IMG/VR virus record: IMGVR_UViG_3300048793_000048
Location: 1-42,617 of that record
Reading direction: 5' to 3' (one strand)
Source of the DNA: a virus
DNA length: 42,617 nt
The notes below the pieces were generated by a model. The model saw only the letters and a program-made list of their open reading frames with translations, was not told the origin of the DNA and made no database searches. Below, piece by piece: positions 1 to 42,617 of the stretch (its first letter is position 1; every line of letters starts with the position of its first letter). Made by a program: the position numbers and the translations under genes.

Positions 1-140
1 CAGTGGTCGTGGCAACGAACCCACCGGACTCGGGGACCTGGACCGTGACGGCCCCTGCCGCAGTGGTCGTGGCAACGAACCCACCGGACTCGGGGACCTG
101 GACCGTGACGGCCCCTGCCGCAGTGAGGGTCGCGGTGAAG
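1..140. repeat. 60-bp coding tandem repeat at left edge
   Basis: Positions 1-60 and 61-120 are identical, and a diverged copy follows to about 140. The period is a multiple of three, so the repeat stays in frame with the leftward gene ending at the edge. The contig may stop here because an assembler could not resolve further copies. Confidence 0.9.
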
Positions 141-214
141 GCCCCCGACTCGGAGATGCCTGCGCCGGCACCCGCATATGGCGCACGCGCATAGGCGTTA
201 CCGCCGTAGCTCAT
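1..214 (-). CDS. Repeat-containing phage structural protein, partial at left edge
   Basis: An open leftward frame starts with ATG at 214 and runs off the window edge. The visible 71 codons begin MSYGGNAYARAPYAGAG and then enter 20-residue repeats containing VTVQVPESGGFVATT; two DNA copies are identical and a third, first copy is degenerate. The Gly/Thr/Val-rich repeats without Cys resemble extended fibre or surface-decoration proteins. It is the last visible gene of the leftward tail operon, 29 nt after the glycine-rich tail protein. Function is inferred only from position and composition; the C-terminus is not visible. No strong ribosome binding site precedes the ATG. Confidence 0.6.
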   Translation of the reverse strand, partial: MSYGGNAYARAPYAGAGAGISESGAFTATLTAAGAVTVQVPESGGFVATTTAAGAVTVQVPESGGFVATTT

Positions 215-243
215 GGCTTAGGTCCGCGAATAGATATGCAGCG

Positions 244-1383
244 TCACCATGCGACGATCACCAACAGTCCATCGCCGCCAATGCCGCCAGCCGAACCGGC
301 AGCACTGTCGTTACCGCCGCCGCCGCCTCCGCCCGAGCCCGTCCCCCCCGCGCCGCCGACCCCGGGTGAGCCTCCTCCGTTGGAGCCGCCGCCGCCACCA
401 CCGCCGGTCGAGACGTACGACTGCCCCGCCGAGGGGAGTACCCCGCCCGCGGTGCCAACGACACCCGCCGCTCCGCCCGCAGGAGCGGTCGCCTTGGGCT
501 GCACGGCGGGGACGCCACCGTTGCCCCCCGCGAATCCGCCCGTGCCGGGAAGTTCCGCGCCCCCGCCCCCGCCGCCGGAGGTGTAGATGCCGCGCGAGAG
601 GCCGGTCGACAGAGGCGCGCTCCCGGCTCCGGCAGATCCCCCCAAGCCACCAGCACCGCCCGGTGACTGCCCGTTCTGAGCAGGTTGCGCTATGTTGCCC
701 ATGTTGTAGAGCCCAGGGTTGCCGGGTGTCCCGCCCACAGCCACGCAATATGCGCTCGCCTCGGTGGAGTTCCCAAACCATGTGTCGCCCCCGACGATGC
801 CAATAATGCCGGATTGTCCAGCCACCGTTGCGCCCGCGCCGCCCGTGCCATGAGCGCCCACGCTGTAGGCGACCGTGGCACCGAGATCGGTGGCGCGAAA
901 GGTGACCCTGTTCACATCGCCGCCGTTGCCGCCGTTGCCGCCGTTCGCAGACGCGCCGTTCGTCGTGGACTTCGCGCCGCCCCCGCCGCCGCCGCCAGCG
1001 CCGACGCAGATCACCTCGACATGAGTGCAGCCGACCGGCTTTGTCCACGTCCCGGCACCTGTCGCGGTGATGACGGTGAGACTCACGAAGTCCGCGGAGG
1101 TGGGGGAATGGACCCATGCCGTCGCGGAGTGCGCGACACCTGTCGACCCCTCCCGCGCACGGGTGAACGTGCCGGTCGTCGCCCCCGATGTGAACGCCGT
1201 GAGGTAGACAACCTCTTCGTTGGCCGTATCGGGCTCAATGGTGAGTGCGTAATAGTCAGGCGAGACGATGGTGGCGAAGCCAGGGGCGGACGAGAAGGTC
1301 CCCGTGACCGTGGAGCCGTCCGCGAACGTGATCGGGTTGGTCGCCCCGAACGATGAGATGTTGTTCAGTCGGAGTCGGGCCAT
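244..1383 (-). CDS. Glycine-rich tail fibre / minor tail protein
   Basis: 379 aa. The N-terminus (about residues 1-110) has a pattern common in phage tail-tip proteins: a short beta-rich start (MARLRLNNISSF), then a segment on value/time columns typical of adhesin-fibre N-domains (EEVVYLTAFTSG). From about residue 120 the protein contains long Gly-rich runs (GAGGGGGGG, GGNGGNGG and similar), the glycine-rich domain found in receptor-binding tail proteins and collagen-like fibres. It ends with GGDGLLVIVAW, a closing beta-strand typical of these domains. A GAGGCGCC purine-rich site lies just upstream of the ATG. Likely role: adsorption fibre. Specific receptor unknown. Confidence 0.75.
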   Translation of the reverse strand: MARLRLNNISSFGATNPITFADGSTVTGTFSSAPGFATIVSPDYYALTIEPDTANEEVVYLTAFTSGATTGTFTRAREGSTGVAHSATAWVHSPTSADFVSLTVITATGAGTWTKPVGCTHVEVICVGAGGGGGGGAKSTTNGASANGGNGGNGGDVNRVTFRATDLGATVAYSVGAHGTGGAGATVAGQSGIIGIVGGDTWFGNSTEASAYCVAVGGTPGNPGLYNMGNIAQPAQNGQSPGGAGGLGGSAGAGSAPLSTGLSRGIYTSGGGGGGAELPGTGGFAGGNGGVPAVQPKATAPAGGAAGVVGTAGGVLPSAGQSYVSTGGGGGGGSNGGGSPGVGGAGGTGSGGGGGGGNDSAAGSAGGIGGDGLLVIVAW

Positions 1384-1394
1384 CGCTGGCGCCT

Positions 1395-1625
1395 CTACTC
1401 AGTCAGCGCAGGGATTCGCCCGGCTTGGCGGTACAGCACGGTCGTCTTGGCGTCCGTCTCCTCGAAGTGCTCGGGCCGGATCGCGGTCCAGTCCTCGTTC
1501 ACGTCATAGGTGGTGCCGTCGTCGAGTGTGACGGACCCCTTGATGGGGCCGGAGAAGAACAGCATCGTGCGTCCGGCCTCGACGTCGTCGGTCGGGTCGA
1601 GGACACCGTCCTCGCGGGTCTGCAC
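1395..1625 (-). CDS. Small hypothetical tail-region protein
   Basis: 76 aa from a GTG that overlaps the preceding TAG stop (TAGTG). The reading frame extends further upstream, but there it overlaps the 1625-2254 gene and its sequence is Arg/His-rich shadow, so the GTG is preferred. The product is acidic and mixed in composition: VQTREDGVLDPTDDVEAGRT, then segments such as MLFFSGPIKGSVTLDDG. It has no membrane segment or recognisable motif. Translational coupling to the neighbour suggests a tail-accessory protein. Function not recognised. Confidence 0.65.
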   Translation of the reverse strand: MQTREDGVLDPTDDVEAGRTMLFFSGPIKGSVTLDDGTTYDVNEDWTAIRPEHFEETDAKTTVLYRQAGRIPALTE

Positions 1626-2254
1626 TAGCCGGCTTCCGTGATCGTCACGGCGGCACTGGCAACGGCGACGGTGGCGCCGGCTGGGACCGCGATGGTGGTG
1701 AGGAGGATGCCGCAGAGGTAGGTCGTGGCCGTGCCACCGAGGATGCCACTCCAAAAGCCGAGGCCGAGCAGTGTTGCGATGGCCGGCGTGTTGACGAAGT
1801 TCTGCGCGTTGGTCGAGGTCTTGACGCCGCTCGATGGCGTGCCGAAGGTGATCGACTGGCGCACGTAGGCGTTGCCTCCGGCGCTGATCTCGGACGCGCC
1901 TGTCGTCACCGGGTCTGCGGAGTGCAGCGACATGTTGACGTTCCGTGTGAAGGTGTACGAGGATGTGGTGAGCGTGCCGAGCGTGCCGCCCGCGCCTTCG
2001 GCGGTCGTGCCTGCAGCGATCGTGACCACGACGGTGGCGCCATAGGCGGCGACCGCGGTGACGATGGCGTTGTGGACCGTGATGCCCGCGCCCGCCACGG
2101 TGTCGCCTGGGACGATGTCGGTCGCCTCCGACCCGGTGAACGTCAGCGTGGTCGTGGCGTTGGTCGCCGAGGCGGTGTGGGTGAAGGTGTACTGCGGGAT
2201 CAGGCGCTCGACCGCGGCGTTGGCCGCCGAGGCGCTCATGCGGGTCAGTGCCAT
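1625..2254 (-). CDS. Beta-rich tail/virion surface protein
   Basis: 209 aa, rich in Ala/Thr/Val/Gly with few charged residues, typical of phage structural beta-sandwich proteins. Residues about 20-100 carry an immunoglobulin-like pattern (TLTFTGSEATDIVPGDTVAG) similar in style to the insert in the major capsid protein of this phage. The C-terminal half contains NAYVRQSITFGTP and ends in hydrophobic strands. GAAAGGA lies 10 nt before the ATG. A GTTCAACCC element lies 32 nt upstream of the start, so the gene may open a transcription unit. Likely a virion decoration or tail protein; exact role unknown. Confidence 0.7.
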   Translation of the reverse strand: MALTRMSASAANAAVERLIPQYTFTHTASATNATTTLTFTGSEATDIVPGDTVAGAGITVHNAIVTAVAAYGATVVVTIAAGTTAEGAGGTLGTLTTSSYTFTRNVNMSLHSADPVTTGASEISAGGNAYVRQSITFGTPSSGVKTSTNAQNFVNTPAIATLLGLGFWSGILGGTATTYLCGILLTTIAVPAGATVAVASAAVTITEAG

Positions 2255-2286
2255 TCGGGGGATCCTTTCGGGGAAGGGCTAGGAGA

Positions 2287-2295
2287 GGGTTGAAC
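2287..2295 (-). promoter_or_regulatory. GTTCAACCC start-associated element (copy A)
   Basis: GTTCAACCC on the minus strand, preceded by TA to give TAGTTCAACCC, ends 32 nt upstream of the ATG at 2254. It lies just after the stop of the holin-like gene. See finding on the repeated element. Confidence 0.55.
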
Positions 2296-2298
2296 TAA

Positions 2299-2718
2299 TT
2301 AGGACGCGGCAGAGCGCCTCTCGGCAGCATGCTCGATGGCGACCCGTCCCTGTTCGATCGCGACGCGGTCGACTACATCGCGAGAGGTGTGGCCATCGTT
2401 AGGCTTGGAGTCTGCGACGAGCTGTGTGACCTGCTCGGCGATGGTCTCGAGGAGCGCCCCCTGCTCGCGCACCTGGATGATGAGTCCCTTGGGGGGAAAG
2501 GGGTTGAGCACGGTCGGAGAGGGGGTGCTCAGGACTCCCGCGATCGTCCCTATCAGGGCAGTGAGCTCCTCGAAGCGTCGGTCAGTGACCCTGGCGTGCT
2601 CGAAGTAGGAGCGGCCCTTGCCGAGGAAGTAGCCGCCGATAGCGAGGATCCCGACGACAAGCAGGCCGGCGATGACCTCGACGACGACGGTCGCCACGGG
2701 CGAGATCGCCGCGAGCAC
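2299..2718 (-). CDS. Holin-like membrane protein
   Basis: 139 aa from a GTG at 2718, chosen because AAGGAG lies just upstream and the preceding gene ends at 2720. The longer in-frame extension overlaps the peptidoglycan-binding gene and has an Arg/Ser-rich shadow composition. Residues about 5-33 form one clear transmembrane helix (VVVEVIAGLLVVGILAIGGY), followed by a basic stretch and a long hydrophilic cytoplasmic tail with coiled-coil character (TDRRFEELTALIGTIAG, LLETIAEQVTQLVAD). Position directly after the lysin and peptidoglycan-binding genes suggests a holin or other lysis-timing protein. The single helix and long tail would also fit a generic membrane-anchored phage protein. Confidence 0.65.
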   Translation of the reverse strand: MLAAISPVATVVVEVIAGLLVVGILAIGGYFLGKGRSYFEHARVTDRRFEELTALIGTIAGVLSTPSPTVLNPFPPKGLIIQVREQGALLETIAEQVTQLVADSKPNDGHTSRDVVDRVAIEQGRVAIEHAAERRSAAS

Positions 2719-2719
2719 C

Positions 2720-3022
2720 TCACGGCTCCTTTTGCAGGAGCGCCGACCACGTCTCGAGGCCGCAGAGGCCATCGATGGTGATCTTCGCGCGCCGCTGGAA
2801 CTCCTTGACTGCGTTGTAGGTGGCGCCGTCGTAGCGCCCATGACAGACGAGGCCATGACCGGAGAGTCCGAGGTTGTCGAGCTTGTGCTGCAGGAACTCG
2901 ATGTCAGTGCCGTGGGCGCCGAGGCCGAGCACCTTCGCGGGGTTGGACGGGCGAAACGCGGTGAAGCCCATGTTGGTGTGCGCGACCGGAGGCCAAGGAC
3001 GCACGGGCTCCTGCGCTGCCAT
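2720..3022 (-). CDS. Peptidoglycan-binding domain protein
   Basis: 100 aa. Residues about 30-98 match the PG_binding_1 fold pattern: VLGLGAHGTDIEFLQHKLDN, then GRYDGATYNAVKEFQRRAK and IDGLCGLETWSALL. These give the family hallmarks: paired helices, the YDGATYNAVKEFQ repeat and the final G-xx-TW. No catalytic domain is present. It lies just downstream of the Cys-His lysin and may supply the cell-wall targeting that endolysins usually carry in the same chain. There is no ribosome binding site, but a GTTCAACCC element lies 31 nt upstream of the ATG. Confidence 0.85.
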   Translation of the reverse strand: MAAQEPVRPWPPVAHTNMGFTAFRPSNPAKVLGLGAHGTDIEFLQHKLDNLGLSGHGLVCHGRYDGATYNAVKEFQRRAKITIDGLCGLETWSALLQKEP

Positions 3023-3053
3023 GGCGCGACGATGGCAGATCGGGTGCTGGGGT

Positions 3054-3062
3054 GGGTTGAAC
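3054..3062 (-). promoter_or_regulatory. GTTCAACCC start-associated element (copy B)
   Basis: The element sits directly at the TAG stop of the lysin gene and ends 31 nt upstream of the peptidoglycan-binding gene start. No Shine-Dalgarno is visible between element and ATG. Confidence 0.55.
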
Positions 3063-3817
3063 TATCGAACCCCTAGATGGAGCCACGTCTCGGCCGCGAC
3101 GATGGGGTCACGGACGAGCCCCTCACGGACCTTGTAGCGGATGACATGGTTCCGCGTGAAGTGCCCATAGCCGCCGAGCGGGGCGAACAGCGGTGGCATG
3201 ATCCCCGCCGTGTTCAGCAAACGACGCAGGTAGACAACCCACTCATAGGGGCACGGCTGCCCGGGCTGGAGCGTCGGCGTCGGACCGTGAGGACGTGCCG
3301 CCGCGCCGAGGTGCCACGCGACCGAGTCCACGACGAGCGGCGGGTCCGGGATCGTGATCGCGGTGAGGTCGAAGCGCAGATAGGTCGGCGTGCGGCCGTC
3401 CTGGCTGACGTAGACGAGGCATGGGCAACCCTGCTGGCCGAACGAGCTCGTCAGCGGGCCTCGAGGATCACCGACGCCGACGATGACGGCGGTGTGCTGG
3501 TTCGAGAGCGGGCCGAAGGCGTCATAGACAACGGTGTCGCCGGGAATGACCTTGGCAACGGGGATCTCCGTGCCCGTCGCGGTGAGGCTCTGGGTGTTCC
3601 CATAGGGCAACGCCCATCCGAGTCCACATGGATCGAACTTGCATCCCGCGCACCAGTGGAGATAGCGGACGTACCACGAGCAGTCGCCCTTGAACGTCCA
3701 GACGACGGTGCGCGAGGTGAAAATCGGCAGCGGCCGGACCTCGTCGTAAGTGAATGTCGCAGCGTGGCTCGGCCCCTCTTGGGCGAGTCGTACCAGCTCG
3801 TTACGGGCATCAGTCAT
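3062..3817 (-). CDS. Endolysin, CHAP/NlpC-P60-type Cys-His peptidase
   Basis: 251 aa. The catalytic layout of a papain-like cell-wall peptidase is visible: KGDCSWYVRYLHW with Cys46 at the start of a helix, then IPGDTVVYDAFGPLSNQHTA with His108 followed by a hydrophobic strand (VIVGVGD). The spacing and the PGD-before-His motif are those of CHAP and NlpC/P60 domains in actinophage lysins. The region after about residue 175 (LQPGQPCPYEWVVYLRRLL) is Pro/aromatic-rich and may bind wall. A GGATCC-type purine site precedes the ATG. It starts the lysis cassette (lysin, peptidoglycan-binding protein, membrane protein). Bond specificity (amidase or endopeptidase) cannot be read from the sequence. Confidence 0.8.
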   Translation of the reverse strand: MTDARNELVRLAQEGPSHAATFTYDEVRPLPIFTSRTVVWTFKGDCSWYVRYLHWCAGCKFDPCGLGWALPYGNTQSLTATGTEIPVAKVIPGDTVVYDAFGPLSNQHTAVIVGVGDPRGPLTSSFGQQGCPCLVYVSQDGRTPTYLRFDLTAITIPDPPLVVDSVAWHLGAAARPHGPTPTLQPGQPCPYEWVVYLRRLLNTAGIMPPLFAPLGGYGHFTRNHVIRYKVREGLVRDPIVAAETWLHLGVR

Positions 3818-3838
3818 GGGGGGGATCCTATCACCGGG

Positions 3839-6718
3839 TCATCTCCAAAATGGAACATAGATGCGATTCCCGTTGTTGTCAAGTTGCCGCAGCCATCCCG
3901 CCTGCCCGGAGCCCGCAGTGATGCCCGCCGTGTTCCCCATCGTCGCCGCGGCGCTGGACCCAAGCCCTAGCATCGATGGTCCCCCTGACATGCGATAGAC
4001 GGCCCCGTGGAACTGCCCATTCGCCTCAGTGATCGCACAGAACCCGTCGAACGTGACGTTGCCCTGCGTGCCAGCGGGGTTTGAGGCGGTGTTCACCTCG
4101 ACCTGATAGATCGGGGTGTCCTGCGGGACGACGCCCGAGATGGTGGTGTCCCAGAGCGCCAGTCCGCCCGCCTTGACACCCTGCCGCGCATTGAAGATGC
4201 AGGTTCGGCCGCTGCCGTCCTCGCCAGTGAGCCGCAGATAGCCCGAGTAGTAGGTCGAGTCGGCTGCATTAAGGGATCCGATCGATGCTGTGTGCGCACC
4301 GAGCTCGATGCCCATGCAGGTCAGGTGCACGCTGGATGGTGTGGAGAACGCTTGCGTGGCCCGAAACGCCTGCGTATAGAGGGTCTGTCGTCCGGTCGCA
4401 GTGGCGTCGAGGAGCTGTGCGCCCGAGCCGTCACGCGCCTCGGCGATGACGACCTGATCCCAGACGTTCGAGGCGTCGCGGATCCTGATGGGCTGGCCGT
4501 CATAGATCGTGGTGGTGGTCGAGATCGAATTGGTCTGCGGCGACGAGTTGTTGTTGTTCGCCGCCTCAAAGGTGATGCTGGTGTAGTTGTTGCCGGGGTG
4601 GAATGCGTTGCCAGCGTCAGCGCCGCCTAGATCAACAAGCGGATCGGTGCCGTTGGTCGAGGCCGTCAGCCGAAGGTTGGTGTGGAACTGGGCCTCGGCG
4701 TCCACCCAGCATTGGTAGAAGGTAATCGGCGTGAACGCATAGGCCATGCCGTCTGAGAACACGGCGCCTGACACGCCCTGCTGATTCACCGTGACGCTGT
4801 TGGCCGGTGTCAGCGACGGGGTGAGGACCGGATAGTAAATCTCGTTGTAGGTGTTGTTCGATGCATAGCTGTCCTGATTAGCCGTGTAGACGCCGAGACT
4901 CGTGCCCTGCGATCCCCAGAACTGGGGATTGGCGAAGTAGACGGCATTGACTGCGAATGCGGTGACAATGTTGACGATTGGGATGCGCGTGAACGCTCCG
5001 ATCTCCATGCCGATCTGACCCGCCGCCAGACCGCGCAGGTAGATGCGCCCGATCTTCGCACCCTGGAACGATGCGTTGCCATTGCCAGTGATGCGGAGAC
5101 ATCGGTCGTTATTGGAGAAGTACGACCCGTTCTCGATGGTGAGATCCTCGGTGAACCCCCCATCGACACCGGACCCCGAGAACCCAGTCGTCGCGATCAT
5201 TCCGAAGGACGGCTGCGCCTTCATGCTGCAGGTCGCAGCAGCCGTGAAGGCACCCAGCGCATAGCTCGTGGCATTACCGCAGGCCGTCACGCTCGCGGTC
5301 GTGTAGAGGGGGCCTGCTCCGAGGCCGGTGACGATGAATCGCTGGGCGTATGTCGTCCCGCTAATGACCTGGCGCAGGGTGAGCGCATCGCCCACGACGA
5401 GGGGAACGGCGTTTGTCCATGTCAGCGAGGTGATCGTCACGTTCGTCGGCATGGTACCCATCGCGGTGCTGTTGTAAAAGGTCAGGGCTCCCGGGGTGCG
5501 GATGCGGTAGCCGGTATGGTTCATGATCCCGACCTTGAAGGTTCCGAAGTTGCCGGGACCGAAGAAGATCCCGCCCGAGCCCGGAGGCGCGTGCGTGCCG
5601 TCGATCGTCACGCCGCAGATCGAGGTGGCTTGTGTCATTGCCGACTTCCAGAACGGCTCCTCTGTCCCCGCGGCGCCGATGGACACCTGGCCGCCCGCCC
5701 CCGCGCTTCCTGGCGTCGCGGCATTCGTGATCGTGAACACGGTTGAACTCGTGACCGACGCCACCGTCCATGTCCCATTGTAGGCGGCGACAGGTGAGCC
5801 GGCGATGGTGATCGTCCTTGCTGCGACGGCATAGTTCGGCTGGCTCGTGGTGACCGTCCATGTTCCACTGCCCGCCGTGATCGACGCGATGGTGACGCCG
5901 CCGATCCAGTAGGTCGGATCCTGTATCTGGACGTTGAACATGAAGCCCGGGATGTGGTTGGTATTGTCTGCCCACCACAGACGCGATCGACCCCAGACGC
6001 CCTCGACGAAGAGGTTGTTGGTGAGGGTCGTAAATATGGGCCCCGTCCCTCCCGTGAGCCCTGTCGGGTCGATCATGAAATCGCCGGGGGGGATGAAGAA
6101 TACGCCTTTGGCCGCCATGCAGGCTTGCGCGCAGGCGTAGAACGCTGCGTTGTTCGTCGCGAGATGCTGCGGCGTGTTGTTGAAACAGTCCGCTGCTACC
6201 TCGCTGACCGCGCCCCACTGTGCATCTACCGGATTGAACACGCCACGGGCCGCCATCGCGGTCGCTATCTGCCCCGGGACTCCCGAGGCCACGGCACCGG
6301 CCGCCCCGTAGGAGTCGAAGGAGAAGGGGGCCACGCCCACTACCGGGTCGGCAACCGTGCCGCTGATGTCGATGTCCGCACCTGGGAGGACCTCGAACAC
6401 GCCGCCCCCCCCACCACCTCCTCCGCCGCCGCCTCCTCCACCGGAGCCGCCCGCAGTGCCGGCAGAACCCAGCACCATCAGTTGCCTGTTGAAACGAACG
6501 ACCGCGACGCGGTCGCCGACGACGGGGAGGTACGACGAGAGGGCGTAGGCGGCGGTCGGCGAGGGCGCGATGTCGAGGATCACCTCGAGCGGCGTCGTCG
6601 AGAAGATCGTCCCCAGCACGACTGTGTGAGAGTCGCGCTGCATCTGCTTGCTGACGAGCTTGCGGATGGCCGCGACCGTGCGCATCGTGTCGACGAGCTC
6701 GTTGGAGTCACCGTTCAT
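3839..6718 (-). CDS. Tail spike / receptor-binding protein with beta-helix
   Basis: 959 aa from the ATG that overlaps the upstream stop (ATGA); GGAGAGGAG lies just upstream. Residues about 1-90 form a small virion-attachment domain. A run of Gly (about residues 95-112) follows as a flexible linker. From about residue 160 the pattern is that of right-handed beta-helix proteins: FNPVDAQWGAVSEVAADCF, AFYACAQACMAAKGVFFIPP (the family's FPPGxY-like entry), then repeated strands with NNLFVEGVWG, TICGVTIDGT and GSYFSNNDRCLRITGNG. Such modules bind or degrade surface glycans as spikes. The C-terminal third carries more beta-sandwich sequence. Whether it has lyase or hydrolase activity is unknown. Confidence 0.8.
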   Translation of the reverse strand: MNGDSNELVDTMRTVAAIRKLVSKQMQRDSHTVVLGTIFSTTPLEVILDIAPSPTAAYALSSYLPVVGDRVAVVRFNRQLMVLGSAGTAGGSGGGGGGGGGGGGGGVFEVLPGADIDISGTVADPVVGVAPFSFDSYGAAGAVASGVPGQIATAMAARGVFNPVDAQWGAVSEVAADCFNNTPQHLATNNAAFYACAQACMAAKGVFFIPPGDFMIDPTGLTGGTGPIFTTLTNNLFVEGVWGRSRLWWADNTNHIPGFMFNVQIQDPTYWIGGVTIASITAGSGTWTVTTSQPNYAVAARTITIAGSPVAAYNGTWTVASVTSSTVFTITNAATPGSAGAGGQVSIGAAGTEEPFWKSAMTQATSICGVTIDGTHAPPGSGGIFFGPGNFGTFKVGIMNHTGYRIRTPGALTFYNSTAMGTMPTNVTITSLTWTNAVPLVVGDALTLRQVISGTTYAQRFIVTGLGAGPLYTTASVTACGNATSYALGAFTAAATCSMKAQPSFGMIATTGFSGSGVDGGFTEDLTIENGSYFSNNDRCLRITGNGNASFQGAKIGRIYLRGLAAGQIGMEIGAFTRIPIVNIVTAFAVNAVYFANPQFWGSQGTSLGVYTANQDSYASNNTYNEIYYPVLTPSLTPANSVTVNQQGVSGAVFSDGMAYAFTPITFYQCWVDAEAQFHTNLRLTASTNGTDPLVDLGGADAGNAFHPGNNYTSITFEAANNNNSSPQTNSISTTTTIYDGQPIRIRDASNVWDQVVIAEARDGSGAQLLDATATGRQTLYTQAFRATQAFSTPSSVHLTCMGIELGAHTASIGSLNAADSTYYSGYLRLTGEDGSGRTCIFNARQGVKAGGLALWDTTISGVVPQDTPIYQVEVNTASNPAGTQGNVTFDGFCAITEANGQFHGAVYRMSGGPSMLGLGSSAAATMGNTAGITAGSGQAGWLRQLDNNGNRIYVPFWR

Positions 6719-8142
6719 TCCGTGCTCCTCTCCCACACGCCGTCTTGCAGCGTCCAGAACCCGCGGCCGTCACGAGTGAGCCGCCAGTTGTTGCCGAACC
6801 GCCCGCCGCCCCCTCCCCCGAAATAGCCGAAGCCACCGAAGCCCGGGGCAGCGCCGCCGAAGCCAGCACCGGGGAATCCGAACGGGGAGGCGCCCGTGGC
6901 GCCTCCCGAGTAGCCCGAGAATGTGAAGTTGCTGAACGAGAAGTTGCCGTTGTAGATGGGCGAGGTCGGAGCGACCGCCGCGAGCGAGGGCGTGTCGCCG
7001 ATCGACGAGAGGTACTCGAGGGACGCGCCCATGGGGACCGCCGTCAGGGCCTCGGGAACGATGTCGAGGGGGATCGTGAGCTGCTGGACGATGAAGGTGC
7101 CGCGGATGCCTGTCGCCACGTTGTAGACGAAGATCAGGTCGTAGGGACGCAGGAAGGGCACGGGGACGATGTCTGCCGCGATGACGCGGTTGAGGCCGAG
7201 CACCTGTGGCAGCGCGATCCTGGCAGCATTACGACACTGGGCTGACGTCGTGGCGATGGAGTCCTGCAGCGGCGGCGCAGGGCGGAAGCCATAGGGACCG
7301 AGCGCGTAGGTGTCGCTGCGCGGGTTCATGTCGTAGGCATAGCCGGAGATCGTGGTGTTCCCGTTGAGCGACGTGCCGGTCACGATGATGCCGTTGTAGC
7401 CGGGATTGGACGACTTGCTCCGTGATATCTTCACGGCGAGGCTCTTGGCGCCATCCACGAGGGCCAGCACCGTCGCATGGCCCCCCTCGGAGGGCGAGGG
7501 ACGCGCGACGAACGCACCGACCGGGTCGAAGTAGCAGATGAACCCCGCGCTCGCGCAGAGCGAGACGATCTGCTGCCACGGGTCGTCGCCGGGGGAATAG
7601 ACCTGCAGCGCAACCGTGGCGTCGGTGCCCGAAATCTTGACCTGCGTGCGCTGGCTCAGCCATGGCGCCTGCTTGGTGAGGATGCCGCGCACCGCTTGCT
7701 CGACGGGGGTGCCGTTCGAAATGTTGTAGGTGTCGTCGAACAGGGCGCTGCTGATTCTGCCCGAGCGGTCGGTGCCCGTGATGGTGTAGATCGGGCCGGG
7801 GGCCGTGCTGTCGGTAGCGTCATCGACACTGTCGATCCAGAACACGCCAGCGGGCCAGAGGTAGGAGCCATTGTCAAGCACATAGCCGGTCATGATCTGC
7901 AGCTCGGTCCCGATCTTGAGGACCGCGTTGGTCCCCTCACCCGCAAGCTGACCGGAGTCGTCGATGCAGCTGAACGAGATCGTCCCCATGTTCTCGGCCG
8001 TGACGTCGTAGGTGATCGCCCCACCGGGGAGGATCTCCTTGAGCAGCGCATAGGGCAGCCCGTCATCGTTGAGGACGAGCACCTGTGTGACGTAGTTGAA
8101 CGACTTGGTCTGGATGGGCGGCGGAGCCGCCAGCTTGGTCAC
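6715..8142 (-). CDS. Minor tail protein, baseplate-hub-like
   Basis: 475 aa from a GTG overlapping the previous TGA (GTGA); upstream codons in this frame overlap the neighbour and look like shadow. Residues about 10-130 form a beta-rich domain (TQVLVLNDDGLPYALLKEIL). The central part contains YTITGTDRSGRISSALFDD, VEQAVRGILTKQAPW and PWQQIVSLCASAGFICYFDP. This follows the late-control/baseplate-hub pattern in which a small fold plus two helical segments join the tail tip. The C-terminus is low-complexity Gly/Phe-rich (FGFPGAGFGGAAPGFGG), an extension often seen in tail-tip proteins. It lies between the distal tail protein candidate and the spike. Confidence 0.7.
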   Translation of the reverse strand: MTKLAAPPPIQTKSFNYVTQVLVLNDDGLPYALLKEILPGGAITYDVTAENMGTISFSCIDDSGQLAGEGTNAVLKIGTELQIMTGYVLDNGSYLWPAGVFWIDSVDDATDSTAPGPIYTITGTDRSGRISSALFDDTYNISNGTPVEQAVRGILTKQAPWLSQRTQVKISGTDATVALQVYSPGDDPWQQIVSLCASAGFICYFDPVGAFVARPSPSEGGHATVLALVDGAKSLAVKISRSKSSNPGYNGIIVTGTSLNGNTTISGYAYDMNPRSDTYALGPYGFRPAPPLQDSIATTSAQCRNAARIALPQVLGLNRVIAADIVPVPFLRPYDLIFVYNVATGIRGTFIVQQLTIPLDIVPEALTAVPMGASLEYLSSIGDTPSLAAVAPTSPIYNGNFSFSNFTFSGYSGGATGASPFGFPGAGFGGAAPGFGGFGYFGGGGGGRFGNNWRLTRDGRGFWTLQDGVWERSTE

Positions 8143-9629
8143 GGCTTTGCGACGACATACATGGTCACAGTGACCGTGCTGTCGACCTCGTCTCGCCCGG
8201 TGATCGTGGCGGTGCGCACGCTGCGAAGGTTGGTCACGACACCCGTGTCGGGGCCGAAGCGGATGTACCACTGGCCCATCGGATAGGGACCCTGGAAGAG
8301 GAGCGTCTTGCGCGATGCGCGCAGCTGCTCATAGTCCTGGTAGTCCTCGTCGCTGAGGAACTGGAACGTGGCCGAGATGATGGGCAGCGAGGGCACGTCG
8401 GAGAGGACGACGGGATCGGGCCGGCCGACCGGGGAGAGCACGTTCTGTCGGTCCGTCGACTTGCGCTCGAAGGGACCATCGGTCAGGCTGAGTCGCATGT
8501 TCAGCGTGTGGTTGGATGGGTCCTTGAGCCACCAGTTGAGGGGGTTGGGATGAGCCTGTGAGCCTGTGACCTGCGCGCTTGCCTTGACCGCCGCGCCGAC
8601 ATTGCCCTGTACCTGCACCCGGTACATGCGGGTGAACCCGGGCGTGCCGTTGCGGTCCACTATCGTGGAGACCTGGCCTGCCGCGGTGATCGGCACCGGG
8701 GTGTCGTCGAGGACCCACCAGGTCGTCCCGACATCGTCGGAGAACGTGACGATGAACTGCGGTGTCGTCCACGCCGCGATGGACCCGTTGTGGTCGGTGA
8801 GCGTGAGCGTGACGTAGGGCTCGAGGAGCGAGGGGTTGGCCGAGTCTGATGGCGTGAGCACCATCGTGGGGTCGGTCGGCGCCGTATAGGTGACGGTGAA
8901 CCCGAGGTAGGCCCATGCCGAGACCTGTCCGCCGCTCTCGGAAATCTGGACGTAGGCGCGATAGCTCGTAGCCCCCGTGGGGAGCGGTGTCTCGACCTCG
9001 ACTGCGGTGGTCTGTCCTGCGAGCTGGGTGCTGTCCCAGACGTTCGGCCCGACACCGGGGGCGAACCCTCCCGCGCCGTACTGCGTCGAGTCGTAGATGA
9101 CGACCTGATAGCCGAGCTGCGCGGCTCCCGGCGCCGTGACAGGTGTCCACGAGACGATCGGGTAGGCGGTGCCGGCACTGACCGCTATCGCCGTGACGGT
9201 CGGCGCGCCCTGTCCGGTGACGCTGTTGTCGGGACTCCATGGAGAGATCCCATTGGTATCGAGCGAAGCGACCGACCATGCGAAGGTGGGGCCATTGCCC
9301 CATGCGCCTGCCGGGAAGGTGTAGCTCCATTGCGTTGTGCCCGGCGAGTCCGGATTGCCGACCGAGTCCGCATCGGATGATCCCGCGGTGTTCTTGTAGT
9401 AGGGGGTCGACTGCCAGATGCCGGTCGTCGCGTTCCAGTAGCGATAGGCCAGTGCGCCACCATATTTGCGACGCAATCCCCAGGCGAGTTGCGTCAGCCC
9501 GCCGTTGTAGTTCCATTCGAAGGTGGGCGGTGTGGAGAGATCCTCATAGAGCGCGTCAGTTGGCTGCACCAGCGATGGTGCAAGACCAGGGCCACCATGG
9601 GTTACCCCCTGGATCGCGATCGGCGACAT
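8139..9629 (-). CDS. Minor tail protein with fibronectin-like domains
   Basis: 496 aa. The N-terminal half has two repeated Ig/fibronectin-type patterns: PPTFEWNYNGGLTQLAWGLR, TQWSYTFPAGAWGNGPTFAW, YPIVSWTPVTAPGAAQLGY and SYRAYVQISESGGQVSAWAY. The C-terminal part (about 390-496) contains RKTLLFQGPYPMGQWYIRFG and VRTATITGRDEVDSTVTVTM, resembling the distal-tail-type domain that docks on the tail tube. No start-site ambiguity is seen; it abuts the 9630 stop. Probable tail-tip component lying between the tape measure and the hub. Confidence 0.7.
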   Translation of the reverse strand: MSPIAIQGVTHGGPGLAPSLVQPTDALYEDLSTPPTFEWNYNGGLTQLAWGLRRKYGGALAYRYWNATTGIWQSTPYYKNTAGSSDADSVGNPDSPGTTQWSYTFPAGAWGNGPTFAWSVASLDTNGISPWSPDNSVTGQGAPTVTAIAVSAGTAYPIVSWTPVTAPGAAQLGYQVVIYDSTQYGAGGFAPGVGPNVWDSTQLAGQTTAVEVETPLPTGATSYRAYVQISESGGQVSAWAYLGFTVTYTAPTDPTMVLTPSDSANPSLLEPYVTLTLTDHNGSIAAWTTPQFIVTFSDDVGTTWWVLDDTPVPITAAGQVSTIVDRNGTPGFTRMYRVQVQGNVGAAVKASAQVTGSQAHPNPLNWWLKDPSNHTLNMRLSLTDGPFERKSTDRQNVLSPVGRPDPVVLSDVPSLPIISATFQFLSDEDYQDYEQLRASRKTLLFQGPYPMGQWYIRFGPDTGVVTNLRSVRTATITGRDEVDSTVTVTMYVVAKP

Positions 9630-10286
9630 CTAGCAGCCGAGCGCCCGCACTGAGCATGCGATGGTCGAGGCTCCCGCGAGTTGCTGCAGTGCCAGTGTGG
9701 CGTTACGAAAACCAACGAATCCTATGGCACTCACCTTGAAGTTGCTGAGTGTCCATGATGCAATGTCGTAGGGGTTGACGAGATACATCAATCCTGCAGC
9801 GCCGTTCACTACTGCTGCAGGTGCAATGTCGAATGTGCAGACTGCATTGGGAAACGCCACAGGAAACGCATTGGCCGCATCGAGTCCATCCGTGCCGATC
9901 GTGATGGTTGTCACCCATTCTTGCACGAAGAAGTTGGGCAACTCGAGACCGGAAGGAACTGTGCCATGGAGGGCTGCTCCACTGAACCCAAATTGCCCCT
10001 GCGGATAGGACTGCACATACACCGTGAGCACGGTAGTGAACAGCGCAGTAGTCGTAGAGATGATATAGATCCCTGGAGCTGCGACGAAGAAGGTCAGGTT
10101 GCCGTTCGCATCGCTGGTAGTCGGGTTGGCAGTCGGAGTGTTACCAGTCTGATCCGAGTAGAGCGTGGCCGGCGTGGTGCCGTCCGACTTGAAGATCGTG
10201 CACAGCTGTCCGGGCGGCAGAAGGTTGCCGGCTTGGTCGATGACGGCCTCTGGGCCATAGACGGCGCACAATGGGGTGAGACTCAT
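9630..10286 (-). CDS. Tail-region structural protein
   Basis: 218 aa. The first about 100 residues contain a carboxypeptidase-like beta-sandwich pattern found in phage tail proteins: AGNLLPPGQLCTIFKSDGTT, ATLYSDQTGNTPTANP and ANGNLTFFVAAPGIYII. The remainder is Ala/Val/Phe-rich and beta-like, with LPNFFVQEWVTTITIGTDGL. Its ATG overlaps the preceding gene's stop (ATGA). Base composition is lower in GC than the neighbours, which may reflect module exchange. Probably a fibre or tail-associated protein. Confidence 0.65.
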   Translation of the reverse strand: MSLTPLCAVYGPEAVIDQAGNLLPPGQLCTIFKSDGTTPATLYSDQTGNTPTANPTTSDANGNLTFFVAAPGIYIISTTTALFTTVLTVYVQSYPQGQFGFSGAALHGTVPSGLELPNFFVQEWVTTITIGTDGLDAANAFPVAFPNAVCTFDIAPAAVVNGAAGLMYLVNPYDIASWTLSNFKVSAIGFVGFRNATLALQQLAGASTIACSVRALGC

Positions 10287-10633
10287 GGCTTCTCCTGTTC
10301 GGCGGCTTCAACCGCGTCGTGGAACTGTACGGCTCGAGGGTGCGCGAAACTATCGGCGGTTGCGCGCTGCTGGCGCGTGAGGTAGGCGAGGTGCTCGATC
10401 GTGCAGGAAGTGCCGCGCATGGAGGCAAGCTGGCGCTCGCGATGGAGCGACGCGGCTATCTCTGACTCCCACTGGAAGTCCTGCACCCCGTTGCGCCATG
10501 CTGCACGGGCCTCGGTGGTGAGCTCGCCGTTCCACCAGCCGAGAAGGCAGTGTGAGCACTTCCACGGCGGCGTTTGCTCGTCGGTGGCGAGGGGCACGAG
10601 CGGATCGCTGCAGTTCGGGCAGGTCGGGATCAT
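10283..10633 (-). CDS. Zinc-ribbon protein in tail operon
   Basis: 116 aa from an ATG that overlaps the tape-measure stop (ATGA). The N-terminus carries two Cys pairs, CPNC at residues 5-8 and CSHC at 26-29, forming a zinc ribbon (MIPTCPNCSDPL, then WKCSHCLLGW). The rest is helical and charged (LTTEARAAWRNGVQDFQWES). Position just after the tape measure is where small tail-assembly or tail-tip accessory proteins lie in siphoviruses. Function is not recognised beyond metal binding. Confidence 0.75.
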   Translation of the reverse strand: MIPTCPNCSDPLVPLATDEQTPPWKCSHCLLGWWNGELTTEARAAWRNGVQDFQWESEIAASLHRERQLASMRGTSCTIEHLAYLTRQQRATADSFAHPRAVQFHDAVEAAEQEKP

Positions 10634-13389
10634 GCTGGCCTCAGCGCCCCGCGATTCATGGCCGCGCGCAGGGCCGCGTTGACGCCACGCTGGGCTGCGG
10701 CAGTGAGCTCGGCTGCGGATGTCGACCCGCGTGCGTCGACGTGGATGTGGATCGTGGTCTGTCCAAGCGCATGCCCTGTCGTTCCTCCGGGTGCCGGGTT
10801 GGGCGGCCCGGGTCCACCCCCGCGGATGATCGGCGTGCCAGGAGGAACGGGCAGAGGGGGGCCGTAGTGGGGCATGTGCCCACCTCCCGTCAACCCCCCC
10901 TTGCTGTTCCCGATGATGCCAAGCGCACTCAGAATTGTGTGGATGATATTGATGAGGGGACCGAATGCCGTGACTGCCAGTCCCACCGCGGTTCTGACGC
11001 CACTCACCAATCCGTTCCACATGGTGCTCAGGACGCTCTTGATCGGGTTCACGATATTGGTCTTGATCCAGTTCCATACGGCAAGGATGACGCCCTTGAC
11101 GGCGCCCCAGGCGGTCGACCATGCAGTCGTGATAACGGTGACAACGGTATGCCACGCGCTCGCAATCGGGTGAAAGACGTTGTTGTCGATGGCCTGCCAC
11201 GCGTCAACCGCCCACTGCTTGACATCTCTCCACGCCGTCTTGGCGGCGCCGGAGATCGACGTCGAGACGGCGGACCAGGCTCGCATGATCGGATGGATCA
11301 CCTCGTTGTCGATGGCCTGCCATGCATCGACAGCCCAGTTCTTGATGTCCGTCCAGACCTGCTTCCAGTGTGTCGCGAGGGCATAGATCGCGACACCGAC
11401 CGCGATGATCCCCAAGATGATGAGTGTCACTGGGTTCGCCATGAAGAGGAGCCAAATGGCGGTGAGAATGACGAGGGCAGCCCCGAGGATGACGGTGAGC
11501 ACCTGCGGAGGGATCATCTTCATGATCCAGGCCACGGCCTTCACCACATAGGAAATGATGTCAAGGAGTATCTTGCCAATAGGCGCAAATGCCACGACTA
11601 GCTTGCCGACGATACCCACGACCGACCCGATGATGCTCCCGAGGTCATGGAGCACACCCACGACTAGATCGATCGTGCCCTTGCCGAGCTTGAAATGCGC
11701 GAAGAACTTGTCGACGCCAGTGGCCCACCGCTCGAACATGCTGGCGAGCACCTGCGCCATCGGAGCGAAGTCGGCAATGAAGCTGAGTCCCCCTTGTGCG
11801 AGTCGGCCAACGCCGGTGCCGACCTTGTCCATCAGGGGGCGAACGTTCTGCGAGAACACCGTGAAGTCGTGCCGGGTCTGCGGATCGCTCATCGCCGCGG
11901 CCGTGCCACGGACGAAGTCCTGCATGCCGCGGTTCGAGTTCATTAGGAAGCTATGGATGGCAGGCTGCTTGAGGAACTTGGTCCCCGCGTTGAATGCCTG
12001 CGTGAGGACTGGGTACCAGCCCTTCGTCATGCCGTGTGTCACCGCGGTCGCGGCGGCAGCAAGACGGCTGAGGGCGGCGGCGGCCTTGTCGACCGCGGGG
12101 TTGCCCGTGGCGTCCTTGTAGCGCGTGAGTGCCTGGGTCCATTGTGCGCTGCCTGGACCGAGTCCAGAGGCACGGAGGTTCGCGAGCGTGGACTGCAGGG
12201 TCGACGCGGCGTTGCGGGCCGAGTTGACCCTCTGAAAGGCCGTGTAGCCCCCGTAGGCGCCCGCGGCGAGGCCAGGGATCCCGATGCCAAGGCCCGAGAT
12301 GATGCCGCCTGCGGCGACCCCGGCGGCCATGCCGAGCGCGCTAACGATGCCGGCGGAGCCTATGCCGAGGGCGAGTGCGCCCGCCATCGGCATAGAGCCG
12401 AGGAGGGGGACCGCCGTCGAACTCCCCAGACCCGACCATAGGCTCGAGAGCCCCCCAGAGAGGGCCATCCCCGGGCGGGAGTCTTGGAGATAGCGGAGCA
12501 CACCCATCGGGGAGAAGCCCTTTTGGGGATCTCGGATGAGACCCTGATCGCTGAACATCTGACGCATTCCTGCGAATGATGGATCCCACCCACTGCCGGG
12601 ATAGGACGAGGACCCCGCGCGCTGGTTTCTGGTTCCCGAGCCATACAGGTCCCACGGCACGAGCGAAGTGCCAGGGCCGGAGCCCAGCATGCCCATCTCG
12701 CGGAAGAACGCATGCTCCGTTGGCGAGCCGAGCGCGTTCGGGCCGCCCTTGGTGAGGGCGAAGGCGCGCAGGATCCCGAGCTGGTCAGAGAAGCCCGCCA
12801 CGGACATCGCATCGGCGGCGCCGAGCATCCCCCGTATCGTTCCCCTGAGTTCCCCGCGACTCAAGCCCGCTATCGACGCCATCGACTGTCCGCCGATGCT
12901 CGTGCCGAGGACGGCCTGCTCGATCGCGGCGGTCCCTACGAGCCCCATCCCCACCGCGGCGCTGATGGCGCGCGAGATGATGTTCTGGCTCTCCGGGGTA
13001 GCGACGGTCTGACCGATCTCGCGGATGGTGCGCTGGACGGCCTGCACCGCTTGGCGGCCGGCCTGATCGAGGCCAGTGGTATCGCCCGTGAACCTGATGG
13101 GCACGGTCTTGGGCAGGCCGCTCTCGTCGGTGGTGACGCGCTTGACGGCCTGCTCGGCGGAGGATGCGTCGGCTCGGATCGGAACCATGATGCCCCGCTC
13201 CAAGAGCTTCTCACGGGCCTCTACCTCATCGGCGACCTCGTTGAACTTCGAGGCATCCGCGCCAATGTCGACGACGACCTCGCGCGCCTCGAGCTCGTCG
13301 ATGCGGCGGATCGCCTCGTCGAGTGCTCGGTCGAACGGTGTCTTGTCAACCTCGAGCTGTGCCTTGATGGAGCCGGCGTCAAAGCCCAT
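10630..13389 (-). CDS. Tape measure protein
   Basis: 919 aa from the ATG at 13389, which overlaps the chaperone stop (TGATG); an alternative GTG lies one codon upstream. The N-terminus is helical with SIKAQLEVDKTPFDRALDEA and AEQAVKRV, typical of tape measures. A hydrophobic cluster at about residues 620-670 (LTVILGAALVILTAIWLLFM, LIILGIIAVGVAIYAL) would form membrane-penetrating helices. After it come two near-identical helical repeats, NWAVDAWQAIDNEV and QWAVDAWQAIDNNV. The protein is the longest helical gene between the chaperones and tail-tip genes, as expected. At about 1.5 angstrom per residue the tail would be near 140 nm. Confidence 0.92.
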   Translation of the reverse strand: MGFDAGSIKAQLEVDKTPFDRALDEAIRRIDELEAREVVVDIGADASKFNEVADEVEAREKLLERGIMVPIRADASSAEQAVKRVTTDESGLPKTVPIRFTGDTTGLDQAGRQAVQAVQRTIREIGQTVATPESQNIISRAISAAVGMGLVGTAAIEQAVLGTSIGGQSMASIAGLSRGELRGTIRGMLGAADAMSVAGFSDQLGILRAFALTKGGPNALGSPTEHAFFREMGMLGSGPGTSLVPWDLYGSGTRNQRAGSSSYPGSGWDPSFAGMRQMFSDQGLIRDPQKGFSPMGVLRYLQDSRPGMALSGGLSSLWSGLGSSTAVPLLGSMPMAGALALGIGSAGIVSALGMAAGVAAGGIISGLGIGIPGLAAGAYGGYTAFQRVNSARNAASTLQSTLANLRASGLGPGSAQWTQALTRYKDATGNPAVDKAAAALSRLAAAATAVTHGMTKGWYPVLTQAFNAGTKFLKQPAIHSFLMNSNRGMQDFVRGTAAAMSDPQTRHDFTVFSQNVRPLMDKVGTGVGRLAQGGLSFIADFAPMAQVLASMFERWATGVDKFFAHFKLGKGTIDLVVGVLHDLGSIIGSVVGIVGKLVVAFAPIGKILLDIISYVVKAVAWIMKMIPPQVLTVILGAALVILTAIWLLFMANPVTLIILGIIAVGVAIYALATHWKQVWTDIKNWAVDAWQAIDNEVIHPIMRAWSAVSTSISGAAKTAWRDVKQWAVDAWQAIDNNVFHPIASAWHTVVTVITTAWSTAWGAVKGVILAVWNWIKTNIVNPIKSVLSTMWNGLVSGVRTAVGLAVTAFGPLINIIHTILSALGIIGNSKGGLTGGGHMPHYGPPLPVPPGTPIIRGGGPGPPNPAPGGTTGHALGQTTIHIHVDARGSTSAAELTAAAQRGVNAALRAAMNRGALRPA

Positions 13390-14002
13390 CACTCACCGCC
13401 AAGGGTCGTCATGGTGATGCCAATGCCGGAGAGGGAATCGACGCCATCGTCCTGTCCCCCGGGTTGCGGTGGTGCGCCGTCCTCGGTGAACTCCTCGAGG
13501 AAGCCCTCGAGGTAGGTCTCCTGCCAATGCCAGGGCAGGGCGTCCCACTCAGCGGGGGACATGGAGAGGTGGCGCCGAGCGAGGTAGTAGATGGACCGTT
13601 GGTAGGGACCGCCCGTGAGACGGTCATAACGCGCTCCTACGCTTTTGGGCCCCGAAACTCTCCCTGTAGCCAGCGCGAGAACGAGCCGAAGTACCGAACG
13701 GGCAGTGCTGCGAGTTCATCGAAGGATGGAGTGTCCTGGCAGAACGCTGCGGTCGCGCGCTGGGCGGACTCGAGCAACGCGTGGGTGTCGATGACAGGGT
13801 CAGTCCCGGCCGCCTCCGCTGCCTTCGTCGCATCGATCGTCTCCTTCTCGAGACGTCCGAGGGTCTCGACGAACGTCTGCAGGGCGTCGCCGCTGGGTTC
13901 GGGGATGATCCCCTTGCCGGTGCAGAACGTCCCATCCGCCTTCGCGATGGCCGTGAAGTCGTACTCCAGAGCAGCGACATCGCTGCCGGTGAATCCACTC
14001 AT
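13389..14002 (-). CDS. Tail assembly chaperone GT fusion (-1 frameshift product)
   Basis: The short product (13637-14002) ends in GPKA-stop. The zero frame there reads GGC CCA AAA GCG TAG and holds a perfect slippery heptamer C CCA AAA at 13649-13643. A -1 slip continues in an 84-codon open frame to the TGA at 13389-13391: SVGARYDRLTGGPYQRSIYY, then HLSMSPAEWDALPWHWQETY. The RRHLSMSPAEWDALPWHW segment is the expected T-domain pattern. The fusion is about 204 aa. The downstream frame has no good start of its own and overlaps the tape-measure start. This matches the conserved G/GT arrangement of long-tailed phages; the frameshift itself is inferred. Confidence 0.85.
13637..14002 (-). CDS. Tail assembly chaperone G
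   Basis: 121 aa. Its ATG overlaps the major tail protein stop (ATGA). Sequence is helical and acidic: MSGFTGSDVAALEYDFTAIA, FVETLGRLEKETIDATKAAE and FDELAALPVRYFGSFSRWL. Position between major tail protein and tape measure, small size and the slippery sequence five codons before the stop identify it as the G-type chaperone that coats the tape measure during tail assembly. Most ribosomes are expected to terminate here and give this short form. Confidence 0.85.
   Translation of the reverse strand: MSGFTGSDVAALEYDFTAIAKADGTFCTGKGIIPEPSGDALQTFVETLGRLEKETIDATKAAEAAGTDPVIDTHALLESAQRATAAFCQDTPSFDELAALPVRYFGSFSRWLQGEFRGPKA
13643..13649 (-). other. Programmed -1 frameshift slippery heptamer CCCAAAA
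   Basis: On the minus strand C CCA AAA is positioned correctly in the zero frame (X XXY YYZ), two codons before the G stop codon. The plus strand reads TTTTGGG here. Both tRNAs can re-pair after a one-base backward slip. Confidence 0.8.
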
Positions 14003-14604
14003 GCGTGCGTCGCCGTCACGTCGTAGAACTTGATCGCACTGGGTGCGGACACGGTCGTGAGCGTGACGGGGTAGGCGCGGTTCGTCGCAGCCCTGCGGAA
14101 CTTGGTGTCGACCTTGCCGGCACTGAACACCGCGGGCACATACAGCGAACGCGTGAAGCCCAGCGCGTTGGTCAAGACGAACACGGCGGAGAGCTGGTCG
14201 AGGCTGTCCGACAGTGCGAGCGAGGAATACCCGGGGACGCCAGCGGAGCCGGCCACAGCGGTGATGGTCCCGCCGCCGTAGGCTGTCTTGAGGTTGACGA
14301 GGGTCTCCTCGGCGAGGTTCACCATGATCTGCAGCTCCATGGTGTCGGAGTTGACCTTGACCGGCGTCGACTGCTCCTCGACGCGGATCTCGCTGATCTT
14401 GCGGTCGACTGAGAGCGAGACACCGTCCTCGGTGAACCCGACATAGACCCACGGCGATGCCGGGGTCAGGATGCCCGTGGTCGAGATCATCATGGTGACG
14501 TCGAGATTGGGGTCGGCCTGCGCGGCGAGCGGCGAGCCGGTGAACGGCGCGAGGTACAGGGATGCAACGCCCGTAAGGACGTTGACCGGGTTGCCTGTGG
14601 GCAT
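13999..14604 (-). CDS. Major tail protein
   Basis: 201 aa. The sequence is typical of siphovirus tail-tube subunits: N-terminal NPVNVLTGVASLYLAPFTGS, then TPASPWVYVGFTEDGVSLSV, DRKISEIRVEEQSTPVKVNS and TMELQIMVNLAEETLVNLKT. It is beta-rich with one helix and ends with strands (YPVTLTTVSAPSAIKFYDV). It lies between the head-completion genes and the tail chaperones, as in nearly all siphoviruses. CGGAGG lies 7 nt upstream of the ATG, inside the end of the preceding small gene. It should polymerise into the tail tube around the tape measure. Confidence 0.88.
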   Translation of the reverse strand: MPTGNPVNVLTGVASLYLAPFTGSPLAAQADPNLDVTMMISTTGILTPASPWVYVGFTEDGVSLSVDRKISEIRVEEQSTPVKVNSDTMELQIMVNLAEETLVNLKTAYGGGTITAVAGSAGVPGYSSLALSDSLDQLSAVFVLTNALGFTRSLYVPAVFSAGKVDTKFRRAATNRAYPVTLTTVSAPSAIKFYDVTATHA

Positions 14605-14608
14605 CTAT

Positions 14609-14854
14609 CTACCTCCGCTCGATCGTGACGCCGTTCTCGGCGGCGCTCGCGATGATTTCATCTGCATGCTCACTTGCGGTCAGCGTGCCCGCACGAGTGA
14701 CGGGCTCGACGCCCTCGATCGAGGGGTCGAACGCGTCGACTTCCGCGGGGGCGGTAACGGCCAGTGTCGTGGAGTCGTTCGAGGGCTCAGGTGCCGCCTC
14801 CGAAGGCTCACTCGATAGACGTGTGGGCAGGGCGGGAGAAGCGAAGTCGGTCAC
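14609..14854 (-). CDS. Small acidic hypothetical protein
   Basis: 81 aa from a GTG at 14854. The product is Glu/Ala/Ser/Pro-rich and probably disordered (SSEPSEAAPEPSNDSTTLAV), ending with a short helix (ASEHADEIIASAAENGV). No family is recognised. It has no Shine-Dalgarno (the stretch before the GTG is CTCCCCCC), but a GTTCAACCC element lies 31 nt upstream with TAGGAC 16 nt after TTCAAC, giving a plausible promoter for the tail genes. Its last codons carry the ribosome binding site of the major tail protein gene. Confidence 0.65.
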   Translation of the reverse strand: MTDFASPALPTRLSSEPSEAAPEPSNDSTTLAVTAPAEVDAFDPSIEGVEPVTRAGTLTASEHADEIIASAAENGVTIERR

Positions 14855-14885
14855 GGGGGGAGCCTGTCCTAGCGCCCCTTGGTGT

Positions 14886-14894
14886 GGGTTGAAC
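14886..14894 (-). promoter_or_regulatory. GTTCAACCC element with possible -10 (copy C)
   Basis: TAGTTCAACCC begins at the TAG stop of the upstream gene and ends 31 nt before the GTG at 14854. TTCAAC is followed after 16 nt by TAGGAC, a fair -35/-10 pair on the minus strand. Confidence 0.6.
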
Positions 14895-15274
14895 TAGGCG
14901 GCGGCTGAGATCCTGTACCTCGCGCGCCAATGTGCTCTGCGGTCGACGTCCGCCTCGACATAGGCCGGCGGGGCCGCAATCTCGATCGTGCGGATCCACT
15001 TGCCGCCCATGCTGAACGACGACTGGTTGGCGTAGAAGATCCCGTGCACGGTGTTGGCGAGGGTCTCGGCCGCGGGGTCGTCCTCGGCCCTCGCGATCAC
15101 CTCGATGTCCCAGGTCTCGAAGGCACCTTCGTGTGTCGGAGGACCGCCGTTGGCGAGACCGAGCATGACAACCACATCAGGCGTGTCCTGCAGGCGGTTG
15201 CCCTGGATGGTGATGCCCGTCATTCCGGCTTGCGTGCCGAGCCATGTGGTGACATCGCTGAGGAGCAGTCCCAT
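14894..15274 (-). CDS. Tail terminator / minor capsid protein
   Basis: 126 aa. The pattern follows phage minor capsid/tail-terminator proteins: N-terminal LLLSDVTTWLGTQAGMTGIT, then VVVMLGLANGGPPTHEGAFE, WDIEVIARAEDDPAAETLA and HGIFYANQSSFSMGGKWIRT. The DIEVIARAEDDPAAETLA segment with the following small helix is the strand-helix core of this fold. It overlaps the next gene by one base (TGATG). Position between HK97-gp10-like and major tail protein genes supports a role in ending the tail tube and joining it to the head. Confidence 0.75.
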   Translation of the reverse strand: MGLLLSDVTTWLGTQAGMTGITIQGNRLQDTPDVVVMLGLANGGPPTHEGAFETWDIEVIARAEDDPAAETLANTVHGIFYANQSSFSMGGKWIRTIEIAAPPAYVEADVDRRAHWRARYRISAAA

Positions 15275-15888
15275 CAGTGCTTCGCCCTTCGCCTGAGCAA
15301 GTCGAGCGGAGTGATGCCGCCCGCGTGGACACTACCAGTCGAGGTCTGCCGCTGGCGTTGCCCCCCATGAAGCAGGTCGAACAGGGCGGGGAGTCCGATC
15401 TGCCGCGTCGCATTGAGCTCTGACTGCGAGGCGCGCGGCGCCAGCGGCGGCCGCATCCAGACGAGCAGCCCCTGGTCGTACACCTCGCCGGCCGCGGAGT
15501 TCCTGAGCAGCCAGTGCTCACGGGGCGCGCGGTCGTAGACCGTGTCGCAGAGGTACATCACGGCGTCGGCCATGTAGGTGCTGAATGGCCGGTTGACGTC
15601 GAGGACGCCGCCCGCAATCGTCTTGAGCATGCGGTCGGAGCGACCGTCCGACGTCCACTTGTGGAGGTAGCCCCACTCGCCGCCGCGAGGGTGCTTGAAC
15701 AGCCTCGAGGGCATCGAGGTGCCCCACGTCACGCGAGTGCCGGGGAAGGGCGGCCCGTGGGCGTCGGGGTCGCCGCCGTCCTGATAGTGGGCATACACCT
15801 GGTCGACGATGACGTTGCCGGTGAGCGATCCTCGCCCAACGTGGTCGCGCAGCTCGCGCAAGCGGCCCGACGCCGTGCCGGGACTCAT
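15274..15888 (-). CDS. Head-tail connector protein (HK97 gp10-like region)
   Basis: 204 aa. The first 60 residues contain LRELRDHVGRGSLTGNVIVD and a DGGDPDAHGPPFPGTRVTWG stretch. The middle shows RMLKTIAGGVLDVNRPFSTY and ADAVMYLCDTVYDRAPREHW. The C-terminus (QTSTGSVHAGGITPLDLLRR) is basic. No exact family is recognised, but the position, immediately upstream of the tail terminator and downstream of the stopper, is that of the head-closure/neck protein. Its ATG overlaps the preceding stop (ATGA). Confidence 0.65.
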   Translation of the reverse strand: MSPGTASGRLRELRDHVGRGSLTGNVIVDQVYAHYQDGGDPDAHGPPFPGTRVTWGTSMPSRLFKHPRGGEWGYLHKWTSDGRSDRMLKTIAGGVLDVNRPFSTYMADAVMYLCDTVYDRAPREHWLLRNSAAGEVYDQGLLVWMRPPLAPRASQSELNATRQIGLPALFDLLHGGQRQRQTSTGSVHAGGITPLDLLRRRAKH

Positions 15889-16178
15889 CGCGTCAGGGCG
15901 CGCCAGCCGGCCGAGTTGTTGTCCATGTCGTTCATGGATTCCACCCCGATGACCTCGCGGCCACCAAGCTTGTCGCGGAGCGCCGGCTCGAAGAGGAGCA
16001 CGACGCGCTGCGTCGCCGTCGTCACCTCGCCTCCTGTGATGACGTCCTGCAGGATCGAGTCAACCCTGCACTGCACCTGGATAGGTGGCAGGAAGGCACC
16101 CGTGTCACGACCGTCGATCGTCTCGATCCCCTCGTAGGAGATCGTCGTCCGCAGCATGCTCGCGAGCGGGAACGCCAT
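15885..16178 (-). CDS. Head-closure (stopper) protein candidate
   Basis: 97 aa. The sequence FLPPIQVQCRVDSILQDVIT and EVTTATQRVVLLFEPALRDK is beta-rich, and the chain ends with MNDMDNNSAGWRALTR. The QCRVDS-TQRVVLLF strand pattern plus small size fits the head-completion stopper (gp16-like). It overlaps the neighbours on both sides by 1-4 nt, so it is translated in a coupled series with the adaptor and connector. Confidence 0.65.
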   Translation of the reverse strand: MAFPLASMLRTTISYEGIETIDGRDTGAFLPPIQVQCRVDSILQDVITGGEVTTATQRVVLLFEPALRDKLGGREVIGVESMNDMDNNSAGWRALTR

Positions 16179-16741
16179 CAGAATCGCGCAGGGTTAGGCC
16201 ATGCGGTCATGCTCGCCTGCTGCTGCAGGAATGGCGAGATCAGGTCGAACATCCACTGGTCGATCTGTGAGTCCGTGGTGTAGGCGACAGACGCGCCGCT
16301 GATCGCCTCGCGGGAGATGCCCCGCTCGAGCGGGAGGCTCACCATGCGGTACGCCTCGAGGCAGACCGCATCCACGATCTGCTGTGGGATGACCGCCTCG
16401 TAGTTCAACAGCCAGACGCCACCCTTGGCGGATACCCCGAGGACGGGGATCGGGGCGCCGATCATGTTCGGGTAGCCGATCTTGTAGGTGCGCGGGAACT
16501 CGCGCTCCTGTGACTGGACGAGCTTCACGCCCTGGAACGGCGCCAGCCCGTCGAGCCACATTGACGCGGCGAGCATGTGCCCATTGCCGAGCTTTTTGGG
16601 CGGGACGAGTCCCCACCGGGAGTCGAGCTGCGTCGTGGCGTCCGCCGCGTTGATGTACGCGATCGGCGCGTTGCCGTCGTTGGTGCGCTCTGGGCTGCCC
16701 GGGGCATCGGTGGGCTGCTCGTCGACCCAGGTGGTCGACAT
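16178..16741 (-). CDS. Head-tail adaptor protein
   Basis: 187 aa. The N-terminus (residues about 25-60) has PIAYINAADATTQLDSRWGL, followed by LAASMWLDGLAPFQGVKLVQ and REFPRTYKIGYPNMIGAP. After this come VIPQQIVDAVCLEAYRMVSL and a helix ending QIDQWMFDLISPFL. The order matches the head-tail connector/DnaT-like adaptor family: a beta-turn start, the F/YPR motif, then IPxxVxxAxxxEAxR helices. It lies directly after the capsid genes and would dock under the portal. Confidence 0.75.
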   Translation of the reverse strand: MSTTWVDEQPTDAPGSPERTNDGNAPIAYINAADATTQLDSRWGLVPPKKLGNGHMLAASMWLDGLAPFQGVKLVQSQEREFPRTYKIGYPNMIGAPIPVLGVSAKGGVWLLNYEAVIPQQIVDAVCLEAYRMVSLPLERGISREAISGASVAYTTDSQIDQWMFDLISPFLQQQASMTAWPNPARF

Positions 16742-16747
16742 CAGGGA

Positions 16748-17155
16748 CTACTTCGCGGGCTCGACCGGCGAACCCGTGTCGTAGAGGTGCTGCCCGATCT
16801 CGGCGGGGATCTTCTCGCCCGCCTTGAAGTGGAGCAGCTGGCCGATCTTGGTGCGGGCGCCGAAGTCCTTGAGAGCGATGAACTCCTTGACGGCGAACTC
16901 CTCGACGTCGGTGACAGCCTCGTCGACCGCCTTGACGAACTTCTCGCCCAGCGACGTCTTGGCCGCGGCCTGCGCGATCGCTTCGGCGTCGGCGATGGCC
17001 GGGTTGGCCGCTGCCGCCGCAGTCGCGACCTCGACCGCGATCTTGTCGACGTCGGCGTCAACCCCCGCGGCGTCAGCCGCCACGGCTGCATCGGTCGAAG
17101 CCTGAGCCGCGATCGTCTTGGTCTGTGCGGGCGTTGCTGGCGTTGCGTCGGGCAT
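16748..17155 (-). CDS. Ala-rich capsid-region protein
   Basis: 135 aa. Residues 1-75 are Ala-rich and probably helical (AVAADAAGVDADVDKIAVEV), followed by a more compact helical part with FVKAVDEAVTDVEEFAVKEF and GARTKIGQLLHFKAGEKIP. No catalytic motif. GAGGAGGGG lies 6 nt upstream of the ATG. Lies in the head operon between the decoration candidate and the adaptor. It resembles small head-associated proteins of actinophages; function unknown. Confidence 0.65.
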   Translation of the reverse strand: MPDATPATPAQTKTIAAQASTDAAVAADAAGVDADVDKIAVEVATAAAAANPAIADAEAIAQAAAKTSLGEKFVKAVDEAVTDVEEFAVKEFIALKDFGARTKIGQLLHFKAGEKIPAEIGQHLYDTGSPVEPAK

Positions 17156-17209
17156 CTAGCCCCTCCTCGTTGTCGTTCTCTGTCTTGTGACCCTAACCGC
17201 TGGGAGCGA

Positions 17210-17623
17210 CTAGGAGAAGTTCTTGACGGCCACGAAGCCGTACCATGAGATGCCGTCGCTGCGGTACTCGAGGATGTCGACCGCGGCGGCGGACGCCGTC
17301 AGTGCGAGGCCTGTGCCTCCGGGGTTCAGCGACCCGGTCGCGGTCCAGGTGCGGGCCGTGCCGCCCTGCGTGACGATGACGATGACGCGCCCACCCGCGA
17401 TCGCTGCTGGCAGCGTCGCGGTCAGGTTGCCCGATCCCGTGGTCACGGAGTTGTAGCCGTAGGCCAGCGTGCAGGTCGAGTTCTTGACGCCCAGCGCATT
17501 GACCGGGCCGCCGGTGAATCCACCGGAGGCGAGCAGGGCGTTCTGGATGGCGACGATCGCGTCGTCGACCTGGGGAATCCCACCGGCCATTGCGTCGGCG
17601 GATGTGGGGAAGTTTGATGCCAT
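17210..17623 (-). CDS. Capsid-associated / head fibre-like protein
   Basis: 137 aa from an ATG at 17623 with GAGGAG upstream; longer in-frame sequence overlaps the capsid gene and is Arg-rich shadow. An N-terminal helix (DAMAGGIPQVDDAIVAIQNA) precedes a small beta-sandwich: CTLAYGYNSVTTGSGNLTAT, then GGRVIVIVTQGGTARTWTAT and AVDILEYRSDGISWYGFVAV. The final SDGxxWYG motif is common to fibre and head-decoration domains. Placement right after the capsid gene and a hairpin supports attachment to the head. Confidence 0.7.
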   Translation of the reverse strand: MASNFPTSADAMAGGIPQVDDAIVAIQNALLASGGFTGGPVNALGVKNSTCTLAYGYNSVTTGSGNLTATLPAAIAGGRVIVIVTQGGTARTWTATGSLNPGGTGLALTASAAAVDILEYRSDGISWYGFVAVKNFS

Positions 17624-17665
17624 TTCGTTGAATCTCCTCGTGCTGGGTGGCTTGCGATCAGGTCC

Positions 17666-17697
17666 CGGGGGCCGTGGACTCTCGCCCACGGCCCCCG
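17666..17697 (-). terminator. Hairpin after the major capsid gene
   Basis: A perfect 12-bp inverted repeat (arms 17666-17677 and 17686-17697, CGGGGGCCGTGG and its complement) with an 8-nt loop lies 7 nt after the capsid stop. There is no U-tract, so it may slow or partly stop transcription, or protect the capsid mRNA 3' end. Confidence 0.6.
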
Positions 17698-17703
17698 AGT
17701 GGA

Positions 17704-19038
17704 CTAGGCGTGCTCGACGACGACTGCGCGCTTGTAGGCCGCGCTGTCTCCGGTGAGCAGGTCGGTCTGCGCCGAGTACCCACCGATCCAGGCCCACGTC
17801 TGTGAGACGATCTGGCCGAGGCGGTCGAGCGGGGAGCGGATGACCCGATAGGTGCCGCCAGGGAAACTGTCGATCTGGACCGCGCCCGATGCGTTCTGCG
17901 GGAGCTCGGAGAGCAGCCGCTGCATCTCGGAGAACGGTGACCGGATCGCTGCGCCCTTGCCCATGACGATGCAGCGGTAGACGGGGAGGCTCCCGGTCGG
18001 GTTGGTGTTCGGCAGCTCGTTGTTCACGAACCAGTCGAAGCCAGAGAACCGTCCGAGGAACTCGCCCTCGTTGCCCAGGGAGTCCCCAAGCTTGAAGTCG
18101 CGGTAGGCCGAGGAGTCGGCGCGCCCGCGGTAGGCGTTCTCGAACTGCGGGTCGATGAACAGCTCTTCGAGCGTGACCGCGTCGATGTGCGCGGTGTAGG
18201 CACCGTTCAGCATCGGCACGTTCTGCTTCTTGAGACGGACGTGGGCCGACTGGAACAGTGCCAGCGTCGCGAGGTCGCTCGAGGTGATCTGGTAGGCAGA
18301 TCGCCGCGAGTTCGGCCGGTAGCTGACGGCGCCGTTCGAGTTGTTCACGACCGAGTCGCCGGCAGTGGCCGCGTAGGCCGTGCCGAGAGTCAGCGTGTTG
18401 GTCGCGAGGTTGACACCCGTGACCGTGTTGGCCGTGGAGGCTCCCAGCGTGACGGTGATCGGGTTCGAGGACGAGACCGGCACGAGGACCGGCGTCGCCG
18501 AGCCCGTGTCACCCTCGCCAGGGTTCGACCCGGTCGTGGCATCGACGCCCGTGGCGTAGGCGAAGCCGGCCGCGTTGTCGACGACGAGCGACGTGCTCGA
18601 TCCGCCCGTGGTCGTGGCGAAGGTCGTGCCCGTGCCGTAGACGTTGTAGAGCGCGTTCCGCGCGAGGCGGTTCTTCGTCTGCGCCGCATTGATGGCGAGC
18701 TTGATGCCGTCCTCCATGAACTTGGAGGCCAGCGTCATGGCCGAGACCATCATGTTGGTGTCGATCGACTTGCCGTACTGCTCCTGGCGGATCGTGTACT
18801 GCTCGAACCCGTAGGTGTCGGCCGATGCGTCAGAGCCGGTGATCGGCGTGGTCGAGACCGAGAGCAGACCGCCCTTGGTGCGCACGGAGGTGGAACCGAT
18901 GCCACCCGCCCACGGCTCCTCGTCGAGGATCGCGTCGAACAGGAACTCGGGGACCAGCGCGTCTTCGAACGCCCGATTGAGCAGGCCGTTCTGCATGATC
19001 GTCTGGATTGACGGGGGGAGGACTTCGTAAACGCCCAT
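17704..19038 (-). CDS. Major capsid protein (HK97 fold)
   Basis: 444 aa. The N-terminus has no scaffold domain. MGVYEVLPPSIQTIMQNGLL, NRAFEDALVPEFLFDAIL and TPITGSDASADTYGFEQYTI lead into the spine helix (ASKFMEDGIKLAINAAQTKN). The P-domain follows (LATLALFQSAHVRLKKQNVP, YTAHIDAVTLEELFIDPQF). The chain ends with the A-domain (VYRCIVMGKGAAIRSPFSEM). Residues about 140-250 form a Thr/Val/Gly-rich beta insert absent from simpler HK97 capsids. GAAGGAG lies upstream of the ATG. It forms the icosahedral shell with the adjacent scaffold gene. Confidence 0.88.
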   Translation of the reverse strand: MGVYEVLPPSIQTIMQNGLLNRAFEDALVPEFLFDAILDEEPWAGGIGSTSVRTKGGLLSVSTTPITGSDASADTYGFEQYTIRQEQYGKSIDTNMMVSAMTLASKFMEDGIKLAINAAQTKNRLARNALYNVYGTGTTFATTTGGSSTSLVVDNAAGFAYATGVDATTGSNPGEGDTGSATPVLVPVSSSNPITVTLGASTANTVTGVNLATNTLTLGTAYAATAGDSVVNNSNGAVSYRPNSRRSAYQITSSDLATLALFQSAHVRLKKQNVPMLNGAYTAHIDAVTLEELFIDPQFENAYRGRADSSAYRDFKLGDSLGNEGEFLGRFSGFDWFVNNELPNTNPTGSLPVYRCIVMGKGAAIRSPFSEMQRLLSELPQNASGAVQIDSFPGGTYRVIRSPLDRLGQIVSQTWAWIGGYSAQTDLLTGDSAAYKRAVVVEHA

Positions 19039-19084
19039 CTGGCGCTGCTCCTTCGTTTACAGGGCGCACCGGATGTCGGTGTGC

Positions 19085-19717
19085 CTATCTTCGTATTCCG
19101 AGCTCTTTCAGTGCCTTGTCCACGGCTGCCGGGTCCGCGTTCGCGAACGCCGGCGTGTCCGACGACCCTGGTGCACGTCCCGAGACGTCCGGCGCTCCTC
19201 CGGTGGTTGTTCCACCCTTGAATTCCGGGAAGTCCGCGGCGATTCTCTCTGCCGCTTCCTTCGCTCCCAACACGGTGCCGTTCTCGATCTTGATGGCAGC
19301 GGAGTCGACCAGCTTGGTCGCGGCCTCGATGCGCTCGGGCTTGATGCCCGCGTCTCGAAGCGCCCCACTCACCTCAGCGCGAATGGCTGTCGCGTCTCGC
19401 TCCTGGGCGATCCTTGCGATCCCCTGCTCGAGCTCGACGGCTCTTGCCTGCGCCTTCTCAAGATCCGACATCGCTGCCTGATCCGCCGCCTTCTGCCGCT
19501 CAAGGACTGCCTTGGCCGCTTCGACGTTCTCAACGCCCAGACTTGCGAGCAGTTCCTTCGTCGCAGTCTCGCGAGCCTCGACCCTCGTTCTTCCAACGAT
19601 GGCGTCGACCTGTTCTTGCGGGACCGCAGGCGGTGGTGTCGCTGGCGGTGTCACCACTGTCACTGGTGCCACTACCGGAGGCGTCACTACGGGCGGAACT
19701 ATCGGGTCATCTGGCAT
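19085..19717 (-). CDS. Capsid scaffolding protein
   Basis: 210 aa. An N-terminal Pro/Val-rich leader (PPVVTPPVVAPVTVVTPPAT) is followed by a long coiled-coil region (VDAIVGRTRVEARETATKEL, QKAADQAAMSDLEKAQARAV, RIAQERDATAIRAEVSGALR). The C-terminus holds a small helix (PAAVDKALKELGIRR). This is the classic scaffold layout and lies just upstream of the capsid gene. GGGGAGG precedes the ATG. No protease motif is visible, so scaffold removal probably depends on another factor or exit through the shell. Confidence 0.85.
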   Translation of the reverse strand: MPDDPIVPPVVTPPVVAPVTVVTPPATPPPAVPQEQVDAIVGRTRVEARETATKELLASLGVENVEAAKAVLERQKAADQAAMSDLEKAQARAVELEQGIARIAQERDATAIRAEVSGALRDAGIKPERIEAATKLVDSAAIKIENGTVLGAKEAAERIAADFPEFKGGTTTGGAPDVSGRAPGSSDTPAFANADPAAVDKALKELGIRR

Positions 19718-19785
19718 TATGTCCTCCCCACGATTCGACGCGCGTGGTGCGCTGGTGGGGAGTCTCCGTGAGCGCGGTTATGTGT

Positions 19786-19794
19786 GGGTTGAAC
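19786..19794 (-). promoter_or_regulatory. GTTCAACCC element (copy D)
   Basis: TAGTTCAACCC on the minus strand lies between the rightward cassette and the leftward scaffold gene, 68 nt upstream of the scaffold ATG. This distance is larger than in the other copies, and here the gene has a good Shine-Dalgarno. Confidence 0.45.
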
Positions 19795-19800
19795 TAGCAT
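19795..19800 (+). promoter_or_regulatory. -10 box of rightward cassette (leaderless)
   Basis: TAGCAT lies 6 nt before the ATG at 19807, the spacing expected when the first transcribed base is the A of the start codon. No clear -35 is visible. It overlaps the copy-D element on the other strand. Confidence 0.5.
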
Positions 19801-19806
19801 GTTGGG

Positions 19807-20238
19807 ATGACCAACCAACTACCAAGGAATGATCCGAGCGATTGGCTCGACCCGGTGGCCGAGGGGTGGCGCCTAGAGGCACTCGGGGCTCGCGCTCAGC
19901 GTGATGAACTACAAGAGAAACTGAACGAGGCCCGCGTGCTGGCTGACGCCTACAGGAAGTCCAAGGCCGAGGTGCAGGCGAGGCTCGACCAGGATCAGCG
20001 ACAACTGGCCCAATATTGGGGCGGCGCGATGTGGGCGCCCACCTATCGCGAGATCGCGGACGAGGTGTCCTATGCAAAAATTCGCGAGACCCTCGTCCGA
20101 CGCGAAGCGGAGTTCATCATCGACTACATTCCGGCAGACGGACGCAACCCCCATCTTTATCAGGTGATCCGGTCATGTGCAGACAAGATCCTAGCGATTC
20201 TTGATTTTGGAGAGGGTGAGAGGGAGGACCCGAGATGA
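19807..20238 (+). CDS. Hypothetical protein of rightward cassette
   Basis: 143 aa, charged. Residues about 25-70 form a coiled coil (RAQRDELQEKLNEARVLADA, AEVQARLDQDQRQL). Near the C-terminus it has IDYIPADGRNPHLYQVIRSC, a motif shared with the product of 20825-21115 (IDYIPADGRNRILYESLRKC), so the two are paralogues in their C-terminal domain. No family is recognised. It begins a four-gene unit read opposite to the flanking head genes. Its stop overlaps the next ATG (ATGA). Confidence 0.7.
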   Translation: MTNQLPRNDPSDWLDPVAEGWRLEALGARAQRDELQEKLNEARVLADAYRKSKAEVQARLDQDQRQLAQYWGGAMWAPTYREIADEVSYAKIRETLVRREAEFIIDYIPADGRNPHLYQVIRSCADKILAILDFGEGEREDPR

Positions 20239-20540
20239 GCGATCCCGACATGGAACAGCAGTGGGAGGCGGACTATCCCGCGCGACAGCGGTGGACAGAC
20301 GTCAGCGGGCGATGGTTTACCGTGCGCGAGGTTTACCGGCACGCGATGGACCGAACCTATAAAGCTGAACTTCACCAGAGGCTGAAGGGGTGGGCGGTGG
20401 AGACAGTGGATGCGGCCTGGGACTACATCGGTGAGTTAGAGCCGGAGATTCGGCGGCTAGAGGAACTGGCATATCCTGAGCGTTGTGAGGGCTGTGAGGT
20501 GGCGAGTCCAGAACACGCCAACCACGCGATGCACCGATGA
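20235..20540 (+). CDS. Hypothetical protein of rightward cassette
   Basis: 101 aa. Charged and helical: MSDPDMEQQWEADYPARQRW, VREVYRHAMDRTYKAELHQR and WDYIGELEPEIRRLEELAYP. It ends with a Cys pair (RCEGCEV) and His residues (HANHAMHR), which could bind a metal. Overlaps both neighbours by four bases, so translation is coupled. Function not recognised. Confidence 0.65.
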   Translation: MSDPDMEQQWEADYPARQRWTDVSGRWFTVREVYRHAMDRTYKAELHQRLKGWAVETVDAAWDYIGELEPEIRRLEELAYPERCEGCEVASPEHANHAMHR

Positions 20541-20821
20541 CACGCATCACGGTCGAAGACCTTGCCCGGTTCCGCCTCACGGTGGCAGAAGTAGAGAAGT
20601 GCTGTGCCCGGTTCACGCCCCTCCCAGGCCGATGCGCGTACTTCGGGTTGTGTTCCTACCACAAGGGGATTGTGGACGGTGTTCTCTCTGCAGAGGAGTT
20701 CGCCGAAACGGCGAACAGGGGGACGGTAGAGAACGAAGTATGCCCCGAGTGTGGGTCGGGGTGCGATGCTTGTTGGCGCGCCGGACTGTCATACGCTGCG
20801 TCATCATTCACTGGCGAGTGA
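20537..20821 (+). CDS. Cys-rich hypothetical protein of rightward cassette
   Basis: 94 aa. The N-terminal half contains DLARFRLTVAEVEKCCARFT and GRCAYFGLCSYHKGIVDGVL. The C-terminal half has VCPECGSGCDACWRAGLSYA, with CPEC and CDAC pairs as expected for a zinc knuckle. Its ATG overlaps the previous stop. Probably a small metal-binding protein; function unknown. Confidence 0.65.
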   Translation: MTRITVEDLARFRLTVAEVEKCCARFTPLPGRCAYFGLCSYHKGIVDGVLSAEEFAETANRGTVENEVCPECGSGCDACWRAGLSYAASSFTGE

Positions 20822-20824
20822 ACG

Positions 20825-21115
20825 ATGACGGACAGTGAACGGAACGGCTGTGATTGTCCCTATCTGTCGTGTGTGTGCCACGCCGCAGAGGACCTAGAGA
20901 ACGCTCGACTCCGCGAGCGCGTGGTTGGGCGCGAGTTAGAGCACATGATCGACTACATCCCTGCCGATGGAAGAAACCGTATACTATACGAATCTCTGCG
21001 TAAGTGCATCGACCGCTCGATGGCCGTACTCGACACCTACGATATGTCCGATTATCAAGACAGGTGGGCATGTTCGAATATCCGCACATGCGGTCATTCC
21101 GACGAGATGTTGTGA
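20825..21115 (+). CDS. Hypothetical protein, paralogue of first cassette gene
   Basis: 96 aa. Cys-rich start (NGCDCPYLSCVCHAAEDLEN), then ELEHMIDYIPADGRNRILYE, matching the C-terminal domain of the 19807-20238 product. The last 12 codons, including the stop, lie in the first copy of a 37-bp tandem repeat. The original C-terminus may therefore have been altered by repeat expansion. Function not recognised. Confidence 0.65.
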   Translation: MTDSERNGCDCPYLSCVCHAAEDLENARLRERVVGRELEHMIDYIPADGRNRILYESLRKCIDRSMAVLDTYDMSDYQDRWACSNIRTCGHSDEML

Positions 21116-21188
21116 TATCCGCACATGCGGTCATTCCGACGAGATGTTGTGATATCCGCACATGCGGTCATTCCGACGAGATGTTGTG
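21078..21188. repeat. Three perfect 37-bp tandem repeats
   Basis: Copies at 21078-21114, 21115-21151 and 21152-21188 are identical. Each contains an inverted pair CCGCA-CA-TGCGG and starts with ATATCC. The first copy encodes the end of the preceding protein. The unit length is not a multiple of three and two copies are non-coding, so a DNA-binding or replication-related role is more likely than a protein repeat. Confidence 0.9.
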
Positions 21189-21239
21189 ATATTCGGACAC
21201 CCGTATATCCCGCCCGGGCGCGAGCTACTGGACCTCGGA

Positions 21240-21297
21240 TACTTCACGTTTCGGGTTACTTCACTCCTTCAGTGAAGTATGCCCACATAGTGAAGTA
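21240..21297. promoter_or_regulatory. Four-half-site operator-like dyad (TACTTCACT)
   Basis: Half-sites: TACTTCACG 21240-21248, TACTTCACT 21257-21265, AGTGAAGTA 21271-21279 and AGTGAAGTA 21289-21297. The inner pair is a perfect inverted repeat with a 5-nt gap, and the outer pair is centred on the same axis (about 21268). CAGTGAAGTATG occurs again at 29844-29855. Confidence 0.6.
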
Positions 21298-21298
21298 T

Positions 21299-21315
21299 CT
21301 CCCCGAATCGGGGAG
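21299..21315. terminator. Hairpin between convergent transcription units
   Basis: CTCCCCG-AAT-CGGGGAG, a 7-bp stem with a 3-nt loop, lies between the end of the rightward cassette and the end of the leftward MuF-like gene. No U-tract on either strand. It could terminate either direction. The 226-nt gap 21116-21341 contains only this, the operator array and repeats. Confidence 0.45.
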
Positions 21316-21341
21316 GATCGTCTCTAGGTGGACACAGGCAC

Positions 21342-22031
21342 TCAAACAGCGGGGATGAGTGGTGCACCGGGTATCGCGACCGATGCGGAACACCTACAGG
21401 CGACGTGCACTGAACCTGGGAGGCCAATTATGGTCGGTCGCGTCGCGTCGAAGTTGCGCCCATTGGCCCACCGGCACTCGTTCGTCGTGCGGTTGTCCAT
21501 GACCGAGCGCCATCCGAGGAGTCCCTGCGTCGAAGGCTCCATGCGGTGCTGCATGACGTCGGCAGTGAGATCGACGAGCTGCGCGGCGCGCAGGCGATTG
21601 TCTTCGGCCTCCAAGTGCTGCTCGAAATAGTGCTCCTCGAGGGTGAGCGCGTGGACGAAGTCGACCGCGTCGGTGAGTCGATCGACCGCCGCGACGATGT
21701 AGAGCGCGCGCCACCCTGCGGCGTTGCGCGCCTCAGCCTTGAACGCCGGCCCCGGCTCGAAGCCGAGGTCCGGGTTCGGGATCCCATCACGGACGAGCTG
21801 GATCACCGCGTCGATCGCGCGCTTTGAGGGCGCGGGGATGAGCTTGAGCAGCATGGCCGCGATGTCGCCGGCAAGCGAGACGGCCGATCCGAAGCCGATG
21901 ACTAGGAGCAGCCCCGCGATCGAGGCCAGCACTGCGCGGTTGCTCGCGTTCTGCTGGGCGATGAGGGCCTGGGCTTGCGCCTGGTTCTGTTGGCTAGTCG
22001 ATGGGGGATGCGCCACTGTCGGTCCCGTCAC
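21342..22031 (-). CDS. MuF-like head morphogenesis protein
   Basis: 229 aa. The frame opens with a GTG at 22031 (38-nt overlap with portal); a second GTG at 22016 is an alternative start. An N-terminal Gln-rich stretch (SQQNQAQAQALIAQQ) precedes a hydrophobic segment (VLASIAGLLLVIGFGSAVSL). The C-terminus has the MuF signature: GWRSVMDNRTTNECRWANGR, then TIIGLPGSVHVACRC, in which the PGxVHxxCRC block is diagnostic. Such minor head proteins follow the portal and are packaged in the capsid. The N-terminal helices may interact with membrane or DNA. Confidence 0.82.
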   Translation of the reverse strand: MTGPTVAHPPSTSQQNQAQAQALIAQQNASNRAVLASIAGLLLVIGFGSAVSLAGDIAAMLLKLIPAPSKRAIDAVIQLVRDGIPNPDLGFEPGPAFKAEARNAAGWRALYIVAAVDRLTDAVDFVHALTLEEHYFEQHLEAEDNRLRAAQLVDLTADVMQHRMEPSTQGLLGWRSVMDNRTTNECRWANGRNFDATRPTIIGLPGSVHVACRCSASVAIPGAPLIPAV

Positions 22032-23514
22032 CCGCGGTGCCGCGGTTGCTGTTCACGATGCTCGCCACCCGTTGCGTCAACGGTCCCACGCCCTGCCCCG
22101 CGGATGCCATGACGGTGCTGATAGCCTCCTCGAGGATACGGTCGCACTCCACCTGGATGCGCGCGTCGTCCCATGTCGGGTGGATGATGCCGACGAGCGT
22201 GGGCGTCGAGGCAGCCGCCGCCTGACGGAGGAACTGCACCTCCTGGGCTCCGTCGAGCGGGTCGGACGGGAGTCCGTCGCCGAGCTCGATGGTCGGGAGG
22301 AACTTCTGACAGTCGGATTCGCCGAGATCCCATGCGAGAGCGATCGCGAGCGCCCACCCGAGCGACTGCAGCGCCATGTGCTCCTTCGCCGATCGCGTGA
22401 GCAGCGTTCGGAGCTGGGCGAGCTTCATGGCGTACCCCGACACCTCTCGGGTGACGTTCGCGGTCTGGCCCTGGATCCCCCACGTCAGCGGTGAGTAGCC
22501 GGCCATGGTCACGATCATCTGGAAGGTGTGGGCCATGAACAGGATGTGCGCCGAGGCGTTGAACTCGGGCTTGGAGGTAATGACCATCTTGGAAGGGTCC
22601 GCCCCGAAGGCCGGCGCGATCGAGCCACGCCCGATCGGGATGACCCCGTTGATGCCGTTCGCACGGCCGCCCTCGTCGAGGAGGGAGCGGTCGACGAAGA
22701 GGCGCGGGACGCCCTTGCGCGCCGCGTCGAGCAGCCATGTCTCAGCCTCGTTCAGCTCGTCGAACATCGAGCCGAGTCCGAAGAGGTCGGACTCCGCGCC
22801 GGGGATGTTGTCCCACGGGATGAGGGTTGCCTTGTCGAGACCCGTGGCGACCGAGTCCTCGAGGTTGGCGTACTCGGGCAGCGTGTTGAGGGGAACGCGC
22901 CGACCGAGCATGTTCCCATTGTCTGAGACGTAGAGCTCGCGGCGCACCCATCCGGGGGTGTGCTCCTCGAAGAGGCGGTACTTGAGCCTCGAGCCCTTGT
23001 CGGTCGTGACCTCGCTCTCGGCCACGACCACACCACCGACGATGAAGTCGCCATGGCGGATGTCCCAGACGACCTGGTCGCCTGCGACGTGGGTGAGGAG
23101 AGGGTGCGGCGACACGACCGGGTCGCGCAGGATGCGGATGCCGGTACGGCCCTCGCAGGCTGCGTTCACGCCCCCCTCGATGCAGAATGCCCCGAAGTCG
23201 CTGACCAGGATGAGCTCCTTGAGCTCGTCCTTGAACTCGGTCGAGGTGACGGACGGCGACGTGGAGAACAAGAGGCTCGAGCTCATCTTGCAGATTTCGC
23301 GCGGGAGCGGCACCGGGATGAACGTCTCGCGCATCTCGACCTGCATCTCGAGGGACGGATGGCTGTTTATCATCTTGGCGCGGTCGTTCTCGTAGCGGTC
23401 GCGGAAGTCCTTGACGCGGTCCCACTCCTTCTTCACCGCGGGCGGCGGCCACGGCTGCGGGCGGCGGGCGGCGGCGTCATAGCCTCGCGTCAGTGTGTCA
23501 AGCAGGCTCATCAT
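21994..23514 (-). CDS. Portal protein
   Basis: 506 aa. The sequence shows the SPP1-type portal pattern: an N-terminal helical region (YENDRAKMINSHPSLEMQVE), a wing with VWDIRHGDFIVGGVVVAESE and a turn to LFEEHTPGWVRRELYVS. The clip/stem region has LIPWDNIPGAESDLFGLGSM and FDELNEAETWLLDAARKGVP, followed by the crown helices and an acidic tail. The ATG lies inside the end of the terminase gene (17-nt overlap), so the genes are coupled. It forms the dodecameric ring through which DNA enters. Confidence 0.88.
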   Translation of the reverse strand: MMSLLDTLTRGYDAAARRPQPWPPPAVKKEWDRVKDFRDRYENDRAKMINSHPSLEMQVEMRETFIPVPLPREICKMSSSLLFSTSPSVTSTEFKDELKELILVSDFGAFCIEGGVNAACEGRTGIRILRDPVVSPHPLLTHVAGDQVVWDIRHGDFIVGGVVVAESEVTTDKGSRLKYRLFEEHTPGWVRRELYVSDNGNMLGRRVPLNTLPEYANLEDSVATGLDKATLIPWDNIPGAESDLFGLGSMFDELNEAETWLLDAARKGVPRLFVDRSLLDEGGRANGINGVIPIGRGSIAPAFGADPSKMVITSKPEFNASAHILFMAHTFQMIVTMAGYSPLTWGIQGQTANVTREVSGYAMKLAQLRTLLTRSAKEHMALQSLGWALAIALAWDLGESDCQKFLPTIELGDGLPSDPLDGAQEVQFLRQAAAASTPTLVGIIHPTWDDARIQVECDRILEEAISTVMASAGQGVGPLTQRVASIVNSNRGTAGDGTDSGASPID

Positions 23515-24784
23515 CGTCGTCCTCCATGTTCAGATCCTCCGGCACCTCTGGGATCGTCCCGAGCACGTCCATGCGAGAGGCGTAGAACGCGGTCGCTGCG
23601 TCGACCGTGTGGTCGTTCCCCTTCGCCGGCTTGTCAGTGACCGGATCGATCTTGTAGGCGCGGCTGTCCCGGTACAGAGCGGGGCAGTTTGGCGTGATCG
23701 TCTCACGGCCCTGCATTATGTAGACTGCACGAGCGCGGACGCCGATCATCTTGTAGGCGTTGAACGGCACCGGCTGGACGAACGTCTTGAGCAGGAACCG
23801 CTTGAGGGTCTTGGCGAGGGTGTGGTTGGCCGAGGGGTCCGCAGCGTCGGTGTAGACGATCTGTACGTTGAGGTCGCGGCAGGCGACGGCGATGTGGTCG
23901 CACCGCTCCTGCAGCTCCATGCGGTCATAGACCTGCTCGTGCACCCACGCGATGTCGCCGTTCTTGAACTCGGCGCACACCTCGAGGGACGTGTCAACCC
24001 AACCCCAGTCGACGCCTGCGAAGTGGGGGTAGCCCTCGGGGAACGCCTGCATCTCGACACCACGCTCGTAGCCGGCGGCGAGCTCGGCGCCGTTGAACAC
24101 CGCGCCCTTGAACGAGATCGGCGAGCATTCGAACTCCTGCTCGAACTCCTCCTTTGGCATCGAGCGCCGCGCGTCCTCGATTTCCTCATCCGAGACAAAC
24201 GGACTGTCCTTCGTCCAGAACTCAAAGGCCTCCCACGAGGGGTTGTCGGGCATCTGGGCCGCGCGCCACACGTCGTAGAACCAGTTTTCGCCGTCGAAGG
24301 TGGAGATGAGGAAGGCGCGGCCGCGACGGTCCGAGAGGGCTGGCCGCAGCACCTTCGTCCAGACTTCCATCTCGACGAACGCGGCCTCGTCGATGACGAC
24401 GAAGTCGAGGCCGACGCCTCGGATGTTGTCGTACCGCTCGGCGGAGCGGAAACTGATGCGCCCGCCGCTCGAGAGCGAGATCGTGCCCTGCGTGTTGTTG
24501 ATCTCGCGGTGCTGCTTGGGGATCTGATGGCCGATCCAGCGCATCGCCTCGCGGGACTGGGAGTGCGAGGGCGACACCCACATGACCTCAGCGTCGGGCT
24601 TGGACGCCGCCTCGACGATCGCCATGGTGGCAGCGAGCATGGTCTTGCCGAAGCGGCGGCCGGCGGCGGCGATCTTGAACCGGGCCGGCGAGTCGAAGAT
24701 GGTCCGCTGGGCAGCGTGGAGGTTGAGCTGGAAGTCCCAGACCTCGTCCTGTGTCGACCTGATGCGGTCCTCACCCGAGGGCAT
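23498..24784 (-). CDS. terL: Terminase large subunit
   Basis: 428 aa. ATPase: Walker A AAAGRRFGKT at residues 39-48 and Walker B DFVVIDEAAF with D132/E133. Coupling motif STFDGENWF follows at about 161. The nuclease domain begins at GVDWG (D259) and includes YTDAADPSANH (acidic around 313) and GNDHTVDAATAFYAS near the C-terminus, together giving the RNase-H-fold metal site. This is the packaging motor and the most secure identification in the window. It overlaps the small subunit stop by one base (TGATG). Confidence 0.95.
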   Translation of the reverse strand: MPSGEDRIRSTQDEVWDFQLNLHAAQRTIFDSPARFKIAAAGRRFGKTMLAATMAIVEAASKPDAEVMWVSPSHSQSREAMRWIGHQIPKQHREINNTQGTISLSSGGRISFRSAERYDNIRGVGLDFVVIDEAAFVEMEVWTKVLRPALSDRRGRAFLISTFDGENWFYDVWRAAQMPDNPSWEAFEFWTKDSPFVSDEEIEDARRSMPKEEFEQEFECSPISFKGAVFNGAELAAGYERGVEMQAFPEGYPHFAGVDWGWVDTSLEVCAEFKNGDIAWVHEQVYDRMELQERCDHIAVACRDLNVQIVYTDAADPSANHTLAKTLKRFLLKTFVQPVPFNAYKMIGVRARAVYIMQGRETITPNCPALYRDSRAYKIDPVTDKPAKGNDHTVDAATAFYASRMDVLGTIPEVPEDLNMEDDDDEPA

Positions 24785-25332
24785 CAGTCCCCCGGAGCGT
24801 CGATGGCCGCGGACAAGGGATCTACCTCATCCTCGTCGACCAGTTCGGCGTCGACGATCTGCACGCCGGGATCCGCAGAGCCGATCGAGATGCGCACCTG
24901 GACGGTGCCGACCTTGCCGCCCTTGGTGATGACGTCCTTGTCGAGGCCGCGGAGGACGATCAGACGGTCGATGCCCTCGAGCACGAGCTTGCCCCAGGAT
25001 GGGCCGGCCATGGACTCGGGGACGACTGCGCGGGAGTTGCGGGCGCCGAGCACGATCTGATCCTCAACGGTGCGGACCATGTCCTCGATGTCCTCGTCGA
25101 TCTGCTCGCGGTGCGCGATCTTGTCCTTGCGCTCACGGTCGATCCACTCATAGATCGTCTTTCGGGTGACGCCGAACATGGTCGCGAGCGACGTGACGGA
25201 CTCGCCGCGGAGTCGGCGGACCCATACCTCGGCGCGCTTGTCCTCGAGATCGAACAGCTCGATCTCGGTGGACGTAAGGGGCTCTCCTGCGGGCGCCTTG
25301 AGCTTCGCCCTCGCCTGCTGCACGCCCGCCAT
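24784..25332 (-). CDS. Terminase small subunit-like DNA-binding protein
   Basis: 182 aa. A helix-turn-helix is visible at about residues 45-65: RGESVTSLATMFGVTRKTIY followed by EWIDRERKD. The middle is helical (DIEDMVRTVEDQIVLGARNS). The C-terminus is acidic (DAELVDEDEVDPLSAAID). It immediately precedes the large terminase and would recognise the packaging site. It is the first gene of the leftward structural operon. Upstream are a GTTCTACCC element and a possible -10 TAGATA. Confidence 0.8.
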   Translation of the reverse strand: MAGVQQARAKLKAPAGEPLTSTEIELFDLEDKRAEVWVRRLRGESVTSLATMFGVTRKTIYEWIDRERKDKIAHREQIDEDIEDMVRTVEDQIVLGARNSRAVVPESMAGPSWGKLVLEGIDRLIVLRGLDKDVITKGGKVGTVQVRISIGSADPGVQIVDAELVDEDEVDPLSAAIDAPGD

Positions 25333-25436
25333 GGAGGTGACTGACTATCTAAAACGGTCCGAACGAGGGTAGAACGAACGATTTTGGTCAACCGCGCCAA
25401 CGCGCGAAGCCCCGCGCTATGGCGCAACTGCGATGG
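25333..25436 (-). promoter_or_regulatory. Putative late promoter region upstream of terminase genes
   Basis: The 104-nt gap contains, on the minus strand, GTTCTACCC (25367-25375), with TTCTAC followed after 17 nt by TAGATA, a good -35/-10 pair, 34 nt before the ATG. GAACGA recurs on the plus strand (25361, 25372). ATTTTGGTCAAC at 25381-25392 is shared with the intergenic region at 30268. This is the most likely start point for the virion operon. Confidence 0.5.
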
Positions 25437-26084
25437 TCACGGCGCGAAGATGATGGAGTCGCTGCCGCGCGCCTGGATCGAGATCTCCATGAGCTCACGC
25501 ACCGTGCAGTCGGGGAGCGCCTTCACGGCTTCGATGGACGATTGCGCAAGGCTCATCTCATTCTCCTGTGCCACTCGCAGCCTCTGACGCGCATCTTCCT
25601 CTCGGGCGAGCATGACCCGATAGGCCGCAATCGTCTCGTCGCGCAGCCGCACGGACTCGTCGAGCGTGATCGACTGGTGGACGAGGCCGGCGTTCGCAGC
25701 CTCGATGACGTCCTTCACGCAGAATGCATCGCGCGCACCGCGCTCCTCTGAGAACCCGAGGGCGATGAGCGTGCGCTCGAGGTCGAGGAGCGACGTGATG
25801 GTCGCCTGCTTGGTCATCTCGTGGATATCGGCCTCCGGTGGTGCATCGGCGGTCAGGTCGTCCACGATCCTAAAGCGGTCAGGAGTCGCGACGCGGTGCC
25901 ACCCCTCGCCCTCGACACGGAGCGTGACGGCACTGCGCCATGCGACGATCCCACGCTTCCCCTCGAGATGCGTCCCCGCATCCTTGGTGCATTCGACCAG
26001 TGTCCCGATCGGATAATCGGCGGTGGTCAGGGGGAGTGGGGAGTGCTTGGCCCCCGCACGGATGTCGGTGATGGACGCGGTCAT
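25437..26084 (-). CDS. Hypothetical protein upstream of terminase
   Basis: 215 aa. A beta-rich N-terminal domain (residues about 20-75) contains DYPIGTLVECTKDAGTHLEG, KRGIVAWRSAVTLRVEG and VATPDRFRIV, the pattern of a small SH3-like barrel. The rest is helical: ITSLLDLERTLIALGFSEER, RLRDETIAAYRVMLAREEDA and SSIEAVKALPDCTVRELMEI. GAAGGAG lies just upstream of the ATG. No catalytic motif. Function unknown. Confidence 0.75.
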   Translation of the reverse strand: MTASITDIRAGAKHSPLPLTTADYPIGTLVECTKDAGTHLEGKRGIVAWRSAVTLRVEGEGWHRVATPDRFRIVDDLTADAPPEADIHEMTKQATITSLLDLERTLIALGFSEERGARDAFCVKDVIEAANAGLVHQSITLDESVRLRDETIAAYRVMLAREEDARQRLRVAQENEMSLAQSSIEAVKALPDCTVRELMEISIQARGSDSIIFAP

Positions 26085-26184
26085 GTGGAGTCTCCTTCGT
26101 CGTCGGTGTGGTACCGCGCTTGGAGATCGCGGACCTCATGCCCGAGAACGCTAGCGCTCTTGCGACACCCGCGTGGGGGATCCC

Positions 26185-26376
26185 CTACTGCACGATGACG
26201 CGGCGCTCGGCGTTGAGGCCAAGCGCGCAGTCCGCGATGAGATCCCAGACGACCTCGAGGGTGCCGCGGCGCCAGCCTTCGGTGCGCAGCTCGGTCGCGA
26301 TGCCATCAGGGGTGAACTCGCCGGGGTGCTCGTGCACGAACCGCATCACGGTCATGTGATGCTGGTCGCGGACCAT
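26185..26376 (-). CDS. Small winged-helix-like hypothetical protein
   Basis: 63 aa. The pattern MRFVHEHPGEFTPDGIATEL, then WRRGTLEVVWDLIADCALG and LNAERRVIV, suggests a small winged helix: helix, helix, then two strands. ATG codons at 26376 and 26355 are alternative starts; neither has a strong ribosome binding site. It follows the first GH16-like gene closely. DNA binding is possible but unproven. Confidence 0.6.
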   Translation of the reverse strand: MVRDQHHMTVMRFVHEHPGEFTPDGIATELRTEGWRRGTLEVVWDLIADCALGLNAERRVIVQ

Positions 26377-26380
26377 GGGC

Positions 26381-27151
26381 TCAGGCCGGGATGTATTCGG
26401 CCCACCAGTCGAAGTCGAAGTCCAGTCCGCCAGCAGGCAGCCCGAGGTTCGCTCGGAGCGCCTCGACCTGGATGTCGCAGTGGTGCGACGTCGCCGGGAT
26501 TGCGTGTGAGAGCGTCACCGAGCTGGGCGATCCGCCATCCGGGGTCCATGTTGTCTTCGCGAATGTGGGCGTGACCTGCATCTCCATGACGCCCCAGAGG
26601 TCCGTGCGGATCCCTCCAAGATGCGCGGAGCCGACCAGTGACGGCCATGTGTTGCCGATGTGCAGGTTGATGTCCAGCGACGTCGCGGTGCCGTCGTCCT
26701 CGGCTGAGTCGACCTCGCCTTCCTGGGGCTCCTTGCCGTCAGTCGCCCAGAAGATCCCATCGTTGCGCTTGAGGCCCGCGAAGGCGGGGCGGCGGCAGTG
26801 GACACGGACGATGGTCGGCGGCAGATAGCCGACCTTGCGCCCGAAGCCGAAGGTGCGGACGTTGGCGCCCTCGGACTGGGCGTGACCGTGGAGGCCGTTC
26901 GCGTCGCAGCGCAGCATCGCTTGGCCCCAGACTGTCCACGGCGACGAACTCGCCTGCCCTGCCCACACGAAGAAGTCCGACTGGAACGCCGCGAGCGTCG
27001 GGTAGTCGGCAAACCGCTTCTGCCATGCCACCTTGTAGCCCGCTGGTGGCGCGGGGAAACCGGTTGCGGGCACCGAGAGCTTGAAGCTCCTTGTGCCGTC
27101 AGCGTTGATCGTCTCGAGGTAGGGCAGCCCCTCGAGCATCTGCGCGCCCAT
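26381..27151 (-). CDS. GH16-like jelly-roll glycoside hydrolase or lectin
   Basis: 256 aa from an ATG one base inside the stop of the phosphoesterase (TGATG). The sequence follows family GH16: FQSDFFVWAGQASSSPWTVW, APANTVRTF-like strands (EGANVRTFGFGRKVGYLPPT), the catalytic-type motif GEVDSAED (E146-x-D148-xx-E151, the ExDxxE signature), then DLWGVMEMQVTPTFAKTTWT and CDIQVEALRANLG. The chain ends DFDWWAEYIPA. No signal peptide is visible, so export would need holin-mediated lysis or virion carriage. The three acidic residues suggest it is active. Substrate unknown (GH16 enzymes cut beta-1,3/1,4-glucans, agarose, carrageenan). Confidence 0.65.
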   Translation of the reverse strand: MGAQMLEGLPYLETINADGTRSFKLSVPATGFPAPPAGYKVAWQKRFADYPTLAAFQSDFFVWAGQASSSPWTVWGQAMLRCDANGLHGHAQSEGANVRTFGFGRKVGYLPPTIVRVHCRRPAFAGLKRNDGIFWATDGKEPQEGEVDSAEDDGTATSLDINLHIGNTWPSLVGSAHLGGIRTDLWGVMEMQVTPTFAKTTWTPDGGSPSSVTLSHAIPATSHHCDIQVEALRANLGLPAGGLDFDFDWWAEYIPA

Positions 27152-28077
27152 CAGAGGTTGAACGATGGGATGAGGGATGGCGCGGAGGCCGCTTGGCCGA
27201 GCCTGGACAGCCCGAGGAGATCCTCGGACGCGCGCAGCAGCGAGTAGTGGTTGAACGACCCCGCAGCGCGGGTGCCGGGTTTGACCGAGGGCGCGACGAC
27301 GACGAGCTCGACGTGGCACGACTGGTCGCCCACGTTCGCGGCGCAGTTCTCGCCGGCCGATGCCGGCTCGCCCTCGTCGGTCGTTATCAGGATCGCCGTG
27401 TCGTGCGACTGGTAGACGGGCGTGGCGATGAGCTTCGGCACGAGCGCCTTGAGCCATGCGTCCCCGGTCCCGACCGAGCAGTCGTGCATGTCGTTGCACA
27501 GGTTCGGCGTCACGAACGCGAACGATGGCGCGGTGGCCTCCTTGCCGAAGTCCGGCACGAGGCTCGTCAGTGACACGTCGCGCGTCGAGCAGGAGTCCTT
27601 GACCTTGTAGTACACGTAGGGGTTGTGCTTGGGCGCGTACTCGCCAGAGCCGTTCCAGTCACAGTTGCTCGGCATCGACTCCTGATACGACTTCGCGAAC
27701 GTCTGAGCAAAAATGCTCCCAGCAGTCGTCCCGCACGTTGTAGGTGAACAATCCCCCACAAATGGGGCAAGTGATGCCATTGGTAGGCCACTCGTCATCG
27801 CGAGATAGTTCGGCAGGCTGTTGTGCGTCGTCGAGTGGTAGTTGGTCGCGAGTCCGCATTGCGCCGCCAGTCCGTCGAGGTAGGGCATGTGCCCGACCGT
27901 TGCCGAGTACGAGTGATTCTCTTCCATGATGACGATGACGTGCTTGATTGTCGGCGCGGTCGTCAGCACGCCGCACGGCGACGCGCTTGCGCGCGCGTGG
28001 TTCGTGGCTGCCGCACCCGGCACCGCGGTGCCGAGAAAGAGAGTGGACAGGGCCAGGATCTGCGTGAGTCGTCTCAT
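27151..28077 (-). CDS. Secreted phosphoesterase, PF04185-like
   Basis: 308 aa from ATG 28077, with GTG 28086 as an alternative. A signal peptide is clear: MRRLTQILALSTLFLGTAVP followed by AAATNHARA. The mature part follows the acid phosphatase/phospholipase C family: IKHVIVIMEENHSYSATVGH (metal-binding EEN at about 52-54), THNSLPNYLAMTSG, PSFAFVTPNLCNDMHDCS, then ILITTDEGE (metal-binding DE) and ELVVVAPSVKPGTRAAGSFN. Several Cys are spaced for disulfides. It is a hydrolase of phosphate esters, normally secreted by soil bacteria. Carriage by a phage suggests an auxiliary gene, for phosphate capture or envelope lipid attack. Substrate cannot be told. Confidence 0.8.
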   Translation of the reverse strand: MRRLTQILALSTLFLGTAVPGAAATNHARASASPCGVLTTAPTIKHVIVIMEENHSYSATVGHMPYLDGLAAQCGLATNYHSTTHNSLPNYLAMTSGLPMASLAPFVGDCSPTTCGTTAGSIFAQTFAKSYQESMPSNCDWNGSGEYAPKHNPYVYYKVKDSCSTRDVSLTSLVPDFGKEATAPSFAFVTPNLCNDMHDCSVGTGDAWLKALVPKLIATPVYQSHDTAILITTDEGEPASAGENCAANVGDQSCHVELVVVAPSVKPGTRAAGSFNHYSLLRASEDLLGLSRLGQAASAPSLIPSFNL

Positions 28078-28125
28078 GTCGGCCACGATATCAGCAGCAA
28101 TCGAATGAAGGTGAGACTCAGGCGA

Positions 28126-29121
28126 TCATGGCGACAAGGGACGCCCATACGAGTCCACGTTGGACGGGTTCCCGAGCAGGAAAGGTATCCCAGGCGGGGT
28201 GATGCGAGGCTTCACAAACACCTCGATGCCGGCGATGGTGCGCTGGGACGTCTTGCCGTGATCCCCGGTGAGTCCCGCGTTGTACATCTGTGTCTGACAG
28301 ATGATTGGACGAGGCACGTCACAGAGGCGGTCCCAGATGCCGCTGTCGGTTCCTGCCGCATTCGGGATCTTGAGTGATCCGTCCATCCTGCCGTCCGTGA
28401 ACGAGGTCACGGTCTGGTTGTCCAGCTCGACCTCGTAGCAGTGCCTTCCGAACGTCTGGTACGTCCTGCGCTGCATGGGTCCGACGATGGTGGCGGTATA
28501 GTTCGGATTGCCGGGGAGGTGATCCTGCCCGTTCGTCGTGCCGTCGTGCATGCGGATGTAACTCTGCTGCAACACCCCCGCCTTGACGCCGCATTCGTCG
28601 AAGTCGATCTCGACGTCAGACCAGTTGCGGGGCATCATCTGGCTGACCTTGTTCAGCCCGTCAATATTCAAATCCAAGAGGCGCTCGTACACGCGGACCC
28701 GACAAGGCGCGAAAAACTGCGCCTTGGTGCCGAAACCCCCGCATCGCCACCCCGAGCTCGCAGAGCCACTCCCGTCAGGGTTCGTCGGCACCCTGTTCTG
28801 TGTGTTGGGGTAGGCACCCCAATCCGTGAAGAACGTGATGCCGGCAGAACTGTAATGCATATTCGCCGCGGTCCATCCGCAATAGGTCGTGCCACTGGGC
28901 ACCCCATTCGCCCAGCTGTTCAATGCTGAGGGCAGCGATGTGATGCCGGTGGTGAAGTCCAACCGCAACGCACGTTTCCACCCGAATGGCTTAGGAAGCC
29001 AGAATGCGCCACCCGCGAGCGCGTCACCCACCATGGGCGCGTCAGTGGTGTCTGCCATATCGGTAGACCCCGAGAACAGATCTCCGCCGAGGTAGGACTG
29101 TGCGCCATCACCGTAAGGCAT
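28126..29121 (-). CDS. GH16-like jelly-roll glycoside hydrolase or lectin
   Basis: 331 aa. The GH16 hallmark is clear: PRNWSDVEIDFDECGVKAGV, with E171-I-D173-F-D-E176, an exact ExDxxE. Around it are FGTKAQFFAPCRVRVYERLL before and RRTYQTFGRHCYEVELDNQT after, the strands that in GH16 form the cleft and carry the FHxYxxxW-type element. The chain begins MPYGDGAQSYLGGDLFSGST without a signal peptide. It lies 48 nt upstream of the phosphoesterase. A GTTCAACCC element lies 32 nt before the ATG. Similar in architecture to the 26381 product but not a close copy. Confidence 0.7.
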   Translation of the reverse strand: MPYGDGAQSYLGGDLFSGSTDMADTTDAPMVGDALAGGAFWLPKPFGWKRALRLDFTTGITSLPSALNSWANGVPSGTTYCGWTAANMHYSSAGITFFTDWGAYPNTQNRVPTNPDGSGSASSGWRCGGFGTKAQFFAPCRVRVYERLLDLNIDGLNKVSQMMPRNWSDVEIDFDECGVKAGVLQQSYIRMHDGTTNGQDHLPGNPNYTATIVGPMQRRTYQTFGRHCYEVELDNQTVTSFTDGRMDGSLKIPNAAGTDSGIWDRLCDVPRPIICQTQMYNAGLTGDHGKTSQRTIAGIEVFVKPRITPPGIPFLLGNPSNVDSYGRPLSP

Positions 29122-29148
29122 GGCGGTCAGTGTGCCGCTTGGGGCCGC

Positions 29149-29418
29149 CTAGAGGGTTGAACGATCGATCTTGAATGTGCCGCCGATCGGCTTCACCCGC
29201 CAGCGGTGCGGGATGAGGCGGTTGGCCCATGGTGCACGGCGAGCGAGTCGGGGGAACCTTGGGACCGCGGCGTAATACCCGAGCCACTGCCACGAGGTTG
29301 CCTTGAAGCGTTCGGGCGGCCCGACGATCTTGTAGACGCCAGCAGGGTCAAGATCGCCGCCATCGAGAGGGCCGCGACCGAGGTCGAGTGGGCGGTAGTC
29401 GTCCCGCTCGTCGGTCAC
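29149..29418 (-). CDS. Small hypothetical protein
   Basis: 89 aa from a GTG overlapping the previous TGA (GTGA). Charged N-terminus (MTDERDDYRPLDLGRGPLD), then VYKIVGPPERFKATSWQWLG, YYAAVPRFPRLARRAPWANR and a basic C-terminus. Its end contains the GTTCAACCC element in coding sequence. Function not recognised. Confidence 0.65.
   Translation of the reverse strand: MTDERDDYRPLDLGRGPLDGGDLDPAGVYKIVGPPERFKATSWQWLGYYAAVPRFPRLARRAPWANRLIPHRWRVKPIGGTFKIDRSTL
29154..29162 (-). promoter_or_regulatory. GTTCAACCC start-associated element (copy E)
   Basis: Lies within the last codons of 29149-29418 and ends 32 nt before the ATG of the GH16-like gene at 29121; no Shine-Dalgarno is visible between. Confidence 0.55.
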
Positions 29419-29573
29419 TGACCCGCCACTGCCGCGACCAGTGCCAGTGTGGCATAGACCTGCGCGAGAGCCAACAACTCGGCATCGGCGGTCCGAGAGT
29501 CCTCGTTGTCCAGCTCAAGGGCGTCGCGGATAGTCCCCTCGGCCGCGAGCACATACTTCGCGCTCGACTTCAC
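29415..29573 (-). CDS. Very small helical protein
   Basis: 52 aa from a GTG overlapping the holin-like stop (GTGA). Sequence VKSSAKYVLAAEGTIRDALE, LDNEDSRTADAELLALAQVY and ATLALVAAVAGQ. The C-terminal 20 residues are hydrophobic and could enter a membrane. Chained overlaps on both sides (GTGA) show it belongs to the holin-like operon. Possible lysis accessory protein. Confidence 0.65.
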   Translation of the reverse strand: MKSSAKYVLAAEGTIRDALELDNEDSRTADAELLALAQVYATLALVAAVAGQ

Positions 29574-29773
29574 TGATTCGGTGTGGCGTTGTGGTGCTCG
29601 ATCCAGAGCAGCACGGAGCCGGCGGCGGTCAGCACGGAGTCCTTCGCGCCCCAGTGGGTGCCCTGAATGGCCGTGATGACGGGGTAGAGGATCGCCGCCC
29701 AGGCGCCGAGAAGGCGGAGGAAGCGGTTGATGAACGGCACGGTCGGGACAGGAATCTTGTTCGGTGGGGTCAT
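29570..29773 (-). CDS. Small holin-like membrane protein
   Basis: 67 aa from ATG 29773; a TAAGAT box lies 7 nt upstream, which would suit leaderless expression. MTPPNKIPVPTVPFINRFLR, then LLGAWAAILYPVITAIQGTH and WGAKDSVLTAAGSVLLWIEH. Residues about 21-37 and 43-60 form two hydrophobic segments, a common size and layout for class II holins. It starts the leftward operon leading to the glycoside-hydrolase-like genes. It may replace or regulate the holin candidate at 2299-2718. Confidence 0.65.
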   Translation of the reverse strand: MTPPNKIPVPTVPFINRFLRLLGAWAAILYPVITAIQGTHWGAKDSVLTAAGSVLLWIEHHNATPNQ

Positions 29774-30344
29774 GGTCGTGATCTTACGCGCATGGTGTTC
29801 GGTGTTTGGTGGATCCTTCACTTTTCGACTTACCCCACTGCGCCAGTGAAGTATGGATTTCCCGGTTTTAGGCACCGAAACGGCCATAACGGTGCTTTAT
29901 CCACTTGTTTGGTGATGGATCTAGGCGCCGAGTGCGTCGCACTCTCCCGTAGGGCACCGCTTCACGCCGATGGGCGATCGGAAGGCCCCTGGTCGACGTC
30001 TGAGGCCGCTCGGCGCGACCTGCCGCCATGATAGCCAGTCACGGCACACGAGGGTGACAGACGACCCGATCAGGGCGTTTATCTTGCGCGCGTGCCTAGG
30101 AACATGCAGATCCCCCCGCGACCCTCCTTCACGAGCTGCGCAACCACCCCCCACCCCTATGCCAACGGGCGCCTAGCGATGCGGCGACGGACTGTGCACG
30201 CTATGCGTCGTGAGGGCCAATACCTGACTAGATAGGTCATGATTCGACCGCTCCCTAATCCCGACCATTTTGGTCAACAATTGCCACACCAACATTGCTC
30301 AAATTCACCATTGCAACGTGTCACGATGGCAGTAGGATGGATGC
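29774..30344. promoter_or_regulatory. Divergent intergenic region
   Basis: 571 nt with no supported gene. It holds a CTTCACT (29816-29822) ... AGTGAAGTA (29845-29853) dyad matching the 21240 operator array, TTATCCACT at 29897-29905 (one base from a DnaA box), a GAGTGC-GTC-GCACTC hairpin (29930-29944), ATTTTGGTCAAC (30268-30279) and the promoter at 30311-30338. Leftward and rightward operons both start from it. Confidence 0.6.
30311..30338 (+). promoter_or_regulatory. Leaderless promoter of rightward early region
   Basis: TTGCAA (30311-30316) and TAGGAT (30333-30338) are separated by 16 nt. TAGGAT is followed by 6 nt and then ATG at 30345, so the transcript would start at the start codon. Confidence 0.6.
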
Positions 30345-30473
30345 ATGACACAACACATGAATGAGCCAACGAGTGCACCTGAACCGATCACCGATCACTA
30401 CGGATCGCACCCCGACGACACCCCTTGCTACGGCACCGGTGGCTGCGACTGGCCGCGCCACTGCGACTACTGA
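30345..30473 (+). CDS. Small Cys/His-containing protein
   Basis: 42 aa: MTQHMNEPTSAPEPITDHYG, then a His/Cys-rich second half (TPCYGTGGCDWPRHCDY). The three Cys and nearby His could bind a metal. The start is supported by the TAGGAT -10 box placed for leaderless translation. It begins the rightward region. Function unknown. Confidence 0.55.
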   Translation: MTQHMNEPTSAPEPITDHYGSHPDDTPCYGTGGCDWPRHCDY

Positions 30474-30476
30474 TAC

Positions 30477-30550
30477 CGGCGCCGCTCGGCGCCTATGGAT
30501 GATCCGCGACGCGGGCCATTCATAGGGACCGAGCAGATTGCACGGGACGG
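30477..30550 (+). ncRNA. Structured 74-nt leader repeat, copy 1
   Basis: A 74-nt segment identical to 31206-31279. It contains GGCGCC-GCTC-GGCGCC, then a 35-nt hairpin at 30492-30526 whose arms are CCTATGGATG and CATTCATAGG (10 bp with one G-U), capped by CCGC-GAC-GCGG. It ends 12 nt before the ATG at 30563, after which a GGAAGGTGAG ribosome site lies. Probable regulatory 5' leader or riboregulator. Confidence 0.65.
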
Positions 30551-30562
30551 GAAGGTGAGTGC

Positions 30563-30916
30563 ATGACACAACACACAGGGCAATTGCTAACCATCGATGA
30601 GATTGAGTGCTGCGCGTTCCCATGGCACCTAGCGACCAGTGAGGACGAATGGTGCGACATTGGGAACTATCAATGCGACGAGGATTACTGCGCCGAGCAT
30701 GTGGTCGGATGCGATTGCAGCGGTGTCAATGGGGCGTCACTGGTCCGGTTCGGTGAGACCTATGGCGTATGGGTCACGTTTGACGGCATGGGCCATCACG
30801 GATGGTGCTACAGCGTCACTGGCTATCGCGCCAACATTCAACGATTCCTTTGTGAGGAATTCTGCGGCGACGACGAGAGTGCGGCGGAATTGGTCGCCTA
30901 TGCGGTGCCAGCATGA
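30563..30916 (+). CDS. Cys-rich hypothetical protein
   Basis: 117 aa. Eight or more Cys in the first half (DEIECCAFPWHLATSEDEWC, NYQCDEDYCAEHVVGCDCSG) suggest a metal-binding or disulfide-bonded fold. The second half is aromatic and compact (TYGVWVTFDGMGHHGWCYSV). It is preceded by the structured leader repeat, so its translation may be controlled by that RNA. Overlaps the next gene (ATGA). Function not recognised. Confidence 0.7.
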   Translation: MTQHTGQLLTIDEIECCAFPWHLATSEDEWCDIGNYQCDEDYCAEHVVGCDCSGVNGASLVRFGETYGVWVTFDGMGHHGWCYSVTGYRANIQRFLCEEFCGDDESAAELVAYAVPA

Positions 30917-31200
30917 GTGAAATCAATTGGTATCCATTCTGCCGTGACCACGATGCGGCGCCGTGCATTGCGGTCCCTATCCGCGAGCGCGCGCTATGCC
31001 TATTGTGCGAGCAACCCGCCGTGAGAATGTCACGGATGCGTCATGACGTAGCGCTCGAACTCATGATGGCAGCGGAGCAACGTGCAGACGATGGCGCCGA
31101 CTCATGCGCGCAATGGCACCACGACGGGCCACCAATCCGCGACGCCAGCGGTCAGTGCGTCGCGTGCTGTGACTTCGAAGGAGCGCCGCTCACCAACTAA
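30913..31200 (+). CDS. Zinc-finger-like hypothetical protein
   Basis: 95 aa. CRDHDAAPC and LCLLCEQPAV at the N-terminus and QCVACCDFEG at the C-terminus give several Cys pairs plus His, typical of a small zinc-binding protein. The middle is helical (HDVALELMMAAEQRADDGA). Coupled to the previous gene. Function unknown. Confidence 0.65.
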   Translation: MSEINWYPFCRDHDAAPCIAVPIRERALCLLCEQPAVRMSRMRHDVALELMMAAEQRADDGADSCAQWHHDGPPIRDASGQCVACCDFEGAPLTN

Positions 31201-31205
31201 GCACT

Positions 31206-31279
31206 CGGCGCCGCTCGGCGCCTATGGATGATCCGCGACGCGGGCCATTCATAGGGACCGAGCAGATTGCACGGGACGG
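31206..31279 (+). ncRNA. Structured 74-nt leader repeat, copy 2
   Basis: Identical to copy 1 at 30477-30550; the hairpin lies at 31221-31255. It sits just before ardA (ATG 31290), ending 10 nt upstream of the start, with AAAGGTAAG as ribosome site. Confidence 0.65.
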
Positions 31280-31289
31280 AAAGGTAAGC

Positions 31290-31910
31290 ATGACGAACGG
31301 AACAGACACACGCAATGCGCTCGACCAGTACGCCCGGGACGGCGCCGAGCTGGGCGCATGGGTCGGATGCCTCTCGTGCTACAACGATGGCGCCCTGGTC
31401 GGCGAGTGGATTGATGCCACGATGGCAGACGATGCGGCCAGCGATCCAGAGTGGCAGGCCGCAACCCACGAGCATCACGGCCGCACGGCCGAATTCCTTC
31501 GGGATGGCTGCGAAGAATGGTGGGTTATGGATCATGAGGGGTTCGGTGGTTTGCTGGGCGAGTGCGGCACCGCGTCGATTCAGGCTCGCGCCGAACTTCT
31601 GACCGATCTGTCCGACGACGACGAGCGGGCCGCGTTCGTTGCCTACTGCGCGGCCACTGGAGCCGAGTTCAACGCAGACGGGCTCGAGAGTCACCGAGAC
31701 AACTACTGCGGCAAGTGGGACTCGTTCAAGGACTACGCCCAGGAGATGGCCGGCGACTATAGGCCGTTCGGGGCCGACTCAGAAACGGCCCGCGTGCTCG
31801 AGTCGTGGCCCTACAACTGCATTGACTGGGACCGGGCGGCACGCGAGCTTGAGTACGACTACACGGTCGTAGAGACGTCCAACTACGACGTGTGGGTCTG
31901 GCACGCATGA
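31290..31910 (+). CDS. ardA: ArdA antirestriction protein
   Basis: 206 aa from the ATG after AAAGGTAAG; upstream in-frame codons lie in the leader repeat. Family pattern: GAWVGCLSCYNDGALVGEWI, EEWWVMDHEGFGGLLGECGT, then DDERAAFVAYCAATGAEFNA, DNYCGKWDSFKDYAQEMAGD and NCIDWDRAARELEYDYTVVE ending in a Trp/Tyr strand. ArdA is an acidic DNA mimic that inhibits type I restriction-modification enzymes. Early placement fits protection of incoming DNA. The stop overlaps the next ATG (ATGA). Confidence 0.88.
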   Translation: MTNGTDTRNALDQYARDGAELGAWVGCLSCYNDGALVGEWIDATMADDAASDPEWQAATHEHHGRTAEFLRDGCEEWWVMDHEGFGGLLGECGTASIQARAELLTDLSDDDERAAFVAYCAATGAEFNADGLESHRDNYCGKWDSFKDYAQEMAGDYRPFGADSETARVLESWPYNCIDWDRAARELEYDYTVVETSNYDVWVWHA

Positions 31911-32155
31911 CGCGCCGCGCGTGGACAATCCTCGGTGCAGGATGCGCAGCGCTCGCACTCGCGCTCGCACTGGGCCCGAGCGACGTGCCGGCACACAGTG
32001 AGTCTTGGCACGATGGCTACACCTATGGCAGGTCTATCCTGCACTCACACGACCCGCTAGGTAGTGTGCGGTGCCTTCCATCTCAGATATATCTGCCCAG
32101 GGGCGATAACGCGGCACAGTACATCATCGGATGCAATGCGGGAATGGTGCCATGA
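31907..32155 (+). CDS. Small exported protein, tandem paralogue 1
   Basis: 82 aa. A signal peptide is visible: MTRRAWTILGAGCAALALAL followed by the cleavage region SDVPAHS. The mature part (about 50 aa) contains SWHDGYTYGRS, one Cys (SVRCLPSQI) and ends YIIGCNAGMVP. The first 31 residues are identical to those of the next gene, with only synonymous DNA changes. The shared GY...GCxAG frame with two Cys suggests a small secreted fold. Function unknown. Confidence 0.75.
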   Translation: MTRRAWTILGAGCAALALALALGPSDVPAHSESWHDGYTYGRSILHSHDPLGSVRCLPSQIYLPRGDNAAQYIIGCNAGMVP

Positions 32156-32430
32156 CGCGCCGCGCGTGGACAATCCTCGGCGCGGGATGCGCAGCGCTCG
32201 CGCTCGCACTCGCACTGGGCCCGAGCGACGTGCCGGCACACTCGCGAGCATGGCAGCTCGGCTACCAGTCGGCGAGCCTGCCATTCGTGCAGAATGCGAC
32301 GCCAGGACAGGCCCGCTTCGAGCTGTGCAATGGAAACGTATTCACCTATCCAGTACAGCCCGTAAGCATCCAATTCGACAACCAATGGGTGCTCGGATGC
32401 GTTGCCGGGCTTTCACACTTTCACTCTTGA
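32152..32430 (+). CDS. Small exported protein, tandem paralogue 2
   Basis: 92 aa. Same signal peptide as the preceding gene (MTRRAWTILGAGCAALALAL), then a different mature part: RAWQLGYQSASLPFVQN, FELCNGNVFTYPVQPVSIQF and NQWVLGCVAGLSHFHS. The conserved WxxGY, Cys and GCxAG positions show common descent. Its ATG overlaps the first gene's stop (ATGA). Secreted or surface-bound during infection; possible superinfection or host-surface role. Confidence 0.75.
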   Translation: MTRRAWTILGAGCAALALALALGPSDVPAHSRAWQLGYQSASLPFVQNATPGQARFELCNGNVFTYPVQPVSIQFDNQWVLGCVAGLSHFHS

Positions 32431-32434
32431 CGCC

Positions 32435-32449
32435 GTGGCACATTGCCAC
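32435..32449 (+). other. Short hairpin upstream of clamp-like gene
   Basis: GTGGCA-CAT-TGCCAC, a 6-bp stem, lies 56 nt upstream of the ATG at 32506, after the preceding stop. A weak terminator or regulatory hairpin. Confidence 0.3.
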
Positions 32450-32505
32450 TACGCTTAGACCTAATCCCATTCACCAACCACCAAACAACAAGGAGACATA
32501 CACCC

Positions 32506-33090
32506 ATGAAACTCTCACCGAAGGACATGCGGGCCATCCGTGCAGTCGCGACTGTCGCCAGTCCCGACAAGGCTCGACCGATTCTGTGCGGCGTGCGCAT
32601 CCAACCACGCGACGGAGGGTCGACCATCGTCGCGACCGATTCGTACCGCCTGGCATGGATGGACATTGACGAGCCGACCGACATGGAGATCATCGTCGGA
32701 CCCGATCAGGTCAAGGCAATGAAAGCCATCTCGGGACCAAAGGCGGAATTGCCCGCCACCATCGAGATGGTGCCGGACGTGAGCGCGCTCACCTGGCTCG
32801 GCGGCTCGTGCGAGGATGATGGTTTCTACGACGGCATGTTCCCCGACTGGCGCCAGCTCGTTCCATCGAAGTTCCCCGACAGTCTGACGCAGTCGGACGT
32901 CAACGGGGTCGCGGCGTTCAATCCGTTCTACCTCGCCGGACTCGCAACGGCCGCGAAGGTACTACTGATCGACAATACGACGAGCGTGCGAGTGTTCTTT
33001 ACCGACGCGAGAAGGCCCGCCTATTTCCGCATCGTGAGCCACGAGGCGGGAACATTCAATTACCTACTCATGCCAGTGCGCGTCCAATAG
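32506..33090 (+). CDS. Miniature sliding clamp (DnaN)-like protein
   Basis: 194 aa, against about 370 for bacterial beta clamps. AAGGAG precedes the ATG. Recognisable segments: DKARPILCGVRIQPRDGGST followed by IVATDSYRLAW (the clamp ATDxxRLA motif), a short domain ending MFPDWRQLVPSKFP (compare FPDYRRVLP), then FNPFYLAGLATAAKVLL and YLLMPVRVQ, the C-terminal end of domain III. Thus one domain II and the end of domain III seem fused, with domain I missing. It may form a smaller ring, or act on host polymerase or clamp. The function is inferred from these motifs. Confidence 0.7.
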   Translation: MKLSPKDMRAIRAVATVASPDKARPILCGVRIQPRDGGSTIVATDSYRLAWMDIDEPTDMEIIVGPDQVKAMKAISGPKAELPATIEMVPDVSALTWLGGSCEDDGFYDGMFPDWRQLVPSKFPDSLTQSDVNGVAAFNPFYLAGLATAAKVLLIDNTTSVRVFFTDARRPAYFRIVSHEAGTFNYLLMPVRVQ

Positions 33091-33095
33091 GGACC

Positions 33096-33153
33096 GGCGC
33101 TACGGCGCCGTGGGCTGCTCGCATTGCGAGCGGTCGACGGAGCCGTAGGGCTC
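33096..33153 (+). promoter_or_regulatory. Three-hairpin leader before 33170 gene
   Basis: Consecutive short stems GGCGC-TACG-GCGCC (33096-33109), GCTCGC-ATT-GCGAGC (33117-33131) and GAGCC-GTAG-GGCTC (33140-33153), then AAAGGTAGG and ATG at 33170. The first stem resembles the one in the 74-nt leader. Confidence 0.5.
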
Positions 33154-33169
33154 AGAAAGGTAGGTCACA

Positions 33170-33550
33170 ATGACTGACACAATCAACACGCCGACCGAGC
33201 TCGGCGATGCAATGCGCAATGGGGTTGAGGTGCAACGCCACGACCGCGAGGAGCATAAAGTCATCGAGATCCGCCGCGGGAATGGGCCAATTGTGAAGGA
33301 GCCAAACCCCTACTACGCGGGGCACACTTACAAGGTCCCCGTGATCTATGTGCTTGATGATGGCACCGAAGAGGAGACGCGCGAGACGTGTCGACTCTTG
33401 CGCGATGCCAAGGCTTTCGACGCGACCCTACCTTGTGCGCCACGCAATCCAATGAAGCTCCGTTGGATGACGCTGCACACGCGCAATGGCGGCGATGGTG
33501 AGCGGCTAACGTGGATGTCCGAGACGAGTTTCTACATCGGACCATCATGA
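33170..33550 (+). CDS. Hypothetical early protein
   Basis: 126 aa. MTDTINTPTELGDAMRNGVE, then EVQRHDREEHKVIEIRRGNG, VPVIYVLDDGTEEETRETCR and MKLRWMTLHTRNGGDGERLT. The VIYVLDDGTEEETRE region resembles a small beta-barrel. No catalytic motif is recognised. It is preceded by structured leader RNA and overlaps the next gene (ATGA). Confidence 0.65.
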   Translation: MTDTINTPTELGDAMRNGVEVQRHDREEHKVIEIRRGNGPIVKEPNPYYAGHTYKVPVIYVLDDGTEEETRETCRLLRDAKAFDATLPCAPRNPMKLRWMTLHTRNGGDGERLTWMSETSFYIGPS

Positions 33551-33726
33551 CAACCCGCCCCACGATCCGCATTCGAGCCACGACCTATCGACGCGAGGCG
33601 GGTTGGCTGATCTTCGGCGTCAATGCTCGCGGGCAACGGGTCTCGATCTTCACGCCATCGACGTTCGATGAAGCCAGCCGCATTGCCACCGCTGAGCGTG
33701 AGGGCGTCGAATGGACGTTCGCATGA
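33547..33726 (+). CDS. Small hypothetical protein
   Basis: 59 aa: MTTRPTIRIRATTYRREAGW, then LIFGVNARGQRVSIFTPSTF and DEASRIATAEREGVEWTFA. This is a compact strand-strand-helix pattern. The first 14 bases of its coding sequence (ATGACAACCCGCCC) recur at the start of the next gene. Overlaps the next gene (ATGA). Function unknown. Confidence 0.65.
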   Translation: MTTRPTIRIRATTYRREAGWLIFGVNARGQRVSIFTPSTFDEASRIATAEREGVEWTFA

Positions 33727-34670
33727 CAACCCGCCCAACAACCCTCACCGCGATGGTCGGTCAGACAAAGGCAAGAGAGCAACTAAGGATCACCATCGCC
33801 GGCGCAGAAATACGCGGCACCGATCCGCCGCACGTGCTGCTGACCGGGCCCGCGGGCTACGGCAAGACAACCCTCGCCGGCATCGTCGCGCATACCAGGG
33901 ACGGCAAGCTGCACACGCTGAGCGGGCCGTCGACCACGAAGCCGAAGGACATCGTCGGCGTGCTTATGACGCTCGAGGATGGCGACGTGGTGTTCATCGA
34001 CGAGGTGCATAGGGTCGGAAAGACCGTCCAAGAGACGCTCTATGAAGCAATGGAGGATCGTAAGATATCCATGACGCTCGGAAGCGGGAATGGGGCAAAG
34101 GCGGCCACGTTCGACCTCGCGCATTTCGTACTCATAGGCGCGACGACCGACGCCGGCAAGCTGACCGGCCCGTTCCGCGACCGATTCGGGTTGAAGGTCA
34201 ACCTCGAGCCGTACAGCGTGTACGAGCTGCAGGCAATCGTGCTGCGCCACTGGACGCTCGACGTGGCGCAAGGATGGAACGGCGAGCGGGCCGCGCTCGA
34301 GGTGGCGCGACGGTCCAAGGGCGTGCCACGAGTCGCGCTGCACCTCGCTGACCGCGTGCTCGACTACCAGGCGGTCACGGGGGACGACGGCAGCGTGACG
34401 CCGGGACTCGTGACCGAGGCGCTGACCGCGTTCGGCATAGGCCCCGAGGGGCTCAACGAGGTGGACTTGCGCTACCTGTCAACGCTCGTCAACACATTTG
34501 GGTGCAGGTGGACCGGGATCGACGCACTCGCGTCCACCATGGACGTCGCGAAGGACACACTGGTCGCCGAGCACGAGGGCAATTTGATACGGTCGGGCTA
34601 TCTCATTCGATCAGGACAGGGCCGACAGGTGACGCCAAAGGGTATCGCACTGGTGAGGGGACGTGCATGA
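33723..34670 (+). CDS. ruvB: RuvB-like Holliday-junction AAA+ ATPase
   Basis: 315 aa. Walker A GPAGYGKTTLA at residues 42-52 and Walker B VVFIDEVHRV with D93/E94. Then KTVQETLYEAMEDRKISMTL (RuvB EExLYPAMEDxx), IGATTDAGKL (sensor 1) and PFRDRFGLKV, where the Arg acts as the finger. The C-terminus has the winged-helix TLVAEHEGNLIRSGYLIRSG and GRQVTPKGIAL. RuvB drives branch migration with RuvA, which is not encoded here. It could use host RuvA, or help the clamp-like protein as a loader, since RuvB and clamp loaders share the AAA+ class. Starts by ATGA overlap. Confidence 0.88.
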   Translation: MTTRPTTLTAMVGQTKAREQLRITIAGAEIRGTDPPHVLLTGPAGYGKTTLAGIVAHTRDGKLHTLSGPSTTKPKDIVGVLMTLEDGDVVFIDEVHRVGKTVQETLYEAMEDRKISMTLGSGNGAKAATFDLAHFVLIGATTDAGKLTGPFRDRFGLKVNLEPYSVYELQAIVLRHWTLDVAQGWNGERAALEVARRSKGVPRVALHLADRVLDYQAVTGDDGSVTPGLVTEALTAFGIGPEGLNEVDLRYLSTLVNTFGCRWTGIDALASTMDVAKDTLVAEHEGNLIRSGYLIRSGQGRQVTPKGIALVRGRA

Positions 34671-34909
34671 TGAACAAGATCATTCGCTCAAAGCCATTCT
34701 ACAAAGGCGCACTGACACTCGAGTCGACTCAAACGCACATGACCGACTACCTCGATCTCAAGCAAGTCGCGGCCAAGCTGGGCCTCACCTATGGCACGCT
34801 GCGCAATCGAACCGACCTCCCCGCGCCCGACGTGGTATTGGGCAAGTCGAGAGGCTGGACGGCAGAGACTATCGACCAGTGGATCCAGGAGCGACGCAAG
34901 CCCGACTGA
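34667..34909 (+). CDS. Small HTH (excisionase-like) DNA-binding protein
   Basis: 80 aa from an ATG overlapping the RuvB-like stop (ATGATGA). Residues about 28-75 fit an HTH_17/AlpA type fold: DYLDLKQVAAKLGLTYGTLR, PDVVLGKSRGWTAETIDQWI and QERRKPD, with the recognition helix LTYGTLRNR and the GWTAETIDQW tail typical of excisionases and small regulators. No integrase is present in the window, so excision is unlikely. A transcription or replication regulator is more plausible. Confidence 0.7.
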   Translation: MMNKIIRSKPFYKGALTLESTQTHMTDYLDLKQVAAKLGLTYGTLRNRTDLPAPDVVLGKSRGWTAETIDQWIQERRKPD

Positions 34910-34921
34910 GAATCATTCTCA
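34907..34921 (+). promoter_or_regulatory. Fur/Zur-like 7-1-7 operator overlapping whiB -35
   Basis: TGAGAATCATTCTCA is a perfect 7-1-7 palindrome like Fur-family boxes (TGATAATnATTATCA; actinobacterial Zur boxes resemble TGAAAATnATTTTCA). Its end overlaps TTCTCA (34916-34921), a -35 box spaced 17 nt from TATGTT at 34939-34944, which lies 6 nt before the whiB ATG. A second palindrome, CATATC-T-GATATG, is at 34930-34942. A related site is at 36545-36559. Confidence 0.6.
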
Positions 34922-34950
34922 ACTTATCTCATATCTGATATGTTGTCACC

Positions 34951-35442
34951 ATGGACGCATGGCAGGATCGCGCGCTCTGTCGGGGGCGCGGCGACCTCAC
35001 CTTCAACCCCGAGCGCGAGCAGGAATGCAAGGCCCTTTGCAGCCAGTGCCCCGTCCGCCTCGAGTGCCTGCAGGCGGGCGTCGAGCGACAGGCCGCCGAG
35101 GGGATCTGGGGAGGGTTGAACTTCGCCGAGCGCCTCGTGCGGTGCCCGATCTGCCTCGACCCCAAGCCACCGAGCGCGCTCGGCTGCAGCCTTTCCCATG
35201 AGCTCCGCACGATCGCGTTCCAGCTCGAGCGGGAATGGAGTGGGGACGAGGACTACTCCGTCACCCGTAGGACCGTGATCCACGCTCGCACCAATCCCGA
35301 CTGCCTGGTCCCCCATGGACGCCACCATGGTACCGCAGCCGGCTACGTGAAGGGGTGCCGGTGTCGCGAAGGGCTCGAGCTGCTGCAGATGGCCCGAGGG
35401 ACCGTGCCGGCGACTCGTCGACGGTCCTGCCGACTGCGATGA
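34951..35442 (+). CDS. WhiB-family iron-sulfur regulator
   Basis: 163 aa. Cluster ligands C10, C30, C33 and C39 give the CxxC-x5-C pattern (ALCSQCPVRLECLQAGVE), with an extra C26. GIWGG at 51-55 is the family's turn before the basic region. Beyond the ordinary WhiB length is a C-terminal part with CPICLDPKPPSALGCS and HGTAAGYVKGCRCREGLELL, like the HGTxxGYxxGCRC motif of actinophage HNH-type proteins. WhiB proteins occur only in actinobacteria and their phages. It should bind an [4Fe-4S] cluster and partner a sigma factor or DNA, redirecting host or phage transcription. TATGTT lies 6 nt before the ATG (leaderless). Confidence 0.9.
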   Translation: MDAWQDRALCRGRGDLTFNPEREQECKALCSQCPVRLECLQAGVERQAAEGIWGGLNFAERLVRCPICLDPKPPSALGCSLSHELRTIAFQLEREWSGDEDYSVTRRTVIHARTNPDCLVPHGRHHGTAAGYVKGCRCREGLELLQMARGTVPATRRRSCRLR

Positions 35443-35446
35443 CTCA

Positions 35447-36022
35447 ATGATTGACGCCGGCGGTACCTGCATGACGTGCAAGACCTCGATCCTGACGCAC
35501 CCGACCCTCCGGTGCCCCTGGTGCGGCACGGTCGGATGGGCGGCCGAGGCTCGAAAGCTCTCACTGGACCCCGCCACAAGCCCCGCCGAGGTCATAGAAG
35601 GCTGTCGGGGGCGCCTAGCACAGCTCGACGCGGAGAAACGCTCCGTGAAGGCGCTGAGGGCCGCTGCAGCCCGTGAGATCATGGCGCGGGACGACCGCGA
35701 CGAGATCATCGCCCGCCTCTTCAAGAAGCAAGGACATCTCGTCGAGCAGTGGGCGACCGAGCGCACCGCCGCCGCCTGCAGGCGCGGCCATGCCCGGTCG
35801 GAGTTCGGCTACAAGCGGAGCCAGCGTCCGTATGCCCAGTGGGGCTGCCGGGAATGCGACCGGCTCGACAACCCCGCCGACGTCAGACACCTCGCCGAGA
35901 CGACAGGGAGGGGGCTCAAGTGGGCAAGGTGCCAGATTCGCGAGCGCCCTGACCCCGAGGTGCCGAACCTCCTCGGTCCGCTCCCCCTGGCCCCTGGGGC
36001 GCACGAGCCTCCGACCGCCTGA
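35447..36022 (+). CDS. Zinc-finger protein
   Basis: 191 aa. The N-terminus has CxxC-x11-CxxC at C8, C11, C23 and C26 (GTCMTCKTS ... RCPWCG). A helical middle (IEGCRGRLAQLDAEKRSVKA, KALRAAAAREIMARDDRDEI) leads to a second Cys/His cluster (ACRRGHARSEFGYKRSQRPY ... WGCRECDRLDNPAD). This H..C..C arrangement recalls HNH-related zinc fingers. The C-terminus is Pro-rich. It starts 4 nt after the WhiB stop, so it is co-transcribed. Function is likely DNA or RNA binding. Confidence 0.72.
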   Translation: MIDAGGTCMTCKTSILTHPTLRCPWCGTVGWAAEARKLSLDPATSPAEVIEGCRGRLAQLDAEKRSVKALRAAAAREIMARDDRDEIIARLFKKQGHLVEQWATERTAAACRRGHARSEFGYKRSQRPYAQWGCRECDRLDNPADVRHLAETTGRGLKWARCQIRERPDPEVPNLLGPLPLAPGAHEPPTA

Positions 36023-36209
36023 CGTAGCGCCCGCGGTCGCGCTCGCCCATCTCGTCGACCGCCTCGAGCCGAACCTCGTCGACCGCCCCGCGCGTCGCCT
36101 CGATCAAGGTGAGGATCTCATCGCAGGTGAGGGCGCGCTCCAATGCCGGCGCCTTGGCGAGCTTCGCCAGGTCCGTCGCGATGGCGTACTTGAGGCTGAA
36201 CTCGCTCAT
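35916..36209 (-). CDS. Hypothetical small leftward protein
   Basis: 97 aa. The first about 60 residues look genuine (MSEFSLKYAIATDLAKLAKA, ALTCDEILTLIEATRGAVDE and VRLEAVDEMGERDRGRYV), with a helical TCDEILTLIEATR pattern. The last 35 codons overlap the 3' end of the rightward zinc-finger gene (107 nt), and their sequence is Gly/Arg/Ser-rich. A real gene with an overlapping tail, or an extended tail from stop loss, are both possible. It follows the next gene closely (TAGATG). Confidence 0.5.
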   Translation of the reverse strand: MSEFSLKYAIATDLAKLAKAPALERALTCDEILTLIEATRGAVDEVRLEAVDEMGERDRGRYVRRSEARAPQGPGGADRGGSAPRGQGARESGTLPT

Positions 36210-36213
36210 CTAG

Positions 36214-36504
36214 TCACGATCGGCGTGTCGGCCATGTGATCGAGCGCGGTCCGTAGCGAACCGCCAGGATGGACGTCAGTGGACCGAATATTGTTTGAGC
36301 GTTGAGCTCTGCGTCCCGCTCGTCGAACCGGAACCCGGTTGATGGGATCGTCGTCTTGTCCTGACCGCCGCCGAAGATCAGATCGTCGGTCGGACCATCC
36401 ATGAACTCATAGGCATCGGTGTCGAAGGTGCCGGGGACGACAGCGTGCCAGCCGTCCGCCAGCAGCGCCGCCCGCACCTTGTCGGTGTTGATTCGTAGGG
36501 ACAT
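36214..36504 (-). CDS. Hypothetical leftward protein
   Basis: 96 aa. MSLRINTDKVRAALLADGWH, then VVPGTFDTDAYEFMDGPTDD and LIFGGGQDKTTIPSTGFRFD. A mixed alpha/beta pattern with several acidic residues (DAYEF, DERDAELNA). A TAGGGT box lies 6 nt before the ATG, which would be leaderless. Between it and the WhiB genes the two operons converge. Function not recognised. Confidence 0.65.
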   Translation of the reverse strand: MSLRINTDKVRAALLADGWHAVVPGTFDTDAYEFMDGPTDDLIFGGGQDKTTIPSTGFRFDERDAELNAQTIFGPLTSILAVRYGPRSITWPTRRS

Positions 36505-36510
36505 GCCGCG

Positions 36511-36516
36511 ACCCTA
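36511..36516 (-). promoter_or_regulatory. -10 box of leftward gene at 36504 (leaderless)
   Basis: TAGGGT on the minus strand, then 6 nt and ATG. No consensus -35. The Fur-like site TGAGACTCATTCTCA at 36545-36559 lies just upstream. Confidence 0.5.
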
Positions 36517-36544
36517 CTGCCTGGATCGGTGAAGGTGGGGGATA

Positions 36545-36559
36545 TGAGACTCATTCTCA
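36545..36559. promoter_or_regulatory. Second Fur/Zur-like site
   Basis: TGAGACTCATTCTCA differs by one base from the palindrome at 34907-34921 and lies 41-55 nt upstream of the leftward gene at 36504. GATATGAG adjoins it; its complement CTCATATC is near the first site as well. Confidence 0.5.
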
Positions 36560-36626
36560 TTTTGGCGATTCCCGTTATCACCATGTCCCACTAGTTCTAC
36601 TTGCACCGTCACAACCGGCATGCTAG

Positions 36627-36667
36627 AATTCTCAGCCTTAGCTCTCCGAGCGCGGCTGAGAATTTTT
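36627..36667 (+). terminator. Intrinsic terminator-like hairpin with U-tract
   Basis: Arms AATTCTCAGCC (36627-36637) and GGCTGAGAATT (36654-36664) pair perfectly (11 bp), with an inner GCTC-TCC-GAGC stem in the loop, followed by TTTTT. In the plus direction it is a classic intrinsic terminator, yet no rightward gene ends nearby. The arms also contain ATTCTCA/TGAGAAT half-sites like the Fur-like palindromes. Confidence 0.55.
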
Positions 36668-36722
36668 CGCATTCATGCTCACGAGCCTTTGACGACCGAT
36701 CGAGGCCTTCCTCGCACTCCCT

Positions 36723-36920
36723 CAATCCCTTGCAAATATCGGCTTTTTGCGATTATGCCACCTCAATCCCTTGCAAATATCGGCTTTCTGAGGTCGTGAT
36801 AAGCCAATCCCTTGCAAATATCGGCTTTCTCTTCCATCGTGGCACCTCCGTGATAAAGCCGTGATAAAGCATCCCCGAAAACGCCCCGTGATAAGCCAAT
36901 CCCTTGCAAATATCGGCTTT
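36723..36920. repeat. Iteron array, candidate replication origin
   Basis: Four identical 24-bp copies beginning CAATCCCTTGC and ending ATCGGCTTT: 36723-36746, 36764-36787, 36805-36828 and 36897-36920. The first three are exactly 41 bp apart. GTGATAA(A)GC occurs between them at 36796-36804, 36850-36859, 36861-36870 and 36888-36896. The region is AT-richer than the rest and lies just beyond the primase-helicase gene, as in iteron origins. No gene lies in 36505-36960. Confidence 0.75.
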
Positions 36921-36960
36921 TTGCTCCCCCACCCCTGTCCGGATGATAAAGCGTGAGGAC

Positions 36961-38985
36961 TCAATCCTCAATGAATTGAGGGGTCTCTCCAGTGAGCTCG
37001 ATGAGCCAGTCTCGCGATTTCTCGACCGAGGAGTACCCGCCGGAGTCCTTGACGAGGCGCCGCAGGGTGATCGCGCGCATCAGTCGACGGTCCACCGTGG
37101 CGCCCGAGACGCCGAACTGCGCCTTGGCCGCCGTCACGATCCTGCCGCGGGGCACCCGCAGTCCTCCGAGCTCGACGACGATCCCCACGATGTCGGTGAT
37201 CTCCTGTCGGGCATCGTTGTCACGGTCCCGATCCACCACCATCGCGGCCGAGGTCGACGACACGCCCCATGCGGTCGGAGGATTCTTCAGCTCGAACACC
37301 TCGAGGATGATGTCGATGGGCATCGGGGCCGGCGCATTGTTCATCTTGGTCGACGCCAGAAGGAGGTCGCCCTCATCGTCCCGCACCACGTTGAACTCCG
37401 CGCGCACGTTCGCCCGCAGCGCCGAGGCCCCACGCTGCCCCTTCGAGGCATCCTTGCCCGAGTGGTGCACGACCATGACGTGCGTGCCGAGGTCGTCGGC
37501 GATGCCCGTGAGCCATGCCACCATCCGGGCCGCCTGCGCGTTGTCCTGCTCGTCGTCGACCCAGGAGGTCGCAGACAGGGTGTCGATGACCAGCAGCGCG
37601 GCACCGCGGCGCTCGACGGAGGCCCTGAGCTCGCTCACCGGGATGGGCCACGGGGACTCGGCGGGCGGGTCGATGAGGAACAGATTGGCGTCCAGCAGCC
37701 CCTCATCGAGGCCGAGGTGCTCTGCGATGCCGGCGATGCGCCTCGAGGCATGCGCCCGCGACTCAGCGGCGAAGTAGACCACCGTGCGAGGTTCTCGTAC
37801 CTCATTCCCGAGCCACCTCGTGCCCGTTGCGACCGCACAAGCCAGCCCGAGCGTCGTCCAGCTCTTCCCCACGTCTGAGTCCCCGAAGATCGCCGAGACG
37901 GTCGCCCCCTCGATCCATCCCCGCACCAGGAACGGTTGCGGTTCACGCAGGGCCGTTCTCCACGGCCGCTCATATTCCACCCCCACCGCCCCCTCAGCGC
38001 CCCCAGGAGCGCCCAGGATGTGAGATAAGGGCATCGGGGCACGATCGGGCCGCAAGGCCCGTGCAGCGGCACTCAGGTCGTCCCCGTGGCCGTTCAGCAC
38101 CGCCCATGCCCCGAAGCGGTCGTAGGTCTTGTCCGTGGAGAAGGGCGTGGACGTCGAGAACACCTTGAGCGTGTCGTTCCCTAGGTGGTAGCCGGTGGTC
38201 GCACTCGCCCCCTCGTCCTTGCCGGGGCGCTGCCAGTAGGACTCGCCCTTGGAGATGTAGAGCAGCTTGTACCCGTGCGGCTCCAATACCTCCGCCCAGG
38301 TGTGCTCGCGGTTGAAGGTGTCGCCTGGTCTGTCTCCTGCAGCACCAACCCCACGCTCGCGCAGTCCGTCCGCGGGCACGATTTCTGCTCCCCCTGCACG
38401 CGGCACCTCGTCATACGATCGTGCGAGGGCGAAGAGGGTCGCGCGCTCCTCGAGGGTGATCTCGGCCATGGTGTCCCACCCGCCGTGGACGATCGCCCAC
38501 TTTCCCCCGTTGGGGTGGGTCCGGTCCCCGCTCGGGGCCGCGACGACGTAGCCCCCCTCGCCGCGGGTCTCGATAAGGGTCTGGATCTCGCCGTCCGCCG
38601 TGATCCGGCTCGCGAGCTTCTTGTTGCCCTCCCCGGTCGGCTCGGTGCACTTATAGAGGAGGTGGGCACCTCCGCGGGGGGAACTGATAAGGCAGCCGGC
38701 CGCGATCCGCTTGACCAGCTCATGCTCCCCGAACTTCTTGGCGATGCCGGCCTCGACCGCGGCCCCTTCGAGCTCGAGCATCTCGAGGTTCCCGCTGACC
38801 GGGCCGCAGGCGAATCCGATCCCGTCGACGTCCATCTGGGCGAACTGCACGATCTCGTCGTCGGTCGGTCGCTGCGACTGGTAGGGGGTCCATTTCAGCG
38901 CCGGCACCTTGTTGGCCCCGACGGGGATGACGCAGAGCCCTGCCTTGTGCGCCCTGACCATCGCAGCGGCCAACTCAGGATTCAC
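36961..38985 (-). CDS. Bifunctional primase-polymerase / RepA-type helicase
   Basis: 674 aa. The N-terminal part (about 15-180) fits the bifunctional DNA primase-polymerase domain: IPVGANKVPALKWTPYQSQR, GIGFACGPVSGNLEMLELEG (metal-site strand; Glu replaces the usual Asp), SSPRGGAHLLYKCT and ETRGEGGYVVAAPSGD. The C-terminal part (about 345-600) is a RecA-fold hexameric helicase: Walker A GDSDVGKS at 368-375, Walker B GAALLVIDTL (D468) and the RepA-like THVMVVHHSGKDASKGQRGA. The order matches plasmid/phage replication proteins such as RSF1010 RepA-type helicases fused to Prim-Pol. It may prime and unwind at the adjacent iterons. No start-site problem is seen. Confidence 0.85.
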   Translation of the reverse strand: MNPELAAAMVRAHKAGLCVIPVGANKVPALKWTPYQSQRPTDDEIVQFAQMDVDGIGFACGPVSGNLEMLELEGAAVEAGIAKKFGEHELVKRIAAGCLISSPRGGAHLLYKCTEPTGEGNKKLASRITADGEIQTLIETRGEGGYVVAAPSGDRTHPNGGKWAIVHGGWDTMAEITLEERATLFALARSYDEVPRAGGAEIVPADGLRERGVGAAGDRPGDTFNREHTWAEVLEPHGYKLLYISKGESYWQRPGKDEGASATTGYHLGNDTLKVFSTSTPFSTDKTYDRFGAWAVLNGHGDDLSAAARALRPDRAPMPLSHILGAPGGAEGAVGVEYERPWRTALREPQPFLVRGWIEGATVSAIFGDSDVGKSWTTLGLACAVATGTRWLGNEVREPRTVVYFAAESRAHASRRIAGIAEHLGLDEGLLDANLFLIDPPAESPWPIPVSELRASVERRGAALLVIDTLSATSWVDDEQDNAQAARMVAWLTGIADDLGTHVMVVHHSGKDASKGQRGASALRANVRAEFNVVRDDEGDLLLASTKMNNAPAPMPIDIILEVFELKNPPTAWGVSSTSAAMVVDRDRDNDARQEITDIVGIVVELGGLRVPRGRIVTAAKAQFGVSGATVDRRLMRAITLRRLVKDSGGYSSVEKSRDWLIELTGETPQFIED

Positions 38986-39010
38986 CGCGCGACCTTACAG
39001 CGCGGGCGGA

Positions 39011-39919
39011 TCAGTGTAGGCGATTGGCGAGCGTCCCGAGCGCGTACAGCGCCTGTGGGGGGACGACGGCGTTGCCCAGCATCTTCAAGCGTTGCGTCCG
39101 CGAGCCGTGCGTCCAGCCGTCGGGAAGCATCATCATCCACTCGACGAACTCAGGCGACAGCCGGCGCTTCTCGTCGCACGGTGCGGGTGCGGGGCGTCCG
39201 AGCGCTACCTCGTGGCGTGCGATGGCCTCGGTGTAGCGGCCCCACTGGTCAGGCTGCTTCCATGCGAGAGCGTTGAGCGGAGGGCTGTTCCGTTCCGCCT
39301 GGCTGGCACCGGCGACGTTCTCGCCGTCCTGCACCGTGGGCGTCGGGAGCAGTCGCCTCGCCTCCACGTCGAGCGAGCGTCCGCGCCCATTGCCGTTCGC
39401 GTGCCGCTCGTCGCGTTCCGCGCTCCGAAGGAATCCGTCACCACTGGGGTAGGCAACGACGAAGAGTCTGGCTCGTCGGTGGCACGCGCCAACGTCGGAA
39501 GCTCGTACAACGCGCCACGATCCCACGTACCCGAGTCGGGCAAGGTCACAGATGGTGCGCTCGAGTCCAAGTCGAACGAAGCCTGAGACGTTCTCACCGA
39601 CGACCACTCGGGGTCGAAGTACCCGAATGGCTCGGGCGAAGTGCGGCCAGAGGTCGCGGTCATCATCGAATCCCTTCTGCTTGCCTGCAACGGAAAATGG
39701 CTGACAAGGAAACCCCCCGCAAAGAATGTCCACGGGCTCGACGCCCTCGAAGTCCAGCGTCATGATGTCGTCGTACCGCTTGGCGTCGGGCCAGTGGCGT
39801 TCCAGCACCGACACGCACGCGGGGTCCTTCTCGACCTGCCAGATCGTCGTGGCCCCGAAGAACTGCTCGCACGCGAGGTCGAGACCGCCTACGCCGCTGA
39901 ACAGGCTGCCGAGGATCAC
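39011..39919 (-). CDS. C5-cytosine DNA methyltransferase
   Basis: 302 aa from a GTG overlapping the HNH stop (GTGA); a TTG 9 nt upstream is possible. All C5-MTase motifs are visible: I (LGSLFSGVGGLDLA), IV GGFPCQPFSVAGK with catalytic C72, VI VVVGENVSGF (ENV 109-111), VIII GACHRRARLFVVA and X LGNAVVPPQALYAL. The target-recognition domain lies between about 150 and 260. It probably protects phage DNA from host type II restriction by modifying cytosine at an unknown site. Together with ArdA it forms a two-part antirestriction set. Confidence 0.9.
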   Translation of the reverse strand: MILGSLFSGVGGLDLACEQFFGATTIWQVEKDPACVSVLERHWPDAKRYDDIMTLDFEGVEPVDILCGGFPCQPFSVAGKQKGFDDDRDLWPHFARAIRVLRPRVVVGENVSGFVRLGLERTICDLARLGYVGSWRVVRASDVGACHRRARLFVVAYPSGDGFLRSAERDERHANGNGRGRSLDVEARRLLPTPTVQDGENVAGASQAERNSPPLNALAWKQPDQWGRYTEAIARHEVALGRPAPAPCDEKRRLSPEFVEWMMMLPDGWTHGSRTQRLKMLGNAVVPPQALYALGTLANRLH

Positions 39920-40317
39920 GCCCTGCAATCTACAACCCGCAAGCCCCCGCCGTCGACCCTTTCTCTGCGCCGAGCAGAGCGTCGTGCGTTAGTGGCCCAT
40001 TGGTCGCGAGGGGCGCGCGCCCCTCGCGCTACCAGTCCACGGATGAGGTTTTCGGAGCGCGTCGTCGGCTCTAAATGGGTCGGGCAGGCGCAGGAAAGAA
40101 CGCGGCATAGATGGTCGAGATCCATGCTGTCGGGAATCGGACCGACGAGTGCCTCATAGACGACTCGGTGAACGCGCCTGACAGCGCCGGGAACTCGGAT
40201 CGCTCCATACCCCTTCTGAGTGGCGCCTTCCCATAGCCAGCAGCCGGTGTTCGGCTCGAAGGCGATCCGCGCCATCGCTCGGTCGATCGCTGGTCGCGAC
40301 TTCGGTCCGGGTTTCAC
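39916..40317 (-). CDS. HNH endonuclease
   Basis: 133 aa from a GTG overlapping the next stop (GTGA); earlier in-frame sequence overlaps the secreted-protein gene. EPNTGCWLWEGATQKGYGAI, VHRVVYEALVGPIPDSMDLD, then DLDHLCRVLSCACPTHLEPT and TRSENLIRG give the HNH core (H69, H81) and zinc Cys (C71, C76/C78) of the phage free-standing HNH family. Possibly a homing-type endonuclease or a DNA-processing nuclease coupled to the methyltransferase. Confidence 0.82.
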   Translation of the reverse strand: MKPGPKSRPAIDRAMARIAFEPNTGCWLWEGATQKGYGAIRVPGAVRRVHRVVYEALVGPIPDSMDLDHLCRVLSCACPTHLEPTTRSENLIRGLVARGARAPRDQWATNARRSARRRERVDGGGLRVVDCRA

Positions 40318-40754
40318 AACAGGCAAGCCCCCGCCGTACTCCAAGCCTGCCAACCGTAGTTGTGCAGGATCGATAGAGCGAGAGACGACTGAGCCTTCAT
40401 AGACATAGGACCGTTGAACGGCACGAAGCCAAAAACATTCCTCGGTGCCTGCTGCATCCCCTCTTCGTAGAGGCGGATGCAGCGCCAGCTCGCCGTGTCC
40501 GTCGTCACCCAGTCGCGCCACGACCCGACGCCGCCGAGCAGTGCGTTGATGTGCTCGATCTCGATCGCTTGCGCGCGCAGCCTTGCGGCCTGCACCATCC
40601 TGGCGTGGTGGACGTGGGCGGCATGGACGCGCGCGGCGTGGTGGTGCCGGAGTTGCGCCTGCGTCGGGCGGTGGGCCGGCGATGCGGCGCTGGCGCCGAG
40701 GGTGAGTGTGAGTGACAGGACTGCTATGCAGCAGCCAATGATGGACTTGCGCAT
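40314..40754 (-). CDS. Secreted lysozyme/Rpf-like protein
   Basis: 146 aa. A signal peptide (MRKSIIGCCIAVLSLTLTLG-ASAAS) is followed by a His-rich helical stretch (QAQLRHHHAARVHAAHVHHA). Residues about 88-146 resemble resuscitation-promoting-factor/transglycosylase folds: TASWRCIRLYEEGMQQAPRN (possible catalytic Glu at 97/98), VFGFVPFNGPMSMKAQSSLA and ILHNYGWQAWSTAGACLL. The final QxGWxAWSTxxxC pattern is shared by actinobacterial lysozyme-like domains. A secreted muralytic enzyme is plausible, perhaps for DNA injection or release. Identity is moderate. Confidence 0.6.
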   Translation of the reverse strand: MRKSIIGCCIAVLSLTLTLGASAASPAHRPTQAQLRHHHAARVHAAHVHHARMVQAARLRAQAIEIEHINALLGGVGSWRDWVTTDTASWRCIRLYEEGMQQAPRNVFGFVPFNGPMSMKAQSSLALSILHNYGWQAWSTAGACLL

Positions 40755-41098
40755 TCGAGGTTCTCCTCCGTATCGATTATCGACAGCAACTCGAGGATCA
40801 CATTGATCGCTCGACCGTCGACCACCTGAGCGGTGCTGAACCTCAGCAGACGAAAGCCCGCCAAGGTGAGGGCCTGATATTTCTCGAGGTCAGCCTCGAA
40901 GCCGGCGCCCCTCGTGTGCCGACCTCCCGACCACGTTCCGCCCTCCACCTCGACCGCGAGCTTCCGCTCGGGCCAGGCGAAGTCCACGCGCCACTTGCGG
41001 GTCGCGTGAAAGCGATACTCGCGCTCCCAGCCCTCAAGCCTGTTCGCCCGCAGGTGCAGCGCCAGCGTCTCCTCGCCCAGCGAGGGTGCCTTCGGCAT
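40724..41098 (-). CDS. PD-(D/E)xK nuclease (DUF559-like)
   Basis: 124 aa. GEETLALHLRANRLEGWERE, then EYRFHATRKWRVDFAWPERK and LAVEVEGGTWSGGRHTRGAG. D39 in VDFAWP and E50-x-E52 in AVEVEGG give the restriction-like active site, with the EADLEKYQALTLAGFRLLRF helix and strand after. DUF559 proteins share the VDFAWPExKLAVEVDG core. It may trim recombination intermediates or degrade host DNA. Overlaps the secreted protein gene by 31 nt and the zinc-ribbon gene. Confidence 0.8.
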   Translation of the reverse strand: MPKAPSLGEETLALHLRANRLEGWEREYRFHATRKWRVDFAWPERKLAVEVEGGTWSGGRHTRGAGFEADLEKYQALTLAGFRLLRFSTAQVVDGRAINVILELLSIIDTEENLECASPSLAAA

Positions 41099-41213
41099 CC
41101 GTCGAGGGTACCATCTCGACCCACCGCAACTTATTCTGCGGGCAGGGATGTCCCACGGTCGTTGCCAGGGCTTTCTGCGTCTGCCCGCACTTGGGGCACT
41201 TCCACTGCTTCAC
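41034..41213 (-). CDS. Small zinc-ribbon-like protein
   Basis: 59 aa from a GTG overlapping the next stop (GTGA). VKQWKCPKCGQTQKALATTV, GHPCPQNKLRWVEMVPSTDA and EGTLAGRGDAGAAPAGEQA. CxxC (C6, C9) plus HPC later would form a three- or four-ligand zinc site. The last 22 codons overlap the nuclease gene. Real-gene confidence is moderate; the coupled GTGA start supports it. Confidence 0.6.
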   Translation of the reverse strand: MKQWKCPKCGQTQKALATTVGHPCPQNKLRWVEMVPSTDAEGTLAGRGDAGAAPAGEQA

Positions 41214-41722
41214 TTCTGCTCCCCGAGTGCTGCACCGAGGATGGCGAGGACGGCGGCTCGCTCGGCGGTGATGCCAGCGGCCATCATGTTCGCATTCGCG
41301 TCGCCGTGGAACGGCTGCAACTTCTCCTCGCACCGCGCCTTTACCGCTTCCAGTGCTGCGGTGAGTCGGTCAAGCTCGGCAGCGACCTCATCCCGCGCCA
41401 CGCCAACGGGTCGCGCACCGTCCACCATGCCTTGCAGATATGCGGCCTCGGAGTTGTCCGTGTCCGCGAGCCAACGCCGCTTGGCCGACAATGCCGTCTG
41501 AGTCAATATCAGTTCGCGCCGCAACGCATCGCGCTCCCCTACGGCTGCGGCGAGGTCGGCTTCCATCGCGGCTACGGCGTTAGCGATGGCGGTGAGCCGC
41601 TCGCTGATTCTGATGCCCGGTAGCCCGCTCGGCGTGTCAGATGGGACGGTCCACTCGGGGTCGAATACCGCCGCGAACGTTGTCGCCAGCGCCCTCAGTT
41701 GCTCGCTGAGTGGGTCAGGCAC
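41210..41722 (-). CDS. Coiled-coil hypothetical protein
   Basis: 170 aa. Residues about 40-100 form a coiled coil: ERLTAIANAVAAMEADLAAA, VGERDALRRELILTQTALSA. A second helix runs from about 110 (VARDEVAAELDRLTAALEAV). No other motif. Its ATG lies inside the end of the next gene (8-nt overlap). Function unknown; common as helical phage accessory proteins. Confidence 0.7.
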   Translation of the reverse strand: MPDPLSEQLRALATTFAAVFDPEWTVPSDTPSGLPGIRISERLTAIANAVAAMEADLAAAVGERDALRRELILTQTALSAKRRWLADTDNSEAAYLQGMVDGARPVGVARDEVAAELDRLTAALEAVKARCEEKLQPFHGDANANMMAAGITAERAAVLAILGAALGEQK

Positions 41723-41888
41723 CGCTCTCCCCTCTGCATCGTTGACCGTCGTCGTCCCACGTCCAGCCCTTCGCCGTCAGATATGCCTCATAGTCGTCGG
41801 GCATCGAGTCGATGTAGGTATGCGACCTATTGCAGCGGTCGCAATGCAGCCGTATGTTCGTCAGCAGTATCCCCGGTGCTCTACCCAT
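41715..41888 (-). CDS. Small zinc-finger-like protein
   Basis: 57 aa from an ATG that overlaps the end of the upstream frame. MGRAPGILLTNIRLHCDRCN, RSHTYIDSMPDDYEAYLTAK and GWTWDDDGQRCRGESGA. CDRC plus a later Cys and His suggests a zinc site. The Trp-Asp run near the C-terminus follows the zinc ribbon. Function unknown. Confidence 0.6.
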   Translation of the reverse strand: MGRAPGILLTNIRLHCDRCNRSHTYIDSMPDDYEAYLTAKGWTWDDDGQRCRGESGA

Positions 41889-42615
41889 CTCGCTCCCCCT
41901 CACTGTCCAGCGCCTGCATGGCGCTCCCTTCGTTGGTGGCTGGTGCGGGCGGCATGTCTCTGTCGAAGTCCCAGTATTCGATTGGCTCGTCAATGAACCA
42001 CTCGGGCAGCGCGACCATCGGGACGTGCTGGCCTGCGAGCGTGTGGGTGCTGTCGCTCAGGAACTCCCACACGCCATCACGAATGAACGAGTGGCAGCGG
42101 GTCGGCTCCCCCTTTGCCACCGCTGCATGTTTGGCGTTGAAGAACGCCGCGTCCCGCGCCCACTGGACGCCGGTCACGAGCAGCGACGGGTTGACGGTCG
42201 GCTTGTCCAGACTCCCGTTCCACGTCCAGATCGGCTCGCCCGGTCCCTCGATGCTCACCGCGTGCAGATCGTCGCATCCGACGCATTGCATGTAGAGCCG
42301 TGCGCCACTCTCGCCCGTTGGCTCGTTGCGCCAGTTGCGAACCGCTGCGACGCTCACGTCCACCAGCAGATCGAGATTGCGGAGCAGCGTCAGCAGCAGT
42401 TGCGATCCGTTCGCGTCCATGCCATCGGCGTAGAAGTCAGCGCCCGGTGTCTCCACGATGTAGCCCTCGACCCCGCGCCGTGGCTCGGCATGCAACGCAC
42501 CACGCTCGATCAGAGCAGTCGCCGCATCACGCAACTCGGACCAGCGTGCGGGGCGCACCCCGGGGACGACGGGGGACGGCCTTGCGCGCGAACCGTGTGG
42601 GGGTGTCGCGCGCAA
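41881..42615 (-). CDS. DUF6527-like zinc-binding protein, possibly partial
   Basis: Open to the right edge in this frame; the earliest visible start is TTG 42615, but GTG 42558 (VRPARWSELRDAATALIE) may be the real start. The first about 100 residues are helical (MDANGSQLLLTLLRNLDLLV). The C-terminal half follows DUF6527: ARLYMQCVGCDDLHAVSIEG, GEPIWTWNGSLDKPTVNPSL, then TRCHSFIRDGVWEFLSDSTH and LAGQHVPMVALPEW. C-x2-C, W-x-WNG and CHSFIRDG are the family marks. Probably a small phage enzyme or zinc protein of unknown role. Confidence 0.65.
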   Translation of the reverse strand: MRATPPHGSRARPSPVVPGVRPARWSELRDAATALIERGALHAEPRRGVEGYIVETPGADFYADGMDANGSQLLLTLLRNLDLLVDVSVAAVRNWRNEPTGESGARLYMQCVGCDDLHAVSIEGPGEPIWTWNGSLDKPTVNPSLLVTGVQWARDAAFFNAKHAAVAKGEPTRCHSFIRDGVWEFLSDSTHTLAGQHVPMVALPEWFIDEPIEYWDFDRDMPPAPATNEGSAMQALDSEGERDG

Positions 42616-42617
42616 GG
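42580..42617. repeat. Inverted repeat ending exactly at the right edge
   Basis: CCTTGCGCGCGA (42580-42591) and TCGCGCGCAAGG (42606-42617) are perfect inverse complements with a 14-nt loop. The right arm ends at the last base of the window, which may be a terminus, a hairpin end, or an assembly break at a stable stem. Confidence 0.7.

Follow-up and report, generated by a model that had tools for sequence, protein, structure and literature searches.

Phage depolymerases, GH16 glycoside hydrolases of soil viruses (PMC6460857, PMC10127799) and phage phosphatases are each already known separately. GH16 genes have been annotated in soil virus contigs, one of them on a 70-kb near-complete genome, and in the available portions of these reports they stand without an accompanying phosphoesterase (PMC6460857, PMC10127799). 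Soil phages also carry phosphorus-acquisition genes such as phoD, ppa and pstS (PMC10987575), and the kinds named in the accessible text of that report, among them phoD, ugpQ, phnP and phnW, do not include a PF04185 acid phosphatase. Phage phosphoesterases directed against polymers of the host surface are likewise known, as exemplified by the baseplate glycerophosphodiesterase of Lactobacillus phage Ld17, a virion phosphoesterase depolymerase that acts on wall teichoic acid (cited in PMC6116005). We found no account of a phage that pairs PF04185 with GH16 in the literature searched.

Here we analyse a single IMG/VR record, IMGVR_UViG_3300048793_000048, of 42,617 bases (hereafter the window), in which three adjacent minus-strand genes at 26381-29121 combine a PF04185 phosphoesterase with one GH16-like and one possibly GH16-like protein. 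Like the soil phages with phosphorus-acquisition genes, this phage, which is described as soil-type, encodes a phosphatase-like enzyme predicted to be secreted. It is distinct from the soil-virome GH16 cases in that a phosphoesterase accompanies the GH16-like gene, and from Ld17 in that the enzyme appears to be a Sec-type PF04185 protein rather than a glycerophosphodiesterase built into the baseplate.

Genomic setting of the locus

Terminase, portal, capsid and tail genes identify the window as the contig of a tailed phage. The minus strand encodes the small and large terminase, portal, major head protein, tape measure (10630-13392), tail (including a tail protein at 6715-8271) and head-tail connector proteins, and the plus strand carries RusA-like resolvase, antirestriction and RuvB genes. 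A prim-pol helicase-primase and a DNA methylase occupy the right part of the window. The three genes of interest are bordered on one side by a small block of plus-strand genes and on the other by the gene for the small terminase. With terminase, portal, capsid and tail genes on the left flank and RusA-like, antirestriction and prim-pol genes on the right flank of the same contig, the phosphoesterase gene is phage-encoded and not host contamination. A 63-aa ORF without a family match (26185..26376, minus strand) begins a few bases past the gene at 26381-27151 and is probably on the same transcript. No promoter-like sites were found in the sequence scan of the window, terminator-like sites occur at about chance level, and a terminase-based search for relatives returned distant phages only.

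A PF04185 phosphoesterase with a predicted leader

The middle gene (27151..28077, minus strand, ATG start) encodes a 308-aa PF04185 phosphoesterase of the acid phosphatase / phospholipase C superfamily. Its product matches the Pfam model with an E-value of 8.9e-21 (74.9 bits, where the cut-off is 23), and all 23 residues that are invariant in an alignment of 25 relatives are present, in agreement with the sequence-only reading, which had proposed a 308-aa phosphoesterase bearing the family motifs. The kept residues include E53 and N54, S87, H151, PNLCNDMHDC at 191-200, G205 and D206, D234 and E235, and H277, among others. The block corresponding to H-x-S-x-P-N-Y reads THNSLPNY, and the EN, PNLCNDMHD, DE and C-terminal H elements are all in place. 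A profile made from the 25 relatives matches, over the whole domain, the solved Francisella AcpA (PDB 2d1g) and bacterial and plant phospholipases C; among NCBIfam models, the Burkholderia acid phosphatase and PC-phospholipase C entries show only a remote likeness, far below their cut-offs. By comparison with the matched solved chains, which span 467 to 744 aa, the window protein is shorter and phage-borne, and it belongs to a soil Actinomycetota/Chloroflexota subgroup that has no close solved structure.

At its N-terminus, a Sec-like leader, MRRLTQILALSTLFLGTAVPGAAA (28006..28077, minus strand), without a lipobox cysteine, is predicted by inspection and rule-based hydropathy. This segment ranks within the four most hydrophobic N-termini among the 49 window proteins, which upholds, as a prediction, the signal peptide proposed earlier, and the enzyme is probably exported by Sec. 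The ORF is intact, and GC content varies across its codon positions as expected for a coding sequence. The metallophosphoesterase Gp48 of mycobacteriophage A10ZJ24 (PMC12287305) was considered as a model and rejected, because it belongs to another family and targets host DNA intracellularly, whereas the window protein has a leader.

One GH16-like neighbour and one borderline neighbour

The downstream gene (26381..27151, minus strand) encodes a 256-aa GH16-like protein without a signal peptide; a longer 372-aa ORF at 26381-27499 was discarded as having its start placed too early. The start codon ATG of this gene and the stop codon TGA of the phosphoesterase gene have one base (A) in common, and this overlap suggests that the two are translationally coupled. 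The protein contains EVDSAE (26699..26716, minus strand), a candidate GH16 catalytic Glu-Asp-Glu at residues 146, 148 and 151, which aligns to the invariant E, D and E columns of 12 GH16 proteins.

GH16 profiles were built from PF00722-positive proteins of genomes with phosphoesterase relatives. The downstream protein scores 35.0 bits with a divergent actinobacterial GH16 profile (E-value 5.5e-13 for a single comparison; best of 1000 shuffles, 6.9 bits), a top score that could be slightly inflated since the divergent subset was picked by eye from the PF00722 hits. Four of the profiles score it between 28.6 and 35.0 bits and the fifth at 20.7 bits, against shuffle maxima of 5.6 to 8.5 bits; the profile from all 21 GH16 domains gives 33.4 bits, and the hhalign probability is 94.5%. 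The match extends from EVDSAE to DWWAEY in the C-terminal strand, so that, as in laminarinases and beta-glucanases, the E-x-D-x-x-E block and the DW..EY strand are aligned, and the E, D and E residues, the histidine after them and the tryptophan before them are kept. In contrast to GH16 members, the protein has G and Q in place of H and the second W in the WHTxGVxW strand, lacks a signal peptide and is missed by PF00722 in Pfam, and PHROGs and NCBIfam likewise give no GH16 match. Because PF00722 gives no hit, we name the protein GH16-like and do not file it as a GH16 member; the profile and hhalign matches together with the kept E-D-E show that it is homologous to GH16 and retains the catalytic signature. 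The AlphaFold model made without an alignment is of low confidence (pLDDT 31.8).

The upstream gene (28126..29121, minus strand), separated from the phosphoesterase gene by 48 bases, encodes a 331-aa protein, also without a signal peptide, with EIDFDE at residues 171-176 (28594..28611, minus strand). It is collinear with GH16 across approximately 214 columns. With the five GH16 profiles it scores 15.4, 10.4, 8.4, 4.1 and 5.3 bits (shuffle maxima 6.8, 8.7, 10.8, 11.9 and 7.7, respectively), and with a profile that includes the downstream protein 11.3 bits (shuffle maximum 8.9). It thus exceeds all shuffles in three of six profiles, one of which contains the downstream protein, and falls within the shuffle range in the others. 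The hhalign probability is 4.8% (P 0.008), no GH16 match is given by Pfam, PHROGs or NCBIfam, and the alignment-free AlphaFold model is again of low confidence (pLDDT 29). A GH16-like identity of this product is possible, not established.

The sequence-only reading rested on exact ExDxxE signatures in both neighbours. Both are indeed present, and the GH16 likeness that was drawn from them is borne out for the downstream protein and stays borderline for the upstream one. By itself the motif proves nothing, because its count in the window proteome (12,285 residues) is near chance, with four occurrences against 1.4 expected, one of them in the acidic end of the terminase. Close relatives of the two proteins were found neither in IMG/VR, nor in phage records (tblastn), nor in 396 same-phylum genomes; two matches to the upstream protein lay in frames with stop codons and were treated as chance, and IMG/VR scans using GH16 alignments yielded nothing confirmable. 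The wider description of all three products as host-type extracellular hydrolases fits the phosphoesterase by family, leader and tree. Since both GH16-like proteins lack export signals, only the phosphoesterase may be called secreted.

The missing leaders also speak for a reading in which the GH16-like proteins are virion parts and the phosphoesterase is separate secreted cargo. The virion proteins would then have a concanavalin-like fold and, as tail spike or decoration, bind or trim glycans of the host. Virion-bound depolymerases are common (PMC6116005), and both genes lie on the strand that continues to the terminase and structural genes. However, the genes are located upstream of the terminase gene and away from the tail genes, and the overlap of the downstream gene with the phosphoesterase gene suggests joint use. 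We regard this arrangement as improbable; a virion role for the leaderless proteins would be compatible with either polymer degradation or phosphate scavenging.

Origin of the phosphoesterase

The nearest relative of the phage phosphoesterase is an Acidimicrobiaceae protein with approximately 50% identity. In our tree the two are sisters (support 100/97), and the pair is nested with Thermoleophilia and other Actinomycetota in a clade with support 99/93. One scan confirmed 188 bacterial or archaeal relatives, and among the matches listed (80 of 188) most are from Actinomycetota and Chloroflexota, many of them soil-derived. No phage family was found by Pfam among the neighbours of the Acidimicrobiaceae gene. 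The simplest reading is that the gene was acquired from an actinobacterial host lineage, with the direction of transfer inferred.

Such a captured gene could be passenger DNA with no role in infection, and no closely related phage that keeps the phosphoesterase was found. Against this stand the intact ORF, the coding-type codon-position GC and the retention of all invariant residues at only approximately 50% identity to the nearest relative; because it is intact and keeps these residues at such distance, the enzyme has probably been retained while its sequence diverged over a long time. We judge a passenger origin very unlikely.

PF04185 in other phages

The phosphoesterase has no tblastn match among 50,697 phage records and no significant PHROG. 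At the sensitivity used, PF04185 relatives occur in just two further IMG/VR contigs, both tailed phages, in which the domain sits within larger proteins; the scans detect only loci with short exact or degenerate peptides in common, so this count is a lower bound. By these searches the PF04185 family is rare in phages. The sequence-only reading had proposed looking for the same three-gene set in soil viruses and in bacteria, and the exact set was found nowhere else.

The first contig, IMGVR_UViG_3300036800_000065 (L186), was found by profile scan and also encodes portal, head maturation protease, major head protein and glycosyltransferases. A single 2258-aa ORF (L186:2790-9566) with an N-terminal hydrophobic segment contains a GH16-like domain at residues approximately 427-621, which scores 86 bits with a GH16 profile built in this analysis but stays below the PF00722 cut-off (E-value 0.002). 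It further contains two PHB-depolymerase-like esterase domains, fn3, PF04185 at approximately 1733-1975 (E-value 9.8e-14 for the excised domain) and, at the C-terminus, the polysaccharide lyase PF14099 (E-value 4.4e-11). This multidomain protein is remarkable in its own right. Its PF04185 domain has drifted at two motifs, which read HFSADNY and PNKTNDDHD, so it may have altered activity. In the second contig (L002), which has a terminase, a 1011-aa ORF carries PF04185 toward its N-terminal side, followed by a further approximately 680 residues, and lies shortly downstream of a GH25/amidase endolysin and a holin. The middle of the ORF reads like a beta-helix, with only a sub-threshold DUF5123 hit in support. 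The PF04185 domains of L186 and L002 are 39% and 29% identical to the window phosphoesterase, respectively, and both phages are distant.

GH16 and PF04185 thus occur together in two of the three phages found here to carry PF04185, compared with 0/80 in each of two control sets, of which one comprises bacterial phosphoesterase loci (742 kb) and the other terminase-selected viral loci (676 kb); the control loci are not habitat-matched to the carriers, and three phages are few. Since no GH16 profile match lies beside the 80 bacterial phosphoesterases, the pairing is not simply an inherited bacterial gene order.

Polymer degradation or phosphate scavenging

The sequence-only reading had left the choice between a phosphate or carbon cassette and degradation of the host envelope or capsule. 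Because L186 fuses PF04185 with GH16-like, esterase and polysaccharide lyase domains, which implies joint action on a polymer, and because the two genes are coupled in the window, we favour degradation of envelope or extracellular polymers and disfavour the phosphate or carbon cassette. The L002 fusion, which lies near an endolysin and a holin, points the same way. As a phosphate-scavenging auxiliary metabolic gene, the phosphoesterase would supply phage DNA synthesis with phosphate cleaved from phospholipids or organic esters, and its GH16-like neighbours would be unrelated. Its family includes acid phosphatases (AcpA, 2d1g), its predicted secretion is that of host phosphatases, and soil phages carry phoD and ppa genes whose encoded enzymes were shown to be active (PMC10987575). 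This precedent, however, concerns other enzyme families, not PF04185. Moreover, the phosphoesterase gene is coupled to a GH16-like gene, its L186 counterpart is fused with glycanase, esterase and lyase domains, PHO-box sites number 4 in the window against 3.9 expected, with 0 upstream of the gene, and the gene lies on the leftward strand that runs into the late genes. On this balance we consider scavenging unlikely.

For polymer degradation, in which the secreted phosphoesterase and the GH16-like glycanase would break down host surface or matrix polymers, we put the chances at about even. The phage would have obtained the phosphoesterase from an actinobacterium and would express it, translationally coupled to the glycanase, from the leftward strand that leads to the terminase and virion genes. 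The phosphoesterase would leave the cell through Sec. Without signal peptides, the GH16-like protein or proteins could act outside alongside it only if freed at lysis or virion-borne. On the host surface or in the extracellular matrix, both enzymes would then break down polymers that bear phosphate or resemble beta-glucans (a teichoic-type polymer, capsule or biofilm), and this breakdown may help virions escape debris and find new cells. The sequences themselves show that the phosphoesterase belongs to its family, that the downstream gene is homologous to GH16, that stop and start codons overlap, that the enzyme has actinobacterial kin and that the pairing recurs in another phage; we infer export, catalytic activity, substrate, timing and benefit. 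Several points count against polymer degradation: in the window phage the lysis genes lie elsewhere than next to the cassette, GH16 identity of the upstream protein is uncertain, L186 and L002 are distant phages whose phosphoesterase domains reach only the 39% and 29% identity given above, and other members of the PF04185 family, the acid phosphatases, release free phosphate. A lysis-cassette reading was rejected, as the holin-like and endolysin-like genes sit at 2299-2856 and 3062-3817.

More broadly, we raise the tentative and rather doubtful proposal that soil actinobacterial phages employ a recurring extracellular set of PF04185 and divergent GH16, in some cases with esterases and lyases, encoded either by adjacent genes or within a single giant secreted protein. 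Such a set would form a depolymerase class apart from tail spikes and endolysins and would target phosphate-containing surface or biofilm polymers. The pairing, common to two unrelated phages, gives a hint of the substrate that can be tested, and it suggests that envelope- or biofilm-degrading enzymes are in some phages secreted and not carried. PF04185 genes of this kind would easily be filed as phosphate-cycling in virome surveys and may instead be depolymerases.

Other features of the window

On the plus strand, 33711-34670 encodes a RuvB branch-migration helicase that is complete (313 bits with NF000868, which exceeds the cut-off), with intact Walker A (GPAGYGKTT) and Walker B (VFIDE) motifs; RuvB relatives occur in 46 of the 50,697 phage records, all below 60% identity. 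A RusA-like Holliday junction resolvase (32443-33090, plus strand) lies shortly ahead of it, which suggests a phage branch-migration/resolution pair. Adjacent small proteins at 31892-32155 and 32131-32430 (plus strand), each with a hydrophobic leader, are 50% identical to each other and represent a secreted or membrane protein that has been duplicated in tandem. The strongest signal-peptide-like N-terminus of the window belongs to a 146-aa protein without a family (40314-40754, minus strand).

At the left end, 3062-3817 (minus strand) likely encodes a cysteine-type endolysin, recognized by eye (DCSWYVRYLHW ... HTAVIVG), with a weak C-terminal PHROG endolysin match and no confirmation by Pfam, and the holin-like gene adjoins it. 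The gene at 3839-6736 (minus strand) encodes a 965-aa tail-region protein without an informative family match, a probable tail fibre or spike.
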